Virus record (IMG/VR): IMGVR_UViG_3300023119_001932
Location: 1 to 48,795 of that record
Direction: 5' to 3' (one strand)
DNA length: 48,795 nt
Source of the DNA: a virus
Numbering within the stretch: the stretch's first letter is position 1; each line of letters begins with the position of its first letter. Positions 1-48,795 of this stretch are shown piece after piece. The translations under genes were made by a program, and so were the position numbers. Below the pieces are notes generated by a model. The model was not told where the DNA came from, searched no databases, and saw nothing but the letters and a program-made list of their open reading frames with translations.

Positions 1-156
1 GAACTTGGCTGTTTAGGGGTGGTACCCAGGCGTGGTAGTAGAAATACGCTGTGTCACATCGCTCTACCGAGCGGAAACAGGCTCCCTGGTTTCAGAATGG
101 TATCTGCGGCGAGGGGTTGTAGGTATAACCGAGTCCTACCTATTTTGCTTATTCTT
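1..156 (+). other. Structured, GC-richer non-coding stretch (possible small RNA or mRNA 3' end)
   Basis: The first 156 bases are clearly richer in G+C than the rest and hold no convincing gene on either strand. Several hairpins can be drawn: 60-64 with 69-73 (CGCTC/GAGCG, loop TACC), enclosed by 49-52 with 77-80; alternatively 74-78 with 89-93 (GAAAC/GTTTC); and 119-123 with 135-139 (GTAGG/CCTAC). The stretch runs into a strong terminator at 157. This could be a small phage RNA whose 5' part lies outside the window, or the untranslated end of an upstream gene. One frame is open through 1-156 on the + strand, so the tail of an unusual coding sequence cannot be excluded. I found no tRNA cloverleaf or T-loop signature. 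Confidence 0.3.
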
Positions 157-186
157 AAAGCCCGCCACTGTGCGGGCTTTTTTCTT
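157..186 (+). terminator. Intrinsic (rho-independent) terminator
   Basis: Perfect 9-bp stem AAAGCCCGC (157-165) / GCGGGCTTT (172-180) with loop CACTGT, followed by a T-rich tail (178-190). It closes whatever is transcribed from upstream. It sits just before the late promoter at 191, so it insulates the fibre locus from the preceding unit. It is the only textbook terminator in the window. Confidence 0.9.
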
Positions 187-190
187 ATTT

Positions 191-198
191 GATAAATA
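191..198 (+). promoter_or_regulatory. T4-type late promoter (GATAAATA) for the 302-2930 unit
   Basis: GATAAATACA matches the T4 late promoter octamer TATAAATA except at the first base. The T4 family uses this single -10-like element with the gp55/gp33 sigma system. Transcription would start around 204 and leave a leader of about 98 nt before the gene at 302. The position between a terminator and a structural operon is what a late promoter should have. Confidence 0.75.
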
Positions 199-203
199 CA
201 TAT

Positions 204-301
204 GTCAGATAGCGAGCCGCATCATGTGGCGGACTTATGCTGTTTAACCCACAGCGTACCGGATAGAACCCGGATAGGACTACTTATATAGGAGAAAACA
301 A
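204..301 (+). promoter_or_regulatory. Structured 5' leader of the first late unit
   Basis: The untranslated leader can form successive hairpins: GCCGC/GTGGC around 216-230 (one G-U pair, loop ATCAT), GCTGT (239-243) with ACAGC (251-255), and CCGG with CCGG around 259-273. It ends in a good ribosome-binding site (AGGAG, 290-294) before the ATG at 302. Most other late units here have leaders under 30 nt, so this length is unusual. A role in mRNA stability or translational timing is only inference. Confidence 0.4.
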
Positions 302-709
302 ATGGGAAGACCACTTAATAAAAGATATTTTGGACCACCTACAGCAGGCGGCGAAGAAATCAAAGTACAATTCTATGATGGTTCTGCATCAGTAAACGGA
401 TGGATCGTAAAGCAGTTAGGATCTAAAAAGTTTCGTGTAACTGACGGTACTACAACTAAGGATTGTTTCTTAGTAGACAAAGCATCTGCCGCTTTAGGTG
501 CAGATGAAATGACTATCACAGTTAAAGACGACGGCGGCACTGCTCGTCAAGTAACTAAAATTGCAGGACGTAAAGTTACGCTTGATACAGGAGCAACTAT
601 TGCTTGGAATATGTCAGACAGCACATCTGACGGCGCAGTTGAAATGGAAGAAGCAGGTGACGATGATTCGTTCACTAACGCAGACGACTTTGAGCCAGAC
701 GCTCCGTAA
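302..709 (+). CDS. Small virion structural protein of marine T4-like phages, MGRPLNKRYFG type
   Basis: This 135-residue protein begins MGRPLNKRYFG, an N-terminus I associate with small structural proteins of marine T4-like phages. The middle (about 20-110) is rich in short beta strands and Gly/Thr/Asp turns. The last 25 residues are strongly acidic (MEEAGDDDSF...FEPDAP). There is no signal peptide, membrane segment or enzyme motif. It is the first gene after the late promoter at 191 and has a good ribosome-binding site (AGGAG, 290-294). A strong hairpin separates it from the next gene, which suggests an expression level different from that of the fibre genes. Exact virion location is unknown; a neck, head-decoration or fibre-attachment role would all fit. 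The gene call is secure, the function is not. Confidence 0.75.
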   Translation: MGRPLNKRYFGPPTAGGEEIKVQFYDGSASVNGWIVKQLGSKKFRVTDGTTTKDCFLVDKASAALGADEMTITVKDDGGTARQVTKIAGRKVTLDTGATIAWNMSDSTSDGAVEMEEAGDDDSFTNADDFEPDAP

Positions 710-721
710 GGATAAAAATAT

Positions 722-748
722 ATTAGGGGAGGCAACTCCCCTAATTTA
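722..748 (+). terminator. Hairpin between genes, possible partial terminator or mRNA-processing stop
   Basis: Nine-bp perfect stem ATTAGGGGA (722-730) / TCCCCTAAT (737-745) with loop GGCAAC, followed by only a short T run (TTTACT). The weak U-tract makes it more likely an attenuator, or a 3' stabiliser for the 302 mRNA, than a complete stop. No new late promoter lies between it and the gene at 763. Confidence 0.55.
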
Positions 749-762
749 CTAAGGAATTTTAA

Positions 763-2043
763 ATGTCAAGAGTAGTAAAAGTATATAATAGTAATTACAA
801 AGTTGCTGTACAACCAGGCGGCGAAATAAAACTTGACACCGGAGACTTAGTCGGAAATACTGTTATTACAGGTAACTTAGAAGTTAAAGGTACAACTACA
901 ACAGTTGATTCAACAGTAGTAACTATTGCAGATAACATAATTGTTTTAAGCGCAGGAACTGATAGTGGATTACCAGCAAGTGTAGGATATGTTTCTGGTA
1001 TAGAAATTGATCGTGGTGATTTACCAAATGCTGAATGGTTATTCGATGAACAAGTTTCATGGGACCTTGGCGGTACTTCAGGAACAGGAACATTTTATGC
1101 AATTACAGGAAGAGGCACAATTGGTGCTCAAAAACTTCCTATTAATACTCCAGGAATTGTTTCACAAGGTAACCTTTATGTAAACACAGGTGCAGGCGTA
1201 ATTACAGTTACAAACACAGTTAACTACGAAGAAAAAGTTTGGAATTATGCAAATAGTGTTATTACACCAGATCCTACTACAGGTGCAATTATTGTCGATG
1301 ATGATAATATTCCAAATGCTAAAGCAGTTAAAGATTACGTTGAATATGTTTTTGCTAACGAATTTTATGACACGATTGCTGAAGGTGACACAAGTGTAGA
1401 AATTATTGACCAGACGCATACTTTAGGATCTATTGTTTCTGTAACATCTGGAAATGGTGTAACTACAATAGAAACATTAGGACAGCACGGATTTAATACA
1501 GCTGACACTGTAGATATCTTTGGTGTTAGTAGCGGAGATGCAATTGAAAATTTGAATGGAACAGCTATTCAAATAACAGAAATTGTTTCGGCTACAGCAT
1601 TTAGAGTTAATGTTGATACTACAGGAGCAAATGTTGCTAATTATGTAATCAATTCAGGTACTGTTAGAAAAACAGGATTTGAACCAAGTAGGGTTAAAAT
1701 TACTGTAGACGGTGTAAACAATACTAATGTTTATGACGATAGATTTGAAACGCAAGATATTAGAATTGAAGGTAGTGCAATTACAACAACTTCAAGTAAC
1801 CAAGACTTAGAAATAGGAGCACCTGGTACTGGAAGTGTAAAAATTAATGATAATTTAGAAATACCTTTTTCGCCTTATGAAAACGATTTAGCAATTGATC
1901 CTTTAGCACCAGTAGAAGGTATTAAAATGTATGCTAAAGTCGAAGGACCAGGCCAAACAGGGCTATATTATGTAAATAGTAACAATACAAGCGACGAGAT
2001 TGTAAGTAGAAATAGATCTTTGTTGTTTAGTATGATATTTTAA
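763..2043 (+). CDS. Virion structural / tail-fibre-like protein with GNLEVKGTTTTVDS module
   Basis: This is a 426-residue protein. Residues about 35-70 carry the module seen in many marine T4-like structural proteins (VITGNLEVKGTTTTVDST, then IADNIIVLSAG). Next comes a Gly/Thr/Asn-rich beta region, a short helical stretch (about 185-200), a beta module with a GFNTADTV motif (about 225-300), and a copy of the NAITTTSSNQDLEIGAPGTG-type repeat near 345-365 that the large fibres at 2963 and 7903 share. There are no enzyme motifs. The start is supported by AAGGA at 751-755. It is co-transcribed with the small genes that follow (gaps of 11 and 0 nt). Probable role: shaft or adaptor piece of a tail fibre. 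Family assignment is by motif recognition only. Confidence 0.75.
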   Translation: MSRVVKVYNSNYKVAVQPGGEIKLDTGDLVGNTVITGNLEVKGTTTTVDSTVVTIADNIIVLSAGTDSGLPASVGYVSGIEIDRGDLPNAEWLFDEQVSWDLGGTSGTGTFYAITGRGTIGAQKLPINTPGIVSQGNLYVNTGAGVITVTNTVNYEEKVWNYANSVITPDPTTGAIIVDDDNIPNAKAVKDYVEYVFANEFYDTIAEGDTSVEIIDQTHTLGSIVSVTSGNGVTTIETLGQHGFNTADTVDIFGVSSGDAIENLNGTAIQITEIVSATAFRVNVDTTGANVANYVINSGTVRKTGFEPSRVKITVDGVNNTNVYDDRFETQDIRIEGSAITTTSSNQDLEIGAPGTGSVKINDNLEIPFSPYENDLAIDPLAPVEGIKMYAKVEGPGQTGLYYVNSNNTSDEIVSRNRSLLFSMIF

Positions 2044-2054
2044 AGGTATAAAAG

Positions 2055-2396
2055 ATGGCAATAGAAAACGCACAATTAAACACAACACAATTAGATCTTT
2101 TAACAGTCCCAGGCGGTGTACAAAACGGATACGCTATTACTACAGTTATGGTTTGTAATACACACGCAACAGACTCGGCATCTTTTGACATGCATTTGAT
2201 TAAAAGTGGCGAAGCCTTAAGCAATACTAAAACAATAATTGTTAAAGAACTTGATTTACCAGCCGGTGAAACATTTACATTTGACAGTGAAAAAATTATT
2301 TTAGAACCTGGTGACAAAGTAAGTTTTGTTGCAGAACCAGATATTGGTGGCGGCGCAACAAACTTAGTAGCAACAGTAAGCTATTTGGAAGTATAA
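2055..2396 (+). CDS. Small beta-sandwich-like virion protein (first of three similar)
   Basis: The 113-residue protein has a beta-rich pattern (a hydrophobic strand near 25-35, a PAGETFTFDSEKIILEPGD segment near 70-90, and a final strand VATVSYLEV). Small proteins of the same size and layout occur at 12173-12502 and 32848-33168. All three share an order of strands ending in a segment on maximum values or limits (IILEPGD / LILTPNN / LVLQGGL) and a terminal strand. The stop codon abuts the next ATG exactly (TAA at 2394-2396, ATG at 2397), which suggests translational coupling. A ribosome-binding site (AAGG, 2043-2046) precedes it. A trimer cap, adaptor or decoration protein is plausible. No function is proven by sequence. 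Confidence 0.65.
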   Translation: MAIENAQLNTTQLDLLTVPGGVQNGYAITTVMVCNTHATDSASFDMHLIKSGEALSNTKTIIVKELDLPAGETFTFDSEKIILEPGDKVSFVAEPDIGGGATNLVATVSYLEV

Positions 2397-2930
2397 ATGA
2401 GACTTATTAAAGCGCAAAATACAAATCTACGTAACATTTACGGAAAAGGTGTTAAGTACGATATAGACGATCAAGTAATTGTAGACAGCAACAATGTTAT
2501 GCTTGTCCCTAAAGGAACAACAGCACAACGCCCTGCAAGTCCAAACAATGGTCATTTGCGTTATAATACAGACGACGATCAATTTGAAGCATATCAAAAT
2601 GGTGCTTGGAGAGAATTACGATTCAAAGAACCAAATCAAGATCCAGGCATTGTACAACAAAATTTAGGAAACGGTGATGCAACTGAAACCGTGTTTGGTC
2701 CTTTAGACAGTCAAGATACAGATTTTCCAGTTCCTGCATCTGCACAAAACATATTAGTATTTGTTGAAAACGTTTTTCAAATTTCAGGTTCTAACTATAC
2801 ACTTGAACAAAGTGTTGGCGGTAACCTAACAGGTCCGGGAGCACCTTATGCAGACGGCTGGTATATTAAATTCACATCTGCTCCTGACTTAGCAAAACCT
2901 ATAACAGTCCTACATAACTTCGACAAGTAA
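2397..2930 (+). CDS. Short fibre-like protein with the GTTAQRP...RYNT...NG.W tip motif
   Basis: This 177-residue protein has a central motif (about 38-75: MLVPKGTTAQRPASP, then LRYNTDDDQFEAYQNGAW) found near the C-terminal ends of phage fibre proteins. The same motif ends the two large paralogues at 2963 and 7903. The second half (about 85-177) is a beta domain with the sequence NILVFVENVFQ. That type of segment is common in phage structural proteins, where it precedes an assembly or insertion domain. The gene directly abuts 2055 and is the last before the late promoter at 2935. It is probably a separately encoded fibre tip or a fibre-to-baseplate adaptor. The motif is certain, the location in the virion is inferred. 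Confidence 0.7.
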   Translation: MRLIKAQNTNLRNIYGKGVKYDIDDQVIVDSNNVMLVPKGTTAQRPASPNNGHLRYNTDDDQFEAYQNGAWRELRFKEPNQDPGIVQQNLGNGDATETVFGPLDSQDTDFPVPASAQNILVFVENVFQISGSNYTLEQSVGGNLTGPGAPYADGWYIKFTSAPDLAKPITVLHNFDK

Positions 2931-2934
2931 ATTC

Positions 2935-2942
2935 AATAAATA
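2935..2942 (+). promoter_or_regulatory. T4-type late promoter (AATAAATA)
   Basis: AATAAATACTGTG matches the late promoter octamer except for its first base and lies in the 32-nt gap before the 2963 gene. Transcription would begin near 2948, just upstream of the ribosome-binding site AAGGAG (2950-2955). Confidence 0.7.
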
Positions 2943-2962
2943 CTGTGTCAAGGAGAATATGA

Positions 2963-5900
2963 GTGGCACAAGTAGGTAGAATATCCGGTCCGTTATTACA
3001 AGAAAATCTTGAAAGACAAGGCAAAGATTTAGCCTTTCGTAATGACTTAAACACTACACAACTATTATATTTAGATGTTAACAACAATAAAATTGGTGTT
3101 AATAATTCTGTGCCTACAGAAGAACTTCAAATACTTGGTACAACACGCACTACAAATCTTATTTCTAATAACGGAGCAAGTGTACCGGGGTTTGATATTA
3201 CTGATAGTACATTTAGAGTACTCTTAGGAGACATTTATTTAAATGCTTCTGAAGCTATTGTTATGGCTAACATGGAAAATGGTACTATACGTATTAGTGA
3301 TAATATTATTAGTACTATTAGTTCAAATGCCAATATAGATATAACACCTAATGGTACCGGAACAACGGAAATAATAAACAATCTAAATGTGTTTGGAAAC
3401 ATTTATACTCCAGGAACACTTACTTTTGACGGAACAGTTACATTTGGTGATCAAATTACTGATACTGTTGCAATTGAAGCAGATGTAAATTCTCATATTA
3501 TTCCAGCTCAAGATAGGAGATTTGACCTTGGTAGTGCATCAAATCGATGGGACGTCTTTTATACAAATTTAATTAATGGATCGGCAGTTGATTCAGGAGC
3601 AATCACTGCAGGATTTATTGATTTAAACACTCGAGTTGGCGGTGTTGTTTATGTTGCTACACACGGCGATGATAATAATGTTGGAGATCATTTCTTTGGT
3701 CCCTTAGCAACAATATCTGAAGCATTATCAAGAGCAGAACCAAGTGGCAATCAACCATTTACTATTTTTGTTTCTCCAGGCGAATATCAAGAACAGCTTC
3801 CTTTAGTAGTGCCTGAAAACGTTAGTATAATTGGACAAGATATTCGAAATACAGTAATTTTACCAGACACCAGTAGTCAAAGCGAAGACGTATTTCATTT
3901 AAATGATAAAACAACTATTGCTAATTTAACAGTTAAAGATTTTTATTACGATAGCACAAACAATACAGGATATGCTTTCCGCTTTGCACCTAATGCTATA
4001 ATGACTGAACGCAGTCCTTATATTCAAAATGTTACTGTAATTACACAAGAAACTAATCCGGGTGATGGAGATGCAGGACGAGGAGCTTGGATTGACGGCG
4101 CAGAAATAAATTCATCAAGTTTTAATGCTACAATGCTTTTCCATAGTTGTACATTTATAACTCCAGGCGCAGATGTAATTAATATGACAAACGGTGTTAG
4201 GGTCGAATGGTTAAACAGTTTTACATATTTTGCAAACAGAGGATTGTATGCATTTAACGGTGCAACAGGTAGAACAAGTGAAGATGGTAGTACAGTAATA
4301 TATGGTGCAGAATTGCGCTCAATTGGTTCAGCTAACGTATATGGTACATACGGTGCAGTAGCAGACGGTGCTGATACGTTAATGTATTTAATACAGCATA
4401 ACTTTGCATATATAGGTGCAGGTTCTGACAGAACAAACGATTTAGATTTAGTTATACAAGCAAACGAAGTAGTTGAACTAAACAGCGGACAAATACATTA
4501 TGTGTCTACAGACCAAATTGGTAATTTTAGAGTAGGCGATAATTTCTTTGTTAACTTAGAAGATGGAAATACAAGTTTAAATATTGATACTGCTGATATC
4601 GACACTTTAACAGGTTTGACTATTAACTCACCTGGCGGAACATCAGTTATCGATAGCAGTTATATAACTACAGGCAACATAAGAATTTCAGATAATGATA
4701 TTATTACTACAGTTGGTGATTTAAATTTACAAGGTAGTACAGGCACTATTAATATTAACAGTGATACTAATATTACTGGCAACTTAGATATTATTGACAA
4801 CTTTAGCTTTGGCGGAACACTAAACATTGCAGGTGATCAACCAGGAAGAAATACTGAAGCAGATAAATTAGTTTTTAATGTACAGTTTGAACAAAACATT
4901 AATCCAAATCAAACATTAAAATTTAATTTAGGCGAAACACAACGTCAATGGGTTGATGCATATCTTAGCAAAATGCAATCAGGTGATATTACTTTTGACG
5001 GTAATGTTATTACTACTGATGTGTCCAGTGCAAATCTTGAATTAAGATCTAATGGTGTAGGACGCATTTATATTCCAACTAATAATGTAAATGTAGTACA
5101 AGATTTTTCAGTAAACGGATTGTCAACATTTAATAATGACGTAGAGATTACAGGTGATATTAATCTTACTGGTGATTTAGAATTTGGCGGCGATCTTGAA
5201 ACCAACGAATTGTTAATTGACAATATTCAAGTTAGAGATAATTTTGTTCAAACAAGAACTAACGATGCTAATTTAGAATTACGTGCAAGCGGAACTGGTA
5301 TTTTACATATTACTGATTCTGCAACTGTTGATAATAATTTAACTGTAACAGGACAAACATCTCTTGAATTATCAACTACAACATACGAGTATGGTCCTGA
5401 ACTTATTACTAACGGAACATTTGATTCAAATCTTTCTGGTTGGGCAGAAACAGGAGGCGGATCAGCAACATCTACAAACGGTAATTTAAGAATTGATGCT
5501 ACTGGATCAGCAAGAAACGTAGCGCAAGAAATTACAGTCGAAGCAGGAAAAACATACGACTTTGAAGCACAATTTAGAAGTGCATCAAACGGAAATCCTT
5601 TCTACTTAAGAATATTTGAATCAGGTGTAGGTACATTACAAGAATGGAACGAAACAAGTGGATTAGTTGTTGATCAGCTTTTAACGTTTAGTTTTACACC
5701 TCAAGGCACAGCAATTGACATTATCTTTCGTTCAGTAGACAATATTGTTGAATGGGATAATGTTTCTACATTTGAAGATATTGGATTTGTTACAAGATTT
5801 ACTCCTGTACAAGTTAACATTAACGGAGATACAACCCATACTGGTAATATTACTCAAACTGGAAATATTACGCAAACCGGAAATATAGATATCGACGGAA

Positions 5901-7759
5901 ACTTAACACTACCTGGACAACTTACTAAAAACAACATTAACATTAATAATGATGTATTAAGAAATACAGGCGAAGGTTTAAGAATGTCTACAGCTAATTC
6001 CGAGTTTGATAGTCTTCCTCAGATAGTTAGGTCTATAATTAATGGCTCTACAGTAGACGATTTTACAAATCAACAAGATAAAAATTTAATAAACTTTTTA
6101 AACAATAACAATTATGTTGATATTAACAATAGCGGATCTTTAACTACAAGTGATTATTTGGCATACTTGCAATTTATTGCTAATGGCACTTCTGGAGATA
6201 CAAATTTAGATATTAGTTTAACATCTATAGTCAACGAAATTATAACTTTAGAATATGCAACACCAGGATATTTTAATCCAATTCTCTTTGACGGAGACTA
6301 CTACAATCCAGATTTTGAATTTAAAGCGGCAGGTGTTGGCACTGTTTTATTTCCAAATAATAATGTTGATGTTACAAATAACTTATTTGCGGCATCTATT
6401 ACCACTACAGATATTAATATTGATCAAGACTTAGAATTAAATGAAATCGTTATAACCGACGGAATTATTGAAATTGATGATAATTTTATTTCAACAACAA
6501 TATCTAACGCAGATTTAGAGTTAAGAGCAACATCTAATAATAAACTTACAGTAGAAAATAATAATACTTTACTTAATCAAAACTTAACTGTAAATGGAAC
6601 TACAGATATAAAAAGTATTGATATTGATGGAAATATTATACATTCTGGAACACGTAATCAACAAGGTGATCTAAATGTTATTGGTAACGTGTATGTCAGT
6701 TCTACAAATATTAATAGTGAAATACAATTTGATAATATTTCTTTTGATGACAATTTTATTGAAACAACAGATTCTAATTCAAACTTAACACTTCAAGCAC
6801 AAGGTACAGGAACAATAAGTATCTTTGACAACAATGTTAGAGTAGCACAAAATATATCTATAGGAACAATAACTTCTAAAAATATTAATGTAGATACCAG
6901 TTTTAACTTTGAAACTTTTACGTTAAGTGACAATATAAAACTTTTTGACAATGTTATTACTACAACACAATCTAACTCAAATTTAGAGTTACGAACAGTT
7001 GATAACAGCGATATTAATATAGAATCATTTTTTATAAACAATGACGATATTAGAACAGATGTATTAGATATTAATATTAATGCTAATAACAATATCAATA
7101 TTAATTCTACCGGAGCATTAATGCTTCCTAAAGGCACTACAGCTGAAAGACAACTTGTTAATACATCTATTAGATTTAACACTGAAGATAATGTTTTTGA
7201 AGCATATAACCACAATGGAAAAATTGTTACATTTAACGGTGTATATTCGAGTAATAGAACAACAAATTTGTTAGCAGATACTACAAACAATACACTTGAT
7301 TTTACTATTCGAAATTCTCCGGTTGGATCTGTTAATAACACAAAACTTAGTATACACGGATTGCAGACTGATGATGTATTCATAGATAATAATCTTATAA
7401 GAACTAACAACACAAATAGTGATTTAGAATTAGTAACTAACGGTACTGGAAGTTTAATATTAGATGATTTATCAATAAATCAAAATACTATTACAAACAC
7501 AGATACTTCGTTAACTGTTATACGCAATACCTTATACGGTAAAGCAAAGTTTGTAGGTCCTGCGTTAAAAATACCAGCAGGCACTGACGCAGAAAGACCG
7601 TCTTCTCCGGAAGTAGGAACATCAAGATGGAATACTGAAAGCAATATTCTTGAAGTTTGGGACGGAAGTACGTTTATTACAGCGGCTGGATCTCAAGCAT
7701 CTATTTCGCAAGAAGAGATGGACGATCTTATCTTAGAGTACACTCTAATCTTTGGCTAA
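2963..7759 (+). CDS. Large beta-helix tail fibre (1598 aa) with lectin-like and dockerin-like inserts
   Basis: Translation starts at GTG 2963, 7 nt after AAGGAG; the nearer ATG at 2959 hits a stop at once. The N-terminus (VGRISGPLLQENLERQGKD) is shared with the next fibre and with marine T4-like structural proteins. Residues about 226-506 form a pectin-lyase-like parallel beta-helix (VYVATHGDDNN, PLVVPENVSIIGQDIRNT). A STDQIGNFRVGDNF motif follows near 514, a marker shared by all four giant fibres. Residues about 810-943 are a carbohydrate-binding-module-like jelly roll (LITNGTFDSNLSGWAETGGG). Near 1050 a DINNSGSLTTSD loop looks like a dockerin/EF-hand calcium site. At least seven repeats of the D-N-x-I-x-T-T-x-S-N-x-D-L-E-L-R type fill the shaft. 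Tip motifs lie near 1386 and 1536-1575. It is likely a trimeric fibre that binds host surface glycan. Confidence 0.85.
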   Translation: MAQVGRISGPLLQENLERQGKDLAFRNDLNTTQLLYLDVNNNKIGVNNSVPTEELQILGTTRTTNLISNNGASVPGFDITDSTFRVLLGDIYLNASEAIVMANMENGTIRISDNIISTISSNANIDITPNGTGTTEIINNLNVFGNIYTPGTLTFDGTVTFGDQITDTVAIEADVNSHIIPAQDRRFDLGSASNRWDVFYTNLINGSAVDSGAITAGFIDLNTRVGGVVYVATHGDDNNVGDHFFGPLATISEALSRAEPSGNQPFTIFVSPGEYQEQLPLVVPENVSIIGQDIRNTVILPDTSSQSEDVFHLNDKTTIANLTVKDFYYDSTNNTGYAFRFAPNAIMTERSPYIQNVTVITQETNPGDGDAGRGAWIDGAEINSSSFNATMLFHSCTFITPGADVINMTNGVRVEWLNSFTYFANRGLYAFNGATGRTSEDGSTVIYGAELRSIGSANVYGTYGAVADGADTLMYLIQHNFAYIGAGSDRTNDLDLVIQANEVVELNSGQIHYVSTDQIGNFRVGDNFFVNLEDGNTSLNIDTADIDTLTGLTINSPGGTSVIDSSYITTGNIRISDNDIITTVGDLNLQGSTGTININSDTNITGNLDIIDNFSFGGTLNIAGDQPGRNTEADKLVFNVQFEQNINPNQTLKFNLGETQRQWVDAYLSKMQSGDITFDGNVITTDVSSANLELRSNGVGRIYIPTNNVNVVQDFSVNGLSTFNNDVEITGDINLTGDLEFGGDLETNELLIDNIQVRDNFVQTRTNDANLELRASGTGILHITDSATVDNNLTVTGQTSLELSTTTYEYGPELITNGTFDSNLSGWAETGGGSATSTNGNLRIDATGSARNVAQEITVEAGKTYDFEAQFRSASNGNPFYLRIFESGVGTLQEWNETSGLVVDQLLTFSFTPQGTAIDIIFRSVDNIVEWDNVSTFEDIGFVTRFTPVQVNINGDTTHTGNITQTGNITQTGNIDIDGNLTLPGQLTKNNININNDVLRNTGEGLRMSTANSEFDSLPQIVRSIINGSTVDDFTNQQDKNLINFLNNNNYVDINNSGSLTTSDYLAYLQFIANGTSGDTNLDISLTSIVNEIITLEYATPGYFNPILFDGDYYNPDFEFKAAGVGTVLFPNNNVDVTNNLFAASITTTDINIDQDLELNEIVITDGIIEIDDNFISTTISNADLELRATSNNKLTVENNNTLLNQNLTVNGTTDIKSIDIDGNIIHSGTRNQQGDLNVIGNVYVSSTNINSEIQFDNISFDDNFIETTDSNSNLTLQAQGTGTISIFDNNVRVAQNISIGTITSKNINVDTSFNFETFTLSDNIKLFDNVITTTQSNSNLELRTVDNSDINIESFFINNDDIRTDVLDININANNNININSTGALMLPKGTTAERQLVNTSIRFNTEDNVFEAYNHNGKIVTFNGVYSSNRTTNLLADTTNNTLDFTIRNSPVGSVNNTKLSIHGLQTDDVFIDNNLIRTNNTNSDLELVTNGTGSLILDDLSINQNTITNTDTSLTVIRNTLYGKAKFVGPALKIPAGTDAERPSSPEVGTSRWNTESNILEVWDGSTFITAAGSQASISQEEMDDLILEYTLIFG

Positions 7760-7781
7760 TTGGCCGGTTTTATAATAAATC

Positions 7782-7789
7782 GATAAATA
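7782..7789 (+). promoter_or_regulatory. T4-type late promoter (GATAAATACTATT)
   Basis: GATAAATACTATT is the best match in the window to the extended T4 late consensus (ATAAATACTATT is complete at 7783-7794). Transcription would start near 7795 and drive 7903, 12173 and 12513. Confidence 0.85.
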
Positions 7790-7794
7790 CTATT

Positions 7795-7902
7795 AATGCA
7801 AAGTACGACCTTACTTGCAGGTACAAACTGTGGTTCGCCAGCAAAGAGCATAACGCTGAAAATTAGGTGAGAGGGACAGGATCCCCGTATTGAGGAGAAG
7901 AG
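7795..7902 (+). promoter_or_regulatory. Long structured 5' leader before the second fibre gene
   Basis: This leader of about 108 nt can form a hairpin at 7798-7818 (AAGTA/TACTT extended by GC, one bulge), a possible CAGC/GCTG stem near 7840-7858, and GGGA (7873-7876) with TCCC (7882-7885). It ends in GAGGAGA before the ATG at 7903. With 204-301 it is one of only two long late leaders here; the two are not similar in sequence. Confidence 0.4.
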
Positions 7903-10900
7903 ATGGCTGTAGGTCGCATATCGGGTCCGCTCTTAAAGGCAAATCTCATTAGAAATGGGATTGATTTAGCCTTTGAGACTGACTTATTATATCTGGATGT
8001 AAATAATCAGCGTATCGGCGTTAGAAATTCATCACCTCAATATGAGTTAGACATAAACGGAACCACAAGAACTACTAATTTAATCGTTGATAACGAAGCT
8101 GATCTTGCTGATATTAATATTAGCGGAAACACAATTAGCACAAGTAATCAATATTTAAACCTTGCTACATTAGACACAGTAGTTGCACTCAATAAGATTC
8201 GAATTGACAGCATTGACATTGAAGGCAATGCTATTACTACCAACGATTCAAACGCTAATTTAGAATTAAGACCTCAGGGAACTGGATCAGTTGACGTTCA
8301 CAGTAACTTAAATGTTGACGGAGATATATACGCATCCGGAAACATTACCGCAGACGGAAACATTACTCTTGGAGATCAAGATACTGATAATATTGTTTTT
8401 AATGCTGAGGTTAATTCAAACATTATTCCAGACCAAGACAGAACTTATGAGTTAGGTAGCGATCCAACCCAAGGCGGCAAAGAATGGGCAAATCTTTGGG
8501 TAAACAGAATCCAAGCTTCAACAATTAATTCAACTGACGCTGTTGTTGACGGCGTTGACTTGACACTTAGACACGGAAATATATATTACGTTGCTGAGAA
8601 TGGTGCTGACACTAACTCTGGAACACATATATTAGATCCTTTTAATACTCTTGAGTATGCATTAACTTTTGCAGAAAAGGGCGACACTATTCATATATTT
8701 CCAGGCGAATACGAAGAAGTATTTCCTTTAACTGTGCCAGCAGGCGTTACAATTAGAGGGCAAGGAATTCGTTCAGTTAATATTAAACCTACAGCGGCTA
8801 CAAACACTAATGATGCATTTTTGCTTAACGGTGAAACTACTATTGAAGACTTGTCTGTTACAGATTTTTATAGCCCAGGTTATGCATTTAAATACGCATC
8901 AGGATACGGTGTAGATGCAGACGGAAATCCAACAACTCGTTCACCTTATATTAAAAATGTTACTGTAATTACACAAGGCAGTGTAACTACAGTTGAAGAC
9001 CCAAGAGGATTCAATCAAGGTGATGCAGGCGGCGGCGTATTTTTAGATGCTTCAGTAGCATCAAATGATGCTATAAACACAGCATTATTATTTCACTCAG
9101 CAACATTTATAACACCGGGCGTTGATGCTATTGTGTTAACTAACGGCGCAAGAGTTGAGTGGTTAAACAGTTTTACATATTTTGCAAACAGATCATTGTA
9201 TGCATATGATAGTCCACAAGGGCGCAGAAATTCAGGCAAAACTAAACTTACATTAAGTGGAATAACAGGAACATTTACTGCTGGTAATACAATTACAATT
9301 TCTTCAACAGATTTAAGTACAGTATTAACAGGCACTATTGATAGCGTTGACGGTAATGACATTTATATTCAGGGTTACTTAGACTTAAATGGATTTGATT
9401 TAACACCGCAAAGTATTACAGACGGCACAGCAACAGCAACGGCAATTGATAGTTTTGACTTACGTGAATTTGGTGCAGAAGTGCGTTTAATTGCTTCTGC
9501 ATCAGTTTACGGTAACTTTGGACTTGTTGGACAAGGTCCTGGCGTTATTATGTACGCTATTGGTCAAAACCTTGCGTATATTGGTAATGGAAAAGAAGTT
9601 ACTAACGATCCAGAAACAGTAATTCAAACAAACGAAATTGTTGAATCAGACGGTGCAAGAATACGTTATAACTCAGTTGATCACAAAGGTGACTTCCGTG
9701 TTGGTGACTTGTTTTATGTAAATCAAGAAACTGGTAGTGTAACATTTGCAGTTAGTGATTTTGAAATTAATACAGATAATGGTGTAACATTTACAACCGG
9801 CAGTGATAGTACATTTGTAGATGGTACTAAAATTGAAACAGGTGACTGGCGTATTAGCGGTAATACTGTTGAAACACTAACGCAGGACGCAAATTTTGAA
9901 GGCGGCAGCGGAACAGTAAACTTAAATTCAGATGTAAATGTAACAGGTAGCCTTGATGTAACTGGTAATGTTACTATTGGCGGCAATATTACAATTGGTG
10001 ACGAAGCAACAGACACAATTCAAATTGTTGCAGGAATTGATTCTGATCTTATTCCAAAAATAGATAGTACATATAGTTTAGGAACTGCAAATAAAACTTG
10101 GGCAAATTTATTTGTAAACCAAGTTAACGTTGACGATATTGTTATACGTGATAACTTTATTGAAACTACATTATCTAATTCAGATTTAGAATTACGTGCT
10201 AACGGAACTGGTGAAGTTCTTATACCAAGTAACGATGTACAAATTGATAATAACTTAACTGTAACCGGAACTACTTCTTTAAATGCAACAGTAATTAACG
10301 GTACAATTACACATACCGGTGATTATAATCAAACAGGTACTTACTCTATTGCAGGTAGGTTTACAAACGGCAATTTAGTCATTGACGATAATTATATTGA
10401 AACTACCCAGTCAAACAGTGATTTAGAATTACGTGCTAACGGAACTGGAACTGTTTATGTTCCAAGTAATGACGTACAAATTGATCAAGATTTGTTAGTA
10501 TTAGGTACAACTAATTTAACAACTGTAAGCATTCAAGGTAACATTACACAAGTTGGAAATACTACACAAACAGGTAATATAAATTTAACTGGTAACTTTG
10601 ATCTTACAGGAGACATATCTGTTACAGGCACTGCTCAATTTGAAGATATTAAAATTGAAGATAATGTTATTACATCAACATTAAGTAACTCAAACTTAGA
10701 AATACGTGCAACACAATATGGCGATATTTTAATTCCAGACAACGATGTAGTTATAAGAAACGATTTAACAGTTGACGGAACTATTACAGTTGGAGATATT
10801 AATTCTGCAGGTACTATTACTGCTAATAGATTTAGTACTGGAGACATATTAATTGATGACAACTTTATTACAACAACATTAAGCACATCAGATTTAGAAT

Positions 10901-12168
10901 TACGTGCTAACGGCACAGGAAATATATATGTTCCTTCTAACGATGTGTTGCTAAGTCAAAATTTAACTGTTTTAGGCAGTACAAGTTTAAAAGACACAAA
11001 TATAGTTGGTACAATAACTCATACCGGAAACACTACACAAACTGGTGATATTAATTTAACTGGAAACTTGGATGTTACTGGAGAAGTTATTATTAGTGCA
11101 AGTGTAATTCAGTTTGAAGATTTACAAGTATCCGGTAACAGAATTACTACAACAGAATCAAATAGTAATTTAGAACTACGAGCTAACGGTACTGGAATTA
11201 TTTACATTCCAACTAATGATGTTCAAATAACTAATAATTTAAATGTAGATGGAACAATTACAGTTGGAAATATAGTCAGTAGCGGAGACATTGTAGCTAA
11301 TAGTTTTTCTACAGGTGATATATTAATTGACGACAATTATATTACTACTACACTAAGTAACTCTAATTTAGAACTACGTACTAATGGTACTGGATCAATA
11401 ATTATTGATACATTTGATATTAACGATAATACAATAACAACACTTGGAGATTTAAATGTATCTCCAGGAAGTGAAATAGTTAATTTAAACGCTACTGGAG
11501 CATTAAAACTACCAGTAGGATCAACAGTTGATAGGCCCACAGCCGTACCTGGACAAATACGATTTAACAATGTACTAAATAGATTTGAAGGTTATAACGG
11601 ATCTAATTGGGTAAATTTAAAAGGAGTAGAAGATTTAGACGGTGACACTCGTGTTACAGCAGAATTAAACGAAGGTACTAATGACGGCATTATTAGATTT
11701 GACATACAAGGATCTACTATTGCTACAATTGACTCTACTCGATTAACTGTACCTAACATAGATGTTGATGATATTAACATTGACGGCAATGTTATTAAAA
11801 CTACAACATTGAATACAGATCTTGAATTAACTGCAAACGGAACTGGTAATGTTGTATTTGATAATTTTGCATTTAAAGATAATACAATTACAAATACTGT
11901 TACAAACAGCATTACACTGTTTCAAAATACAGGCAGCGGCTATGTTAAATTCGACGGAAGTTACGGAATTGTATTACCAACAGGCGCAAGTGGAGATAGA
12001 CCTCCAATTGAATTTTCTGAAGTTGGACAAACAAGATTTAATACAGATGACCAACGTGTTGAAGTTTGGGATGGTCAAAACTGGGTTTCAGTAGCAGGTA
12101 GTGCTTCTGGTATTACAAGAAACGATGCTGAAGAAATTGCATTGTCAACAGTATTGGTATTAGGATAA
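7903..12168 (+). CDS. Large beta-helix tail fibre (1421 aa), paralogue of the 2963 gene
   Basis: It starts with MAVGRISGPLLKANLIRNG and follows the domain order of its upstream neighbour. The beta-helix lies at about residues 223-580 (IYYVAENGADTNSG, FPLTVPAGVTIRGQGIR), then SVDHKGDFRVGDLF near 590. A long shaft has at least eight repeats of the DDNFITTTLSxSDLELRANGTG type, alternating with IPSNDVQIDxxLTVxGTTSL and NITQTGN segments. Tip motifs lie near 1205-1235 and at the C-terminus (DRPPIEF, GQTRFNTDDQRVEVWDGQNW). It lacks the jelly roll and dockerin-like loop of the paralogue, but about 70 extra residues (KTKLTLSGITGTFTAGNTIT region, DNA 9234-9460) are inserted in the beta-helix. Start supported by GAGGAG just upstream. 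A second adhesion fibre, possibly of different specificity. Confidence 0.85.
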   Translation: MAVGRISGPLLKANLIRNGIDLAFETDLLYLDVNNQRIGVRNSSPQYELDINGTTRTTNLIVDNEADLADINISGNTISTSNQYLNLATLDTVVALNKIRIDSIDIEGNAITTNDSNANLELRPQGTGSVDVHSNLNVDGDIYASGNITADGNITLGDQDTDNIVFNAEVNSNIIPDQDRTYELGSDPTQGGKEWANLWVNRIQASTINSTDAVVDGVDLTLRHGNIYYVAENGADTNSGTHILDPFNTLEYALTFAEKGDTIHIFPGEYEEVFPLTVPAGVTIRGQGIRSVNIKPTAATNTNDAFLLNGETTIEDLSVTDFYSPGYAFKYASGYGVDADGNPTTRSPYIKNVTVITQGSVTTVEDPRGFNQGDAGGGVFLDASVASNDAINTALLFHSATFITPGVDAIVLTNGARVEWLNSFTYFANRSLYAYDSPQGRRNSGKTKLTLSGITGTFTAGNTITISSTDLSTVLTGTIDSVDGNDIYIQGYLDLNGFDLTPQSITDGTATATAIDSFDLREFGAEVRLIASASVYGNFGLVGQGPGVIMYAIGQNLAYIGNGKEVTNDPETVIQTNEIVESDGARIRYNSVDHKGDFRVGDLFYVNQETGSVTFAVSDFEINTDNGVTFTTGSDSTFVDGTKIETGDWRISGNTVETLTQDANFEGGSGTVNLNSDVNVTGSLDVTGNVTIGGNITIGDEATDTIQIVAGIDSDLIPKIDSTYSLGTANKTWANLFVNQVNVDDIVIRDNFIETTLSNSDLELRANGTGEVLIPSNDVQIDNNLTVTGTTSLNATVINGTITHTGDYNQTGTYSIAGRFTNGNLVIDDNYIETTQSNSDLELRANGTGTVYVPSNDVQIDQDLLVLGTTNLTTVSIQGNITQVGNTTQTGNINLTGNFDLTGDISVTGTAQFEDIKIEDNVITSTLSNSNLEIRATQYGDILIPDNDVVIRNDLTVDGTITVGDINSAGTITANRFSTGDILIDDNFITTTLSTSDLELRANGTGNIYVPSNDVLLSQNLTVLGSTSLKDTNIVGTITHTGNTTQTGDINLTGNLDVTGEVIISASVIQFEDLQVSGNRITTTESNSNLELRANGTGIIYIPTNDVQITNNLNVDGTITVGNIVSSGDIVANSFSTGDILIDDNYITTTLSNSNLELRTNGTGSIIIDTFDINDNTITTLGDLNVSPGSEIVNLNATGALKLPVGSTVDRPTAVPGQIRFNNVLNRFEGYNGSNWVNLKGVEDLDGDTRVTAELNEGTNDGIIRFDIQGSTIATIDSTRLTVPNIDVDDINIDGNVIKTTTLNTDLELTANGTGNVVFDNFAFKDNTITNTVTNSITLFQNTGSGYVKFDGSYGIVLPTGASGDRPPIEFSEVGQTRFNTDDQRVEVWDGQNWVSVAGSASGITRNDAEEIALSTVLVLG
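10183..10919 (+). repeat. Near-identical direct repeats inside the fibre shaft
   Basis: A 29-nt segment encoding DLELRANGTG is identical at 10183-10211 and 10420-10448 and recurs with two differences at 10891-10919. More diverged copies continue to about 11860. They encode the repeated shaft motif and could let the shaft change length by slippage or recombination. Confidence 0.75.
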
Positions 12169-12172
12169 AAAT

Positions 12173-12502
12173 ATGGCAACAACATTTAAAAATAAAGTAG
12201 TAGCAAATATTGGAACACAACAAACAGAAGTATTAGCAACTAACGATAACGCAAGGGTAACTGTTGTTGGGTTTAGTTTAGCTAACTTAACAGAAGGTGT
12301 TGTTCTTGTAGATGTTCAATTAAGAGACGAAGATAGTGTAATGGGTTATTATTCTAAAGAATTAATTGTACCGCCAAATACAAGTTTACGTGTTCTCAAT
12401 GGCGGCGAAAAACTAATTTTAACACCGAACAATAATTTGTATGTTACGTCTAATGTAGACGATAGTATAGATTGTGTTCTTAGTACAGTAGAGATTGTAT
12501 AA
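12173..12502 (+). CDS. Small beta-sandwich-like virion protein (second of three similar)
   Basis: This is a 109-residue protein with strands at about 27-35 (ARVTVVGFSLANL), 42-48 (VLVDVQL) and a C-terminal VLSTVEIV. It also has a PPNTSLRVLNGGEKLILTPNN segment like the one in the 2055 product. It begins only 4 nt after the 7903 fibre, whose end supplies an AGGA ribosome-binding site, so the two are probably translated together. Small proteins of this layout come after fibre genes at three places in the locus. That suggests a structural partner of the fibre, such as a cap, adaptor or trimerisation factor. No known domain is identified with confidence. Confidence 0.65.
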   Translation: MATTFKNKVVANIGTQQTEVLATNDNARVTVVGFSLANLTEGVVLVDVQLRDEDSVMGYYSKELIVPPNTSLRVLNGGEKLILTPNNNLYVTSNVDDSIDCVLSTVEIV

Positions 12503-12512
12503 GGAGAGATAA

Positions 12513-12893
12513 ATGGCATCAACACATTATGTAGGTCAAACACCAAGTATCAATGAACTTTTAGGCACAGGTCAGCCAAGATACTTTTATGCTCTACGCA
12601 GAACAGAAGACGGAACACTATTTTTTGCTAAAATTGATCAGCTAAAAGATACAGACGCAATTACAGTAAACAATCCTGGTGCGTCTGCAGATGACTTTAC
12701 TGAATTTGAATATGGTGTTAACTTTTTTGATGGACGTTTAGAAGAGGATCACAGTCGTCCGTACACAAACTTACAATGGGATCAATATCGCTGGGATAAT
12801 AAAAATATGTATTATTATGTAAACTCCGAAGGAGAATTGGTTGTAAGAATTAACCAATCGTTTAATTATGATCCAACACAAATAGTCACATAA
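12513..12893 (+). CDS. Conserved small virion protein, MASTHYVGQTPSINELLG type
   Basis: This 126-residue protein has a strong ribosome-binding site (AAGGAG, 12502-12507). Its first part contains a short hydrophobic beta pattern (RYFYALRRTEDGTLFFAKIDQL). The second part is rich in aromatic and acidic residues (NLQWDQYRWDNKNMYYYV), then ELVVRINQSF. There is no signal peptide or transmembrane segment. I recognise the type as a conserved small structural protein of marine T4-like phages but cannot assign a function. It lies last in the 7903 unit, right before the promoter of the 2618-residue fibre. Attachment of the large fibre to the tail is one possibility. Confidence 0.65.
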   Translation: MASTHYVGQTPSINELLGTGQPRYFYALRRTEDGTLFFAKIDQLKDTDAITVNNPGASADDFTEFEYGVNFFDGRLEEDHSRPYTNLQWDQYRWDNKNMYYYVNSEGELVVRINQSFNYDPTQIVT

Positions 12894-12896
12894 ATA
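12889..12896 (+). promoter_or_regulatory. T4-type late promoter (CATAAATA)
   Basis: CATAAATA differs from TATAAATA only at the first base. It overlaps the stop codon of the preceding gene. Predicted start near 12902 leaves a leader of about 23 nt with AGGAA (12912-12916) before the ATG at 12925. Confidence 0.65.
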
Positions 12897-12924
12897 TGTA
12901 AAATGAATTATAGGAACCGTATAA

Positions 12925-15900
12925 ATGTCAGAATTTAAAATAAGTAGATTAAGATTTAGTTGGGTAGGCGAATGGACAGACCAAAGAGCCTATAACAAAG
13001 ATGAAATCGTACAGTTTAACGGTAAGGCATATGTATGTTTAATACCGCATACATCAAACGGATTTTATGATGACTTAAACAATATTGAACCTAAATGGGA
13101 ATTAATGATGACTGGCCAAACCTGGAAAGGTGTTTGGCAACAGTTTACACAGTATGCTTTAGACAACATTGTAATTTTTGGTGGTGTTGTTTATAAATGT
13201 AATGAACAGCATTTAAGCGGGTCAATTATCGATCCAGATATTGATAAGTGGGATGTTTATGCAGAGTCTAAAACTTGGGCAAGCGAATGGACATCAAGTA
13301 CTACATATGGACCAGGTGACATTGTAAATTATGGCGGATCAGTTTATGAGTGTATTGTGTCGCATGTATCTGCTGATACAGACTTAGCAGGTCTTGAAGC
13401 TGATTATACCGATGTAGATGATAGTACTGAAAAATATTGGAAACTATTGCAATACGGTGTAAGTTATCGAGGCGAATATGTAACTTCAAATCAAGACAGT
13501 ACAGAAGTAAGATATAAATTAAACGATGTTGTAAAGTATGGACCAAGTTTATTTAGATGTATTTGGGGTCATGCACCGAGTGTTGAATTTGAAGATTTTG
13601 CAGATTCCACTGATTTATACGAAACATTTATTAGTGAATACTGGGAAGAATGGCTACCTGGTTTAGATTTTGACGGAGTATGGAACGAAAACGCTATCTA
13701 CCAACCAGGCGATGTTGTACAGTATGGCGGATACTTATTCCAGTCAAATGTAATTAATAATATCAATAATAGACCGTCAGTACATTATGGCAATGAAGAT
13801 TCGTCAGATGCTTGGGAGTTAATTACTAAAGCATACGACATTGAAGGCGAATGGAGTGCTGAAACAGATTATAAAATAGGTAGTATTGTAACATATGGCG
13901 GAGACTTATATGTTTCGTTAAAAGATAATATAAGACAAATTCCAGGTAACTTTGAAGTACAAGCAGTATACGAATCCGATGGTTCTTCGGGCAACACTAT
14001 TATTTTAGAAACATACGATTCAACTAATCCAAATTCTATAACAGTTGGTATGACAGTTGTTGGCGAAGGTATAAGTCGTGGACTAACAGTTGAAACTGTA
14101 TCAACAAATGAAGTAACAGGAAAAACAACAGTAACGCTAAATTACGCACCGACTGGAACAATTCCAGACAGTGCAATATTAACTTTTTCAGGCGCAAACT
14201 TTGAATACTGGGAACTTCTTATTCCAGGATTTGAATATCATGGAAGATGGAGTGATAACAAACTATATAATATCGACGATGTAATTTATTATGGAAATGC
14301 AACCTTTAAGTCTTTAAGAGAACACACAAGTTCTTTAGTAAATAGACCAGATAACGATCTACAAAACAATTACTGGACTTTATATCTACAACACGATCAA
14401 AGAAATAGTTTAACTGATCCGGGTCAACTTTTAACGTTTGAAGAGAAAAATGTTCCATTAGAAATTGGGCCAGAGGCATCTATTTTAAAAGTTATAAATG
14501 GATTGCCAAAATGGAGTGACATTGATTTTACACCAAATGTTTACTATGTTGCTACAAACGGTATAGATGATCCAAGCAGAGGAACAACTCCTGACACAGC
14601 ATGGAAAACTGTAAAATATGCATGTGAAAGCGTTCTCGAAGGAACATTACAACAAAATGCTAAAGAATTGCTTGAAAGAAATAAAGAATGGATTGTTCAA
14701 GAAACATTTTATTGGTTCTTATATCAGCAAAATACAAACCAAGCACCATTTGATACTTCAGTAGATTTTGATAACGATAAAGTTATTAGAGATGCCAGAC
14801 TTGTTATTGATGCAATAATTGCAGATATTATTAGAGGTGGAAACGCACAAACGGTTGCTGCCGCTCTATCATATTTTGACTTAGAAAGTACAAATAAATT
14901 TACAAATGATACTGTTGCCGCACAAGCACCGTATTTCCTTGTATTTTTTGAAAAACAGTTTGAGCTTATTCGATCAGCACTAACAAATACCCAACCAGCA
15001 CAAAGTTATCAACAGTTAGAAAGTGTTGAAACGCCAGTAATGCAATATTTTAATTCTAACTTAACATTAGAAAACAATACTCTTACTGTTATTGGCGGCT
15101 TAGAAAGAATATTGTTAGAACCATTTGAAGCAGGTACACCTAAAGTTATTCCTCCTGCAAACGAGTCTGCATATTCAACAATCTTTATTAGATCTGGTAC
15201 TTATAATGAAAATTTACCAATTGTGGTACCTGAAAATACAGCACTAAATGGTGACGAACTAAGAGGAACAACTATCCAGCCAGCGGCTCCAGTGAATACA
15301 TTATGCACAAGAACATTTGGTGATATTAATCAATTTGTTGTTGGGTCAACAGTAAATATGTTCCATAACTGTCCAGTACAATTTGTGTCATTAAACCCTG
15401 TTACAGAAATTAGTACAGTGTTTGGTAACGTGATAGCAGGTCAAACGTATTATGTTATTGGTAGTTCTATTACAGATACTACATTTAGCGTTAGTGAAGT
15501 ACCAGACGGTGAACCGTTTGAACTATTTACTAACCTTGGCGATATGTATGTGTATGGCGGAGAAGCATTAAGCGATATGTTCTATGTAAGAAATGCTACA
15601 GGCATACGTAACATGACTGTTAAAGGCTTACGCGGCACACTAACAGAAGAAAATGAATTCTTAACAAGACGTCCAACTGGCGGCGCATATGTTTCACTTG
15701 ATCCGGGAGAAGGACCAGACGATACAAGAGCTTGGATTAAATATAAATCTCCATACGTACAAAACGTAACAACATTTGGATTAGGTTGTACAGGACTTAA
15801 AATTGACAGTACACTACACAACGGAGGAAATACTTCTGTTGTATCAAATGACTTTACACAAATTTTATCAGACGGTATTGGAATTTGGTGTACAGGCGGC

Positions 15901-18900
15901 AATGCATTAACTGAAGCAGTTTCGGTATTCTCATACTACGGGTATGCAGGATATTTTGCAGAAGACGGCGGACGTATACGTGCTACAAATGGTAACTCAT
16001 CTTATGGTACATACGGTTGTGTAGCAGAAGGCTTTGACGATAGTGAAATTCCAGCAACAGGCACTGTTAATAACACATCTGGACAAGCTATTGCTAAGGC
16101 GGTCGGAGCATTAGGTGCTAATTCTGAAATTTTAAAATTACAGTACGAACATGCTGGTGAACAATATTATGAAGCATCAACAAACATTTTAAAACACTCA
16201 AATAGCTTATTAAGTAGTAATCAGCCAGATGAAAATTGGCAAACAGATAGCAATGTTTCTATTGTTAGAGCAAATACAACACCATACGAAAATGAATTTG
16301 CTTGGAAAATAACTGCAAATACATCACTTACTGATAGTGCTTATTTCTATCAAGATGCAGAAGTTTATCCACAAGGCGGCGTGTATAATAATATTTCAGG
16401 ATTTAACGAAAGCGGTTCTGGTATTGACGCAACATTCAATGTTACAGTAACCGGAGACCAATATTTTGTTGCTGTAAATAACGGCGGTAGCGGATATGTT
16501 GTTGGAAACCAAATTAGATTATTAGGTAAGTCATTTGGCGGACGCAGTCCAGAAAATGATATTATTGTTACAGTTGATACACTTAATATTACAGCAATCT
16601 TAGGAATAGCATTTGAAGGCGTTGTTCCTACTGGGTCAGCATTACCTTATAATGTAAGTATCCATGCTAAAAAAGGTGACACATCATACTTTGATATGTT
16701 TAGTATATTCTCAGGATATCAAGAAAGACCTTACAAGGTAAGATTTAATTTTGACACTGAAGAATTAACAACAGAAATATTAGACGGATCAGCTACAGCA
16801 CCAACTAATCTTAGAGCAGACTTTTTAGAAGACGGATGGTGGAGATTATCATATACAGTTTATGACGAAACTGCACAAAATGATTCAGTAAGATTTAAAG
16901 TTTATCCAAGAGGTATTGACGGTATTTCAGGATATACTAATTTTTATGGTGCTCAGATAACATTATCAGAAGATCCATTATTTTTCCTTGAAACAACAGA
17001 CAATATGCCAACTGCATATGCAAATATTAAGATTACAGGTGCAGGTCAAAATGTTAAAGTTGTTGGTGACGAGTTACGCACAGGATCAGTATTCCAAACA
17101 AGAATATTAGAAAGTGATGAAGTTCGTTTAGGTGGATTAGGATATTTGCTACAAACAAATAACGCACAAACTGGTACTGACGAATATCTAACACTTGCAG
17201 GATCTGAAGTTGCAGAAGCATCTGAATATGAAGGTATGAGACTTGTTGTACAGTCTGGTAAAGGTGCAGGACAATATGGAATTATTGCAAACTATGATCC
17301 AGCATCTAAAGAAGCATCAGTAGTTAAAGAGTCTTTTGATCCGCAAGAAATTGTAGCAACATCTTCTGCAGATAATACATTTACACTTGGTCCTGATTCT
17401 TCATTGCAACAAATTTATTTAGGACAAAAAGTACAGTTTACTCCAACATTTTATGATATTAATATAGAAAGTACTTCGCAAAGTAGTTTAAACGTTCTTG
17501 CTACAGTAGGAGATTTAACAAACGTTATGTTAGTTGAATCTACAGCAAGATTGCGTGTAGGTCAAAAAATTAACTTTAGTGGCGAGCCGTTTGGTGGAGT
17601 AATTACTGGATTTGATTATTATATTATTGATGTTATTGACGATCAAACAATTCAGCTATCTACTTCATTAGGTGGTGCAGTATGGCCGTTATTAAACGTT
17701 AACATTGAAGATCCTCAAGATTCACCGTTTGTAATTACTACAGACTTACCTAAATTTAAGTTAAATTATCCAGACAATACAAGTTACTTAAAAGCAGATA
17801 CTACTGCTAATATGCAAATTACTTTACCCATTCAGTTTACAGGAACAAGTATTGGCGATGTTGAATTAGGTACTACATATTTTATTCATGAAGTTTATAA
17901 CGATGAGCAATTTAGTATTGCTGAAAGTTTACAACCAGTGTCAGTAACTAATACAGATTCGGCAGATAACTCATTACAAATTTTAGATACATCTGTACTA
18001 ATACCTCTTAACGGAATTGTTTTTAAAGATGGAATAATTGGTGGACTACAAGAAAAAACAAAATATTATGTTAATGAAATTATTGATGGAACTAAATTTA
18101 CTCTTTCCAGCGGAACAATTACTACATCAGCAACAGCAACAGAAGGTATTACAAACCTAATAACAGTTGATAGTACAGCAGGTTTTATTCCTAATGCTCC
18201 AATTATTTTTACAGGTGTTACGTTTGGTAGTATTGATAATGATAAAGTGTATTACATTCAGGTTGTTAACGATGCAACAACATTTACTATATCTGAAGCT
18301 CCAGGAGGTGCGGCTGTACCGTTAACTTCTCAAGTAGGTCAGGTAATTGTACGCACTGTATCAGATGAAGTTACAGTAAGCACTGATGCAGGAGTTATGA
18401 CTGGAGATTCAACAGGTCCTAAACTTGAGCTATCTGCAGGAAGAGGAGCAATGGAAGCTTCGTTCTTTACAGAAACTTTTGGTAATATTGTTGAAGGTAC
18501 TACATACTTTGTTAGAGAAAAACTTGAAGGAACATCGTTTAATCAAATTACAATAGCAGAAACATTAGGAGGTCCAGAGTTTGCACTTGCAGATGAAGAC
18601 GGATCGATGCAAATACAAGCCGTTGGATGGGATCATATTAATGCTGGTACTCCTCTTGTAACAACATTTGACTCAACATCAGTTTATGTAATTGAACCAA
18701 GAATTACATATGATTATCCGCCATTTATCCAAGAAGACATGAATGAAGTTGAAGGTGCTCCGGAAAGCGGATATTCAGTCATAGTAAGCGACGGATTTAA
18801 ACCATTTGCTGTTGCACGATACGGCGATAAAGTCAAATCTACAAGCGATAGCTTAACATGGGATCAGGACTATGTTTTACCTGTTGCAGGATTACCTGTA

Positions 18901-20781
18901 ACAGAAGGCGGTAATGGTGGTTGGACTGATGCATGTTTTGGAAATAACACTTATGTAATTATTTCAGAAACTGGACAAGACTCGTTGTATTCAGTATCTG
19001 AAGGACTTACGTGGCTATCCAGTAATTTACCAACATTGCCGGCACCTGCTCCAGGAGAAGACCAAGCATATTGGTCAGCAGTTGCTTATGGTAATGGTAA
19101 CTTTGTAGCAGTAGCACACGGTGCAGAAAATTCAGCATATTCAACAAATAATGGCGGCACTTGGACAGAAGTAACAGGACCAATTGGCCCTGACGAAAAA
19201 TGGATTGATGTAGCATACGGTAACGAAACATTTGTTGCAATATCAACTGACTCAAGTATTGCAAAATATTCAACAGATGGCGGCCAAACATGGAGTGCTA
19301 CTGATATGTTAGGCGGCGGTGATTCTTCAGTTGATAACTGGAGCAAAATTGAATTTGGTAATGGCAGATTTGTTGCAGTTTCCAGAGACGAAAGACCACC
19401 TGTATACAGTTTTGACGGTATTAATTGGTATGCGTCTAACTTATCTGTTAATGGAACAGAGTTTAAATACGGACAAGGATTGTTTATGTTAATTGATTCG
19501 GATACTGGATTTACATATACATCACCAGACGGTATTAACTGGAGAGAAGAAACTTCTACAATTGGTAGAGATTACAGTGTTTTAGGATTTGGTATTGAAC
19601 CAGACACACGTCATGGATACTTTTATACAATGGATCCATTAGCACTTCTTCCTTCAAGAATAAGTGCAGGTTGTAGAGCAATAGCAAGAGCTACTGTACA
19701 AACTGCTAAAATTACTGCTGTTACAATGTTAGAACCAGGTTCAGCATATGAAACAGATAGCTTTGTGCCTAATGTAAGAATTACTGACCCTAATAATTCA
19801 GAAGAAGCATTACTTCAAGTTCGAGTAGGCAATGGAACACTTGGTGCTCCAAGTTTTATTGATTTTGGTTCTGGATATAACACAACTTCAACTGCTATTG
19901 CAATTAGAGGTGAAGGATTTAGTGATTCGTTCCAAACTGGTTTAGAACTTATTGCGTCAGGCATTACAAGATTCCCAAGTCCGGGCGACAACTTACAATT
20001 TGAAGGCAATCCTGAAGTATATCGTGTTGCAAAAGCAACAAGACTAAGAGGAACAGAAGTTCCAAATTTAGAAGCAATAATTTCATTAAGTCCGCAAATT
20101 ACACAAGAGACTTCGCCAGAACACAATACACCGTTTACTATTCGTAGTAGATTTAGTCAATGTCGTATTACAAACCACGACTTCCTAAACATTGGATTTG
20201 GTAACGAAATACAATCTAACTATCCTGATTTACCAGAAGATACTGGACTTGAACCACAAGACGAAATTGTTGAAACAAATAACGGTCGTGTGTTCTACTC
20301 AAGTACAGACCAAGACGGTAACTTTAGAGTTGGTGACTTGTTTGCTGTTGAACAGGCAACAGGTGTTGTTACATTGAGTGCTCAAGAATTTGGACTTGAA
20401 GGACTAACAGAATTAACAATTGGTGGTGTTGCACTTGGTGGCTCTCCAGTTGTTATTACAGAGTTTAGTACAGATGGCACATTTGTTGCTAACTCAAATA
20501 ATATTGTTCCAACGCAAAAAGCGATTAGAACATACTTGGCAAGTAGATTGTCACAAGGTGGTTCAGATACATTTACAGGCTTGCTACAAGCAGGTACTGT
20601 TAAAGTAGGTGGACCAGATGAAATTACATCGTCTGTTCCGGAAGGAGGAGACGGTTGGCAAATTAAAATGGGGGCAAAAACAAACGTTACAGGACCATTA
20701 GCAGGATGGGCTGGAGACGGTTTGGCATTCTCGTATTTTATGAAGACGCTTGTCGATCCTACACGCGGCGGACAGCAATAA
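12925..20781 (+). CDS. Giant multi-domain tail fibre (2618 aa): W-rich repeats, beta-helix, lectin-like insert, Asp-box repeats
   Basis: Residues about 10-485 hold seven repeats of the kind W-x-G-x-W ... Y-x-x-x-D-x-V-x-Y-G-G-x-x-Y, resembling chitin-binding family 5/12 modules. A pectin-lyase-like beta-helix starts near 540 (NVYYVATNGIDDPSRGTTP). It includes one degenerate helical module (RDARLVIDAI...RGGN) and continues through 881-1043 (SDMFYVRNATGIRNMTVKGL). Residues about 1086-1355 form a lectin-like jelly roll. About six modules of the type FTGxxFGxxxxGTTYY follow (near 1500-1880). Residues about 1945-2240 carry sialidase-type Asp-box repeats (STNNGGTW 2073-2080, STDGGQTW 2116-2123, SPDGINW 2200-2206). 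Near the C-terminus are STDQDGNFRVGDLF and IVPTQKAIRTYL. No hydrolase residues were identified, so binding is likelier than cleavage. It is probably a major long fibre. Confidence 0.85.
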   Translation: MSEFKISRLRFSWVGEWTDQRAYNKDEIVQFNGKAYVCLIPHTSNGFYDDLNNIEPKWELMMTGQTWKGVWQQFTQYALDNIVIFGGVVYKCNEQHLSGSIIDPDIDKWDVYAESKTWASEWTSSTTYGPGDIVNYGGSVYECIVSHVSADTDLAGLEADYTDVDDSTEKYWKLLQYGVSYRGEYVTSNQDSTEVRYKLNDVVKYGPSLFRCIWGHAPSVEFEDFADSTDLYETFISEYWEEWLPGLDFDGVWNENAIYQPGDVVQYGGYLFQSNVINNINNRPSVHYGNEDSSDAWELITKAYDIEGEWSAETDYKIGSIVTYGGDLYVSLKDNIRQIPGNFEVQAVYESDGSSGNTIILETYDSTNPNSITVGMTVVGEGISRGLTVETVSTNEVTGKTTVTLNYAPTGTIPDSAILTFSGANFEYWELLIPGFEYHGRWSDNKLYNIDDVIYYGNATFKSLREHTSSLVNRPDNDLQNNYWTLYLQHDQRNSLTDPGQLLTFEEKNVPLEIGPEASILKVINGLPKWSDIDFTPNVYYVATNGIDDPSRGTTPDTAWKTVKYACESVLEGTLQQNAKELLERNKEWIVQETFYWFLYQQNTNQAPFDTSVDFDNDKVIRDARLVIDAIIADIIRGGNAQTVAAALSYFDLESTNKFTNDTVAAQAPYFLVFFEKQFELIRSALTNTQPAQSYQQLESVETPVMQYFNSNLTLENNTLTVIGGLERILLEPFEAGTPKVIPPANESAYSTIFIRSGTYNENLPIVVPENTALNGDELRGTTIQPAAPVNTLCTRTFGDINQFVVGSTVNMFHNCPVQFVSLNPVTEISTVFGNVIAGQTYYVIGSSITDTTFSVSEVPDGEPFELFTNLGDMYVYGGEALSDMFYVRNATGIRNMTVKGLRGTLTEENEFLTRRPTGGAYVSLDPGEGPDDTRAWIKYKSPYVQNVTTFGLGCTGLKIDSTLHNGGNTSVVSNDFTQILSDGIGIWCTGGNALTEAVSVFSYYGYAGYFAEDGGRIRATNGNSSYGTYGCVAEGFDDSEIPATGTVNNTSGQAIAKAVGALGANSEILKLQYEHAGEQYYEASTNILKHSNSLLSSNQPDENWQTDSNVSIVRANTTPYENEFAWKITANTSLTDSAYFYQDAEVYPQGGVYNNISGFNESGSGIDATFNVTVTGDQYFVAVNNGGSGYVVGNQIRLLGKSFGGRSPENDIIVTVDTLNITAILGIAFEGVVPTGSALPYNVSIHAKKGDTSYFDMFSIFSGYQERPYKVRFNFDTEELTTEILDGSATAPTNLRADFLEDGWWRLSYTVYDETAQNDSVRFKVYPRGIDGISGYTNFYGAQITLSEDPLFFLETTDNMPTAYANIKITGAGQNVKVVGDELRTGSVFQTRILESDEVRLGGLGYLLQTNNAQTGTDEYLTLAGSEVAEASEYEGMRLVVQSGKGAGQYGIIANYDPASKEASVVKESFDPQEIVATSSADNTFTLGPDSSLQQIYLGQKVQFTPTFYDINIESTSQSSLNVLATVGDLTNVMLVESTARLRVGQKINFSGEPFGGVITGFDYYIIDVIDDQTIQLSTSLGGAVWPLLNVNIEDPQDSPFVITTDLPKFKLNYPDNTSYLKADTTANMQITLPIQFTGTSIGDVELGTTYFIHEVYNDEQFSIAESLQPVSVTNTDSADNSLQILDTSVLIPLNGIVFKDGIIGGLQEKTKYYVNEIIDGTKFTLSSGTITTSATATEGITNLITVDSTAGFIPNAPIIFTGVTFGSIDNDKVYYIQVVNDATTFTISEAPGGAAVPLTSQVGQVIVRTVSDEVTVSTDAGVMTGDSTGPKLELSAGRGAMEASFFTETFGNIVEGTTYFVREKLEGTSFNQITIAETLGGPEFALADEDGSMQIQAVGWDHINAGTPLVTTFDSTSVYVIEPRITYDYPPFIQEDMNEVEGAPESGYSVIVSDGFKPFAVARYGDKVKSTSDSLTWDQDYVLPVAGLPVTEGGNGGWTDACFGNNTYVIISETGQDSLYSVSEGLTWLSSNLPTLPAPAPGEDQAYWSAVAYGNGNFVAVAHGAENSAYSTNNGGTWTEVTGPIGPDEKWIDVAYGNETFVAISTDSSIAKYSTDGGQTWSATDMLGGGDSSVDNWSKIEFGNGRFVAVSRDERPPVYSFDGINWYASNLSVNGTEFKYGQGLFMLIDSDTGFTYTSPDGINWREETSTIGRDYSVLGFGIEPDTRHGYFYTMDPLALLPSRISAGCRAIARATVQTAKITAVTMLEPGSAYETDSFVPNVRITDPNNSEEALLQVRVGNGTLGAPSFIDFGSGYNTTSTAIAIRGEGFSDSFQTGLELIASGITRFPSPGDNLQFEGNPEVYRVAKATRLRGTEVPNLEAIISLSPQITQETSPEHNTPFTIRSRFSQCRITNHDFLNIGFGNEIQSNYPDLPEDTGLEPQDEIVETNNGRVFYSSTDQDGNFRVGDLFAVEQATGVVTLSAQEFGLEGLTELTIGGVALGGSPVVITEFSTDGTFVANSNNIVPTQKAIRTYLASRLSQGGSDTFTGLLQAGTVKVGGPDEITSSVPEGGDGWQIKMGAKTNVTGPLAGWAGDGLAFSYFMKTLVDPTRGGQQ

Positions 20782-20789
20782 GATAAATA
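20782..20789 (+). promoter_or_regulatory. T4-type late promoter (GATAAATA)
   Basis: GATAAATACATG lies right after the stop of the 12925 gene. Transcription would begin near 20795 and could run through 20818, 32848, 33185, 35402 and 36269, about 16.3 kb without another late promoter that I trust. The ribosome-binding site for 20818 is weak and distant (CGGAG, 20801-20805, 12 nt from the ATG). Confidence 0.75.
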
Positions 20790-20817
20790 CATGAACACAA
20801 CGGAGTTTAAATAAAAA

Positions 20818-23800
20818 ATGGCAGAGTTTAAGTTAGGTAGAATTAGATTTGTTTGGCAAGGCGATTGGCAAGCCAGCAGATCTTATGTGGCGGATGACGT
20901 TGTTAGCTTTGGTGGTAAATCTTACATTTGTATTAGAAACCACACTGCATCATCAACATTCAATGTTGACTTTGATAACGAAATACCAAAATGGGATATT
21001 GTTTCAGATGGTACAAGCTGGCAAGGAGAATGGCAGCCAGAGTATGACTATGCACCGGGTGATGTTGTAAAATACGGTTCTTTAGTATACATTGCTGAAA
21101 CAGGACATACATCAGCTACATTTGAAGCTCCTGATTATTTAGGTCTTGAAGAAGACTTAGATAAGTGGACACCTTTTGCTACATCTTTTGATTGGAAGGG
21201 CGATTGGACCACTGATACAAGATTTAAAATTAATGACTTAGTACGTTACGGCGGCTTTGTATACCTATGTAATACTGCACACGTTTCTGCCTCGACAGCA
21301 GCCTTAGGTTTAGAAGCTGACCAAGCTAAATGGGAATTATTTAGTGATGGCATTGTTTATTTAGGTGACTGGAATACTGGCATTAGATATCGTGTTAACG
21401 ATGTTGTTAAATATGGCGGTAATGTATTCATTTGTACTGCTCCTCATACATCAGCAGACTTTTTAGCAGAAGAAGCAAATTGGGATACATTTATTGAAGG
21501 CTTCCAATTTGAAGATAGCTGGGATAATGCAACTGTTTATCAAATTGGTGATACAGTTACATACGGTGGTTACATATACGTTGCTAAAACAAATAACACA
21601 AATTCACAACCTACATCCAATCCAGATGATTGGGAAGTGTTTACAACAGGTTTTGCCTTCCAAGGCGATTGGAGTTCATTAGATAGTTATAAAGTAGGTG
21701 ATGTTGTACGCTTAGGCGGCAATACATATGTTGCTGTTGCTGATAACTTAGACGAAGAGCCACCGGAAGATACTTACTGGAGTAAGTTAAATTCAGGTAT
21801 TAACTGGACAAGAAGTGTAGAAACATTTTCACAAATTGCTGGCGTAAACAATCAAGGACAATCTGGCTCAGGCGCAAGATTTGATATTACTAAAGCAGAT
21901 ACAGTTTATACTTTAACATTGTCAACAGGTTTTGCTGGAACTGGTTATGTTAACGGAGATATAATTACAATTACAGGTGACAATGTTGGCGGTCAAACAC
22001 CAGCAAACGACATTGTTATTACAGTTACCGGAGTCGACGGCGATGCAATTGATACGTTTACACACTCTGGTTATTCATCATCATGGATTGCAGGACAATC
22101 ATATCATGTAGGCGATGTTGTTATTTACGGCGCAAGTTCATTTATTTGTGTAACTAAACATACATCAGGATCAGCTAATCGTCCAGACAACGATTTGTCT
22201 GCAACATATTGGAACATTTTAAGTATTGGTTCTGAGGCACTTTCGTTAAGTGTAGACGGTGACTTAGTTTATTACGGTAATAATGGTCCTACAAGATTGC
22301 CAATTGGAGTTGATGGACAGATTTTACGTGCATCGGATGGATTTCCGGAATGGGCAAACTATGGCTTGATTGATAATGTTGTTTATGTTGGTCCTTTAGG
22401 TACTGATGTTCCTCCACCAATTGCTGGATTAACAATTGACAAACCTTTTGCAAGTGTACGTTATGCACTTGATCAAATTAAATTAGGGTATCTAAATCCG
22501 CAAACACGTGATATTTTAAAGAATAATAAACAATATCTATTAAAAGAAGTTACTAATTGGATTAAGTATACTTACAGAGTTACAGTAACTTCAACAAACG
22601 CAGGTACACGTAGATTTACTTGTAATACTACAGAAAATCTTAAAGACGGAATGCCAATTGTATTTACAGGCGATGTGTTTGGTGGTGTTACAGAAGGCAC
22701 TACTTATTATATTGACTCTGTTGTTAATGCTACAGAATTTAGAATTGCAACTACACCAGGCGGCGTATCGTTTATTCCAACAGACGCAACAGGTATAATG
22801 CAAGGCGACCTTGCATATGATGAAGCTAAATGCGAAAGAGATACTGGTTTAATTGTTGACGCATTAATTTATGATGTGTCACGTGGAGGTACATTAAAAA
22901 CTACTGAAGCAACAAAGGCCTACTACACTGAAGCAGGTAACGAATATATTAATTCAAATTTAGGAAATCAACGCATTCAAACTGTTGAAGCATATACACA
23001 ACTAAAATCGTTTGTAAGCACTTTACTTAATAATCAAACTCCAGTTAATTATCAACATCTTAATGGAATTAAGTTAACTGAAAGAGCTCAGCAAGTAATT
23101 GATTTATCTCTTAGTGCTGAAGAAACCGGTAAAACAAAAGCAAATGAATTATTAGATATTGTTATTAATGGCATTGAAGCAGAATCAAATACAGCTATTG
23201 CACTTCCGGTATTACCAAATACAACAGTGTTTATTAAAACAGGCACATACAACGAAGTTCTTCCAATGATCCTTCCAGAATATACTGCGGTAGTTGGCGA
23301 CGAATTGCGTACAAGTGTTATACAACCACAGCCTGCAATTTCAGAACTTAGGAATGATAAAAATAAAACTGTATCTGCATTAAACAGAATTTTAGATGTT
23401 TCGTCAGAAATTATTCAAAATGTTGAAATAGAACCAACTACAGGAAATACTGTATCTCAAAAATATATTAATGGATACGGCGGTAATTCAACAGCAACAA
23501 ATAGAATTAATAACGGAATTGAAATTACACAAGATGTATTAAAAACTGGTTTAAGTATTGTTGATACAATGCCAGCTGTTGGTCCAACTCCAACTTCTGG
23601 AACTAATAACGCAAGCGATTCAGGATTTGCAAATGCAGTAGCACAGATTGAAGCAAACTATGAGTTTATTAAAGAAGAAATAGTTGCTTGGATCCAAGTA
23701 CAGATTGACGGAAATATTGCTCCATTTACAACAGCATTTACATATGATACTGATTCTTGTAGAAGAGATGTAGAATATATTCTTGATGCACTACGTTACG

Positions 23801-26800
23801 ATTTAACTTATGGTGGTAATTTCCAAACTACTGTTGCATGTAGAAGTTACTTTGTAGACGGAAGTCCAGTTTATGGTGCAGGTGAAAAAGAAGAAACACT
23901 TGCGGCATATGCACATTTAAAAACTGTTGTAGGCGACATTATTACTGAAACTGTAATTACAGCAAGTGTAGGAAACGACCTAACACAAAATACTGATGGA
24001 ACAGCAGGGTCTGCGGGAGCAGAAACATTTGCAGAAGCTCGTGTACAAGAAATTTTTGACACTATTGACACAGATGGTACATTACCTACAGAAGTTGCTC
24101 CAGATACATCTTGGGTGTCATCTACGTTTACAGCATTTGCATCAGATATATCAGCAAAAACATCTGAAATTCAAAATGCAGTAATTGATTACACAAACTC
24201 AAACTTTGGTAACTTTAATTACGATAGTGCAGTTTGTAGACGAGATGCAACACTCTTAAAAGTAAATTCAGCATATGATGTAGTACTTGATACTAACTAT
24301 AATGCTGTTAGAGATGGCCTTGCATATCAGAGAGGCTCAGCACAGAGTGTAAAAGAGTATCAAGAAGAACAAACTGTTGGAACTATTACACAACAAAAAA
24401 CTCTTGTAAATGCTTTATTAAGCGATCCGGATGCACAAACAAGAAGTGACGCATACTTTGACGAAATAATTGACATTATCCAAAATGGTTCAGCAAGTGC
24501 TAATCCTATTGTTTACTCTGATACTGGTGTTACTTCAAAAACAAATGCAAGAACAGAGTTACAAACAAATAGACAAAATATTATCGATGACTTAACTACG
24601 TGGATTGGTGCAAATTATCCAGACCATACATACAGTGTTGAGGTTTGTGAAAGAGACACTGGTCGTATTGTTGATGCTATTAGCTATGATATTCAATACG
24701 GTGGAAACAGTGCAACGTATGAAGCTTCAAAAGCATATTTTGAAGGATATGTTGAAGTACTACCAGTAGCACAGAGAGATATTTCAGTTGCGGCATTTGA
24801 GCAACTTGCAGTTATTGTAAAAACATATATTGCTAATACAACAGAACAAGACGAAGCAGAAGCATTAGTATTAATTGTTGCAAAAGTAATTGAAGCAGGA
24901 ACTATAATTGCACTACCAACAAAGACATATCCAGATTACAGTGCATTAGCAACTGCGGCAATACGTTCTGATGCAGACGATGTAATTGCAGATACAACTG
25001 TTGTACCGGCTACACTACAATTTGTAACAGACGAATATAGTACATTTAAATACGATCATGCTAAGTGTTCAAGAGATATTGGATATGTAGTTGATGCATT
25101 AGAATACGATATGCAGTTTGGTACTAAATTTAATTCATTAAAGGCCGGTATGGCTTATCGTAGAGGAATTGCATCATCGCTGGAAGTTGTTGAAAATCAG
25201 TTAGAAGCAACACTTGCATCGTTTGATGTTGTAAGAGAAGAAATTAAAGAAATTACTTCTGGAACACAAAGTGTAATAGATAACACAGATAATATTATTG
25301 ATATTTTAGTTAATAATACTGTTCCGTCGTCCTATACTATTACTGATCCTACTAACTATGATACAGGTTTCTTTAATGCACGTAGATTAGTTGTTGCAAA
25401 CAAACAATTTATACAAGACGAAATTAGTGCATACATGGCAGATCAATATTCGGCAGTATGGACAGGATTTACTGTTGATGAGCAAAACGAATGGTTAGCA
25501 GAGATTGATAAAATTGTTGATGCTCTAAGATATGATTTAACTTATCGCGGAAACTTAGAAACTATTGTTCGTGCAAGATCATACTATAAGGATGGTATCC
25601 TAATTCGTGCAGAATCAGAAAAGCCTGCATTACTTGGTGTTAAAGATAGACTTATTGCTATTATTGATGATATTGCAACTGGAGTATCAATTACAAGAAC
25701 AACAGGAAACGTAACAGTACAGGATACAAACGGAACAGCAGGTTCTGCGGGAGCAGGAGCATTTGCTGTAGATCGTATTACAGAAATTAAAGAAACTATT
25801 GATACTGGATTAACTCCGGCATTAATTTCGCCTTCAACAGCATGGGTTGACAGCGGATTTGTTAAATTTAAAGATACAATTGACTCAAGACTTGAAATTA
25901 TAAAACAAGCGGCAACAGATTATATAGATGTTGTTTATCCTAATTTAACTTATGATAAAGAAAAATGTGCAAGAGATGTAGGATATATTATTGATGCTGT
26001 AGCATATGATGTTATTTTTGGAAGTAACTTCCGTAGTTCTCAAGCAGGACTTGCATATCAGAGAGGTATAACATCTACAGATTATGTAATTGAAAATCAA
26101 TTAAATGCAACTGTACAAACAATTGAATTTATTCAAGAATCTTTAAAAGAATTAGCTGTAGGCGTGTTAACAGAAGAAGGAACTCGAGAAACTTCTAATA
26201 GAGCATATGATATTACAATTGGTATGCAAACTATTATACAGAATGGTTTAGATTCGTTACCACCAATTGAGTTTCCACTACCGCCAAATTATAATACTGC
26301 CGATTATGCAAATACTGCTTATGCATCTGCATCAAACACATCTGGTAGTACAGAAACATTTGGTCATGCAGTAGACAGGATTGTTGCTAACTATGACTTT
26401 ATAAAACAAGAAGTTCGTAAGTGGTTAGAAGATCCAGCAAACGGATATGACACTTTCTGGGGTGGATTAACAACAAATGCACAAGATCGTTGTATTAGAG
26501 ATGTTGGCTATATTTTAGATAGTACACGTTATGATTTATTATATGGTGGAAACACACAGTCGCTTATCACAGGATCTGCTTACTTTACAAACTTTGTATT
26601 ATCAATTGACAGTTCAGAGTTACCTGCAACTATTGCGGCTTACGGAAGATTAAAAACAGTTACAGACCAAGTTATTCAAGGCCAAGCTGTTACAACAAGT
26701 CCGGGAGTTACTGAAGTACAAGATACAAGCGGCACAAACGGTAATGTTTCTGCGGCAGAATTTGCATTAGATAGAATTGATGATGTATTAGATTGGATTC

Positions 26801-29800
26801 AAAATACAGCACCTAACGCTACAATTGAAGTTGCAACTGACTACGGTACAAATGAAGTAACAACAGCTTACAACAGAATTGTTGAACGCAAAAATGAAAT
26901 TGTAGAAGACGTTGTATTTTGGGTAGAAAAATATTTCCAAGACTTAGAATATAATCAAGATACATGTCGAAGAGATGCCGGGCTAATGGTTGATGCTATT
27001 GCACGTGACATTATTACAGGATCTAACTTTGCTACAGTAAAAGCTGGAATGAGCTATTTTAGACAAATTCCATCAGCTGAAGAAGTTATTAATAACGAAT
27101 TAAAAGCAACTGTAGGAAGTATTGGATTCCTTGCAGAAAAGGTTAAACGTACTTGTGCTGTTGCACCAAGTGCGGCTATTGAATTGTTGATTGAAGATGT
27201 AACAAATTATATCTATGGCGGCGAACAACCAGTAGAAAAATGGATTGCACAATCAAATGCTACAGAAGCAAATGTAGCAGGTGCTTCAATTATTTGGGAA
27301 AATAAAAAATATATACAAGCAGAAGTTCTTGCATATATTAATGAAAACTATCCAACACTTGATTATAATCAAGAAAAATGCGAGCGTGATGTAGGATTTA
27401 TTGTTGATGCATTAAGATACGATCTTACATATGATTCTGATGTTGCAACTACTCGAGCAGCCGAGTATTATAATACACAAGCAAATGGATTTTTAGAGTC
27501 AACACTTAGTAATGATGAATTAACTGCTACACTTGATGCATACGATTATATGAAGCAAATTGTTAATGGTTTAGCTGTAAATACTATTTCAAGTCCAGGC
27601 TCATTGCAAGATATTGTAAAACCAGTAGCAAGAGATGAACTACAACAAGTAGGTGATTCAGGAACATTGGCAAGAACAGAAGAGTTAATGACAAAGATTT
27701 ACAATTATTTGGTTGATTATACTCAAGCGCCAACTATCACAGTTACTACTATTGCGTCTAATGTACTTACTACAAGCGAAGCACACGGATTAGAAATTGG
27801 TGATGAAATTTATGCACCAGATGGTGGCGAAACATATTTTGTAAAAACTGTTCCGTCTACAACTACAATTACACTGTCAGATTACTTCCAAGGTCCTACA
27901 ACTAATATAGGAGATCAAACAGGTGTGCAATTTGTATACAATGTATATAGACATGCAAGCATTGTAGAAACAAGTGCAAGTCTAAAACAACAATATACAA
28001 ATTTAACTGGTTCTATTGAGTCTATTAAGCAATCTATAACAGAGTTTATTGCAGAAGGTTATCCAACACTTGACTATAACGTAGAAAAGTGTGAAAGAGA
28101 TGTTGGATATATTGTAAATGCTGTTGGTAGAGATATGATGGTTAATTCAAACTATTTGACTACTATTGCTTCAGAAGCATACTATAGAGGAACCCAAGCA
28201 GACGAAGTGTTAGGTCCTCAAAAAATTGCAACAGTTCAATCTTATAGAGAACTGAAAAATGTAATTGCAACATATGTAAATGGAGATGCAACTGCATTAA
28301 AACGTACTAATGAGTTAATGGACATTATTATTAAAATGCTCGACAAAGGTAATGGCAAAACTCCATCAATTATTGGTACAACTACGTATCTAAATGACAG
28401 AGAAACTATTAATGCTGTTGATGTTTTAAAAGTAAATAGAGACTTTTTGGCAGCAGAAGCTACAGCTTGGATTGAACAGAGCTTTGGTGGTATTGTTACA
28501 GAAATTACAGGCTCTCCAGGATCTGTTGTGTTTGATAGAGAACACAATTTACAAGTTAATGATCCTGTTGCTTTTGACAGCGATGCATTTGGCGGAGTAG
28601 AAGCTGGAAAAACATATTATGTAAGCAATGTAGTTTCAACTTCAGAAGTTGAACTTACTGACGAAATTAACGGAATATCATTAGACTTTACAGGTGGTAT
28701 AGGTTCAAGTGTAGTAACTTATGCGTTTGATAGAGAAGCATGTAAGCGTGATATGCGTGAATATGTCGAAGCTATTATTTACGATTTACAATATCCTGGA
28801 AACCATAAAGTTCATAAAGCGGCAGAATTATATTTAAATGCTGTAAATGGTTCAGAACGTTCAGACATGTTCCATGTACGTAATGCTACAGGTGTACGTA
28901 ATATGACTGTTAACGGATTACGTGGTAACCTAACAGAAGAAAACTCTTTTGGAACAAGACGCCCAACAGCAGGTGCATATGTATCACTTGATCCAGGTTT
29001 TGGTCCTTGGGATACAGAAGCATGGGTAACTAACAAATCATGTTATGTACAAAACGTTACAACATTTGGTGTAGGCTGTGTTGGTTGTAAGATCGACGGT
29101 GCGTTACACGCAGGTGGTAACAGATCTATCGTTTCAAACGACTTTACACAAGTACTAAGTGATGGTATTGGTGTATGGTGTAGCGGTAACAACTCACTAA
29201 CAGAGCTTGTATCCGTGTTTGCATACTACAACTATTCAGGTTACTTAGCAGACTTTGGTGGACGTATTCGTGCTACAAACGGTAACTCATCTTATGGTAC
29301 ATACGGTGTTATTGCTGAAGGTACTGATACTGGTGAAGAGCCAATCGTTGCAACTGTAGACAACTTATCGCAAGATGCACTTGTTGGATCAGTATTAACC
29401 GACGGTGAAGAACAAGTATTACGTTTTGAATTTACAAACGCTGGTAGAGATTATACTAATGCTGAATTTGCAATTAGTGGTACTGGTTTTAATGCCGCAG
29501 TTATTGATACTGAATTTAGAGACCAAGCAGTTGTTGAAACACGCATTATTGATTTAGACGACGGAAATACTGTAGGCGGTGAAGACTTTACTTCAGCGCA
29601 AAACGTTGCACAGGGTGGCGATCCGTATACATTAACATTGGCAGCAACAGATACTGCATTAGGTGATCAATATTCAGGTATGAATGCTCAACTAACAGCA
29701 GGAACAGGTGTTGGTCAATATGGTACAGTATTAACATTTAACAATGGTACTAAGGTTGCTACAATTTATAAACCAAGTGTAGGACCGTTTACAATTACTG

Positions 29801-32800
29801 ACACAGTGTCGTCTACTAATGTAATTACTATTTCAAGTGATGTAGCTGAACAATTATATGTAAATATGCCAATTTATGTCGAAAGCGATATTGCAGGTTT
29901 ACAAAGAGGTGATTTATATTATGTTCTTACTGTTTCAGGCAATGATATAACAGTAAGCACGTCAGAAGGCGGATCAACATTCTCAATTACAGCTGATACA
30001 ACAGGACAAACTGTTGGGCTATACGAAGCAGGTTGGGATCATGTAATTCCTGGAACACCTTCAGAGCTTGGATTAGATCTAACAACAGGCTACATAATAG
30101 AACCAGCAATTTCATATACTGAGCCTGGTTATACAGCAAATGCTGGAACAATGGCTACTGCTCAAGAATACGGTGCAGTTGAATACGGAGATAATAGATT
30201 TATTGCATTGCCGCAAGGTTCTGTAAGTACTAATTATTCCTTAGACGGCGAAAATTGGGTACTTGGTGGTAATCTTCCATCTACTGGATCGTGGCAAAAA
30301 GCAGCCTATGGTGGCGGCGTTGGTGCAACAGCAACAGCAATCGTTGGCGGACTTGGAGGAACAGGAGCTATCTTAGAAGCCGAGTTAGGCGAATTAAACA
30401 GCATTGGCTTACCAGGACCAACACAGATTTCAAAAGTAAATGTTATTAACGGCGGACGTGGATATGTAACTGCTCCAACTATTACATTTACTGCTACATC
30501 AGGTGGCGGTGGCGCAAGTGCTGTTGCTACAGTTAAAGATGGTAGTATTCAAGAAATTATTATTACAAGTACTGGTGCAGGTTATGGCGCGGCGCCAACA
30601 GTAACAGCAGATACTGATAAAGTTACTGAAGTCATTGTTAATAGCTTTGGTAGAGATTATTTATCACCACCAACAGTTACAATTAGCGGCGGCGGCGCAA
30701 GTACACAAGCATCTGTAACAGCAACTATGAATAACGAAGGTGTTGCTACTATTGTAATTGATGAAGATGTAGACGGAAATCCATTACGTGGTGAAGGTTA
30801 CACATCACAACCTACAGTTACTATTACAGACGGAAATGCTAAATGGGTTGCTATTGATGTAGCAGGAAACGCTAACGCTTATTTGTCAACAAGTGACGGA
30901 CTTACTGATACTTGGACAGCAGGCGCGGCAACTCCAGGAACTGCAAACAATGATATTGCTTACGGAAACGGATCTTGGGTTGTAGTAGGCGGCAACGGCG
31001 GAAGCGGCGCCGCAGGTACATCAACAACAGGAACAGCCTGGGTATCAAGAACAATGACAACACTTGCTTCTGGAACTGACGAATTTAGTGGTGTAGCATA
31101 CGGAAGTAACAGATTTGTTGCAATATCTCAAGAAGGCGAAACAGCAACAAGTAGTAACGGTATTACATGGGCCGCTGGCGGAGCATTACCAAGTACTGCT
31201 GGTGCTTGGAGCTTTGTAGAATACGGAAATGGCAGATTTGTTGCATTATCAACATCAGGAGAAGTGGCAATAAGTTACAATAATGGTGAAGATTGGTATG
31301 CATCTGCAATGGGCGGCGTATCTAATATTGAATCTGCTAATTGGACAAATCTTGCTTACGGCCAAGGCTTGTTTATGGCAGTTGGAGATAATAAAGTTGC
31401 AACAAGTGAATTTGGTTTAACTTGGACTGATAGACAAGAAGATCTTACTGCATCGTTCTACGGTGTTGCATTTGGTAATCCAAATAATGTTCCGCGTTGG
31501 GTAACTACACAAACAACAGGTGGTACCAACGGCGAAACATACACAATTAAAACTGGTGCTCGTGCAATGGGTAGAGTTACACAAGAAGACGGATCTATAG
31601 TACAAATTAGACTATCTGAGCCAGGATCGGGTTACCCAATAGGTAATGTTGAAAGTACTACGGCGCCAAATACAATTACACTTGATACTGTAGATAACTT
31701 ATTTGTAGAGCAACCTATACAATTTAGTGGCTCAACAGCAGTAGGATTAGATTCAGAAAGACTTTACTACATTTCAGATATAACTGGTAATGATATTGAA
31801 ATTAGTTTGCTAAAAGGTGGTGCAAGTTTTGATATTCAAACTGTAGACAACGAAGATATTGGAACACTAACATATAAGTCAGGACCGTTAACAACATTAA
31901 CAGATCCAAATGTAACTGTTCCGGCAGCAGTTAATTCAAGAATTGTAAACGGTGCATTAGGTAATCCAACATTTACTAATAGAGGTACAGGTTATACAAC
32001 TGCTACTGCCGAACTTGGCGGTGATGGTAGTGCAGACTTGTATCAGCCAAGCACATTTGTTGCTGTAGCAGACTTGTTTGAGTTACCAGAACCAGGTTCT
32101 AACGTTGAGTTTGACGGAATACCAAACAGATGGTATAAATTGGTTACTATTAGTAATGTTATTGGACAGCCAGGAAGTTACACAGCAACATTCCAAATTA
32201 GTCCAGGATTAACAACACTAAATGCACCAAAAGATAACACAAGTATTACTACTACTAACAAGTACTCGCAAGTACGTCTAACAGGACACGACTTCTTGTA
32301 CATTGGTACTGGTAACCAAGCTGATACTAACTATCCGTATGTTGACATTACAACAGCAAGTATTGATAGACAACAATTAAGTAGCGGTGGCGGAAGGGTG
32401 TTCTTTACATCAACCGACCAAGACGGTAACTTTAACGTTGGTGGACTATTTGGCGTACAACAGTCCACAGGTACTGCGACATTGGATGCTGATGCATTTA
32501 ACTTAGCAGGACTACAATCATTGCAGTTAGGTGGTATTGCAGTTGGTATTGGATCGGCTGTTATTACACAGTTTAGTACAGACCCGTTCTTTACTGAAAA
32601 CAGCGATAATATTGTTCCAACACAACGAGCAATTAAATCATATATTACTGCACAGATTGGTGGTGGTCAGAGTAGCTTGAACGTTAACACTTTAACAGCT
32701 GGTGTTGTGTTTATTGCTAACGATGAAATTACTACAACCAACGGTGGTCAGCTAAATATTAAAGCAAAGATGAACTTTACAGGTGGTATTGACGGTGCGC

Positions 32801-32832
32801 CAGTAGCACTTGGATACTTCTTATCAAGATAA
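20818..32832 (+). CDS. Giant tail fibre (4004 aa) with a 12-copy helical module array inserted in the beta-helix
   Basis: This is the paralogue of the 12925 product, with the same order: seven W-x-G-x-W/Y-G-G repeats (about 10-470), beta-helix start (YVGPLGTDVPPPIAG near 525; LPEYTAVVGDELRT near 820), SDMFHVRNATGVRNMTVNGL at 2680-2842, Asp-box-like repeats (about 3115-3560, for example SLDGENW at 3141-3147), STDQDGNFNVGGLF and IVPTQRAIKSYI at the end. The difference is the middle. Some 1750 extra residues are filled with a helical module of pattern C-x-R-D-x-G-x-I-V-D-A-x-x-Y-D-x-x-x-G-G-N. Module cysteines lie at 672, 981, 1140, 1277, 1417, 1717, 1892, 2050, 2188, 2425 and 2642, plus one copy without Cys near 1558. 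Glycine-rich GxGY...P-x-V-T-I repeats interrupt the propeller-like region near 3210-3340. It is likely a very long fibre; the array may act as a stalk or extra receptor domain. Confidence 0.85.
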   Translation: MAEFKLGRIRFVWQGDWQASRSYVADDVVSFGGKSYICIRNHTASSTFNVDFDNEIPKWDIVSDGTSWQGEWQPEYDYAPGDVVKYGSLVYIAETGHTSATFEAPDYLGLEEDLDKWTPFATSFDWKGDWTTDTRFKINDLVRYGGFVYLCNTAHVSASTAALGLEADQAKWELFSDGIVYLGDWNTGIRYRVNDVVKYGGNVFICTAPHTSADFLAEEANWDTFIEGFQFEDSWDNATVYQIGDTVTYGGYIYVAKTNNTNSQPTSNPDDWEVFTTGFAFQGDWSSLDSYKVGDVVRLGGNTYVAVADNLDEEPPEDTYWSKLNSGINWTRSVETFSQIAGVNNQGQSGSGARFDITKADTVYTLTLSTGFAGTGYVNGDIITITGDNVGGQTPANDIVITVTGVDGDAIDTFTHSGYSSSWIAGQSYHVGDVVIYGASSFICVTKHTSGSANRPDNDLSATYWNILSIGSEALSLSVDGDLVYYGNNGPTRLPIGVDGQILRASDGFPEWANYGLIDNVVYVGPLGTDVPPPIAGLTIDKPFASVRYALDQIKLGYLNPQTRDILKNNKQYLLKEVTNWIKYTYRVTVTSTNAGTRRFTCNTTENLKDGMPIVFTGDVFGGVTEGTTYYIDSVVNATEFRIATTPGGVSFIPTDATGIMQGDLAYDEAKCERDTGLIVDALIYDVSRGGTLKTTEATKAYYTEAGNEYINSNLGNQRIQTVEAYTQLKSFVSTLLNNQTPVNYQHLNGIKLTERAQQVIDLSLSAEETGKTKANELLDIVINGIEAESNTAIALPVLPNTTVFIKTGTYNEVLPMILPEYTAVVGDELRTSVIQPQPAISELRNDKNKTVSALNRILDVSSEIIQNVEIEPTTGNTVSQKYINGYGGNSTATNRINNGIEITQDVLKTGLSIVDTMPAVGPTPTSGTNNASDSGFANAVAQIEANYEFIKEEIVAWIQVQIDGNIAPFTTAFTYDTDSCRRDVEYILDALRYDLTYGGNFQTTVACRSYFVDGSPVYGAGEKEETLAAYAHLKTVVGDIITETVITASVGNDLTQNTDGTAGSAGAETFAEARVQEIFDTIDTDGTLPTEVAPDTSWVSSTFTAFASDISAKTSEIQNAVIDYTNSNFGNFNYDSAVCRRDATLLKVNSAYDVVLDTNYNAVRDGLAYQRGSAQSVKEYQEEQTVGTITQQKTLVNALLSDPDAQTRSDAYFDEIIDIIQNGSASANPIVYSDTGVTSKTNARTELQTNRQNIIDDLTTWIGANYPDHTYSVEVCERDTGRIVDAISYDIQYGGNSATYEASKAYFEGYVEVLPVAQRDISVAAFEQLAVIVKTYIANTTEQDEAEALVLIVAKVIEAGTIIALPTKTYPDYSALATAAIRSDADDVIADTTVVPATLQFVTDEYSTFKYDHAKCSRDIGYVVDALEYDMQFGTKFNSLKAGMAYRRGIASSLEVVENQLEATLASFDVVREEIKEITSGTQSVIDNTDNIIDILVNNTVPSSYTITDPTNYDTGFFNARRLVVANKQFIQDEISAYMADQYSAVWTGFTVDEQNEWLAEIDKIVDALRYDLTYRGNLETIVRARSYYKDGILIRAESEKPALLGVKDRLIAIIDDIATGVSITRTTGNVTVQDTNGTAGSAGAGAFAVDRITEIKETIDTGLTPALISPSTAWVDSGFVKFKDTIDSRLEIIKQAATDYIDVVYPNLTYDKEKCARDVGYIIDAVAYDVIFGSNFRSSQAGLAYQRGITSTDYVIENQLNATVQTIEFIQESLKELAVGVLTEEGTRETSNRAYDITIGMQTIIQNGLDSLPPIEFPLPPNYNTADYANTAYASASNTSGSTETFGHAVDRIVANYDFIKQEVRKWLEDPANGYDTFWGGLTTNAQDRCIRDVGYILDSTRYDLLYGGNTQSLITGSAYFTNFVLSIDSSELPATIAAYGRLKTVTDQVIQGQAVTTSPGVTEVQDTSGTNGNVSAAEFALDRIDDVLDWIQNTAPNATIEVATDYGTNEVTTAYNRIVERKNEIVEDVVFWVEKYFQDLEYNQDTCRRDAGLMVDAIARDIITGSNFATVKAGMSYFRQIPSAEEVINNELKATVGSIGFLAEKVKRTCAVAPSAAIELLIEDVTNYIYGGEQPVEKWIAQSNATEANVAGASIIWENKKYIQAEVLAYINENYPTLDYNQEKCERDVGFIVDALRYDLTYDSDVATTRAAEYYNTQANGFLESTLSNDELTATLDAYDYMKQIVNGLAVNTISSPGSLQDIVKPVARDELQQVGDSGTLARTEELMTKIYNYLVDYTQAPTITVTTIASNVLTTSEAHGLEIGDEIYAPDGGETYFVKTVPSTTTITLSDYFQGPTTNIGDQTGVQFVYNVYRHASIVETSASLKQQYTNLTGSIESIKQSITEFIAEGYPTLDYNVEKCERDVGYIVNAVGRDMMVNSNYLTTIASEAYYRGTQADEVLGPQKIATVQSYRELKNVIATYVNGDATALKRTNELMDIIIKMLDKGNGKTPSIIGTTTYLNDRETINAVDVLKVNRDFLAAEATAWIEQSFGGIVTEITGSPGSVVFDREHNLQVNDPVAFDSDAFGGVEAGKTYYVSNVVSTSEVELTDEINGISLDFTGGIGSSVVTYAFDREACKRDMREYVEAIIYDLQYPGNHKVHKAAELYLNAVNGSERSDMFHVRNATGVRNMTVNGLRGNLTEENSFGTRRPTAGAYVSLDPGFGPWDTEAWVTNKSCYVQNVTTFGVGCVGCKIDGALHAGGNRSIVSNDFTQVLSDGIGVWCSGNNSLTELVSVFAYYNYSGYLADFGGRIRATNGNSSYGTYGVIAEGTDTGEEPIVATVDNLSQDALVGSVLTDGEEQVLRFEFTNAGRDYTNAEFAISGTGFNAAVIDTEFRDQAVVETRIIDLDDGNTVGGEDFTSAQNVAQGGDPYTLTLAATDTALGDQYSGMNAQLTAGTGVGQYGTVLTFNNGTKVATIYKPSVGPFTITDTVSSTNVITISSDVAEQLYVNMPIYVESDIAGLQRGDLYYVLTVSGNDITVSTSEGGSTFSITADTTGQTVGLYEAGWDHVIPGTPSELGLDLTTGYIIEPAISYTEPGYTANAGTMATAQEYGAVEYGDNRFIALPQGSVSTNYSLDGENWVLGGNLPSTGSWQKAAYGGGVGATATAIVGGLGGTGAILEAELGELNSIGLPGPTQISKVNVINGGRGYVTAPTITFTATSGGGGASAVATVKDGSIQEIIITSTGAGYGAAPTVTADTDKVTEVIVNSFGRDYLSPPTVTISGGGASTQASVTATMNNEGVATIVIDEDVDGNPLRGEGYTSQPTVTITDGNAKWVAIDVAGNANAYLSTSDGLTDTWTAGAATPGTANNDIAYGNGSWVVVGGNGGSGAAGTSTTGTAWVSRTMTTLASGTDEFSGVAYGSNRFVAISQEGETATSSNGITWAAGGALPSTAGAWSFVEYGNGRFVALSTSGEVAISYNNGEDWYASAMGGVSNIESANWTNLAYGQGLFMAVGDNKVATSEFGLTWTDRQEDLTASFYGVAFGNPNNVPRWVTTQTTGGTNGETYTIKTGARAMGRVTQEDGSIVQIRLSEPGSGYPIGNVESTTAPNTITLDTVDNLFVEQPIQFSGSTAVGLDSERLYYISDITGNDIEISLLKGGASFDIQTVDNEDIGTLTYKSGPLTTLTDPNVTVPAAVNSRIVNGALGNPTFTNRGTGYTTATAELGGDGSADLYQPSTFVAVADLFELPEPGSNVEFDGIPNRWYKLVTISNVIGQPGSYTATFQISPGLTTLNAPKDNTSITTTNKYSQVRLTGHDFLYIGTGNQADTNYPYVDITTASIDRQQLSSGGGRVFFTSTDQDGNFNVGGLFGVQQSTGTATLDADAFNLAGLQSLQLGGIAVGIGSAVITQFSTDPFFTENSDNIVPTQRAIKSYITAQIGGGQSSLNVNTLTAGVVFIANDEITTTNGGQLNIKAKMNFTGGIDGAPVALGYFLSR
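22801..28860 (+). repeat. Diverged tandem array encoding about 12 helical C-x-R-D modules
   Basis: Within the 4004-residue gene the module codons (Cys at 22831, 23758, 24235, 24646, 25066, 25966, 26491, 26965, 27379, 28090 and 28741, and a Cys-less copy near 25500) repeat with spacings mostly of 137-175 codons. The longer gaps of 309, 237 and 217 codons hold inserted beta segments. DNA similarity between copies is low except at the motif, so the amplification is old. Confidence 0.8.
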
Positions 32833-32847
32833 TGGAGAAAAAATAAC

Positions 32848-33168
32848 ATGGCGACAGGAAGACTCGGAGTACAGGATCTAACAGCAGATACCGATACTGT
32901 TTTATATACAGTACCAGTAGGATCATATGCTGTAGCGAATGTATCTATTACAAATAGAAACGAAACATCGATTTCTATGAAATTGGCAATGGCCACAACA
33001 GCAACGCCTACAGCGGCAGAATGGATTGAATGGAATACAATTATTATTCCAAACGGTGTATTTGAAAGAACAGGCTTAGTTTTACAGGGCGGACTAAATA
33101 TAGTAGCAAATGTAGATTCTGCAAATGTTGGTGTAACTGTTTATGGCATCGAAACATCAACAACGTAA
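32848..33168 (+). CDS. Small beta-sandwich-like virion protein (third of three similar)
   Basis: The 106-residue protein starts MATGRLGVQDLTADTDTVLYTVPVGSYAVANVSITNRN, then ISMKLAM, NTIIIPNGVFERTGLVLQGGLNIVAN and VGVTVYGIET. The strand order matches the products of 2055 and 12173. The pattern 'L-Y-T-V-P ... V-x-N-V-x-I-x-N-R ... I-P-x-x-G' is common in small phage beta-sandwich proteins found beside fibre genes. It follows the 4004-residue fibre by 15 nt and has GGAG (32834-32837) as ribosome-binding site. It is likely a partner of the preceding fibre, but the biochemical role is unknown. Confidence 0.7.
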   Translation: MATGRLGVQDLTADTDTVLYTVPVGSYAVANVSITNRNETSISMKLAMATTATPTAAEWIEWNTIIIPNGVFERTGLVLQGGLNIVANVDSANVGVTVYGIETSTT

Positions 33169-33184
33169 TTAGGGGAAATAGAGA

Positions 33185-35401
33185 ATGGCACGTTACAATA
33201 CAGCACCACAAACGTTAGAAGTAGATGGAGAAACTGAATTTACCTATGCGTTTACTGGCGGAATAATTAGTTTAACTGGCACAGCGGGCTATACTGTAAC
33301 AATGGTAAGTCCTGTATTTTTCCCAGGCAGTAAACAAACATTTTATAATTCTACCGACGATATGATCACTATTGCTACGGCAGCGGGTCAGATTACAGGT
33401 AATGGTGTTACACTTGGAACATCAATTGATATTCCAACAAACTCAACATATGTTTTAACTTCAGACGGCACAAATTATGTTCTAACAAGTGCATTAGCAG
33501 GTACAACAGTATTCGAACTTCCTGTCACATTTAACGATGTACTAAACGCTGATGCAAAAGTAGAACTTAATCCAGCAGATAACAATGTAGAAATTAAACC
33601 AACAGGAACAGGTACAGTTGATATTAGTCCTCAGTCCAGTGTTAGTATTCAACCTGGCGGCGTTGCTACTATTAGACCTACCGGAAATTTAATTCTAAGT
33701 TCTGCAACAGGAACTTTATCAATTGGTGATGCTGGAAAAACTACAAGTTTTCCAGGAAATATTGAATTTACAGAAGATGGCCAAACAGTTACACTATCAC
33801 CAACTGGAACAGGTTCAGTAACTATTGATCCGGGCGGAGATGTAACAATTGGTGCAGGTGGAACACTATCTATTAGTTCAGACACACTTGGAACTATTTC
33901 AAACATGGCAATTGGCGCAAGTAATCCAAGTACTGGCGGATTTACAAGTTTAAGTGCAGCCGGTGCTGTTACTTTTACAGCTAATACAGCGTCTACAAGC
34001 ACAACATCTGGTACTTTAGTTGTAACTGGAGGATTAGGTGTAAGTGGTGCAATTTACGGCGGAAGTATTCAAAGTACTCCAGTTGGTAGCTCAAGCCGTA
34101 GCACAGGTGCGTTTACTACACTAACAGCAAACGGTGCAACAACATTTACAGCAAACACAGCATCGTCAAATTCAACATCTGGCACAGTAGTTGTAACAGG
34201 CGGCATTGGTGTAAGCGGTGCAATTTATGCAGGCAGTATTCAAAACACTCCAATTGGTAGTTCAACTGCTAACAGTGGTGGATTTACTACACTAACTGCA
34301 AACTCAACTGTAGACTTTACAGGAACTACTGACGCTACTAATAACTCAGGCGACACAGGTACATTACGTTGTGAAGGCGGCGCAAGTATTGCTAAACGTG
34401 TTTATTCAGGAGGCGGCTTTGTAGGTCCAATTGGTAATGTATCAAGAAGCTCAGGAGAGTTTACATCTCTAAGCGCAACAAGTACAGTAGGATTTACACC
34501 AAATAATGCTAACGTAACAATTTCGCCAAGTGGTACTGGTACAGTTACTATGGCGCCAGCAGGTGGCGGATCAATTAACAATATGTCAATTGGTGCTACC
34601 ACTGCAAGCACTGGTAAATTTACAAGCCTTGAAGCAACTGGTAACTTAGATGTTGCACGTTATATTAGACACACAGGCGATACTAATACGTATATTGACT
34701 TTGAAGGTGATACAATTAGTATGTACGTTGGCGGAAGCCGTGAAGTTACAATTAATACTACAGGTGTACGTTTAGGTGACACAGGTAATGCATATATACA
34801 ACCAGTAAGTGGCAACTATGGTTCACTCCAAATTGACGGTGGAGCACACGGTGGTTGGGAAGGCTTAAACGTTGGTGGCCGTTTTGTAATGATGCACGAC
34901 AATTCAAATACAATGGGCCTTTACAATGACGTAGATAACCACTGGATTTTAGAACACAGTCGTAATTCTTGGACAAGATTATATTACGATAGTGGTAATA
35001 AACTCGAAACACGAAGTGATGGCGCACAGACAAACGGCATTCATAGAGCAACTGGTAACATTATTTCAAACACTTCAGATGGTAGACTTAAAACTAATAT
35101 CGAAAACATTCCAAATGCATTAGATAAAGTTATGTTACTTAATGGTGTAACATATAATTGGAATGAAAACACACCAGAAGGTTTTGATAAAGAAAAAACT
35201 GAAGTAGGTTTGATTGCACAAGAAGTTGAAGCAGTACTTCCTGAAATTATTCACAATGCTCCATTTGATAGAGATGAAGACGATAATAGTATTTCAGGCG
35301 AAGATTACAAAACACTACAATACGAAAGAGTAGTACCATTACTTGTAGAGGCAATTAAAGAATTAAAAGAAGAAATAAATAAATTAAAAGGAGATGCATA
35401 A
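33185..35401 (+). CDS. Tail fibre with C-terminal S74-type intramolecular chaperone (738 aa)
   Basis: The N-terminal part (about 1-120) is a beta domain (FTGGIISLTGTAGYTVTM). Residues about 120-500 contain repeated shaft units (GTGTVDISP, VVTGGLGVSGAIYGGSIQ, SSRSTGAFTTLTANG). The C-terminus, about 630-738, is the endosialidase-type intramolecular chaperone (Peptidase S74). It has SDGRLKTNIENI with the Ser-Asp-x-x-x-Lys arrangement used for self-cleavage, then VGLIAQEVEAVLPEII, YERVVPLLVEAIKEL and a final coiled coil. In that family the chaperone trimerises the fibre and then cuts itself off before the Ser. Start supported by AGGGGA (33171-33176). It is co-transcribed with the Cys-rich protein that follows directly (gap 0), which may sit at its tip. 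Confidence 0.9.
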   Translation: MARYNTAPQTLEVDGETEFTYAFTGGIISLTGTAGYTVTMVSPVFFPGSKQTFYNSTDDMITIATAAGQITGNGVTLGTSIDIPTNSTYVLTSDGTNYVLTSALAGTTVFELPVTFNDVLNADAKVELNPADNNVEIKPTGTGTVDISPQSSVSIQPGGVATIRPTGNLILSSATGTLSIGDAGKTTSFPGNIEFTEDGQTVTLSPTGTGSVTIDPGGDVTIGAGGTLSISSDTLGTISNMAIGASNPSTGGFTSLSAAGAVTFTANTASTSTTSGTLVVTGGLGVSGAIYGGSIQSTPVGSSSRSTGAFTTLTANGATTFTANTASSNSTSGTVVVTGGIGVSGAIYAGSIQNTPIGSSTANSGGFTTLTANSTVDFTGTTDATNNSGDTGTLRCEGGASIAKRVYSGGGFVGPIGNVSRSSGEFTSLSATSTVGFTPNNANVTISPSGTGTVTMAPAGGGSINNMSIGATTASTGKFTSLEATGNLDVARYIRHTGDTNTYIDFEGDTISMYVGGSREVTINTTGVRLGDTGNAYIQPVSGNYGSLQIDGGAHGGWEGLNVGGRFVMMHDNSNTMGLYNDVDNHWILEHSRNSWTRLYYDSGNKLETRSDGAQTNGIHRATGNIISNTSDGRLKTNIENIPNALDKVMLLNGVTYNWNENTPEGFDKEKTEVGLIAQEVEAVLPEIIHNAPFDRDEDDNSISGEDYKTLQYERVVPLLVEAIKELKEEINKLKGDA

Positions 35402-36265
35402 ATGGCAACTTGTTTATATAGTGATGGAATAAGATTTCCAGACGGTACATGCCAAAGAACGCAGGGTACTGTTCCTGGAGGAATGTTTCAGTGCTTTAAT
35501 ACCTGTATGGTATGCTGTGGTCCTCATAGATGTAGATCACATTGCGGTCGCTGTGGCACTTGGACAGCACCAACATGTGCTTCTGAAATAACATTTGAAA
35601 TATGGAGTGGCGGCGGCTCTGGAGCAGGACACTGTTGTCAAGGTTGTTGGTGCGACATGGCCAGTTGCGGTGCATTTTCAGGATATTATGGTAGAAAAAC
35701 GTTACGAAGACCAGACGGGCAGTTTAACCCAGGATGCGTATATTGTTTCTGTGTAGGAGCAGGCGGCAACGGTACAACAAATAACGGTTGTGGATGTTTT
35801 TCAGTATGTTGTGATCAGCCAAGAGGTTGTTCTTCGCATATTAGAGGATCTGGACTATGTTGTTTTTGTATAACAGGCGGTAAAGGCGGCTATAATATTT
35901 ACTGTACATGCATGTGTAATAACCAGGGTAATAGACAAGAGTCAATGTGTGGTTTAGGTCTATGTATTGGTTGTAAATATGACTTTATTGATATGGGTAA
36001 CCAACCATATTTTACACAATTTAGATCAAACGTTAACTGTGGTACCAGAGCAAGTGGTATTTCAGAATCGTGGGGATTAAAAAATAGACACGAATATAAT
36101 CTACAAACACAAAACAAATATTGCGGATGTATGTCTTGTTGTAGAGGTTTCCGACAAATTGCAAGAGGCGGAGCAAGTGCAATTAAAGCAACTTGTGGTC
36201 AAGATATAAGTCACTGTCGTGGAACTCCTGGACATCCGGGATTAGTAAAGATTACTTGGAGATAA
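35402..36265 (+). CDS. Extremely cysteine-rich, glycine-rich adhesin-like protein
   Basis: I count 39 cysteines in 287 residues (about 14%), against very few in the neighbouring proteins. The framework is still that of a phage fibre or Gly-rich adhesin. The start IRFPDGTCQRTQG is the common fibre motif 'I-x-F-P-D-G-T-x-Q' with Cys in place of Thr. GTWTAPTCASEITFEIWSGG followed by GRKTL and CVGAGGNG follows the Gly-rich fibre-tip domain. The end GHPGLVKITWR matches the usual 'G-x-P-G-L-V-x-I' finish. CC and CxC pairs are scattered throughout (CHCC-like groups near residues 75-85, 116-120, 141-155 and 165-175). There is no signal peptide. A strong ribosome-binding site (AAAAGGAG, 35387-35393) overlaps the end of the S74 fibre gene. 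Best reading: the receptor-binding tip, stabilised by disulfides or bound metal. This is inference. Confidence 0.8.
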   Translation: MATCLYSDGIRFPDGTCQRTQGTVPGGMFQCFNTCMVCCGPHRCRSHCGRCGTWTAPTCASEITFEIWSGGGSGAGHCCQGCWCDMASCGAFSGYYGRKTLRRPDGQFNPGCVYCFCVGAGGNGTTNNGCGCFSVCCDQPRGCSSHIRGSGLCCFCITGGKGGYNIYCTCMCNNQGNRQESMCGLGLCIGCKYDFIDMGNQPYFTQFRSNVNCGTRASGISESWGLKNRHEYNLQTQNKYCGCMSCCRGFRQIARGGASAIKATCGQDISHCRGTPGHPGLVKITWR

Positions 36266-36268
36266 TCA

Positions 36269-37108
36269 ATGGCTGAAAACTTAAACAACGATGAACTTGA
36301 AAGTACTGTAGTCGATTATCGCACATTAACAGATACTGACGAATTAGGTACTGAATGGGTAGAAGTTGATTACACGTACGAATGTCCTTCAGAAAACTAT
36401 TTAGATGGACCTGCAACTGAAACAGTAAATGGAAGATATATAGGTCCTAAATACTTGTATCTTTATGTTAATAAAGGTGAAGATACTCCAGAAGAAAGAG
36501 GAAAGTTTGAAACTGTATTGAGAGAACAAGAAGCAAGAGAACAAACTAACGATTTTTTAGATATTCCTGGCGAAATTGAACTTGTAAAACTTGATGCAAC
36601 AAAAAATCCATTAGAAGCCGAAGTACTCTCTGACTACCATGATAATTATAAAGATTTTGACGACTGGTTAGAAACTCCAGGAAGAAAAACTATTCCGTCA
36701 CCTGTTATTCCGGGTTATGGTTTCTTTGAATATGAATACCCTATTCATCCAGATCATTTGTATGATGACAAACTAACTACATACAATTTTGAAACTGGAG
36801 AAGTTGAACTTTATAAAAGATCATCTATAGATACATTAGGTCAACCGCAGTCTTGGAATGATATTAGAATGGAAAGAACTGAAAGACTGCAAGATGTTGA
36901 TGCAATGCACCTTGCAATGAAAGAGCATGATCCAGCAGTAGCAGAAAAAATTGAAGAGTATAAAGAACTTTTAAGAAATATGCCAACTGCCCTTGCAGAT
37001 ATAGATTTATTGTATGTTGACAGTTGCTGGCCAGAATGTAAAGAAATAGATACTGATTACGGTCTTGATACCGGATTTATAAGACAAAGCGACGACATTC
37101 CTGAATAG
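36269..37108 (+). CDS. Probable tail-fibre assembly chaperone
   Basis: This is a 279-residue, acidic, mostly soluble protein without membrane segments. The C-terminal part (about 190-245: SWNDIRMERTERLQDVDAMH, then VAEKIEEYKELLRNMPTALA) follows the layout of phage tail-fibre assembly proteins: R-x-x-R-L-x-x-x-D ... Y-x-x-x-L-R-x-x-P. The N-terminal two thirds match nothing I recognise, apart from YIGPKYLYLYVN and a Tyr/Pro/Asp-rich region that may bind the adhesin. It begins 3 nt after the Cys-rich gene, whose end supplies GGAGA. It is the last gene of the 20782 unit. Both position and C-terminal motif fit a chaperone for the preceding fibre or adhesin. The assignment rests on a short motif, so it is moderate. 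Confidence 0.6.
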   Translation: MAENLNNDELESTVVDYRTLTDTDELGTEWVEVDYTYECPSENYLDGPATETVNGRYIGPKYLYLYVNKGEDTPEERGKFETVLREQEAREQTNDFLDIPGEIELVKLDATKNPLEAEVLSDYHDNYKDFDDWLETPGRKTIPSPVIPGYGFFEYEYPIHPDHLYDDKLTTYNFETGEVELYKRSSIDTLGQPQSWNDIRMERTERLQDVDAMHLAMKEHDPAVAEKIEEYKELLRNMPTALADIDLLYVDSCWPECKEIDTDYGLDTGFIRQSDDIPE

Positions 37109-37120
37109 CCAGATCTAATT

Positions 37121-37175
37121 TAAACACTATCCTGTAACTATAAATATTTTTGAATATTAGTAAGGATAGTGTTTA
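37121..37175 (+). promoter_or_regulatory. 13-bp inverted repeat enclosing a late promoter and masking the next ribosome-binding site
   Basis: TAAACACTATCCT (37121-37133) and AGGATAGTGTTTA (37163-37175) are perfect reverse complements with a 29-nt loop. The loop contains the late promoter TATAAATA (37139-37146), and the right arm contains the AAGGA ribosome-binding site of the 37179 gene. RNA read through from upstream should fold and hide the site. RNA started at the late promoter (near 37152) lacks the left arm and leaves it open. T4 genes such as e are known to be controlled in this way. There is no T run after the right arm, so it is not a terminator. Confidence 0.8.
37139..37146 (+). promoter_or_regulatory. 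T4-type late promoter, perfect TATAAATA
   Basis: This is the only perfect TATAAATA among the promoters assigned here. It lies in the loop of the inverted repeat 37121-37175. Predicted start is about 37152, giving a 27-nt leader that keeps AAGGA (37162-37166) for the ATG at 37179. It drives 37179, 38188 and 39977. Confidence 0.85.
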
Positions 37176-37178
37176 CCT

Positions 37179-38186
37179 ATGTCAAGATCAACAGCATTTT
37201 TTATTAACGGCGGCGCCGGCCGTGTTATAACATCAATTCCCGCACTTGAACTTTTTGAAAAAGAAAATCCTGAGGATGATTTTATTATTGTCTGTGAAGG
37301 AGGAACTGATTTCTATAAAGGACATCCTACATTGCATAAACGTGCATATGACGTTTGGCACAAAGGATTATTTGAAAACTTTATTAAAGATAGAACTTGT
37401 GTAAGTCCAGAACCATATCGTATTTGGGAGTATTATAATCAAAAATGCAGTATTGCACAAGCCTTTGATATTGAAATTAATAAAAAAGGTATTAGAGATT
37501 TACATATTCCCCAAATATATCTTAATAAATCAGAAAAGTTACACGGTAAAAGTGTTGTTGACGAAGTTAAAGCAGTTACTGGTTTAAGTAAAGTAATTGT
37601 AATTCAACCTTTTGGCAGAGGAGTTGAACAAACATTAATAGATCAAACATCGAGAAGTTTTCGCGTAGAAGATATGTTAGCAATCGCTAACGAACTTAAA
37701 AAAGAATACGGAATTATTATAATGAGCGAATTGCCGCTTAACATGTATAATGAAGATCCTAATGAAGCTCCTCTTGCACAACCAGAAATTCCGGATATTA
37801 GAATTTGGGGAGGAGTAATTGATGCCGCAGATCACTTCTTAGGATGTGACAGTGTAGGACAACATATTGCTAAATCACTTGGCACCACTGCTACAGTTAT
37901 TACTGGTAGTACATATCCAATTAACACATCATACGTAAATGACAAAGATATTGAAATCTTTGATGTTGGCGAAGGAAGACGTGTATATAGTCCTATTAGA
38001 GTATCAATGGAAGAAGAACCTGACAGATTAAATGATAAAGCAATGGACTTGACACAAGAACAAATTGATAGTATAGTTAATTCTATTAAAAAACGTGTAG
38101 GTAAAAGTGAGCGTTCAGCACCACAACAACCAACACAGAATCAATTTGATAATAATTCAACTTGTTCCCATACAGGAGGACATTAA
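37179..38186 (+). CDS. GT9 (heptosyltransferase)-like glycosyltransferase
   Basis: The 335-residue protein shows the two-domain pattern of glycosyltransferase family 9 (WaaC/WaaF heptosyltransferases). The N-terminus FFINGGAGRVITSIPALELF resembles 'G-D-x-x-x-x-x-P-x-L'. The second Rossmann half starts IVIQPFGRGVEQ, then VEDMLAIANELKKEYGIIIM. The sugar-nucleotide binding end is DAADHFLGCDSVGQHIAKSLG (D215 and D224 among its acidic residues), matching 'D-S-G-x-x-H-x-A-x-A-L-G', followed by VITGSTYP. The last ~28 residues are a Ser/Gln/His-rich tail. A heptose donor would fit the ADP-heptose genes encoded nearby. GT9 homology alone does not prove the donor, and the acceptor (LPS core, virion protein or other) is unknown. 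Translation is probably controlled by the inverted repeat just upstream. Confidence 0.7.
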   Translation: MSRSTAFFINGGAGRVITSIPALELFEKENPEDDFIIVCEGGTDFYKGHPTLHKRAYDVWHKGLFENFIKDRTCVSPEPYRIWEYYNQKCSIAQAFDIEINKKGIRDLHIPQIYLNKSEKLHGKSVVDEVKAVTGLSKVIVIQPFGRGVEQTLIDQTSRSFRVEDMLAIANELKKEYGIIIMSELPLNMYNEDPNEAPLAQPEIPDIRIWGGVIDAADHFLGCDSVGQHIAKSLGTTATVITGSTYPINTSYVNDKDIEIFDVGEGRRVYSPIRVSMEEEPDRLNDKAMDLTQEQIDSIVNSIKKRVGKSERSAPQQPTQNQFDNNSTCSHTGGH

Positions 38187-38187
38187 T

Positions 38188-39987
38188 ATGAGTCAATGGA
38201 TTGCAGGCGTAGCTCGAGGTCATAATGCTGGTGTGTGTTTACTTAAAGATGGCGAAATTGTATTTGCTATGGAAGAAGAAAGACTCACAAGAACCAAATA
38301 TGATGGAGGACCATTAGCATCTATTTTAAAAATTTTAGAATATACAAATAAATTAGATTATTTGGTTGTATCACATACACAAACACTTAGCGATACTGCT
38401 GGTCGTATTGACTATACAAATGAAGATTATATTACAGGATTTGCAAGGAAACTTGGACTAATTGAAAAAGGACATCCACTTGATGCACACCCTCAAATAA
38501 TTGATACTGCAAAACTACATCATAAAATGCATGCCGCACTTGCATTTTATAATTCTGGATTTGAAGAAGCAACAGCAGTTATTATTGATGGCGCTGGCAC
38601 ATGTTTTCCTATGGATTATGAAGATTCTCCAAGATATATGTGGGAAACTGAAACTATCTATAAATGTTCATATCCAGACCAAATTCAAACTTTATATAAA
38701 ACAATGGGTTGTAGAGATTATCTACCTACATTTATAAACGAAAACAAAGACACTGATATTTTTGGTAATGATACTGGAATGTATCAAGTATCATGCTCAG
38801 ATAGAGCAGGCATTGTTAAAGCATATGAAGCAGTAACAGAATACTGCGGCTGGGACGCAATTGAAGCTGGAAAGACTATGGGATTATTTCCATACGGTAA
38901 AGAAAACAATATGATCCCAAAAGTCTTTGATGAAAATATTGATTGGCCAACTCCGTTAACTAATCGTAACTTGTTTATTCCAAAATATCCTAATGGTTCA
39001 ATTGTTAACGAAATGATTAGCAGTGTTTTACGAGAAGAACCTGACAGAGAAGATTGTACTAAAAGTCAAAATAGACGTGACATGGCATATGCTATTCAAA
39101 CTCAAACTCAACAAGCATCATTAGATGTTATTAGGAAAGCAGTTGAAATGACTGGATGTAACAATGTAGTTGTTTCTGGAGGATACGGATTAAATTGTGT
39201 TGCTAACTATTGGTATTTAGAGCAATTAAAAGACGAAGGTATTAATTTATATGTCGAACCGGTGTCTAATGACGGCGGAACAGCAATAGGCGCCGCATTA
39301 TGGGCTTATCGTACTATAACAAAAGATATGACAATTAATAAACAAGTCGATACTGTTTATTACGGTCCTACTTACAATTACACAACTGAAGATGTAGAAC
39401 AAATTGCAGATCAATTTAATGCCGAAGTTACTGATGCAGATTATAAAGATCTTGTAGATTTAATCACAGACAGAAATATTGTTACAGTATATCAAGGAAG
39501 ATCTGAGAACGGTCCAAGAGCTTTAGGCAATAGAAGTATTCTTTATGATCCAACTGATCCTAATGGCAAAGATTTTGTTAATACTGTTAAGCGTCGAGAA
39601 TATTTCCGTCCGTTTGCAGGTAGTATCTTAGAAGAAGATGTACACGAATGGTTTGATTTGCGTGGTATGAAAAGTTCACCTACAATGATGTATGCTGTAA
39701 ACTGTCAGCCAGGCATTGAAGAAAAGATTCCTGCTATTATTCACGTAGACGGAACTTGTCGTATTCAAACTGTTAATAAAGAACAAAATCCTCATTATTA
39801 CAATATTATTAAAGCATTTAAAGAAAAGACAGGTGTTCCAATTGTATTCAATACATCATTTAATTTGGGAGGCGATCCATTAGTTGAAACATTATATGAT
39901 GCAATGTGGACTTTAAAGAAAAGTGATATAGAATACTTATTTTTACCAGAATTTAAAAAGATGATTAAGATTAAAAATGACATTTAG
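38188..39987 (+). CDS. Carbamoyltransferase, NodU/CmcH family
   Basis: This 599-residue protein has the usual length and both domains of the family. The N-terminal Kae1-like carbamoyl-adenylate domain has GHNAGVCLLKDGEIVFAMEE, the metal-binding pair H111 and H115 in HHKMHAALAFY, AVIIDGAG, and VVVSGGYGLNCVANYW with EPVSNDGGTAIGAAL. The C-terminal domain has YQGRSENGPRALGNRS (435-450), then REYFRPFAGSIL and PIVFNTSFNLGGDPLV. These enzymes move a carbamoyl group from carbamoyl phosphate, via an adenylate, to a hydroxyl on a sugar, antibiotic or, in some phages, a modified base. I chose ATG 38188 with AGGAGG at 38174-38179; a longer frame from 38107 overlaps the GT9 gene and has no family match. 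It lies 1 nt after the GT9 gene and overlaps the next by 11 nt. Confidence 0.92.
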   Translation: MSQWIAGVARGHNAGVCLLKDGEIVFAMEEERLTRTKYDGGPLASILKILEYTNKLDYLVVSHTQTLSDTAGRIDYTNEDYITGFARKLGLIEKGHPLDAHPQIIDTAKLHHKMHAALAFYNSGFEEATAVIIDGAGTCFPMDYEDSPRYMWETETIYKCSYPDQIQTLYKTMGCRDYLPTFINENKDTDIFGNDTGMYQVSCSDRAGIVKAYEAVTEYCGWDAIEAGKTMGLFPYGKENNMIPKVFDENIDWPTPLTNRNLFIPKYPNGSIVNEMISSVLREEPDREDCTKSQNRRDMAYAIQTQTQQASLDVIRKAVEMTGCNNVVVSGGYGLNCVANYWYLEQLKDEGINLYVEPVSNDGGTAIGAALWAYRTITKDMTINKQVDTVYYGPTYNYTTEDVEQIADQFNAEVTDADYKDLVDLITDRNIVTVYQGRSENGPRALGNRSILYDPTDPNGKDFVNTVKRREYFRPFAGSILEEDVHEWFDLRGMKSSPTMMYAVNCQPGIEEKIPAIIHVDGTCRIQTVNKEQNPHYYNIIKAFKEKTGVPIVFNTSFNLGGDPLVETLYDAMWTLKKSDIEYLFLPEFKKMIKIKNDI

Positions 39988-40579
39988 TATTTTTGGAATT
40001 CCAATTTATAAAACAAAAATTCCTAACCATAATGAGATAAAAGAAGATCTTTTATCTCAATTAAAACAAGATAATATTCTTAGTCCGAGCGATGATTGGT
40101 ATTGCGACTGTTATACTACACACGGAAGAACAGATATTAATATTAATTGGGATTTATTTTTTACAAGTATACACCCTATTTTACATTCTTATTTAGAATC
40201 TATTTCTTTTAAGACAGATTTAGCAACTATTGGCGGATCTGCCTGGGCTAACGGGTATTCTAAAGGACAACATCAAGACGTACATTGTCATACTGGTGAT
40301 AAGAATGTTTTTAGTTGTGCTTATTCGTTGCACGTTCCAAAAGATTCTGAAAGTAAGTTTATATTTTATAATAGTTCGTATGAACCATTTCCAGCAGAAA
40401 CAAACTTACTTTTTAATACAAATCAATTTGGAAAATCTTTTGATACTAATTTAGAAGAAGGAGAGATTATATTCTTTCCAAGTACATTAGATCATTTTGT
40501 TACATATAATAAATCTGACGAAATAAGATATTCAGTAAGTGCAAATTTTGGTATAGAATCTATCGATCAAGCCAATTAG
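39977..40579 (+). CDS. 2-oxoglutarate/Fe(II) oxygenase-like protein
   Basis: The 200-residue protein has a double-stranded beta-helix pattern like phage 2OG-Fe(II) oxygenases. GQHQDVHCHTGDKNVFSCAY contains candidate iron ligands of H-x-D/H type, and GEIIFFPSTLDHFVTYN gives the distal His. EIRYSVSANFGI supplies an Arg where the family binds 2-oxoglutarate. It starts inside the end of the carbamoyltransferase gene (11-nt overlap), with no clear ribosome-binding site, so it is probably translated by coupling. Its 3' end overlaps by 20 nt the 3' end of gmhB on the other strand. Substrate unknown; hydroxylation of a glycan, protein or nucleotide would all be possible. It differs clearly from the oxygenase at 41199. 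Confidence 0.65.
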   Translation: MTFSIFGIPIYKTKIPNHNEIKEDLLSQLKQDNILSPSDDWYCDCYTTHGRTDININWDLFFTSIHPILHSYLESISFKTDLATIGGSAWANGYSKGQHQDVHCHTGDKNVFSCAYSLHVPKDSESKFIFYNSSYEPFPAETNLLFNTNQFGKSFDTNLEEGEIIFFPSTLDHFVTYNKSDEIRYSVSANFGIESIDQAN

Positions 40580-41195
40580 CAAACTCTTTTAAATCATTAA
40601 ATATAGATACTCGTTTTTTAAGATCTCTATTACTAAATTTATTAAGTTCTTTAATAGTTTCTTCCCCGTGACCTGTTCTTACAAGAATAGGTTTTGCACC
40701 TATCCTATGTGCGGCTTTTAAATCAGAAATTTTATCACCAACAAAGAATCCTTTCTTAAATTTAATATAAGGATTTTCTTCTTCACATTTTTTAAACATT
40801 CCTGTATTAGGTTTTGCAAATATATCATTTCTTAAATTTGTTTCGCTATAATAAATTGCATCAATACTTGCACAGCCAGCTTCACCTAATAATTTAAACA
40901 TATAGTCGTGTGTTTTATCTACATCTTCGGGTGTATATAATCCCTTACCAATGCCTGCTTGATTTGTAATAATTGCGATCTTGTGACCAAGTTGTCTAAT
41001 TTTAGCAACTGCCTCAAGACTTCCAGGAATTGGTTCAAAATCTTCAGGACGATATGTATAGGTACCTCTATCAACATTAATAACGCCGTCTCGATCTAAA
41101 CCAACAACTACTTTAGGTGCTACATTTTTATGATCATAGAACGGTATTTTTTCGGGTTGAGGTTTTTTCTGATTACTCCAATTTATGTTATACAT
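40560..41195 (-). CDS. gmhB: D-glycero-D-manno-heptose-1,7-bisphosphate 7-phosphatase (GmhB)
   Basis: HAD-superfamily phosphatase of 211 residues (bacterial GmhB is about 190). Motif I is LDRDGVIN (D34 nucleophile, D36), motif II TNQAGIGKG (T77), then AKPNTGM (K128) and GDKISDLKAA (D154, D158). It removes the C7 phosphate of heptose bisphosphate on the way to ADP-heptose. The first 26 residues are an extra N-terminal tail. The Cys/His zinc loop of typical GmhB is missing: where CPH...CxC is expected the protein reads YYSETNLRNDIFAKP. Last gene of the minus-strand operon; it starts 3 nt after the 41199 stop (GGGGTAATAAATG). HisB-N histidinol phosphatase is the close alternative, but the HldE/HldD neighbours favour GmhB. 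Confidence 0.87.
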   Translation of the reverse strand: MYNINWSNQKKPQPEKIPFYDHKNVAPKVVVGLDRDGVINVDRGTYTYRPEDFEPIPGSLEAVAKIRQLGHKIAIITNQAGIGKGLYTPEDVDKTHDYMFKLLGEAGCASIDAIYYSETNLRNDIFAKPNTGMFKKCEEENPYIKFKKGFFVGDKISDLKAAHRIGAKPILVRTGHGEETIKELNKFSNRDLKKRVSIFNDLKEFANWLDR

Positions 41196-41198
41196 TTA

Positions 41199-41816
41199 TT
41201 ACCCCGGGCAAATATCAAAAGAAATAGATGTACGAATTGCGCCTTCGTTACATTCAACAACTTTATGTTTAAGATATGATGGAAAAATTAACATTGTGCC
41301 TTTTTCTGGGTAAACGTCCATAGTATCTGCACAATATGGATTTCCTGACATCATATGTTTAACAAGTCCGGCTACTTGATTAGGATTATAAAATCTTATA
41401 GGTCCAGCCGCACTATTAGCTCTCATATAATATGTTCCACTAATGCCATGTATTCCATGATTATGAATATCGTGCGAATCGCCGTCTGAATAATCTTGAG
41501 TCCAATAACGTATTTTAAAGTTAGGGTTAATCATAATGCTTGTATGCTCTTGATAAAGCAAAACTGCATTTCTAACTTCTTCAAAAAAGTCTGGAACTAA
41601 CGTGTGTATTTGAATTTTATTATCCCAAAAATCTGTAGCATGTGTATCAACAGACGTGTAAGGATCGCCACCATAATCAACTATTGGCGTAGTTCTTTGT
41701 AGTTTACTTAATTCTGGCTCCACAGCAGAGCATACAGCATTGGCCATGTCGTCATCAATCTTATAGTGTAATACTGCAACAGGAAAGTAATCTTTAAATT
41801 CAATCTTCTGCGGCAT
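41199..41816 (-). CDS. Putative 2OG-Fe(II) oxygenase (TIGR02466-like)
   Basis: The 205-residue protein resembles the putative 2OG-Fe(II) oxygenase family common in marine phages. It has an N-terminal segment on target or length (YFPVAVLHYKID), then HDIHNHGIHGISGTYYMR carrying the H-x-H/D iron motif, PIRFYNPN, and KGTMLIFPSYLKHKVV with the distal His. IRTSISFDI follows, whose Arg should bind 2-oxoglutarate. The start lies inside the end of the cupin gene (17-nt overlap), with AAGG about 7 nt before the ATG. Within a heptose operon it could oxidise or hydroxylate the sugar or the glycosylated product. Members of this family in phages also occur beside fibre genes, so fibre hydroxylation is an alternative. 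Confidence 0.8.
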   Translation of the reverse strand: MPQKIEFKDYFPVAVLHYKIDDDMANAVCSAVEPELSKLQRTTPIVDYGGDPYTSVDTHATDFWDNKIQIHTLVPDFFEEVRNAVLLYQEHTSIMINPNFKIRYWTQDYSDGDSHDIHNHGIHGISGTYYMRANSAAGPIRFYNPNQVAGLVKHMMSGNPYCADTMDVYPEKGTMLIFPSYLKHKVVECNEGAIRTSISFDICPG

Positions 41817-42195
41817 CTTCTAACCTTTGACTGTCGCCTGGACCAATTCTATAATTATCTTCAACGCTATCTGGTGTACTAACTTCTGTTACACTTCCTT
41901 CTTTAGACAAACAAATTAATTGATGTGGCTGTAGCGGAGGATTGCGCCAAACTTCGCCTTCTTTAAGTTCTTTTTCGTATAGCATACTATTCTTTGTATC
42001 AATGTATGCAACTTTAAATCTTCCATTATTTACAAACCAAGTCTCGTCTTTTTCTTTATGAAAGTGCATACTTGTTTTAGCACCTTCTCTGTTAAAGACC
42101 ATAATTTTACCACAATACATTTCATTTGTGGCCCAAATCATTTCATAACCCCAGCCTTTTTGAACAACACCGCTTAGTCTTTTTACATCAGCCAT
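41800..42195 (-). CDS. Cupin protein, mannose-6-phosphate isomerase type II-like
   Basis: This is a single-domain cupin of 131 residues. It has KGWGYEMIWATNEMYCGKIM, SMHFHKEKDETWFV (H-x-H and Glu as metal ligands), the strand around KVAYIDTKN, and PPLQPHQLICL with the distal His. The pattern is closest to the C-terminal cupin domain of type II phosphomannose isomerase/GDP-mannose pyrophosphorylases and to small sugar-phosphate cupins. It ends in an acidic GDSQRLEDAAED tail. It overlaps hldD by 8 nt and the oxygenase by 17 nt. A sugar-isomerase or epimerase step feeding the heptose pathway is possible. It is not a GmhA (SIS fold) homologue, so it cannot be assumed to replace that missing step. 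Confidence 0.78.
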   Translation of the reverse strand: MADVKRLSGVVQKGWGYEMIWATNEMYCGKIMVFNREGAKTSMHFHKEKDETWFVNNGRFKVAYIDTKNSMLYEKELKEGEVWRNPPLQPHQLICLSKEGSVTEVSTPDSVEDNYRIGPGDSQRLEDAAED

Positions 42196-42997
42196 TTTTT
42201 ACATACTCCTCTACTGTTGCAAAATTAATATCTACTACATTACTTAATTTAGATATGTCTGCACAAGTATATTCTTGATATTGGTTTTTTAAATTTTCAG
42301 GCATAGGTATGTATTTTATTTCTGCATTATATTTTTCTGAAATAATTTCTGCAACTGTTTGAAAACTAACTGGCTTTCCAGTTCCAATGTTATATATGTC
42401 TGATTTTTTATTATCTAATAGTTGTTTATGTGCTTCGCATACATCGCCTACAAATACAAAATCTCGAAGATATTTGTCGCTGCCTTCAAATATATTAATT
42501 GAGCCATTTTCGGTTGCTTGCTTTGTAAACTTAGTTACCGGACTTGCTTGATCTCCTTTGTGATCTTCTAACGGTCCATACACATTAAAATATCTAAATC
42601 CTTGTACAATAATTTTATGATTTTGTTGCCACACCCATCTGTCAAATAGATACTTACTCCATGCATAAGGAGACTGTGGCTGTTTAGGATCGTTTTCGTT
42701 AAATTTTTCATATGGGCCATATACGCTTGCACTTGATGCATATTGAAAATTTACGCCTTTGATATTACATTGGTTGTATAACCATTTACTAAATTCATAG
42801 TTTTGTAAAATAACTTTATCAACATCTTGTTCTGTTGTGCTTGAAATAGCGCCAACATGTATTACCCAATCAAACCCTTCAACTTCTGGCAAATGTTCTT
42901 CTTGCCACTCATAGCCAAATAACTCGTGATCGTTTTGAAGATAAAAAGTTAAATTTTGACCAATAAATCCTTTATGTCCTGTAATTAAAATTTTCAT
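42188..42997 (-). CDS. hldD: ADP-L-glycero-D-manno-heptose 6-epimerase (HldD)
   Basis: Extended short-chain dehydrogenase of 269 residues (bacterial HldD about 310). It has the NAD(P) motif ITGHKGFIGQN (G7, G10, G13), the catalytic YASSASVYG serine region (88-91), and Y111-x-x-x-K115 in SPYAWSKYLFD. FRYFNVYGPLEDHKGDQAS (134-152) matches HldD very closely, including the second catalytic Lys (K147). LRDFVFVGDVCEA and IYNIGTGKPVSF complete the family pattern. It turns ADP-D-glycero- into ADP-L-glycero-manno-heptose. Its ATG overlaps the hldE stop (ATGA), so translation is coupled. The deficit of about 40 residues is mostly in the C-terminal substrate domain. Confidence 0.92.
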   Translation of the reverse strand: MKILITGHKGFIGQNLTFYLQNDHELFGYEWQEEHLPEVEGFDWVIHVGAISSTTEQDVDKVILQNYEFSKWLYNQCNIKGVNFQYASSASVYGPYEKFNENDPKQPQSPYAWSKYLFDRWVWQQNHKIIVQGFRYFNVYGPLEDHKGDQASPVTKFTKQATENGSINIFEGSDKYLRDFVFVGDVCEAHKQLLDNKKSDIYNIGTGKPVSFQTVAEIISEKYNAEIKYIPMPENLKNQYQEYTCADISKLSNVVDINFATVEEYVKNG

Positions 42998-44133
42998 TTG
43001 TTAGTCTCTAATATCTTTGTTGTACTGTATCCTTCAACTGTAGGAACAATATGCACAGGTGCTAAGTCATGTCCTACAATTTCTTCTACAGTATAATCGC
43101 CACCTTTGACAATTAAGTCTGGCTTTAGTTCTTTAATAAGCTCGTAAGGTGTGTCGCTGTCAAACACAATAACTTCGTCTACATACGGAATAAGTTCAAG
43201 TTGTTCCTTTCTTATATTAACGCTGTTAACGGGTCTATTACGCCCTTTTAAGCGTTTTACACTGTCATCGCTGTTTAGACCTACAATTAATTTATTACCT
43301 AAGCTACGGGCTTCTTTAAGCAATGTAAGGTGTCCTGTGTGTAGTATATCAAAACAACCATTAGTAAAAACTATTTTATTTTGCAGATCGTTTTCACTAA
43401 GTATGTATGTGCCAGTATGTTTTACTGATTCTGTTGAGCCTTTAACAGCAATTTTTAAACATTTTTCATAATTATAATTATTAACCAATCCGTATACAAA
43501 CGCGGCTAAGAAACAATCACCTGCTCCTGTAACATCGCTAACTTCTTCGGCTTCAACTTGAATATTGTAATTATTATCATCTATTTTAGCAATAACAGGG
43601 TTACTTGCACTTGTAGTAATAATATTTCCGCCCCAACTATTAAATCCTAATTCGTTATATTCCTTACCATTGGGTTTTACTAACCATGCACCGTCATAAC
43701 AACTAACGTGTCTCTTAGGGTCTACAATAACCTTACAATTAAAACTATTAAGATGTGCAATAATATCGTTTGAATATTCTAATACACCTTTGTTGTAGTC
43801 ACTTAAGATTACATATTCGTACTCGCTAAAGTCTTTTTCTAATATAGACTTAAGAGCTTCTTGACCGTCAGTAACGTAATCTTCATCAATTCTTGTAATA
43901 TAATGCCCGTCACAAATTACACGTATTTTAGTGCATTGTGGATTAGATAAATTTAGTAGTTTTACATCTACTCCTAAATTTCTTAAATTTTGATGTACAA
44001 GTCCGGCTCCGCCTTGTAAAACTTTAATGTCTAATAAGTTTACAACTGGAACTGGCGCTTCAGGGCTAATACGAGAAGATGTACCATAAATATATTTGTC
44101 TGTGATTACATCACCAATAACTAAGACTTTCAT
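42994..44133 (-). CDS. hldE: Bifunctional heptose-7-phosphate kinase / heptose-1-phosphate adenylyltransferase (HldE)
   Basis: A 379-residue fusion; E. coli HldE has 477. The N-terminal PfkB/ribokinase domain has VLVIGDVITDKYIYG, SRISPEAPVPVV, VLQGGAGLVHQNLRNLG, VDPKRH and SDVTGAGDCF (catalytic D206). The C-terminal nucleotidyltransferase has FTNGCFDILHTGH (256-268), VGLNSDDSVKRLKGRNRPVN, VKGGDYTVEEIVG and the closing STTKIL. It phosphorylates heptose-7-phosphate at C1 and, after GmhB acts, adenylylates the product. The missing length is nearly all in the kinase half (two helix-loop segments), so kinase activity needs a test. I chose ATG 44133 (MKVLVIGD); a GTG at 44148 is in frame, and neither has a clear ribosome-binding site. 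Confidence 0.93.
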   Translation of the reverse strand: MKVLVIGDVITDKYIYGTSSRISPEAPVPVVNLLDIKVLQGGAGLVHQNLRNLGVDVKLLNLSNPQCTKIRVICDGHYITRIDEDYVTDGQEALKSILEKDFSEYEYVILSDYNKGVLEYSNDIIAHLNSFNCKVIVDPKRHVSCYDGAWLVKPNGKEYNELGFNSWGGNIITTSASNPVIAKIDDNNYNIQVEAEEVSDVTGAGDCFLAAFVYGLVNNYNYEKCLKIAVKGSTESVKHTGTYILSENDLQNKIVFTNGCFDILHTGHLTLLKEARSLGNKLIVGLNSDDSVKRLKGRNRPVNSVNIRKEQLELIPYVDEVIVFDSDTPYELIKELKPDLIVKGGDYTVEEIVGHDLAPVHIVPTVEGYSTTKILETNK

Positions 44134-44157
44134 AATATTATTGTACACTCAAACTTT

Positions 44158-44592
44158 CTAATTGTCAAGTAAATCTATAACATCAAACACAGTTTTTAAT
44201 TTAGAAAGATTTACTTTTTTGTTTAAAGTATTTTGTAATCCAAAATGTAAAGGCTTTGGCCAATGACCAAAAGAAACCCAAGCATATCCATCATGCTCTT
44301 TATTTAAGGTTGGTATGAATTCTTTAGAAACAATACATAGATATGTATGAAATAAAAATTTAGTATCGTTAGATACAAATGTTTCTAAAGGAATAGTTTT
44401 CTTTATATCTATTTCGCCAATCTCTTCAAAGATTTCACGTTTTAGGCCTTCCCAAGGAGTTTCTTCTCCTTCATTAGTTCCGCCTACAAGACCCCATACT
44501 TGTTTATTTTTACTATTTGCTCTATGTAAAAATAAAAAACGATTAGTGTCAAGGTTATAGATTAAAGCTCCACTACAAATTATATTGCTCAT
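44158..44592 (-). CDS. Nudix hydrolase
   Basis: The 144-residue protein has a clear Nudix box at residues 38-60 (GTNEGEETPWEGLKREIFEE then IG), fitting GX5EX7REUXEEXGU except that the last hydrophobic position is Glu. Before it come IICSGALIYNLDTN and RFLFLHRANSK, and after it KFLFHTYLCIVSKEF, as in small Nudix proteins that hydrolyse nucleoside diphosphates linked to another group. The start ATG 44592 gives the usual Nudix N-terminus. An in-frame ATG at 44649 would add 19 residues overlapping the gp15 gene. It lies between tail-completion and heptose genes. Possible roles are clearing (d)NTP or nucleotide-sugar by-products or controlling the ADP-heptose pool. Substrate cannot be told from sequence. 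Confidence 0.85.
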   Translation of the reverse strand: MSNIICSGALIYNLDTNRFLFLHRANSKNKQVWGLVGGTNEGEETPWEGLKREIFEEIGEIDIKKTIPLETFVSNDTKFLFHTYLCIVSKEFIPTLNKEHDGYAWVSFGHWPKPLHFGLQNTLNKKVNLSKLKTVFDVIDLLDN

Positions 44593-44605
44593 ACAAATAG
44601 TTAGC

Positions 44606-46060
44606 TTAGAATTCCATCTTCCAGGCACCATCTGGATATTCGCCTTCAAAACTTAATATCCACTCGCCTGAGTCAAATTTGTATTGAACACCTGTGTTTA
44701 GATTAGTTGTATATATTGTGCCGTAAATGCTAACGTCTTCGTTAGAATTAAAAATAATATTCCATCTTGAGCCGTCCCATTCTACAATGTCGTTTGCACT
44801 GGCTATAAAATCTGTGCCGTCTAAATTTTTCCAAGCATCGGCACCGTCTTCGTTTTTAATATTTCCAATGTCGCTTAACAATAATATACGAGGATTTCCT
44901 GATAATCCTAACTCTTGAGGATTAGACTTAGTTGGGTCAATAATATAATCAATTTTACTTCTATCACCTAATGATGAAGAAATTACAGTATCAGTAGGTA
45001 ATGTATCATCGTCCCAATCTATTATTACTTCAGTTTCGTCTGTTGGATTAATTGCTATTCTTCCTATGATATCATAGTCCCAATCAGATCTTTGTAGTCT
45101 AATAGCTGTTACACCTGGCTCGAAATTAAATGGAAATGCTTTTATAAATTCTGGCCAAGTTTTACCTCCGGTAACTCCTCTTTTAACTAATTTTCCGCTA
45201 TTACCAATAACAAGTAACTCTAAACTTTGATATGTACCTGCTTGTACATTTAGCTGATTTAAACTATCTTGCCAATCCTTACTTGTTCGAGTTCTTTCAA
45301 TTTCTCCAGTAGGTGAAACATATATTCCTGTTCTAATATTTGCCTTAGAATCTAATTCATCTATGCTATCTTCTTGTGAAGCAAGTTCGTTAACATTCTC
45401 AAATACTTTAGTTACAATATCAGTAACAACACCTAATCGTTTAACTTTTGCCGGTGGTGATATATAAATTGGTGTAGTAAATGTTAATGTTCCTACATCA
45501 ATTTCAGTTTCTGTTCCAACTGGAATACTTCTGGAACTCCAACTAATTGATTCTAAATTTACTACACTTAAACTGGTCCAATCTAAATAATTATCAGTAG
45601 TTTGTAATTCTAAACTGGGATTAAATAAAGTTAAAAGTTGTTCCATAATTTGTAACTTTTGATCTGTGTTAGTTGACCAAATATCTACATTAACTGTAAG
45701 TGTATATGGTGTAGGCATTATTCTTTCAACTGTGTAATTTTTGCCTTCTGTATTTAAATATTCTTGATTAGTACTATCGTAAGAACGCTCTCTAATATTC
45801 ACTTTATGTACATAACTTGAATCTGAAGTTCTTGTTCGGTCCATTTCTAAACCGGTAACATAAACTCCCATACGAGGAGCACTTGGAATTTTGTTTTCTG
45901 AATTATCTCGTAATATTGACCCTACTTGACGAGTAATATCACCGTACATTACTGGTATTTGCGTTAATTGATTCTTTCCGTTTTTATAAGAAAAACTACT
46001 AAACATTCTTATGAGTTGTGTTAAGTATCTTCTAATTTGTCCGTCGTAAAAATGTTGCAT
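44606..46060 (-). CDS. gp15: Tail sheath stabiliser / tail completion protein, T4 gp15-like, with a long C-terminal extension
   Basis: Residues 1 to about 215 follow T4 gp15 step by step. FYDGQIRRYLTQLIRMFSSF matches the gp15 start (FYNSSFRRYATLMGDLFSNI). Then come LTQIPVMYGDITRQV, IPSAPRMGVYVTGLEMDRTR, RIMPTPYTLTVNVDIWSTN, QIMEQLLTLFNPSLEL, and TLTFTTPIYISPP. gp15 caps the tail tube and sheath so the head can join. This protein has 484 residues against 272 in T4. The extra part (about 216-484) is beta-rich and includes GIYVSPTGEIERTRTSKDW and an NLDGTDFIASANDIVEWDGSRW segment. It shares one nucleotide with the gp14-like stop (TAATG), so translation is coupled. Confidence 0.88.
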   Translation of the reverse strand: MQHFYDGQIRRYLTQLIRMFSSFSYKNGKNQLTQIPVMYGDITRQVGSILRDNSENKIPSAPRMGVYVTGLEMDRTRTSDSSYVHKVNIRERSYDSTNQEYLNTEGKNYTVERIMPTPYTLTVNVDIWSTNTDQKLQIMEQLLTLFNPSLELQTTDNYLDWTSLSVVNLESISWSSRSIPVGTETEIDVGTLTFTTPIYISPPAKVKRLGVVTDIVTKVFENVNELASQEDSIDELDSKANIRTGIYVSPTGEIERTRTSKDWQDSLNQLNVQAGTYQSLELLVIGNSGKLVKRGVTGGKTWPEFIKAFPFNFEPGVTAIRLQRSDWDYDIIGRIAINPTDETEVIIDWDDDTLPTDTVISSSLGDRSKIDYIIDPTKSNPQELGLSGNPRILLLSDIGNIKNEDGADAWKNLDGTDFIASANDIVEWDGSRWNIIFNSNEDVSIYGTIYTTNLNTGVQYKFDSGEWILSFEGEYPDGAWKMEF

Positions 46061-47442
46061 TAGTTGTCTGCCTTAGGTCTTAGTGCTTTAGAAAGTCCTT
46101 GACGCTCTGCTTCTCTATTATTATAGAAGTTTACAGTCCATATTCCGTCATATTCGATACTATCTTGTATTCCTGCTTCTTCAGGTAAAGTAATTAAAAC
46201 AGTGTTATCACTATTAGATGTAATTAATTCAGGATGGTCTGAAATAACATATGCTTTTTCAAGTGTATCAAATTTTAACATTAGATATTTTGCATCGACT
46301 GGATATGCAATTGATGTTGAAATTACTATATCGTCTTTTGAAACTTTTACACTTGTGCTTGCAACTTTTTCGTTATAAACATAGTTATTGTTATTAATAA
46401 ATGTTGCTTTTTGTGTTGCTCGTGTATTGGTATTAGTCATTGTCATTCTCTGTACATCATGTACTTTAACCCATCTATCGCCGTCAAATCTAAACATACG
46501 CTTTGGCATAAAATCTGTTCTTAAGAAAAAGTCACCAACGCCAGGATTAATTGGAAATTGTATTCCATGACCAAAATTTTCACCATTAGGTGCTAATTCG
46601 TCGCCTACTAAATAACCTGCATACCCACTTTTAGAAGGCGGAACAGTAACAGTTTCATTATTAACTTTCGTAACTTCTACATCACTACCTGTTTCAGTAG
46701 TCTTGACTTCTAAAGAATAATAATGACTTGTGTCATAACCAGATTTTGGAGCATCAGCTTCAGCTTGATTTATAACTGCATCATTAATTTGCATTTCTTT
46801 TTCATATGTAGAAAGCATATCACGCAATGTATCTCCATTGTCATTATCAGCATCAGCAGGCAAATCAAGTATTTCAGCAAACTCTTGACTGTCAACAATT
46901 TGTTTTAATTTTAATCTATATAAGTGCGGATACCACGTAGGTGAGTACCCTTCACTTGCACGATTAACATCTTCTACAACATAATATCTTTTAAGTGCAA
47001 CTTTATAATCATTAAGTGCGTATTCGTCTTTTTGGTGAGGAAGTTCAATAACATCACCAGTCATAATCTTGCGACCAAGTGTCTTTACACTACTATTAAT
47101 ATGTATTGTTAAAAATAAAGTGTCATTGTCTAAGAACATACCAAATTGTGAAAGATTAAAATCAACATCTTGCACATTGTATATTCCACGCATTCTATAA
47201 ATGTCCGGATCGTATTTTCTATCTCTGTTTTCAAGAAATAGCATATCTTGAATATTAGTTTCTTTTACTGCATCGTAGCGAGGTTCAGTAGCAGTAGCAT
47301 CTTCTTCGTCAGGATTTGACGGACCCAAATACTTGTGAACATGTATATCGGTGCCGCCAATGGTAAACATTTCTAAGATTTGTCTATCTAAGAAAGTGTA
47401 GTCTTGTCCTTTTTCCGGTTTGTATAAACTTAATCTTGGCAT
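46060..47442 (-). CDS. gp14: Neck protein, T4 gp14-like
   Basis: About 460 residues. The first part (FLDRQILEMFTIGGTDIHVHKYLGP, YNVQDVDFNLSQFGMFLDND, GRKIMTGDVIELPH, LKRYYVVEDVNRASEGYSPTWYP) has the layout of T4-like gp14 neck proteins, which link head and tail. The C-terminal half is longer than T4 gp14 and holds a GDFFLRTDFMPKRMFRFDGD RW-type segment like those in fibre tips. It is first in the minus-strand operon and directly upstream of the gp15-like gene, as in T4. Two in-frame ATGs exist, at 47448 and 47442. The late promoter AATAAATA occupies 47455-47448, so the predicted RNA start falls at about 47442. I therefore place the start there, as a possibly leaderless mRNA; no ribosome-binding site precedes either ATG. 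Confidence 0.72.
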   Translation of the reverse strand: MPRLSLYKPEKGQDYTFLDRQILEMFTIGGTDIHVHKYLGPSNPDEEDATATEPRYDAVKETNIQDMLFLENRDRKYDPDIYRMRGIYNVQDVDFNLSQFGMFLDNDTLFLTIHINSSVKTLGRKIMTGDVIELPHQKDEYALNDYKVALKRYYVVEDVNRASEGYSPTWYPHLYRLKLKQIVDSQEFAEILDLPADADNDNGDTLRDMLSTYEKEMQINDAVINQAEADAPKSGYDTSHYYSLEVKTTETGSDVEVTKVNNETVTVPPSKSGYAGYLVGDELAPNGENFGHGIQFPINPGVGDFFLRTDFMPKRMFRFDGDRWVKVHDVQRMTMTNTNTRATQKATFINNNNYVYNEKVASTSVKVSKDDIVISTSIAYPVDAKYLMLKFDTLEKAYVISDHPELITSNSDNTVLITLPEEAGIQDSIEYDGIWTVNFYNNREAERQGLSKALRPKADN

Positions 47443-47447
47443 ATACA

Positions 47448-47455
47448 TATTTATT
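47448..47455 (-). promoter_or_regulatory. T4-type late promoter, minus strand (AATAAATA)
   Basis: Read on the minus strand, GAATAAATATG contains AATAAATA. Counting as in T4, RNA should start at about 47442, the A of an in-frame ATG. It would drive gp14, gp15, Nudix, hldE, hldD, cupin, oxygenase and gmhB, since I see no other promoter within this tightly packed operon. Confidence 0.65.
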
Positions 47456-47456
47456 C

Positions 47457-47464
47457 GATAAATA
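47457..47464 (+). promoter_or_regulatory. T4-type late promoter (GATAAATA), divergent from the minus-strand one
   Basis: GATAAATACTT on + lies one base from the minus-strand octamer, so TATTTATTCGATAAATA forms a back-to-back promoter pair. Start is expected near 47470, just before CGGAG (47471-47475) and the ATG at 47487. Confidence 0.75.
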
Positions 47465-47486
47465 CTTTAGCGGAGATTATTAGTAT

Positions 47487-48470
47487 ATGGCAGACTTAAC
47501 CACACAAAAACAAGAAATATTTGATTATGTTAACGCATTCTTAGGTGGCGGCATGATTGATGTTGAGCTCGATCCTATTCATTACGAGACTGCATTAAAG
47601 AAAGCACTTACTAAGTTTAGACAAAGATCTGATAACTCTGTAGAAGAATCATATATGTTCATGCCGACTGTGCTTGATCAAAATACATATACGTTACCAA
47701 ACGAAGTAATAGAAGTTCGTAAACTGTTTCGTAGAAGTATTGGCTCAAGAGCAATCACAGGAAATACTTCAGGACCAATTTTTACACAATCTTATACAGC
47801 AACCGCAAACCAAAGTACGTTTAGTATAAACTATAATCTTAGTAGTGTAGCAACTGTTATTGCCGAAGTAAATGGTAGTAGTACTAATAATTTTGTAACA
47901 GATTCTACACAAAGAACACTAACTTTTAACTCACCGTTGAATGCAGGCGATGTTGTTGGAATTAAATTATTTGCTACTGGAGAAAATAGTGGCGGATCAC
48001 TGTTTGACCCTTTTGGATTAGCTTATACAAATGCTTACTTATTATCAAGTAGTAAGATGGGCGGCTTAGCAACTTATGACTTTTTTAGTCAATATCAAGA
48101 ATTAGTTGGACGTATGTTTGGTTCATTTATTGAGTTTAAATGGAACACAACTACCAAGCAACTTACACTATTACAACGTCCAAGAGCAGAAGAAAATTTA
48201 TTACTATATGTTTACAATTATCGTCCAGATAGCGAACTATTAAATGACTATCTTGCAAGTCAATGGATTAAAGATTATACGCTTGCTGGTTGTAAATATA
48301 TGTTAGGTGAAGCACGTTCAAAGTTTGCTACTATTGCAGGACCACAAGGCGGATCAACACTTAACGGTGATGCACTAAAAGCAGAAGCACAGCAAGAAAT
48401 GGAAAAACTTGAAGCAGACCTTATGCAACAAGTTGGCGGTGGTGTTGGCTACGGCTTTACTATTGGCTAA
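47487..48470 (+). CDS. gp13: Neck / head-completion protein, T4 gp13-like
   Basis: The 327-residue protein has an N-terminal helical head-completion domain: QEIFDYVNAFLGGGMIDVEL, then DPIHYETALKKALTKFRQRS. DQNTYTLPNEVIEVRKLFRR follows, as in gp13-like neck proteins of marine T4-like phages. An inserted beta segment (about 95-160: SYTATANQSTFSINYNL, then VIAEVNGSS...GDVVGIKLF) follows. The C-terminal part returns to the family with QWIKDYTLAGCKYMLGEARSKF and AGPQGGSTLNGDALKAEAQQEMEKLE. Its opposite orientation to gp14-gp15 is unusual, as T4 keeps 13-14-15 on one strand. The beta insert resembles domains found in virion decoration modules. The assignment is by pattern and context. Confidence 0.72.
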   Translation: MADLTTQKQEIFDYVNAFLGGGMIDVELDPIHYETALKKALTKFRQRSDNSVEESYMFMPTVLDQNTYTLPNEVIEVRKLFRRSIGSRAITGNTSGPIFTQSYTATANQSTFSINYNLSSVATVIAEVNGSSTNNFVTDSTQRTLTFNSPLNAGDVVGIKLFATGENSGGSLFDPFGLAYTNAYLLSSSKMGGLATYDFFSQYQELVGRMFGSFIEFKWNTTTKQLTLLQRPRAEENLLLYVYNYRPDSELLNDYLASQWIKDYTLAGCKYMLGEARSKFATIAGPQGGSTLNGDALKAEAQQEMEKLEADLMQQVGGGVGYGFTIG

Positions 48471-48485
48471 TGTTAACGCTATAAT
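48456..48485 (+). promoter_or_regulatory. Possible sigma70-type promoter before 48508
   Basis: TTTACT (48456-48461) and TATAAT (48480-48485) are 18 bp apart. The -10 box is perfect and the -35 box has four of six matches. Transcription would start near 48491, at the left arm of the palindrome that precedes 48508. An off-consensus late octamer TGTAAATA (48496-48503) is an alternative. Confidence 0.4.
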
Positions 48486-48490
48486 CTAAA

Positions 48491-48510
48491 CATACTGTAA
48501 ATACAGTATG
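48491..48510 (+). promoter_or_regulatory. 8-bp palindromic hairpin covering the start codon of 48508
   Basis: CATACTGT (48491-48498) and ACAGTATG (48503-48510) form a perfect 8-bp stem with loop AAAT. The ATG at 48508-48510 is the end of the right arm and there is no ribosome-binding site. In RNA the start codon would be paired. On DNA this could instead be an operator. Confidence 0.55.
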
Positions 48511-48747
48511 ACATACTTTCAAGAAAAAGAAGCAAATCGTTTATACTGGATTGTCAAAGGTCAACTTATCCCACTATCCTGGAAAGAAGAAACTATCATG
48601 GAATGCTACGAATCTTACGTTCGCAGGATTTGGGGAAACATTGAAGCATATCAACATGAGATTGGTTTCGAAGCAGCCTGGGCACAACGGCAAGCAGAAA
48701 ACGCAAAAAAGAACTTGACAAAGGGACCAAATCCTATTATAATATAA
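48508..48747 (+). CDS. Small hypothetical protein
   Basis: This 79-residue open frame encodes MTYFQEKEANRLYWIVKG, then a charged, aromatic, mostly helical sequence (KEETIMECYESYVRRIWGNI, AAWAQRQAENAKKNL). The composition and frequent Trp look like a real small protein rather than random frame, and it fills the gap after gp13. I recognise no family. It has no ribosome-binding site and its ATG lies in a palindrome. Its last codons overlap the sigma70 promoter of the next gene. An early regulatory or host-takeover protein is possible but unproven. Confidence 0.55.
   Translation: MTYFQEKEANRLYWIVKGQLIPLSWKEETIMECYESYVRRIWGNIEAYQHEIGFEAAWAQRQAENAKKNLTKGPNPIII
48715..48743 (+). promoter_or_regulatory. 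Perfect-consensus sigma70 promoter
   Basis: TTGACA (48715-48720), a 17-bp spacer and TATAAT (48738-48743) match the bacterial housekeeping promoter exactly. Start is expected near 48750, upstream of GAGGA (48758-48763) and the ATG at 48769. It is the only perfect one I noticed and suggests that the gene beyond the window is transcribed early by unmodified host RNA polymerase. Confidence 0.85.
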
Positions 48748-48768
48748 CTTATATTATAGAGGAAATAC

Positions 48769-48795
48769 ATGTTACCTAAGTTATTAATTGTTGGT
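48769..48795 (+). CDS. Start of a gene cut by the window end
   Basis: ATG 48769 follows AGAGGA (48757-48762) and the perfect sigma70 promoter. Only nine codons are present (MLPKLLIVG), too few to identify the product. Strong early promoter and good ribosome-binding site indicate a real gene. Confidence 0.65.

Follow-up and report, generated by a model that had tools for sequence, protein, structure and literature searches.

The tail fiber of 4004 amino acids encoded in the window, a 48,795-nucleotide stretch of DNA from an uncultured aquatic phage (IMG/VR record IMGVR_UViG_3300023119_001932), includes 12 copies of a helical module of about 140-165 amino acids, 11 of which contain the sequence Cys-x-Arg-Asp (CxRD). 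Profile comparisons and a predicted structure indicate that the modules are very likely homologs of phycobiliproteins, which bind pigment in the light antennae of cyanobacteria, or of globins of the kind known as bilin biosynthesis-associated globins (BBAGs). The repeat structure, the match to phycobiliproteins at both profile and fold level, the behavior of the Cys, Arg, and Asp residues as one site, and the distribution of the modules were established computationally. The best reading overall, to which we give about even chances, is that they are bilin-binding domains of this type displayed along a virion fiber.

Table 1. Fiber genes and modules of the window
Feature	Coordinates	Strand	Basis
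Tail fiber gene with module array, 4004 aa	20818..32832	+	PHROG tail-fiber families phrog_9851, 4527, 5342
Module 1 (CERD), upstream of GDELR	22702..23238	+	Module profile
Module 2 (CRRD)	23611..24102	+	Module profile
Module 3 (CRRD)	24112..24525	+	Module profile
Module 4 (CERD)	24526..24948	+	Module profile
Module 5 (CSRD)	24949..25362	+	Module profile
Module 6, site lost (Trp replaces Cys; Arg and Asp gone)	25357..25830	+	Module profile
Module 7 (CARDVGY)	25843..26310	+	Predicted structure; alone, Pfam Phycobilisome E 0.0023
Module 8 (CIRD)	26350..26847	+	Module profile
Module 9 (CRRD)	26848..27246	+	Module profile
Module 10 (CERD)	27256..27750	+	Module profile
Module 11 (CERD)	27964..28401	+	Module profile
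Module 12, partial (CKRD), continues into SDMF	28618..28881	+	Module profile
Paralogous fiber gene, 2618 aa	12925..20781	+	
Single degenerate module of the paralogue, Val at Cys position, upstream of GDELR	14653..14994	+	E 8e-13

The whole fiber matched the profiles of the PHROG families phrog_9851 (E 4e-170), phrog_4527 (2e-71), phrog_5342 (9e-71), and phrog_701 (5e-49). The module profile detected the 12 copies with scores of 33-170 bits, module 6 being weak and devoid of Cys and the C-terminal copy partial, and scanning the entire window with a profile of all 12 modules returned the same 12 copies plus one in the paralogue, with E values from 2.5e-51 to 8e-13. Module profiles and predicted structure thus bear out the preliminary description of an array of 12 modules of one helical fold. 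Its estimate of about 1850 residues between GDELR and SDMF in the fiber against about 100 in the paralogue was also correct, as these sequences are located at amino acids 827 and 2682 of the fiber (1855 apart) and 776 and 883 of the paralogue (107 apart). The interval then assigned to the array, 23340-28860, leaves out module 1, which lies upstream of GDELR. The spacing, given there as 137-175 residues, is 136-169 residues from start to start for modules 2 to 10 and 303, 237, and 218 residues in the places where other sequence separates the modules. The degenerate copy without Cys reported in the paralogue exists and is likewise found upstream of GDELR; by position it is therefore the counterpart of module 1 and not a remnant of the array.

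Comparison of the 12-module profile with all PDB sequences produced top 20 matches that were all phycocyanin alpha (best E 8.7e-4), and with a profile of 107 modules this protein accounted for 24 of 25 matches (best E 1.4e-3). In these alignments the module Cys falls on the bilin-attachment residue Cys84 of phycocyanin alpha and the following Arg-Asp on R86-D87. The Pfam family PF00502 matched 14 of the 107 modules when searched singly, the next family matching 3; no module reached the PF00502 gathering score of 22.2 bits, module 7 scoring 18.3 bits and the best of 15 viral records 18.4. A Gp6-like helical domain (PF21379) was discarded as the identity of the module, as it matched only 3 of the 107 members with a best E of 0.087. 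Alignment by hhalign to eight real phycobiliproteins gave a probability of 94% and a score of 47.7; a similar set scored 45.6, when 60 column shuffles reached at most 15.3 and reversed profiles 10-11. The similarity spans 96-116 co-linear columns, and the positions of Tyr97 and Gly102 (phycocyanin numbering) are often retained. The CxRD motif supplies most of the sequence signal: masking its four columns lowered the score to 22.4 (E 0.006), while masking helix E left 18.9 versus a null maximum of 12.5. The match begins at phycobiliprotein position 38, the N-terminal region that includes D13 being absent from the modules, and the position of R93 is occupied by Asp51 in 82% of them. D13 and R93 form an alpha-beta contact in phycobiliproteins.

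An AlphaFold2 model of module 7, built with 107 diverse modules as input (pLDDT 95.3, pTM 0.89), has seven helices in the order of the phycobiliprotein helices A-B-E-F'-F-G-H. The predicted fold is globin-like; its third helix contains the Cys, and CxRD stands at the start of helix E. The 50 Foldseek matches listed from PDB were all phycobiliproteins or their derivatives, with probability 1.00 and TM (query) of 0.52-0.66, none of them at E < 0.001; matches of the first model included globin-coupled sensors. The prediction may have drawn on the CxRD motif itself.

Among 515 modules the Cys is conserved in 92%, the Arg in 92%, and the Asp in 97%, although mean column identity is about 21%, and the complete CxRD is found in 453. 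The Asp (D45) is retained in all 475 modules with Cys. Arg and Asp are both present in 453 of these 475 but in only 2 of the 19 that have Trp, Tyr, or Phe in place of Cys (Fisher 6e-19, uncorrected for relatedness), while D51 is barely altered and D51 and D56 are largely kept in the latter. Because Arg and Asp vanish with Cys and D51 stays, the three residues can be considered one site that is retained or lost as a unit. The earlier proposal that the conserved Cys has a shared chemical role is supported by its location in a phycobiliprotein-type CxRD site. Cross-linking of chains through this residue, which the preliminary description suggested testing, was rejected because there is no second conserved Cys, 397 of the 515 modules having a single one. 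Departures from the consensus occur: in lineage L016 Thr replaces Cys in most modules with Arg-Asp retained, and the modules of cyanophage isolates have Cys and Asp in 19 of 19 cases and Arg in 6 of 19, Arg being often replaced by Asp or Thr (CxDD, CxTD). Asp56 (99%) and Tyr72 (94%) are conserved to the same degree as CxRD, and none of the invariant residues in the phycobiliprotein alignment corresponds to either.

Modules are found in hundreds of IMG/VR stretches, at 1 to 24 per ORF and placed between other fiber domains. Relatives carry from a few to 12 and paralogous fibers one. Modules 1-11 pair one-to-one and in the same order with those of relatives L010, L011, and L014, at 38-79% identity to the positional counterpart and at most 47% to any other module. 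Because of this conservation of order the array must be old, and the recent insertion and amplification suggested in the preliminary description is not supported. Of 16 cyanophage isolates tested 13 have the module, in 1-9 copies (nine in S-PM2), within giant structural proteins with open frames of up to 8573 amino acids, and all isolate matches among 50,697 phage records were named as cyanophages or had Synechococcus or Prochlorococcus hosts, except for one "Marine" record. The module search was negative for Pelagibacter phage HTVC008M, T4, Atu_ph07, PA5oct, Phosso, and SCTP-2. Bacterial and archaeal genomes yielded three contigs of unequal coverage (67x, 5.7x, and 88x), all from one metagenome bin and most likely binned phage DNA.

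Among uncultured viral records that reach 100 kb or more, nine of 12 with a bilin reductase carry 3-44 modules, as opposed to one of eight large records lacking this gene (Fisher 0.02, with related genomes and small controls). In these large viruses heme oxygenase and bilin reductase co-occur with modules genome-wide and not as one gene cluster. Modules were found in none of 22 records of a random 14-mer background sample, just two of which exceed 100 kb; cobS relatives, taken as a second background, were mostly short contigs. In cyanophage isolates the presence of bilin reductase does not parallel that of modules, as P-SSM2, S-SSM7, and S-PRM1 have the reductase and no modules. The window is a genome fragment, and neither heme oxygenase nor bilin reductase genes were seen there. 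The CpeT lyase was absent from 47 module-bearing records, the window included, and a CpeS-type lyase from the 33 records tested. An association with psbA was dropped, this gene not being found in the window or in 46 other module-bearing viral records, which are fragments. The tail sheath of the window virus is closest to those of Atu_ph07 and PA5oct (33%), and neither psbA nor tail-gene relatedness places the virus among cyanophages.

We propose that the modules are pendant globin-like domains strung along the tail fiber, and that each intact one would hold a linear tetrapyrrole (bilin) through a thioether to its Cys, the chromophore being contacted, as it is in phycocyanin, by the Asp and by the Arg of those modules that have one. 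Such occupancy is plausible, with the odds about equal either way, and the virions of this phage may carry bilin pigments. The bilin could come from a cyanobacterial host or be made by phage-encoded heme oxygenase and bilin reductase. Long tail fibers are usually trimers, and a trimer of this fiber could hold about 33 bilins. Any light-linked function is speculative; the likeliest use would be in adsorption, for example if the state of the fiber depended on light or on a ligand.

A possible, though less probable, alternative is that the modules derive from a phycobiliprotein- or BBAG-like globin but are apo and serve as structural spacers that extend or decorate the fiber, Cys, Arg, and Asp having a role in packing or folding. 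The variable module number and placement, the absence of lyase genes from the large records tested, the persistence of the array in L016 despite its Thr, and the poor conservation of Arg in isolates are in agreement with a spacer. The strength of Cys conservation against so variable a background is not, and since Arg and Asp go with the Cys while D51 and D56 stay, a ligand site is likelier than core packing. That ligand could be heme, a metal, or another cofactor held by Cys42, Asp45, Asp56, and Tyr72, and it might act as bait toward an uptake receptor of the host. Although Asp56 and Tyr72 and the globin-coupled sensors among the Foldseek matches fit this idea, we consider it quite unlikely: a phycobiliprotein-type CxRD at the same place of helix E and the association with bilin genes favor bilin, and His is absent from the most conserved columns. 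Even less probable is convergence, in which an unrelated helical bundle acquired CxRD by chance. Four columns do hold most of the profile signal and single modules fall under the Pfam cut-off, but the co-linear similarity left after masking the motif or helix E exceeds that of shuffles, and the model has a phycobiliprotein-like fold whose third helix contains the Cys.

A wider generalization, that many aquatic tailed phages, cyanophages included, have biliproteins as tail fibers, with tens of covalent bilins on each, seems rather doubtful. If it were correct, phage heme oxygenases, bilin reductases (PebS, PcyX, PcyA), and lyases (CpeT, CpcV) would at least partly serve virion pigmentation. Light-dependent adsorption, reported for several marine cyanomyoviruses (PMC2984593), would then reflect a chromophore in the fiber itself. 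S-PM2 is a laboratory cyanophage, and its purified virions are open to assay. Even if no pigment is bound, a branch of the phycobiliprotein/BBAG globin fold in viruses would bear on the history of phycobiliproteins. Searches of the open-licence literature turned up no report of domains resembling phycobiliproteins or globins in the virion proteins of phages.

The same module as in the window fiber is present in the long tail fibers of T4-like cyanophages (phrog_9851, 4527, 5342, and 701; S-PM2, syn9, S-ShM2, P-HM1), which are annotated merely as tail fiber or structural protein, their resemblance to phycobiliproteins being unrecorded in the annotations and literature searched. With phycobiliproteins (PF00502; C-phycocyanin alpha, allophycocyanin) the modules share the predicted globin-like fold, the helix order, and the CxRD that opens helix E; they differ in lacking the D13 region, in the Asp51 at the R93 position, in scoring below the Pfam cut-off, and in being arranged in tandem inside one virion fiber chain rather than as alpha and beta subunits. 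BBAGs, compared here by their published description (PMC10151467), are bilin-binding globins found outside phycobilisomes, some with CxRD, the published bilin site, and those that have it take up bilins without a lyase. Unlike the phage modules, they are bacterial proteins whose genes cluster with those for heme oxygenase and bilin reductase.

The window is the sequence record of an uncultured virus, 48,795 bases long, with tail genes of the large myovirus type. Its longest tail fibre consists of N-terminal CBM_5_12-like repeats, 12 helical modules, and a sequence in common with the paralogue, the second fibre gene of the window. A profile built from eight clear copies identified 12 modules in this protein, and a search of the whole window with a 12-module profile returned the same 12 plus one degenerate copy in the paralogue, in agreement with the array size in the preliminary description. 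GDELR and SDMF, landmark peptides common to both fibres, are separated by 1855 residues in the long fibre but by 107 in its paralogue, confirming the large difference reported there. Module 1 and the paralogue's lone copy both precede GDELR, therefore the extra array consists of modules 2 to 12. Thus, the placement of the array between the two peptides is correct for modules 2 to 12 but not for module 1, and the paralogue does carry a single degenerate copy, although it is located before GDELR. The carbohydrate-binding CBM_5_12-like repeats (6-7) are found at the start of both fibres, and translation of both C-terminal parts showed YGNGRFVAVS...DG..W repeats that are Asp-box/propeller-like (residues ~3290-3560 of the long fibre), in line with a weak Beta-prop match in the paralogue.

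Location of selected genes in the window
Feature	Position	Strand	Remarks
Paralogue fibre	12925-20781		2618 aa
Tail fibre	20818-32832		4004 aa; ORF with 12 modules
NodU/Nol-like carbamoyltransferase adjoining 2OG-Fe(II) oxygenase	38107-40579
GmhB-like phosphatase	40560-41195	-	Match below NCBIfam equivalog cut-off
HldD-like epimerase	42188-42997	-	Match below NCBIfam equivalog cut-off
HldE-like	42994-44148	-	Match below NCBIfam equivalog cut-off

The last three genes and those of a cupin and of a protein resembling 2OG-Fe(II) enzymes form an apparent ADP-heptose cassette (40560-44148, minus strand) that may alter a nucleotide sugar or LPS during infection. The genome of Pelagibacter phage HTVC008M begins with the same carbamoyltransferase/oxygenase pair.

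Comparison with related viral loci showed that modules 1 to 11 correspond one to one and in order to those of the close relatives L010, L011 and L014 (38-79% identity, with lower identity to the other modules). Counterparts of modules 3 and 4 are absent from L009 and L013, and further relatives carry smaller arrays at this fibre location. The amplification is therefore old, and module number shifts by loss or gain; a fresh insertion plus amplification is not supported. Four other loci (L071, L075, L078, L080) encode a module subtype with a spacing of only about 110 residues and 15-24 matches per ORF.

A Pfam search with the whole fibre protein gave a sub-threshold match to PF00502 (Phycobilisome, E 0.045) exactly over a module. 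When the profile of the 12 window modules was compared with all PDB sequences the best 20 matches were phycocyanin alpha chains (top E 8.7e-4), with module Cys42-x-Arg44-Asp45 aligned on phycocyanin alpha Cys84-x-Arg86-Asp87, and a profile of 107 diverse modules had phycocyanin alpha in 24 of 25 PDB matches. PF00502 was matched by 14 of the 107 modules taken singly (next-best Pfam family, 3/107), none of which was seen above its curated cut-off. When hhalign was used to compare these 107 modules to eight genuine phycobiliproteins, all sequences from cyanobacterial plasmids, the probability was 94% and the score 47.7. A repeat with ten sequences scored 45.6, while the best of 60 column-shuffled profiles reached 15.3 and reversed profiles 9.7 and 11.5. 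The score dropped to 22.4 (E 0.006) when the four columns of CxRD, the bilin-attachment motif of phycobiliproteins, were masked, indicating that the motif supplies much of the sequence signal and that co-linear similarity outside it is weaker; with helix E masked it was 18.9 versus a shuffled maximum of 12.5.

AlphaFold2 modeling with only the 12 window modules as alignment had a pLDDT of 69.9, and with 107 modules 95.3 (pTM 0.89), the latter model predicting helices at residues 4-15, 17-31, 39-59, 63-73, 77-85, 87-108 and 111-134. All 50 matches listed by Foldseek among 350,542 PDB chains were phycobiliproteins or derivatives, smURFP among them, at a probability of 1.00 and with E values of 4.7e-3 at best, and the low-confidence first model led to the same family. 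The predicted structure is not wholly independent of the CxRD motif. No one statistic is overwhelming; we consider it highly probable that the module is homologous to phycobiliproteins, or at least has the same fold and the same site.

We aligned 515 distinct modules from the window and 80 viral loci, which were found by a pattern including RD-x-G that biases the seed copies and, less so, the remaining modules. The most conserved columns were Asp56 (99%), Asp45 (97%), Tyr72 (94%), Cys42 (92%) and Arg44 (92%). Modules with the Cys kept Asp45 in 475/475 cases and Arg plus Asp in 453/475, as opposed to 2 of the 19 modules (15 viruses) with Trp, Tyr or Phe at the Cys position (Fisher p 6e-19, uncorrected for relatedness); Asp51 changed little in this contrast (p 0.07). 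With a small residue at that position, both were kept in 17/18. Cys, Arg and Asp are thus kept or lost as one unit, a pattern that could be what a ligand site lost by pocket filling looks like. In the L016 lineage (modules at residues 706-2340 of the ORF) Thr, Ser or Ala replaces Cys in seven of nine modules with Arg-Asp retained, a wholesale loss of the covalent residue; the change to Thr could reflect non-covalent binding or decay. Isolate modules have a C-x-x-D core, with Cys and Asp in 19/19 and Arg in 6/19, a set in which one module is represented by two overlapping copies.

Searches by tblastn of 50,697 phage records with three module segments matched 20, 121 and 120 records, all named Synechococcus, Prochlorococcus or cyanophage except one "Marine" record. 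Of 16 cyanophages searched with the profile as complete isolates, 13 have modules (1-9 each), and HTVC008M and T4 have none. At least 562 module-encoding stretches were found in uncultured viruses, and psbA was not found in any of 47 module-bearing records. The window virus, whose tail sheath is nearest to those of jumbo phages of Agrobacterium and Pseudomonas (33% identity), is not classed as a cyanophage. The S-PM2 record (AJ630128) annotates about 15 tRNA genes within its module-holding fibre ORF (167596-170910); ARAGORN found no tRNA there, so this annotation looks misplaced.

Both module-bearing records larger than 150 kb among the first tested (280 and 207 kb) encode a bilin reductase adjoining heme oxygenase. 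Conversely, a search with those reductases retrieved 12 records of 100 kb or more, 9 of which have modules (44 in one). This set includes the 280-kb record already known to bear modules, and the lineages in it are not independent, since the reductases retrieved by the first query share 77-100% identity with that query. Eight large records chosen for neither trait, four of them isolates of other environments, included none with the reductase and one with modules (Fisher 0.02). The association in large viral records is suggestive. Record G055 (IMGVR_UViG_3300036770_003657, 399,796 bases) has 44 module matches, the majority within a single ORF of 6682 aa, and a bilin reductase at 339699-340247. 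In cyanophage isolates the two traits are not tied, but their hosts can supply bilins. T- or S-type bilin lyases, which according to PMC10665884 are common among T4-like cyanophages, were not found in the large uncultured records tested.

In phycobiliproteins CxRD is the chromophore site, where Cys forms a bond with ring A while Arg and Asp contribute hydrogen bonds, and bilin biosynthesis-associated globins with CxRD take up bilins without lyases (PMC10151467). We infer that the modules may plausibly bear bilin: most likely, each intact module would take it up inside the infected cell and would then carry it in the virion fibre. A role of such a fibre in adsorption would be speculative; adsorption is light-dependent in several marine cyanomyoviruses (PMC2984593), and Jia et al. 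2010 is cited by PMC9229316. Next to bilin binding stand other, less probable readings of the computed fold, site, joint loss and distribution. The modules could be an apo spacer, against which speaks the loss of Arg and Asp where an aromatic residue replaces Cys, or they could bind another ligand, although the CxRD site and the association with bilin genes favour a bilin. The resemblance to phycobiliproteins could also be convergence; the large share of CxRD in the hhalign score speaks for it, and the similarity left after masking speaks against it.

Module-bearing fibre families are labelled tail fibre or structural protein in PHROGs and have predicted structures in BFVD, phycobiliproteins being mentioned in neither, and we found no report of the resemblance in the open-licence papers searched. 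Bilin on the modules, if demonstrated, would be a categorically new finding; the novelty of the module itself is that of a known fold and a known site, those of phycobiliproteins, in an unexpected place.
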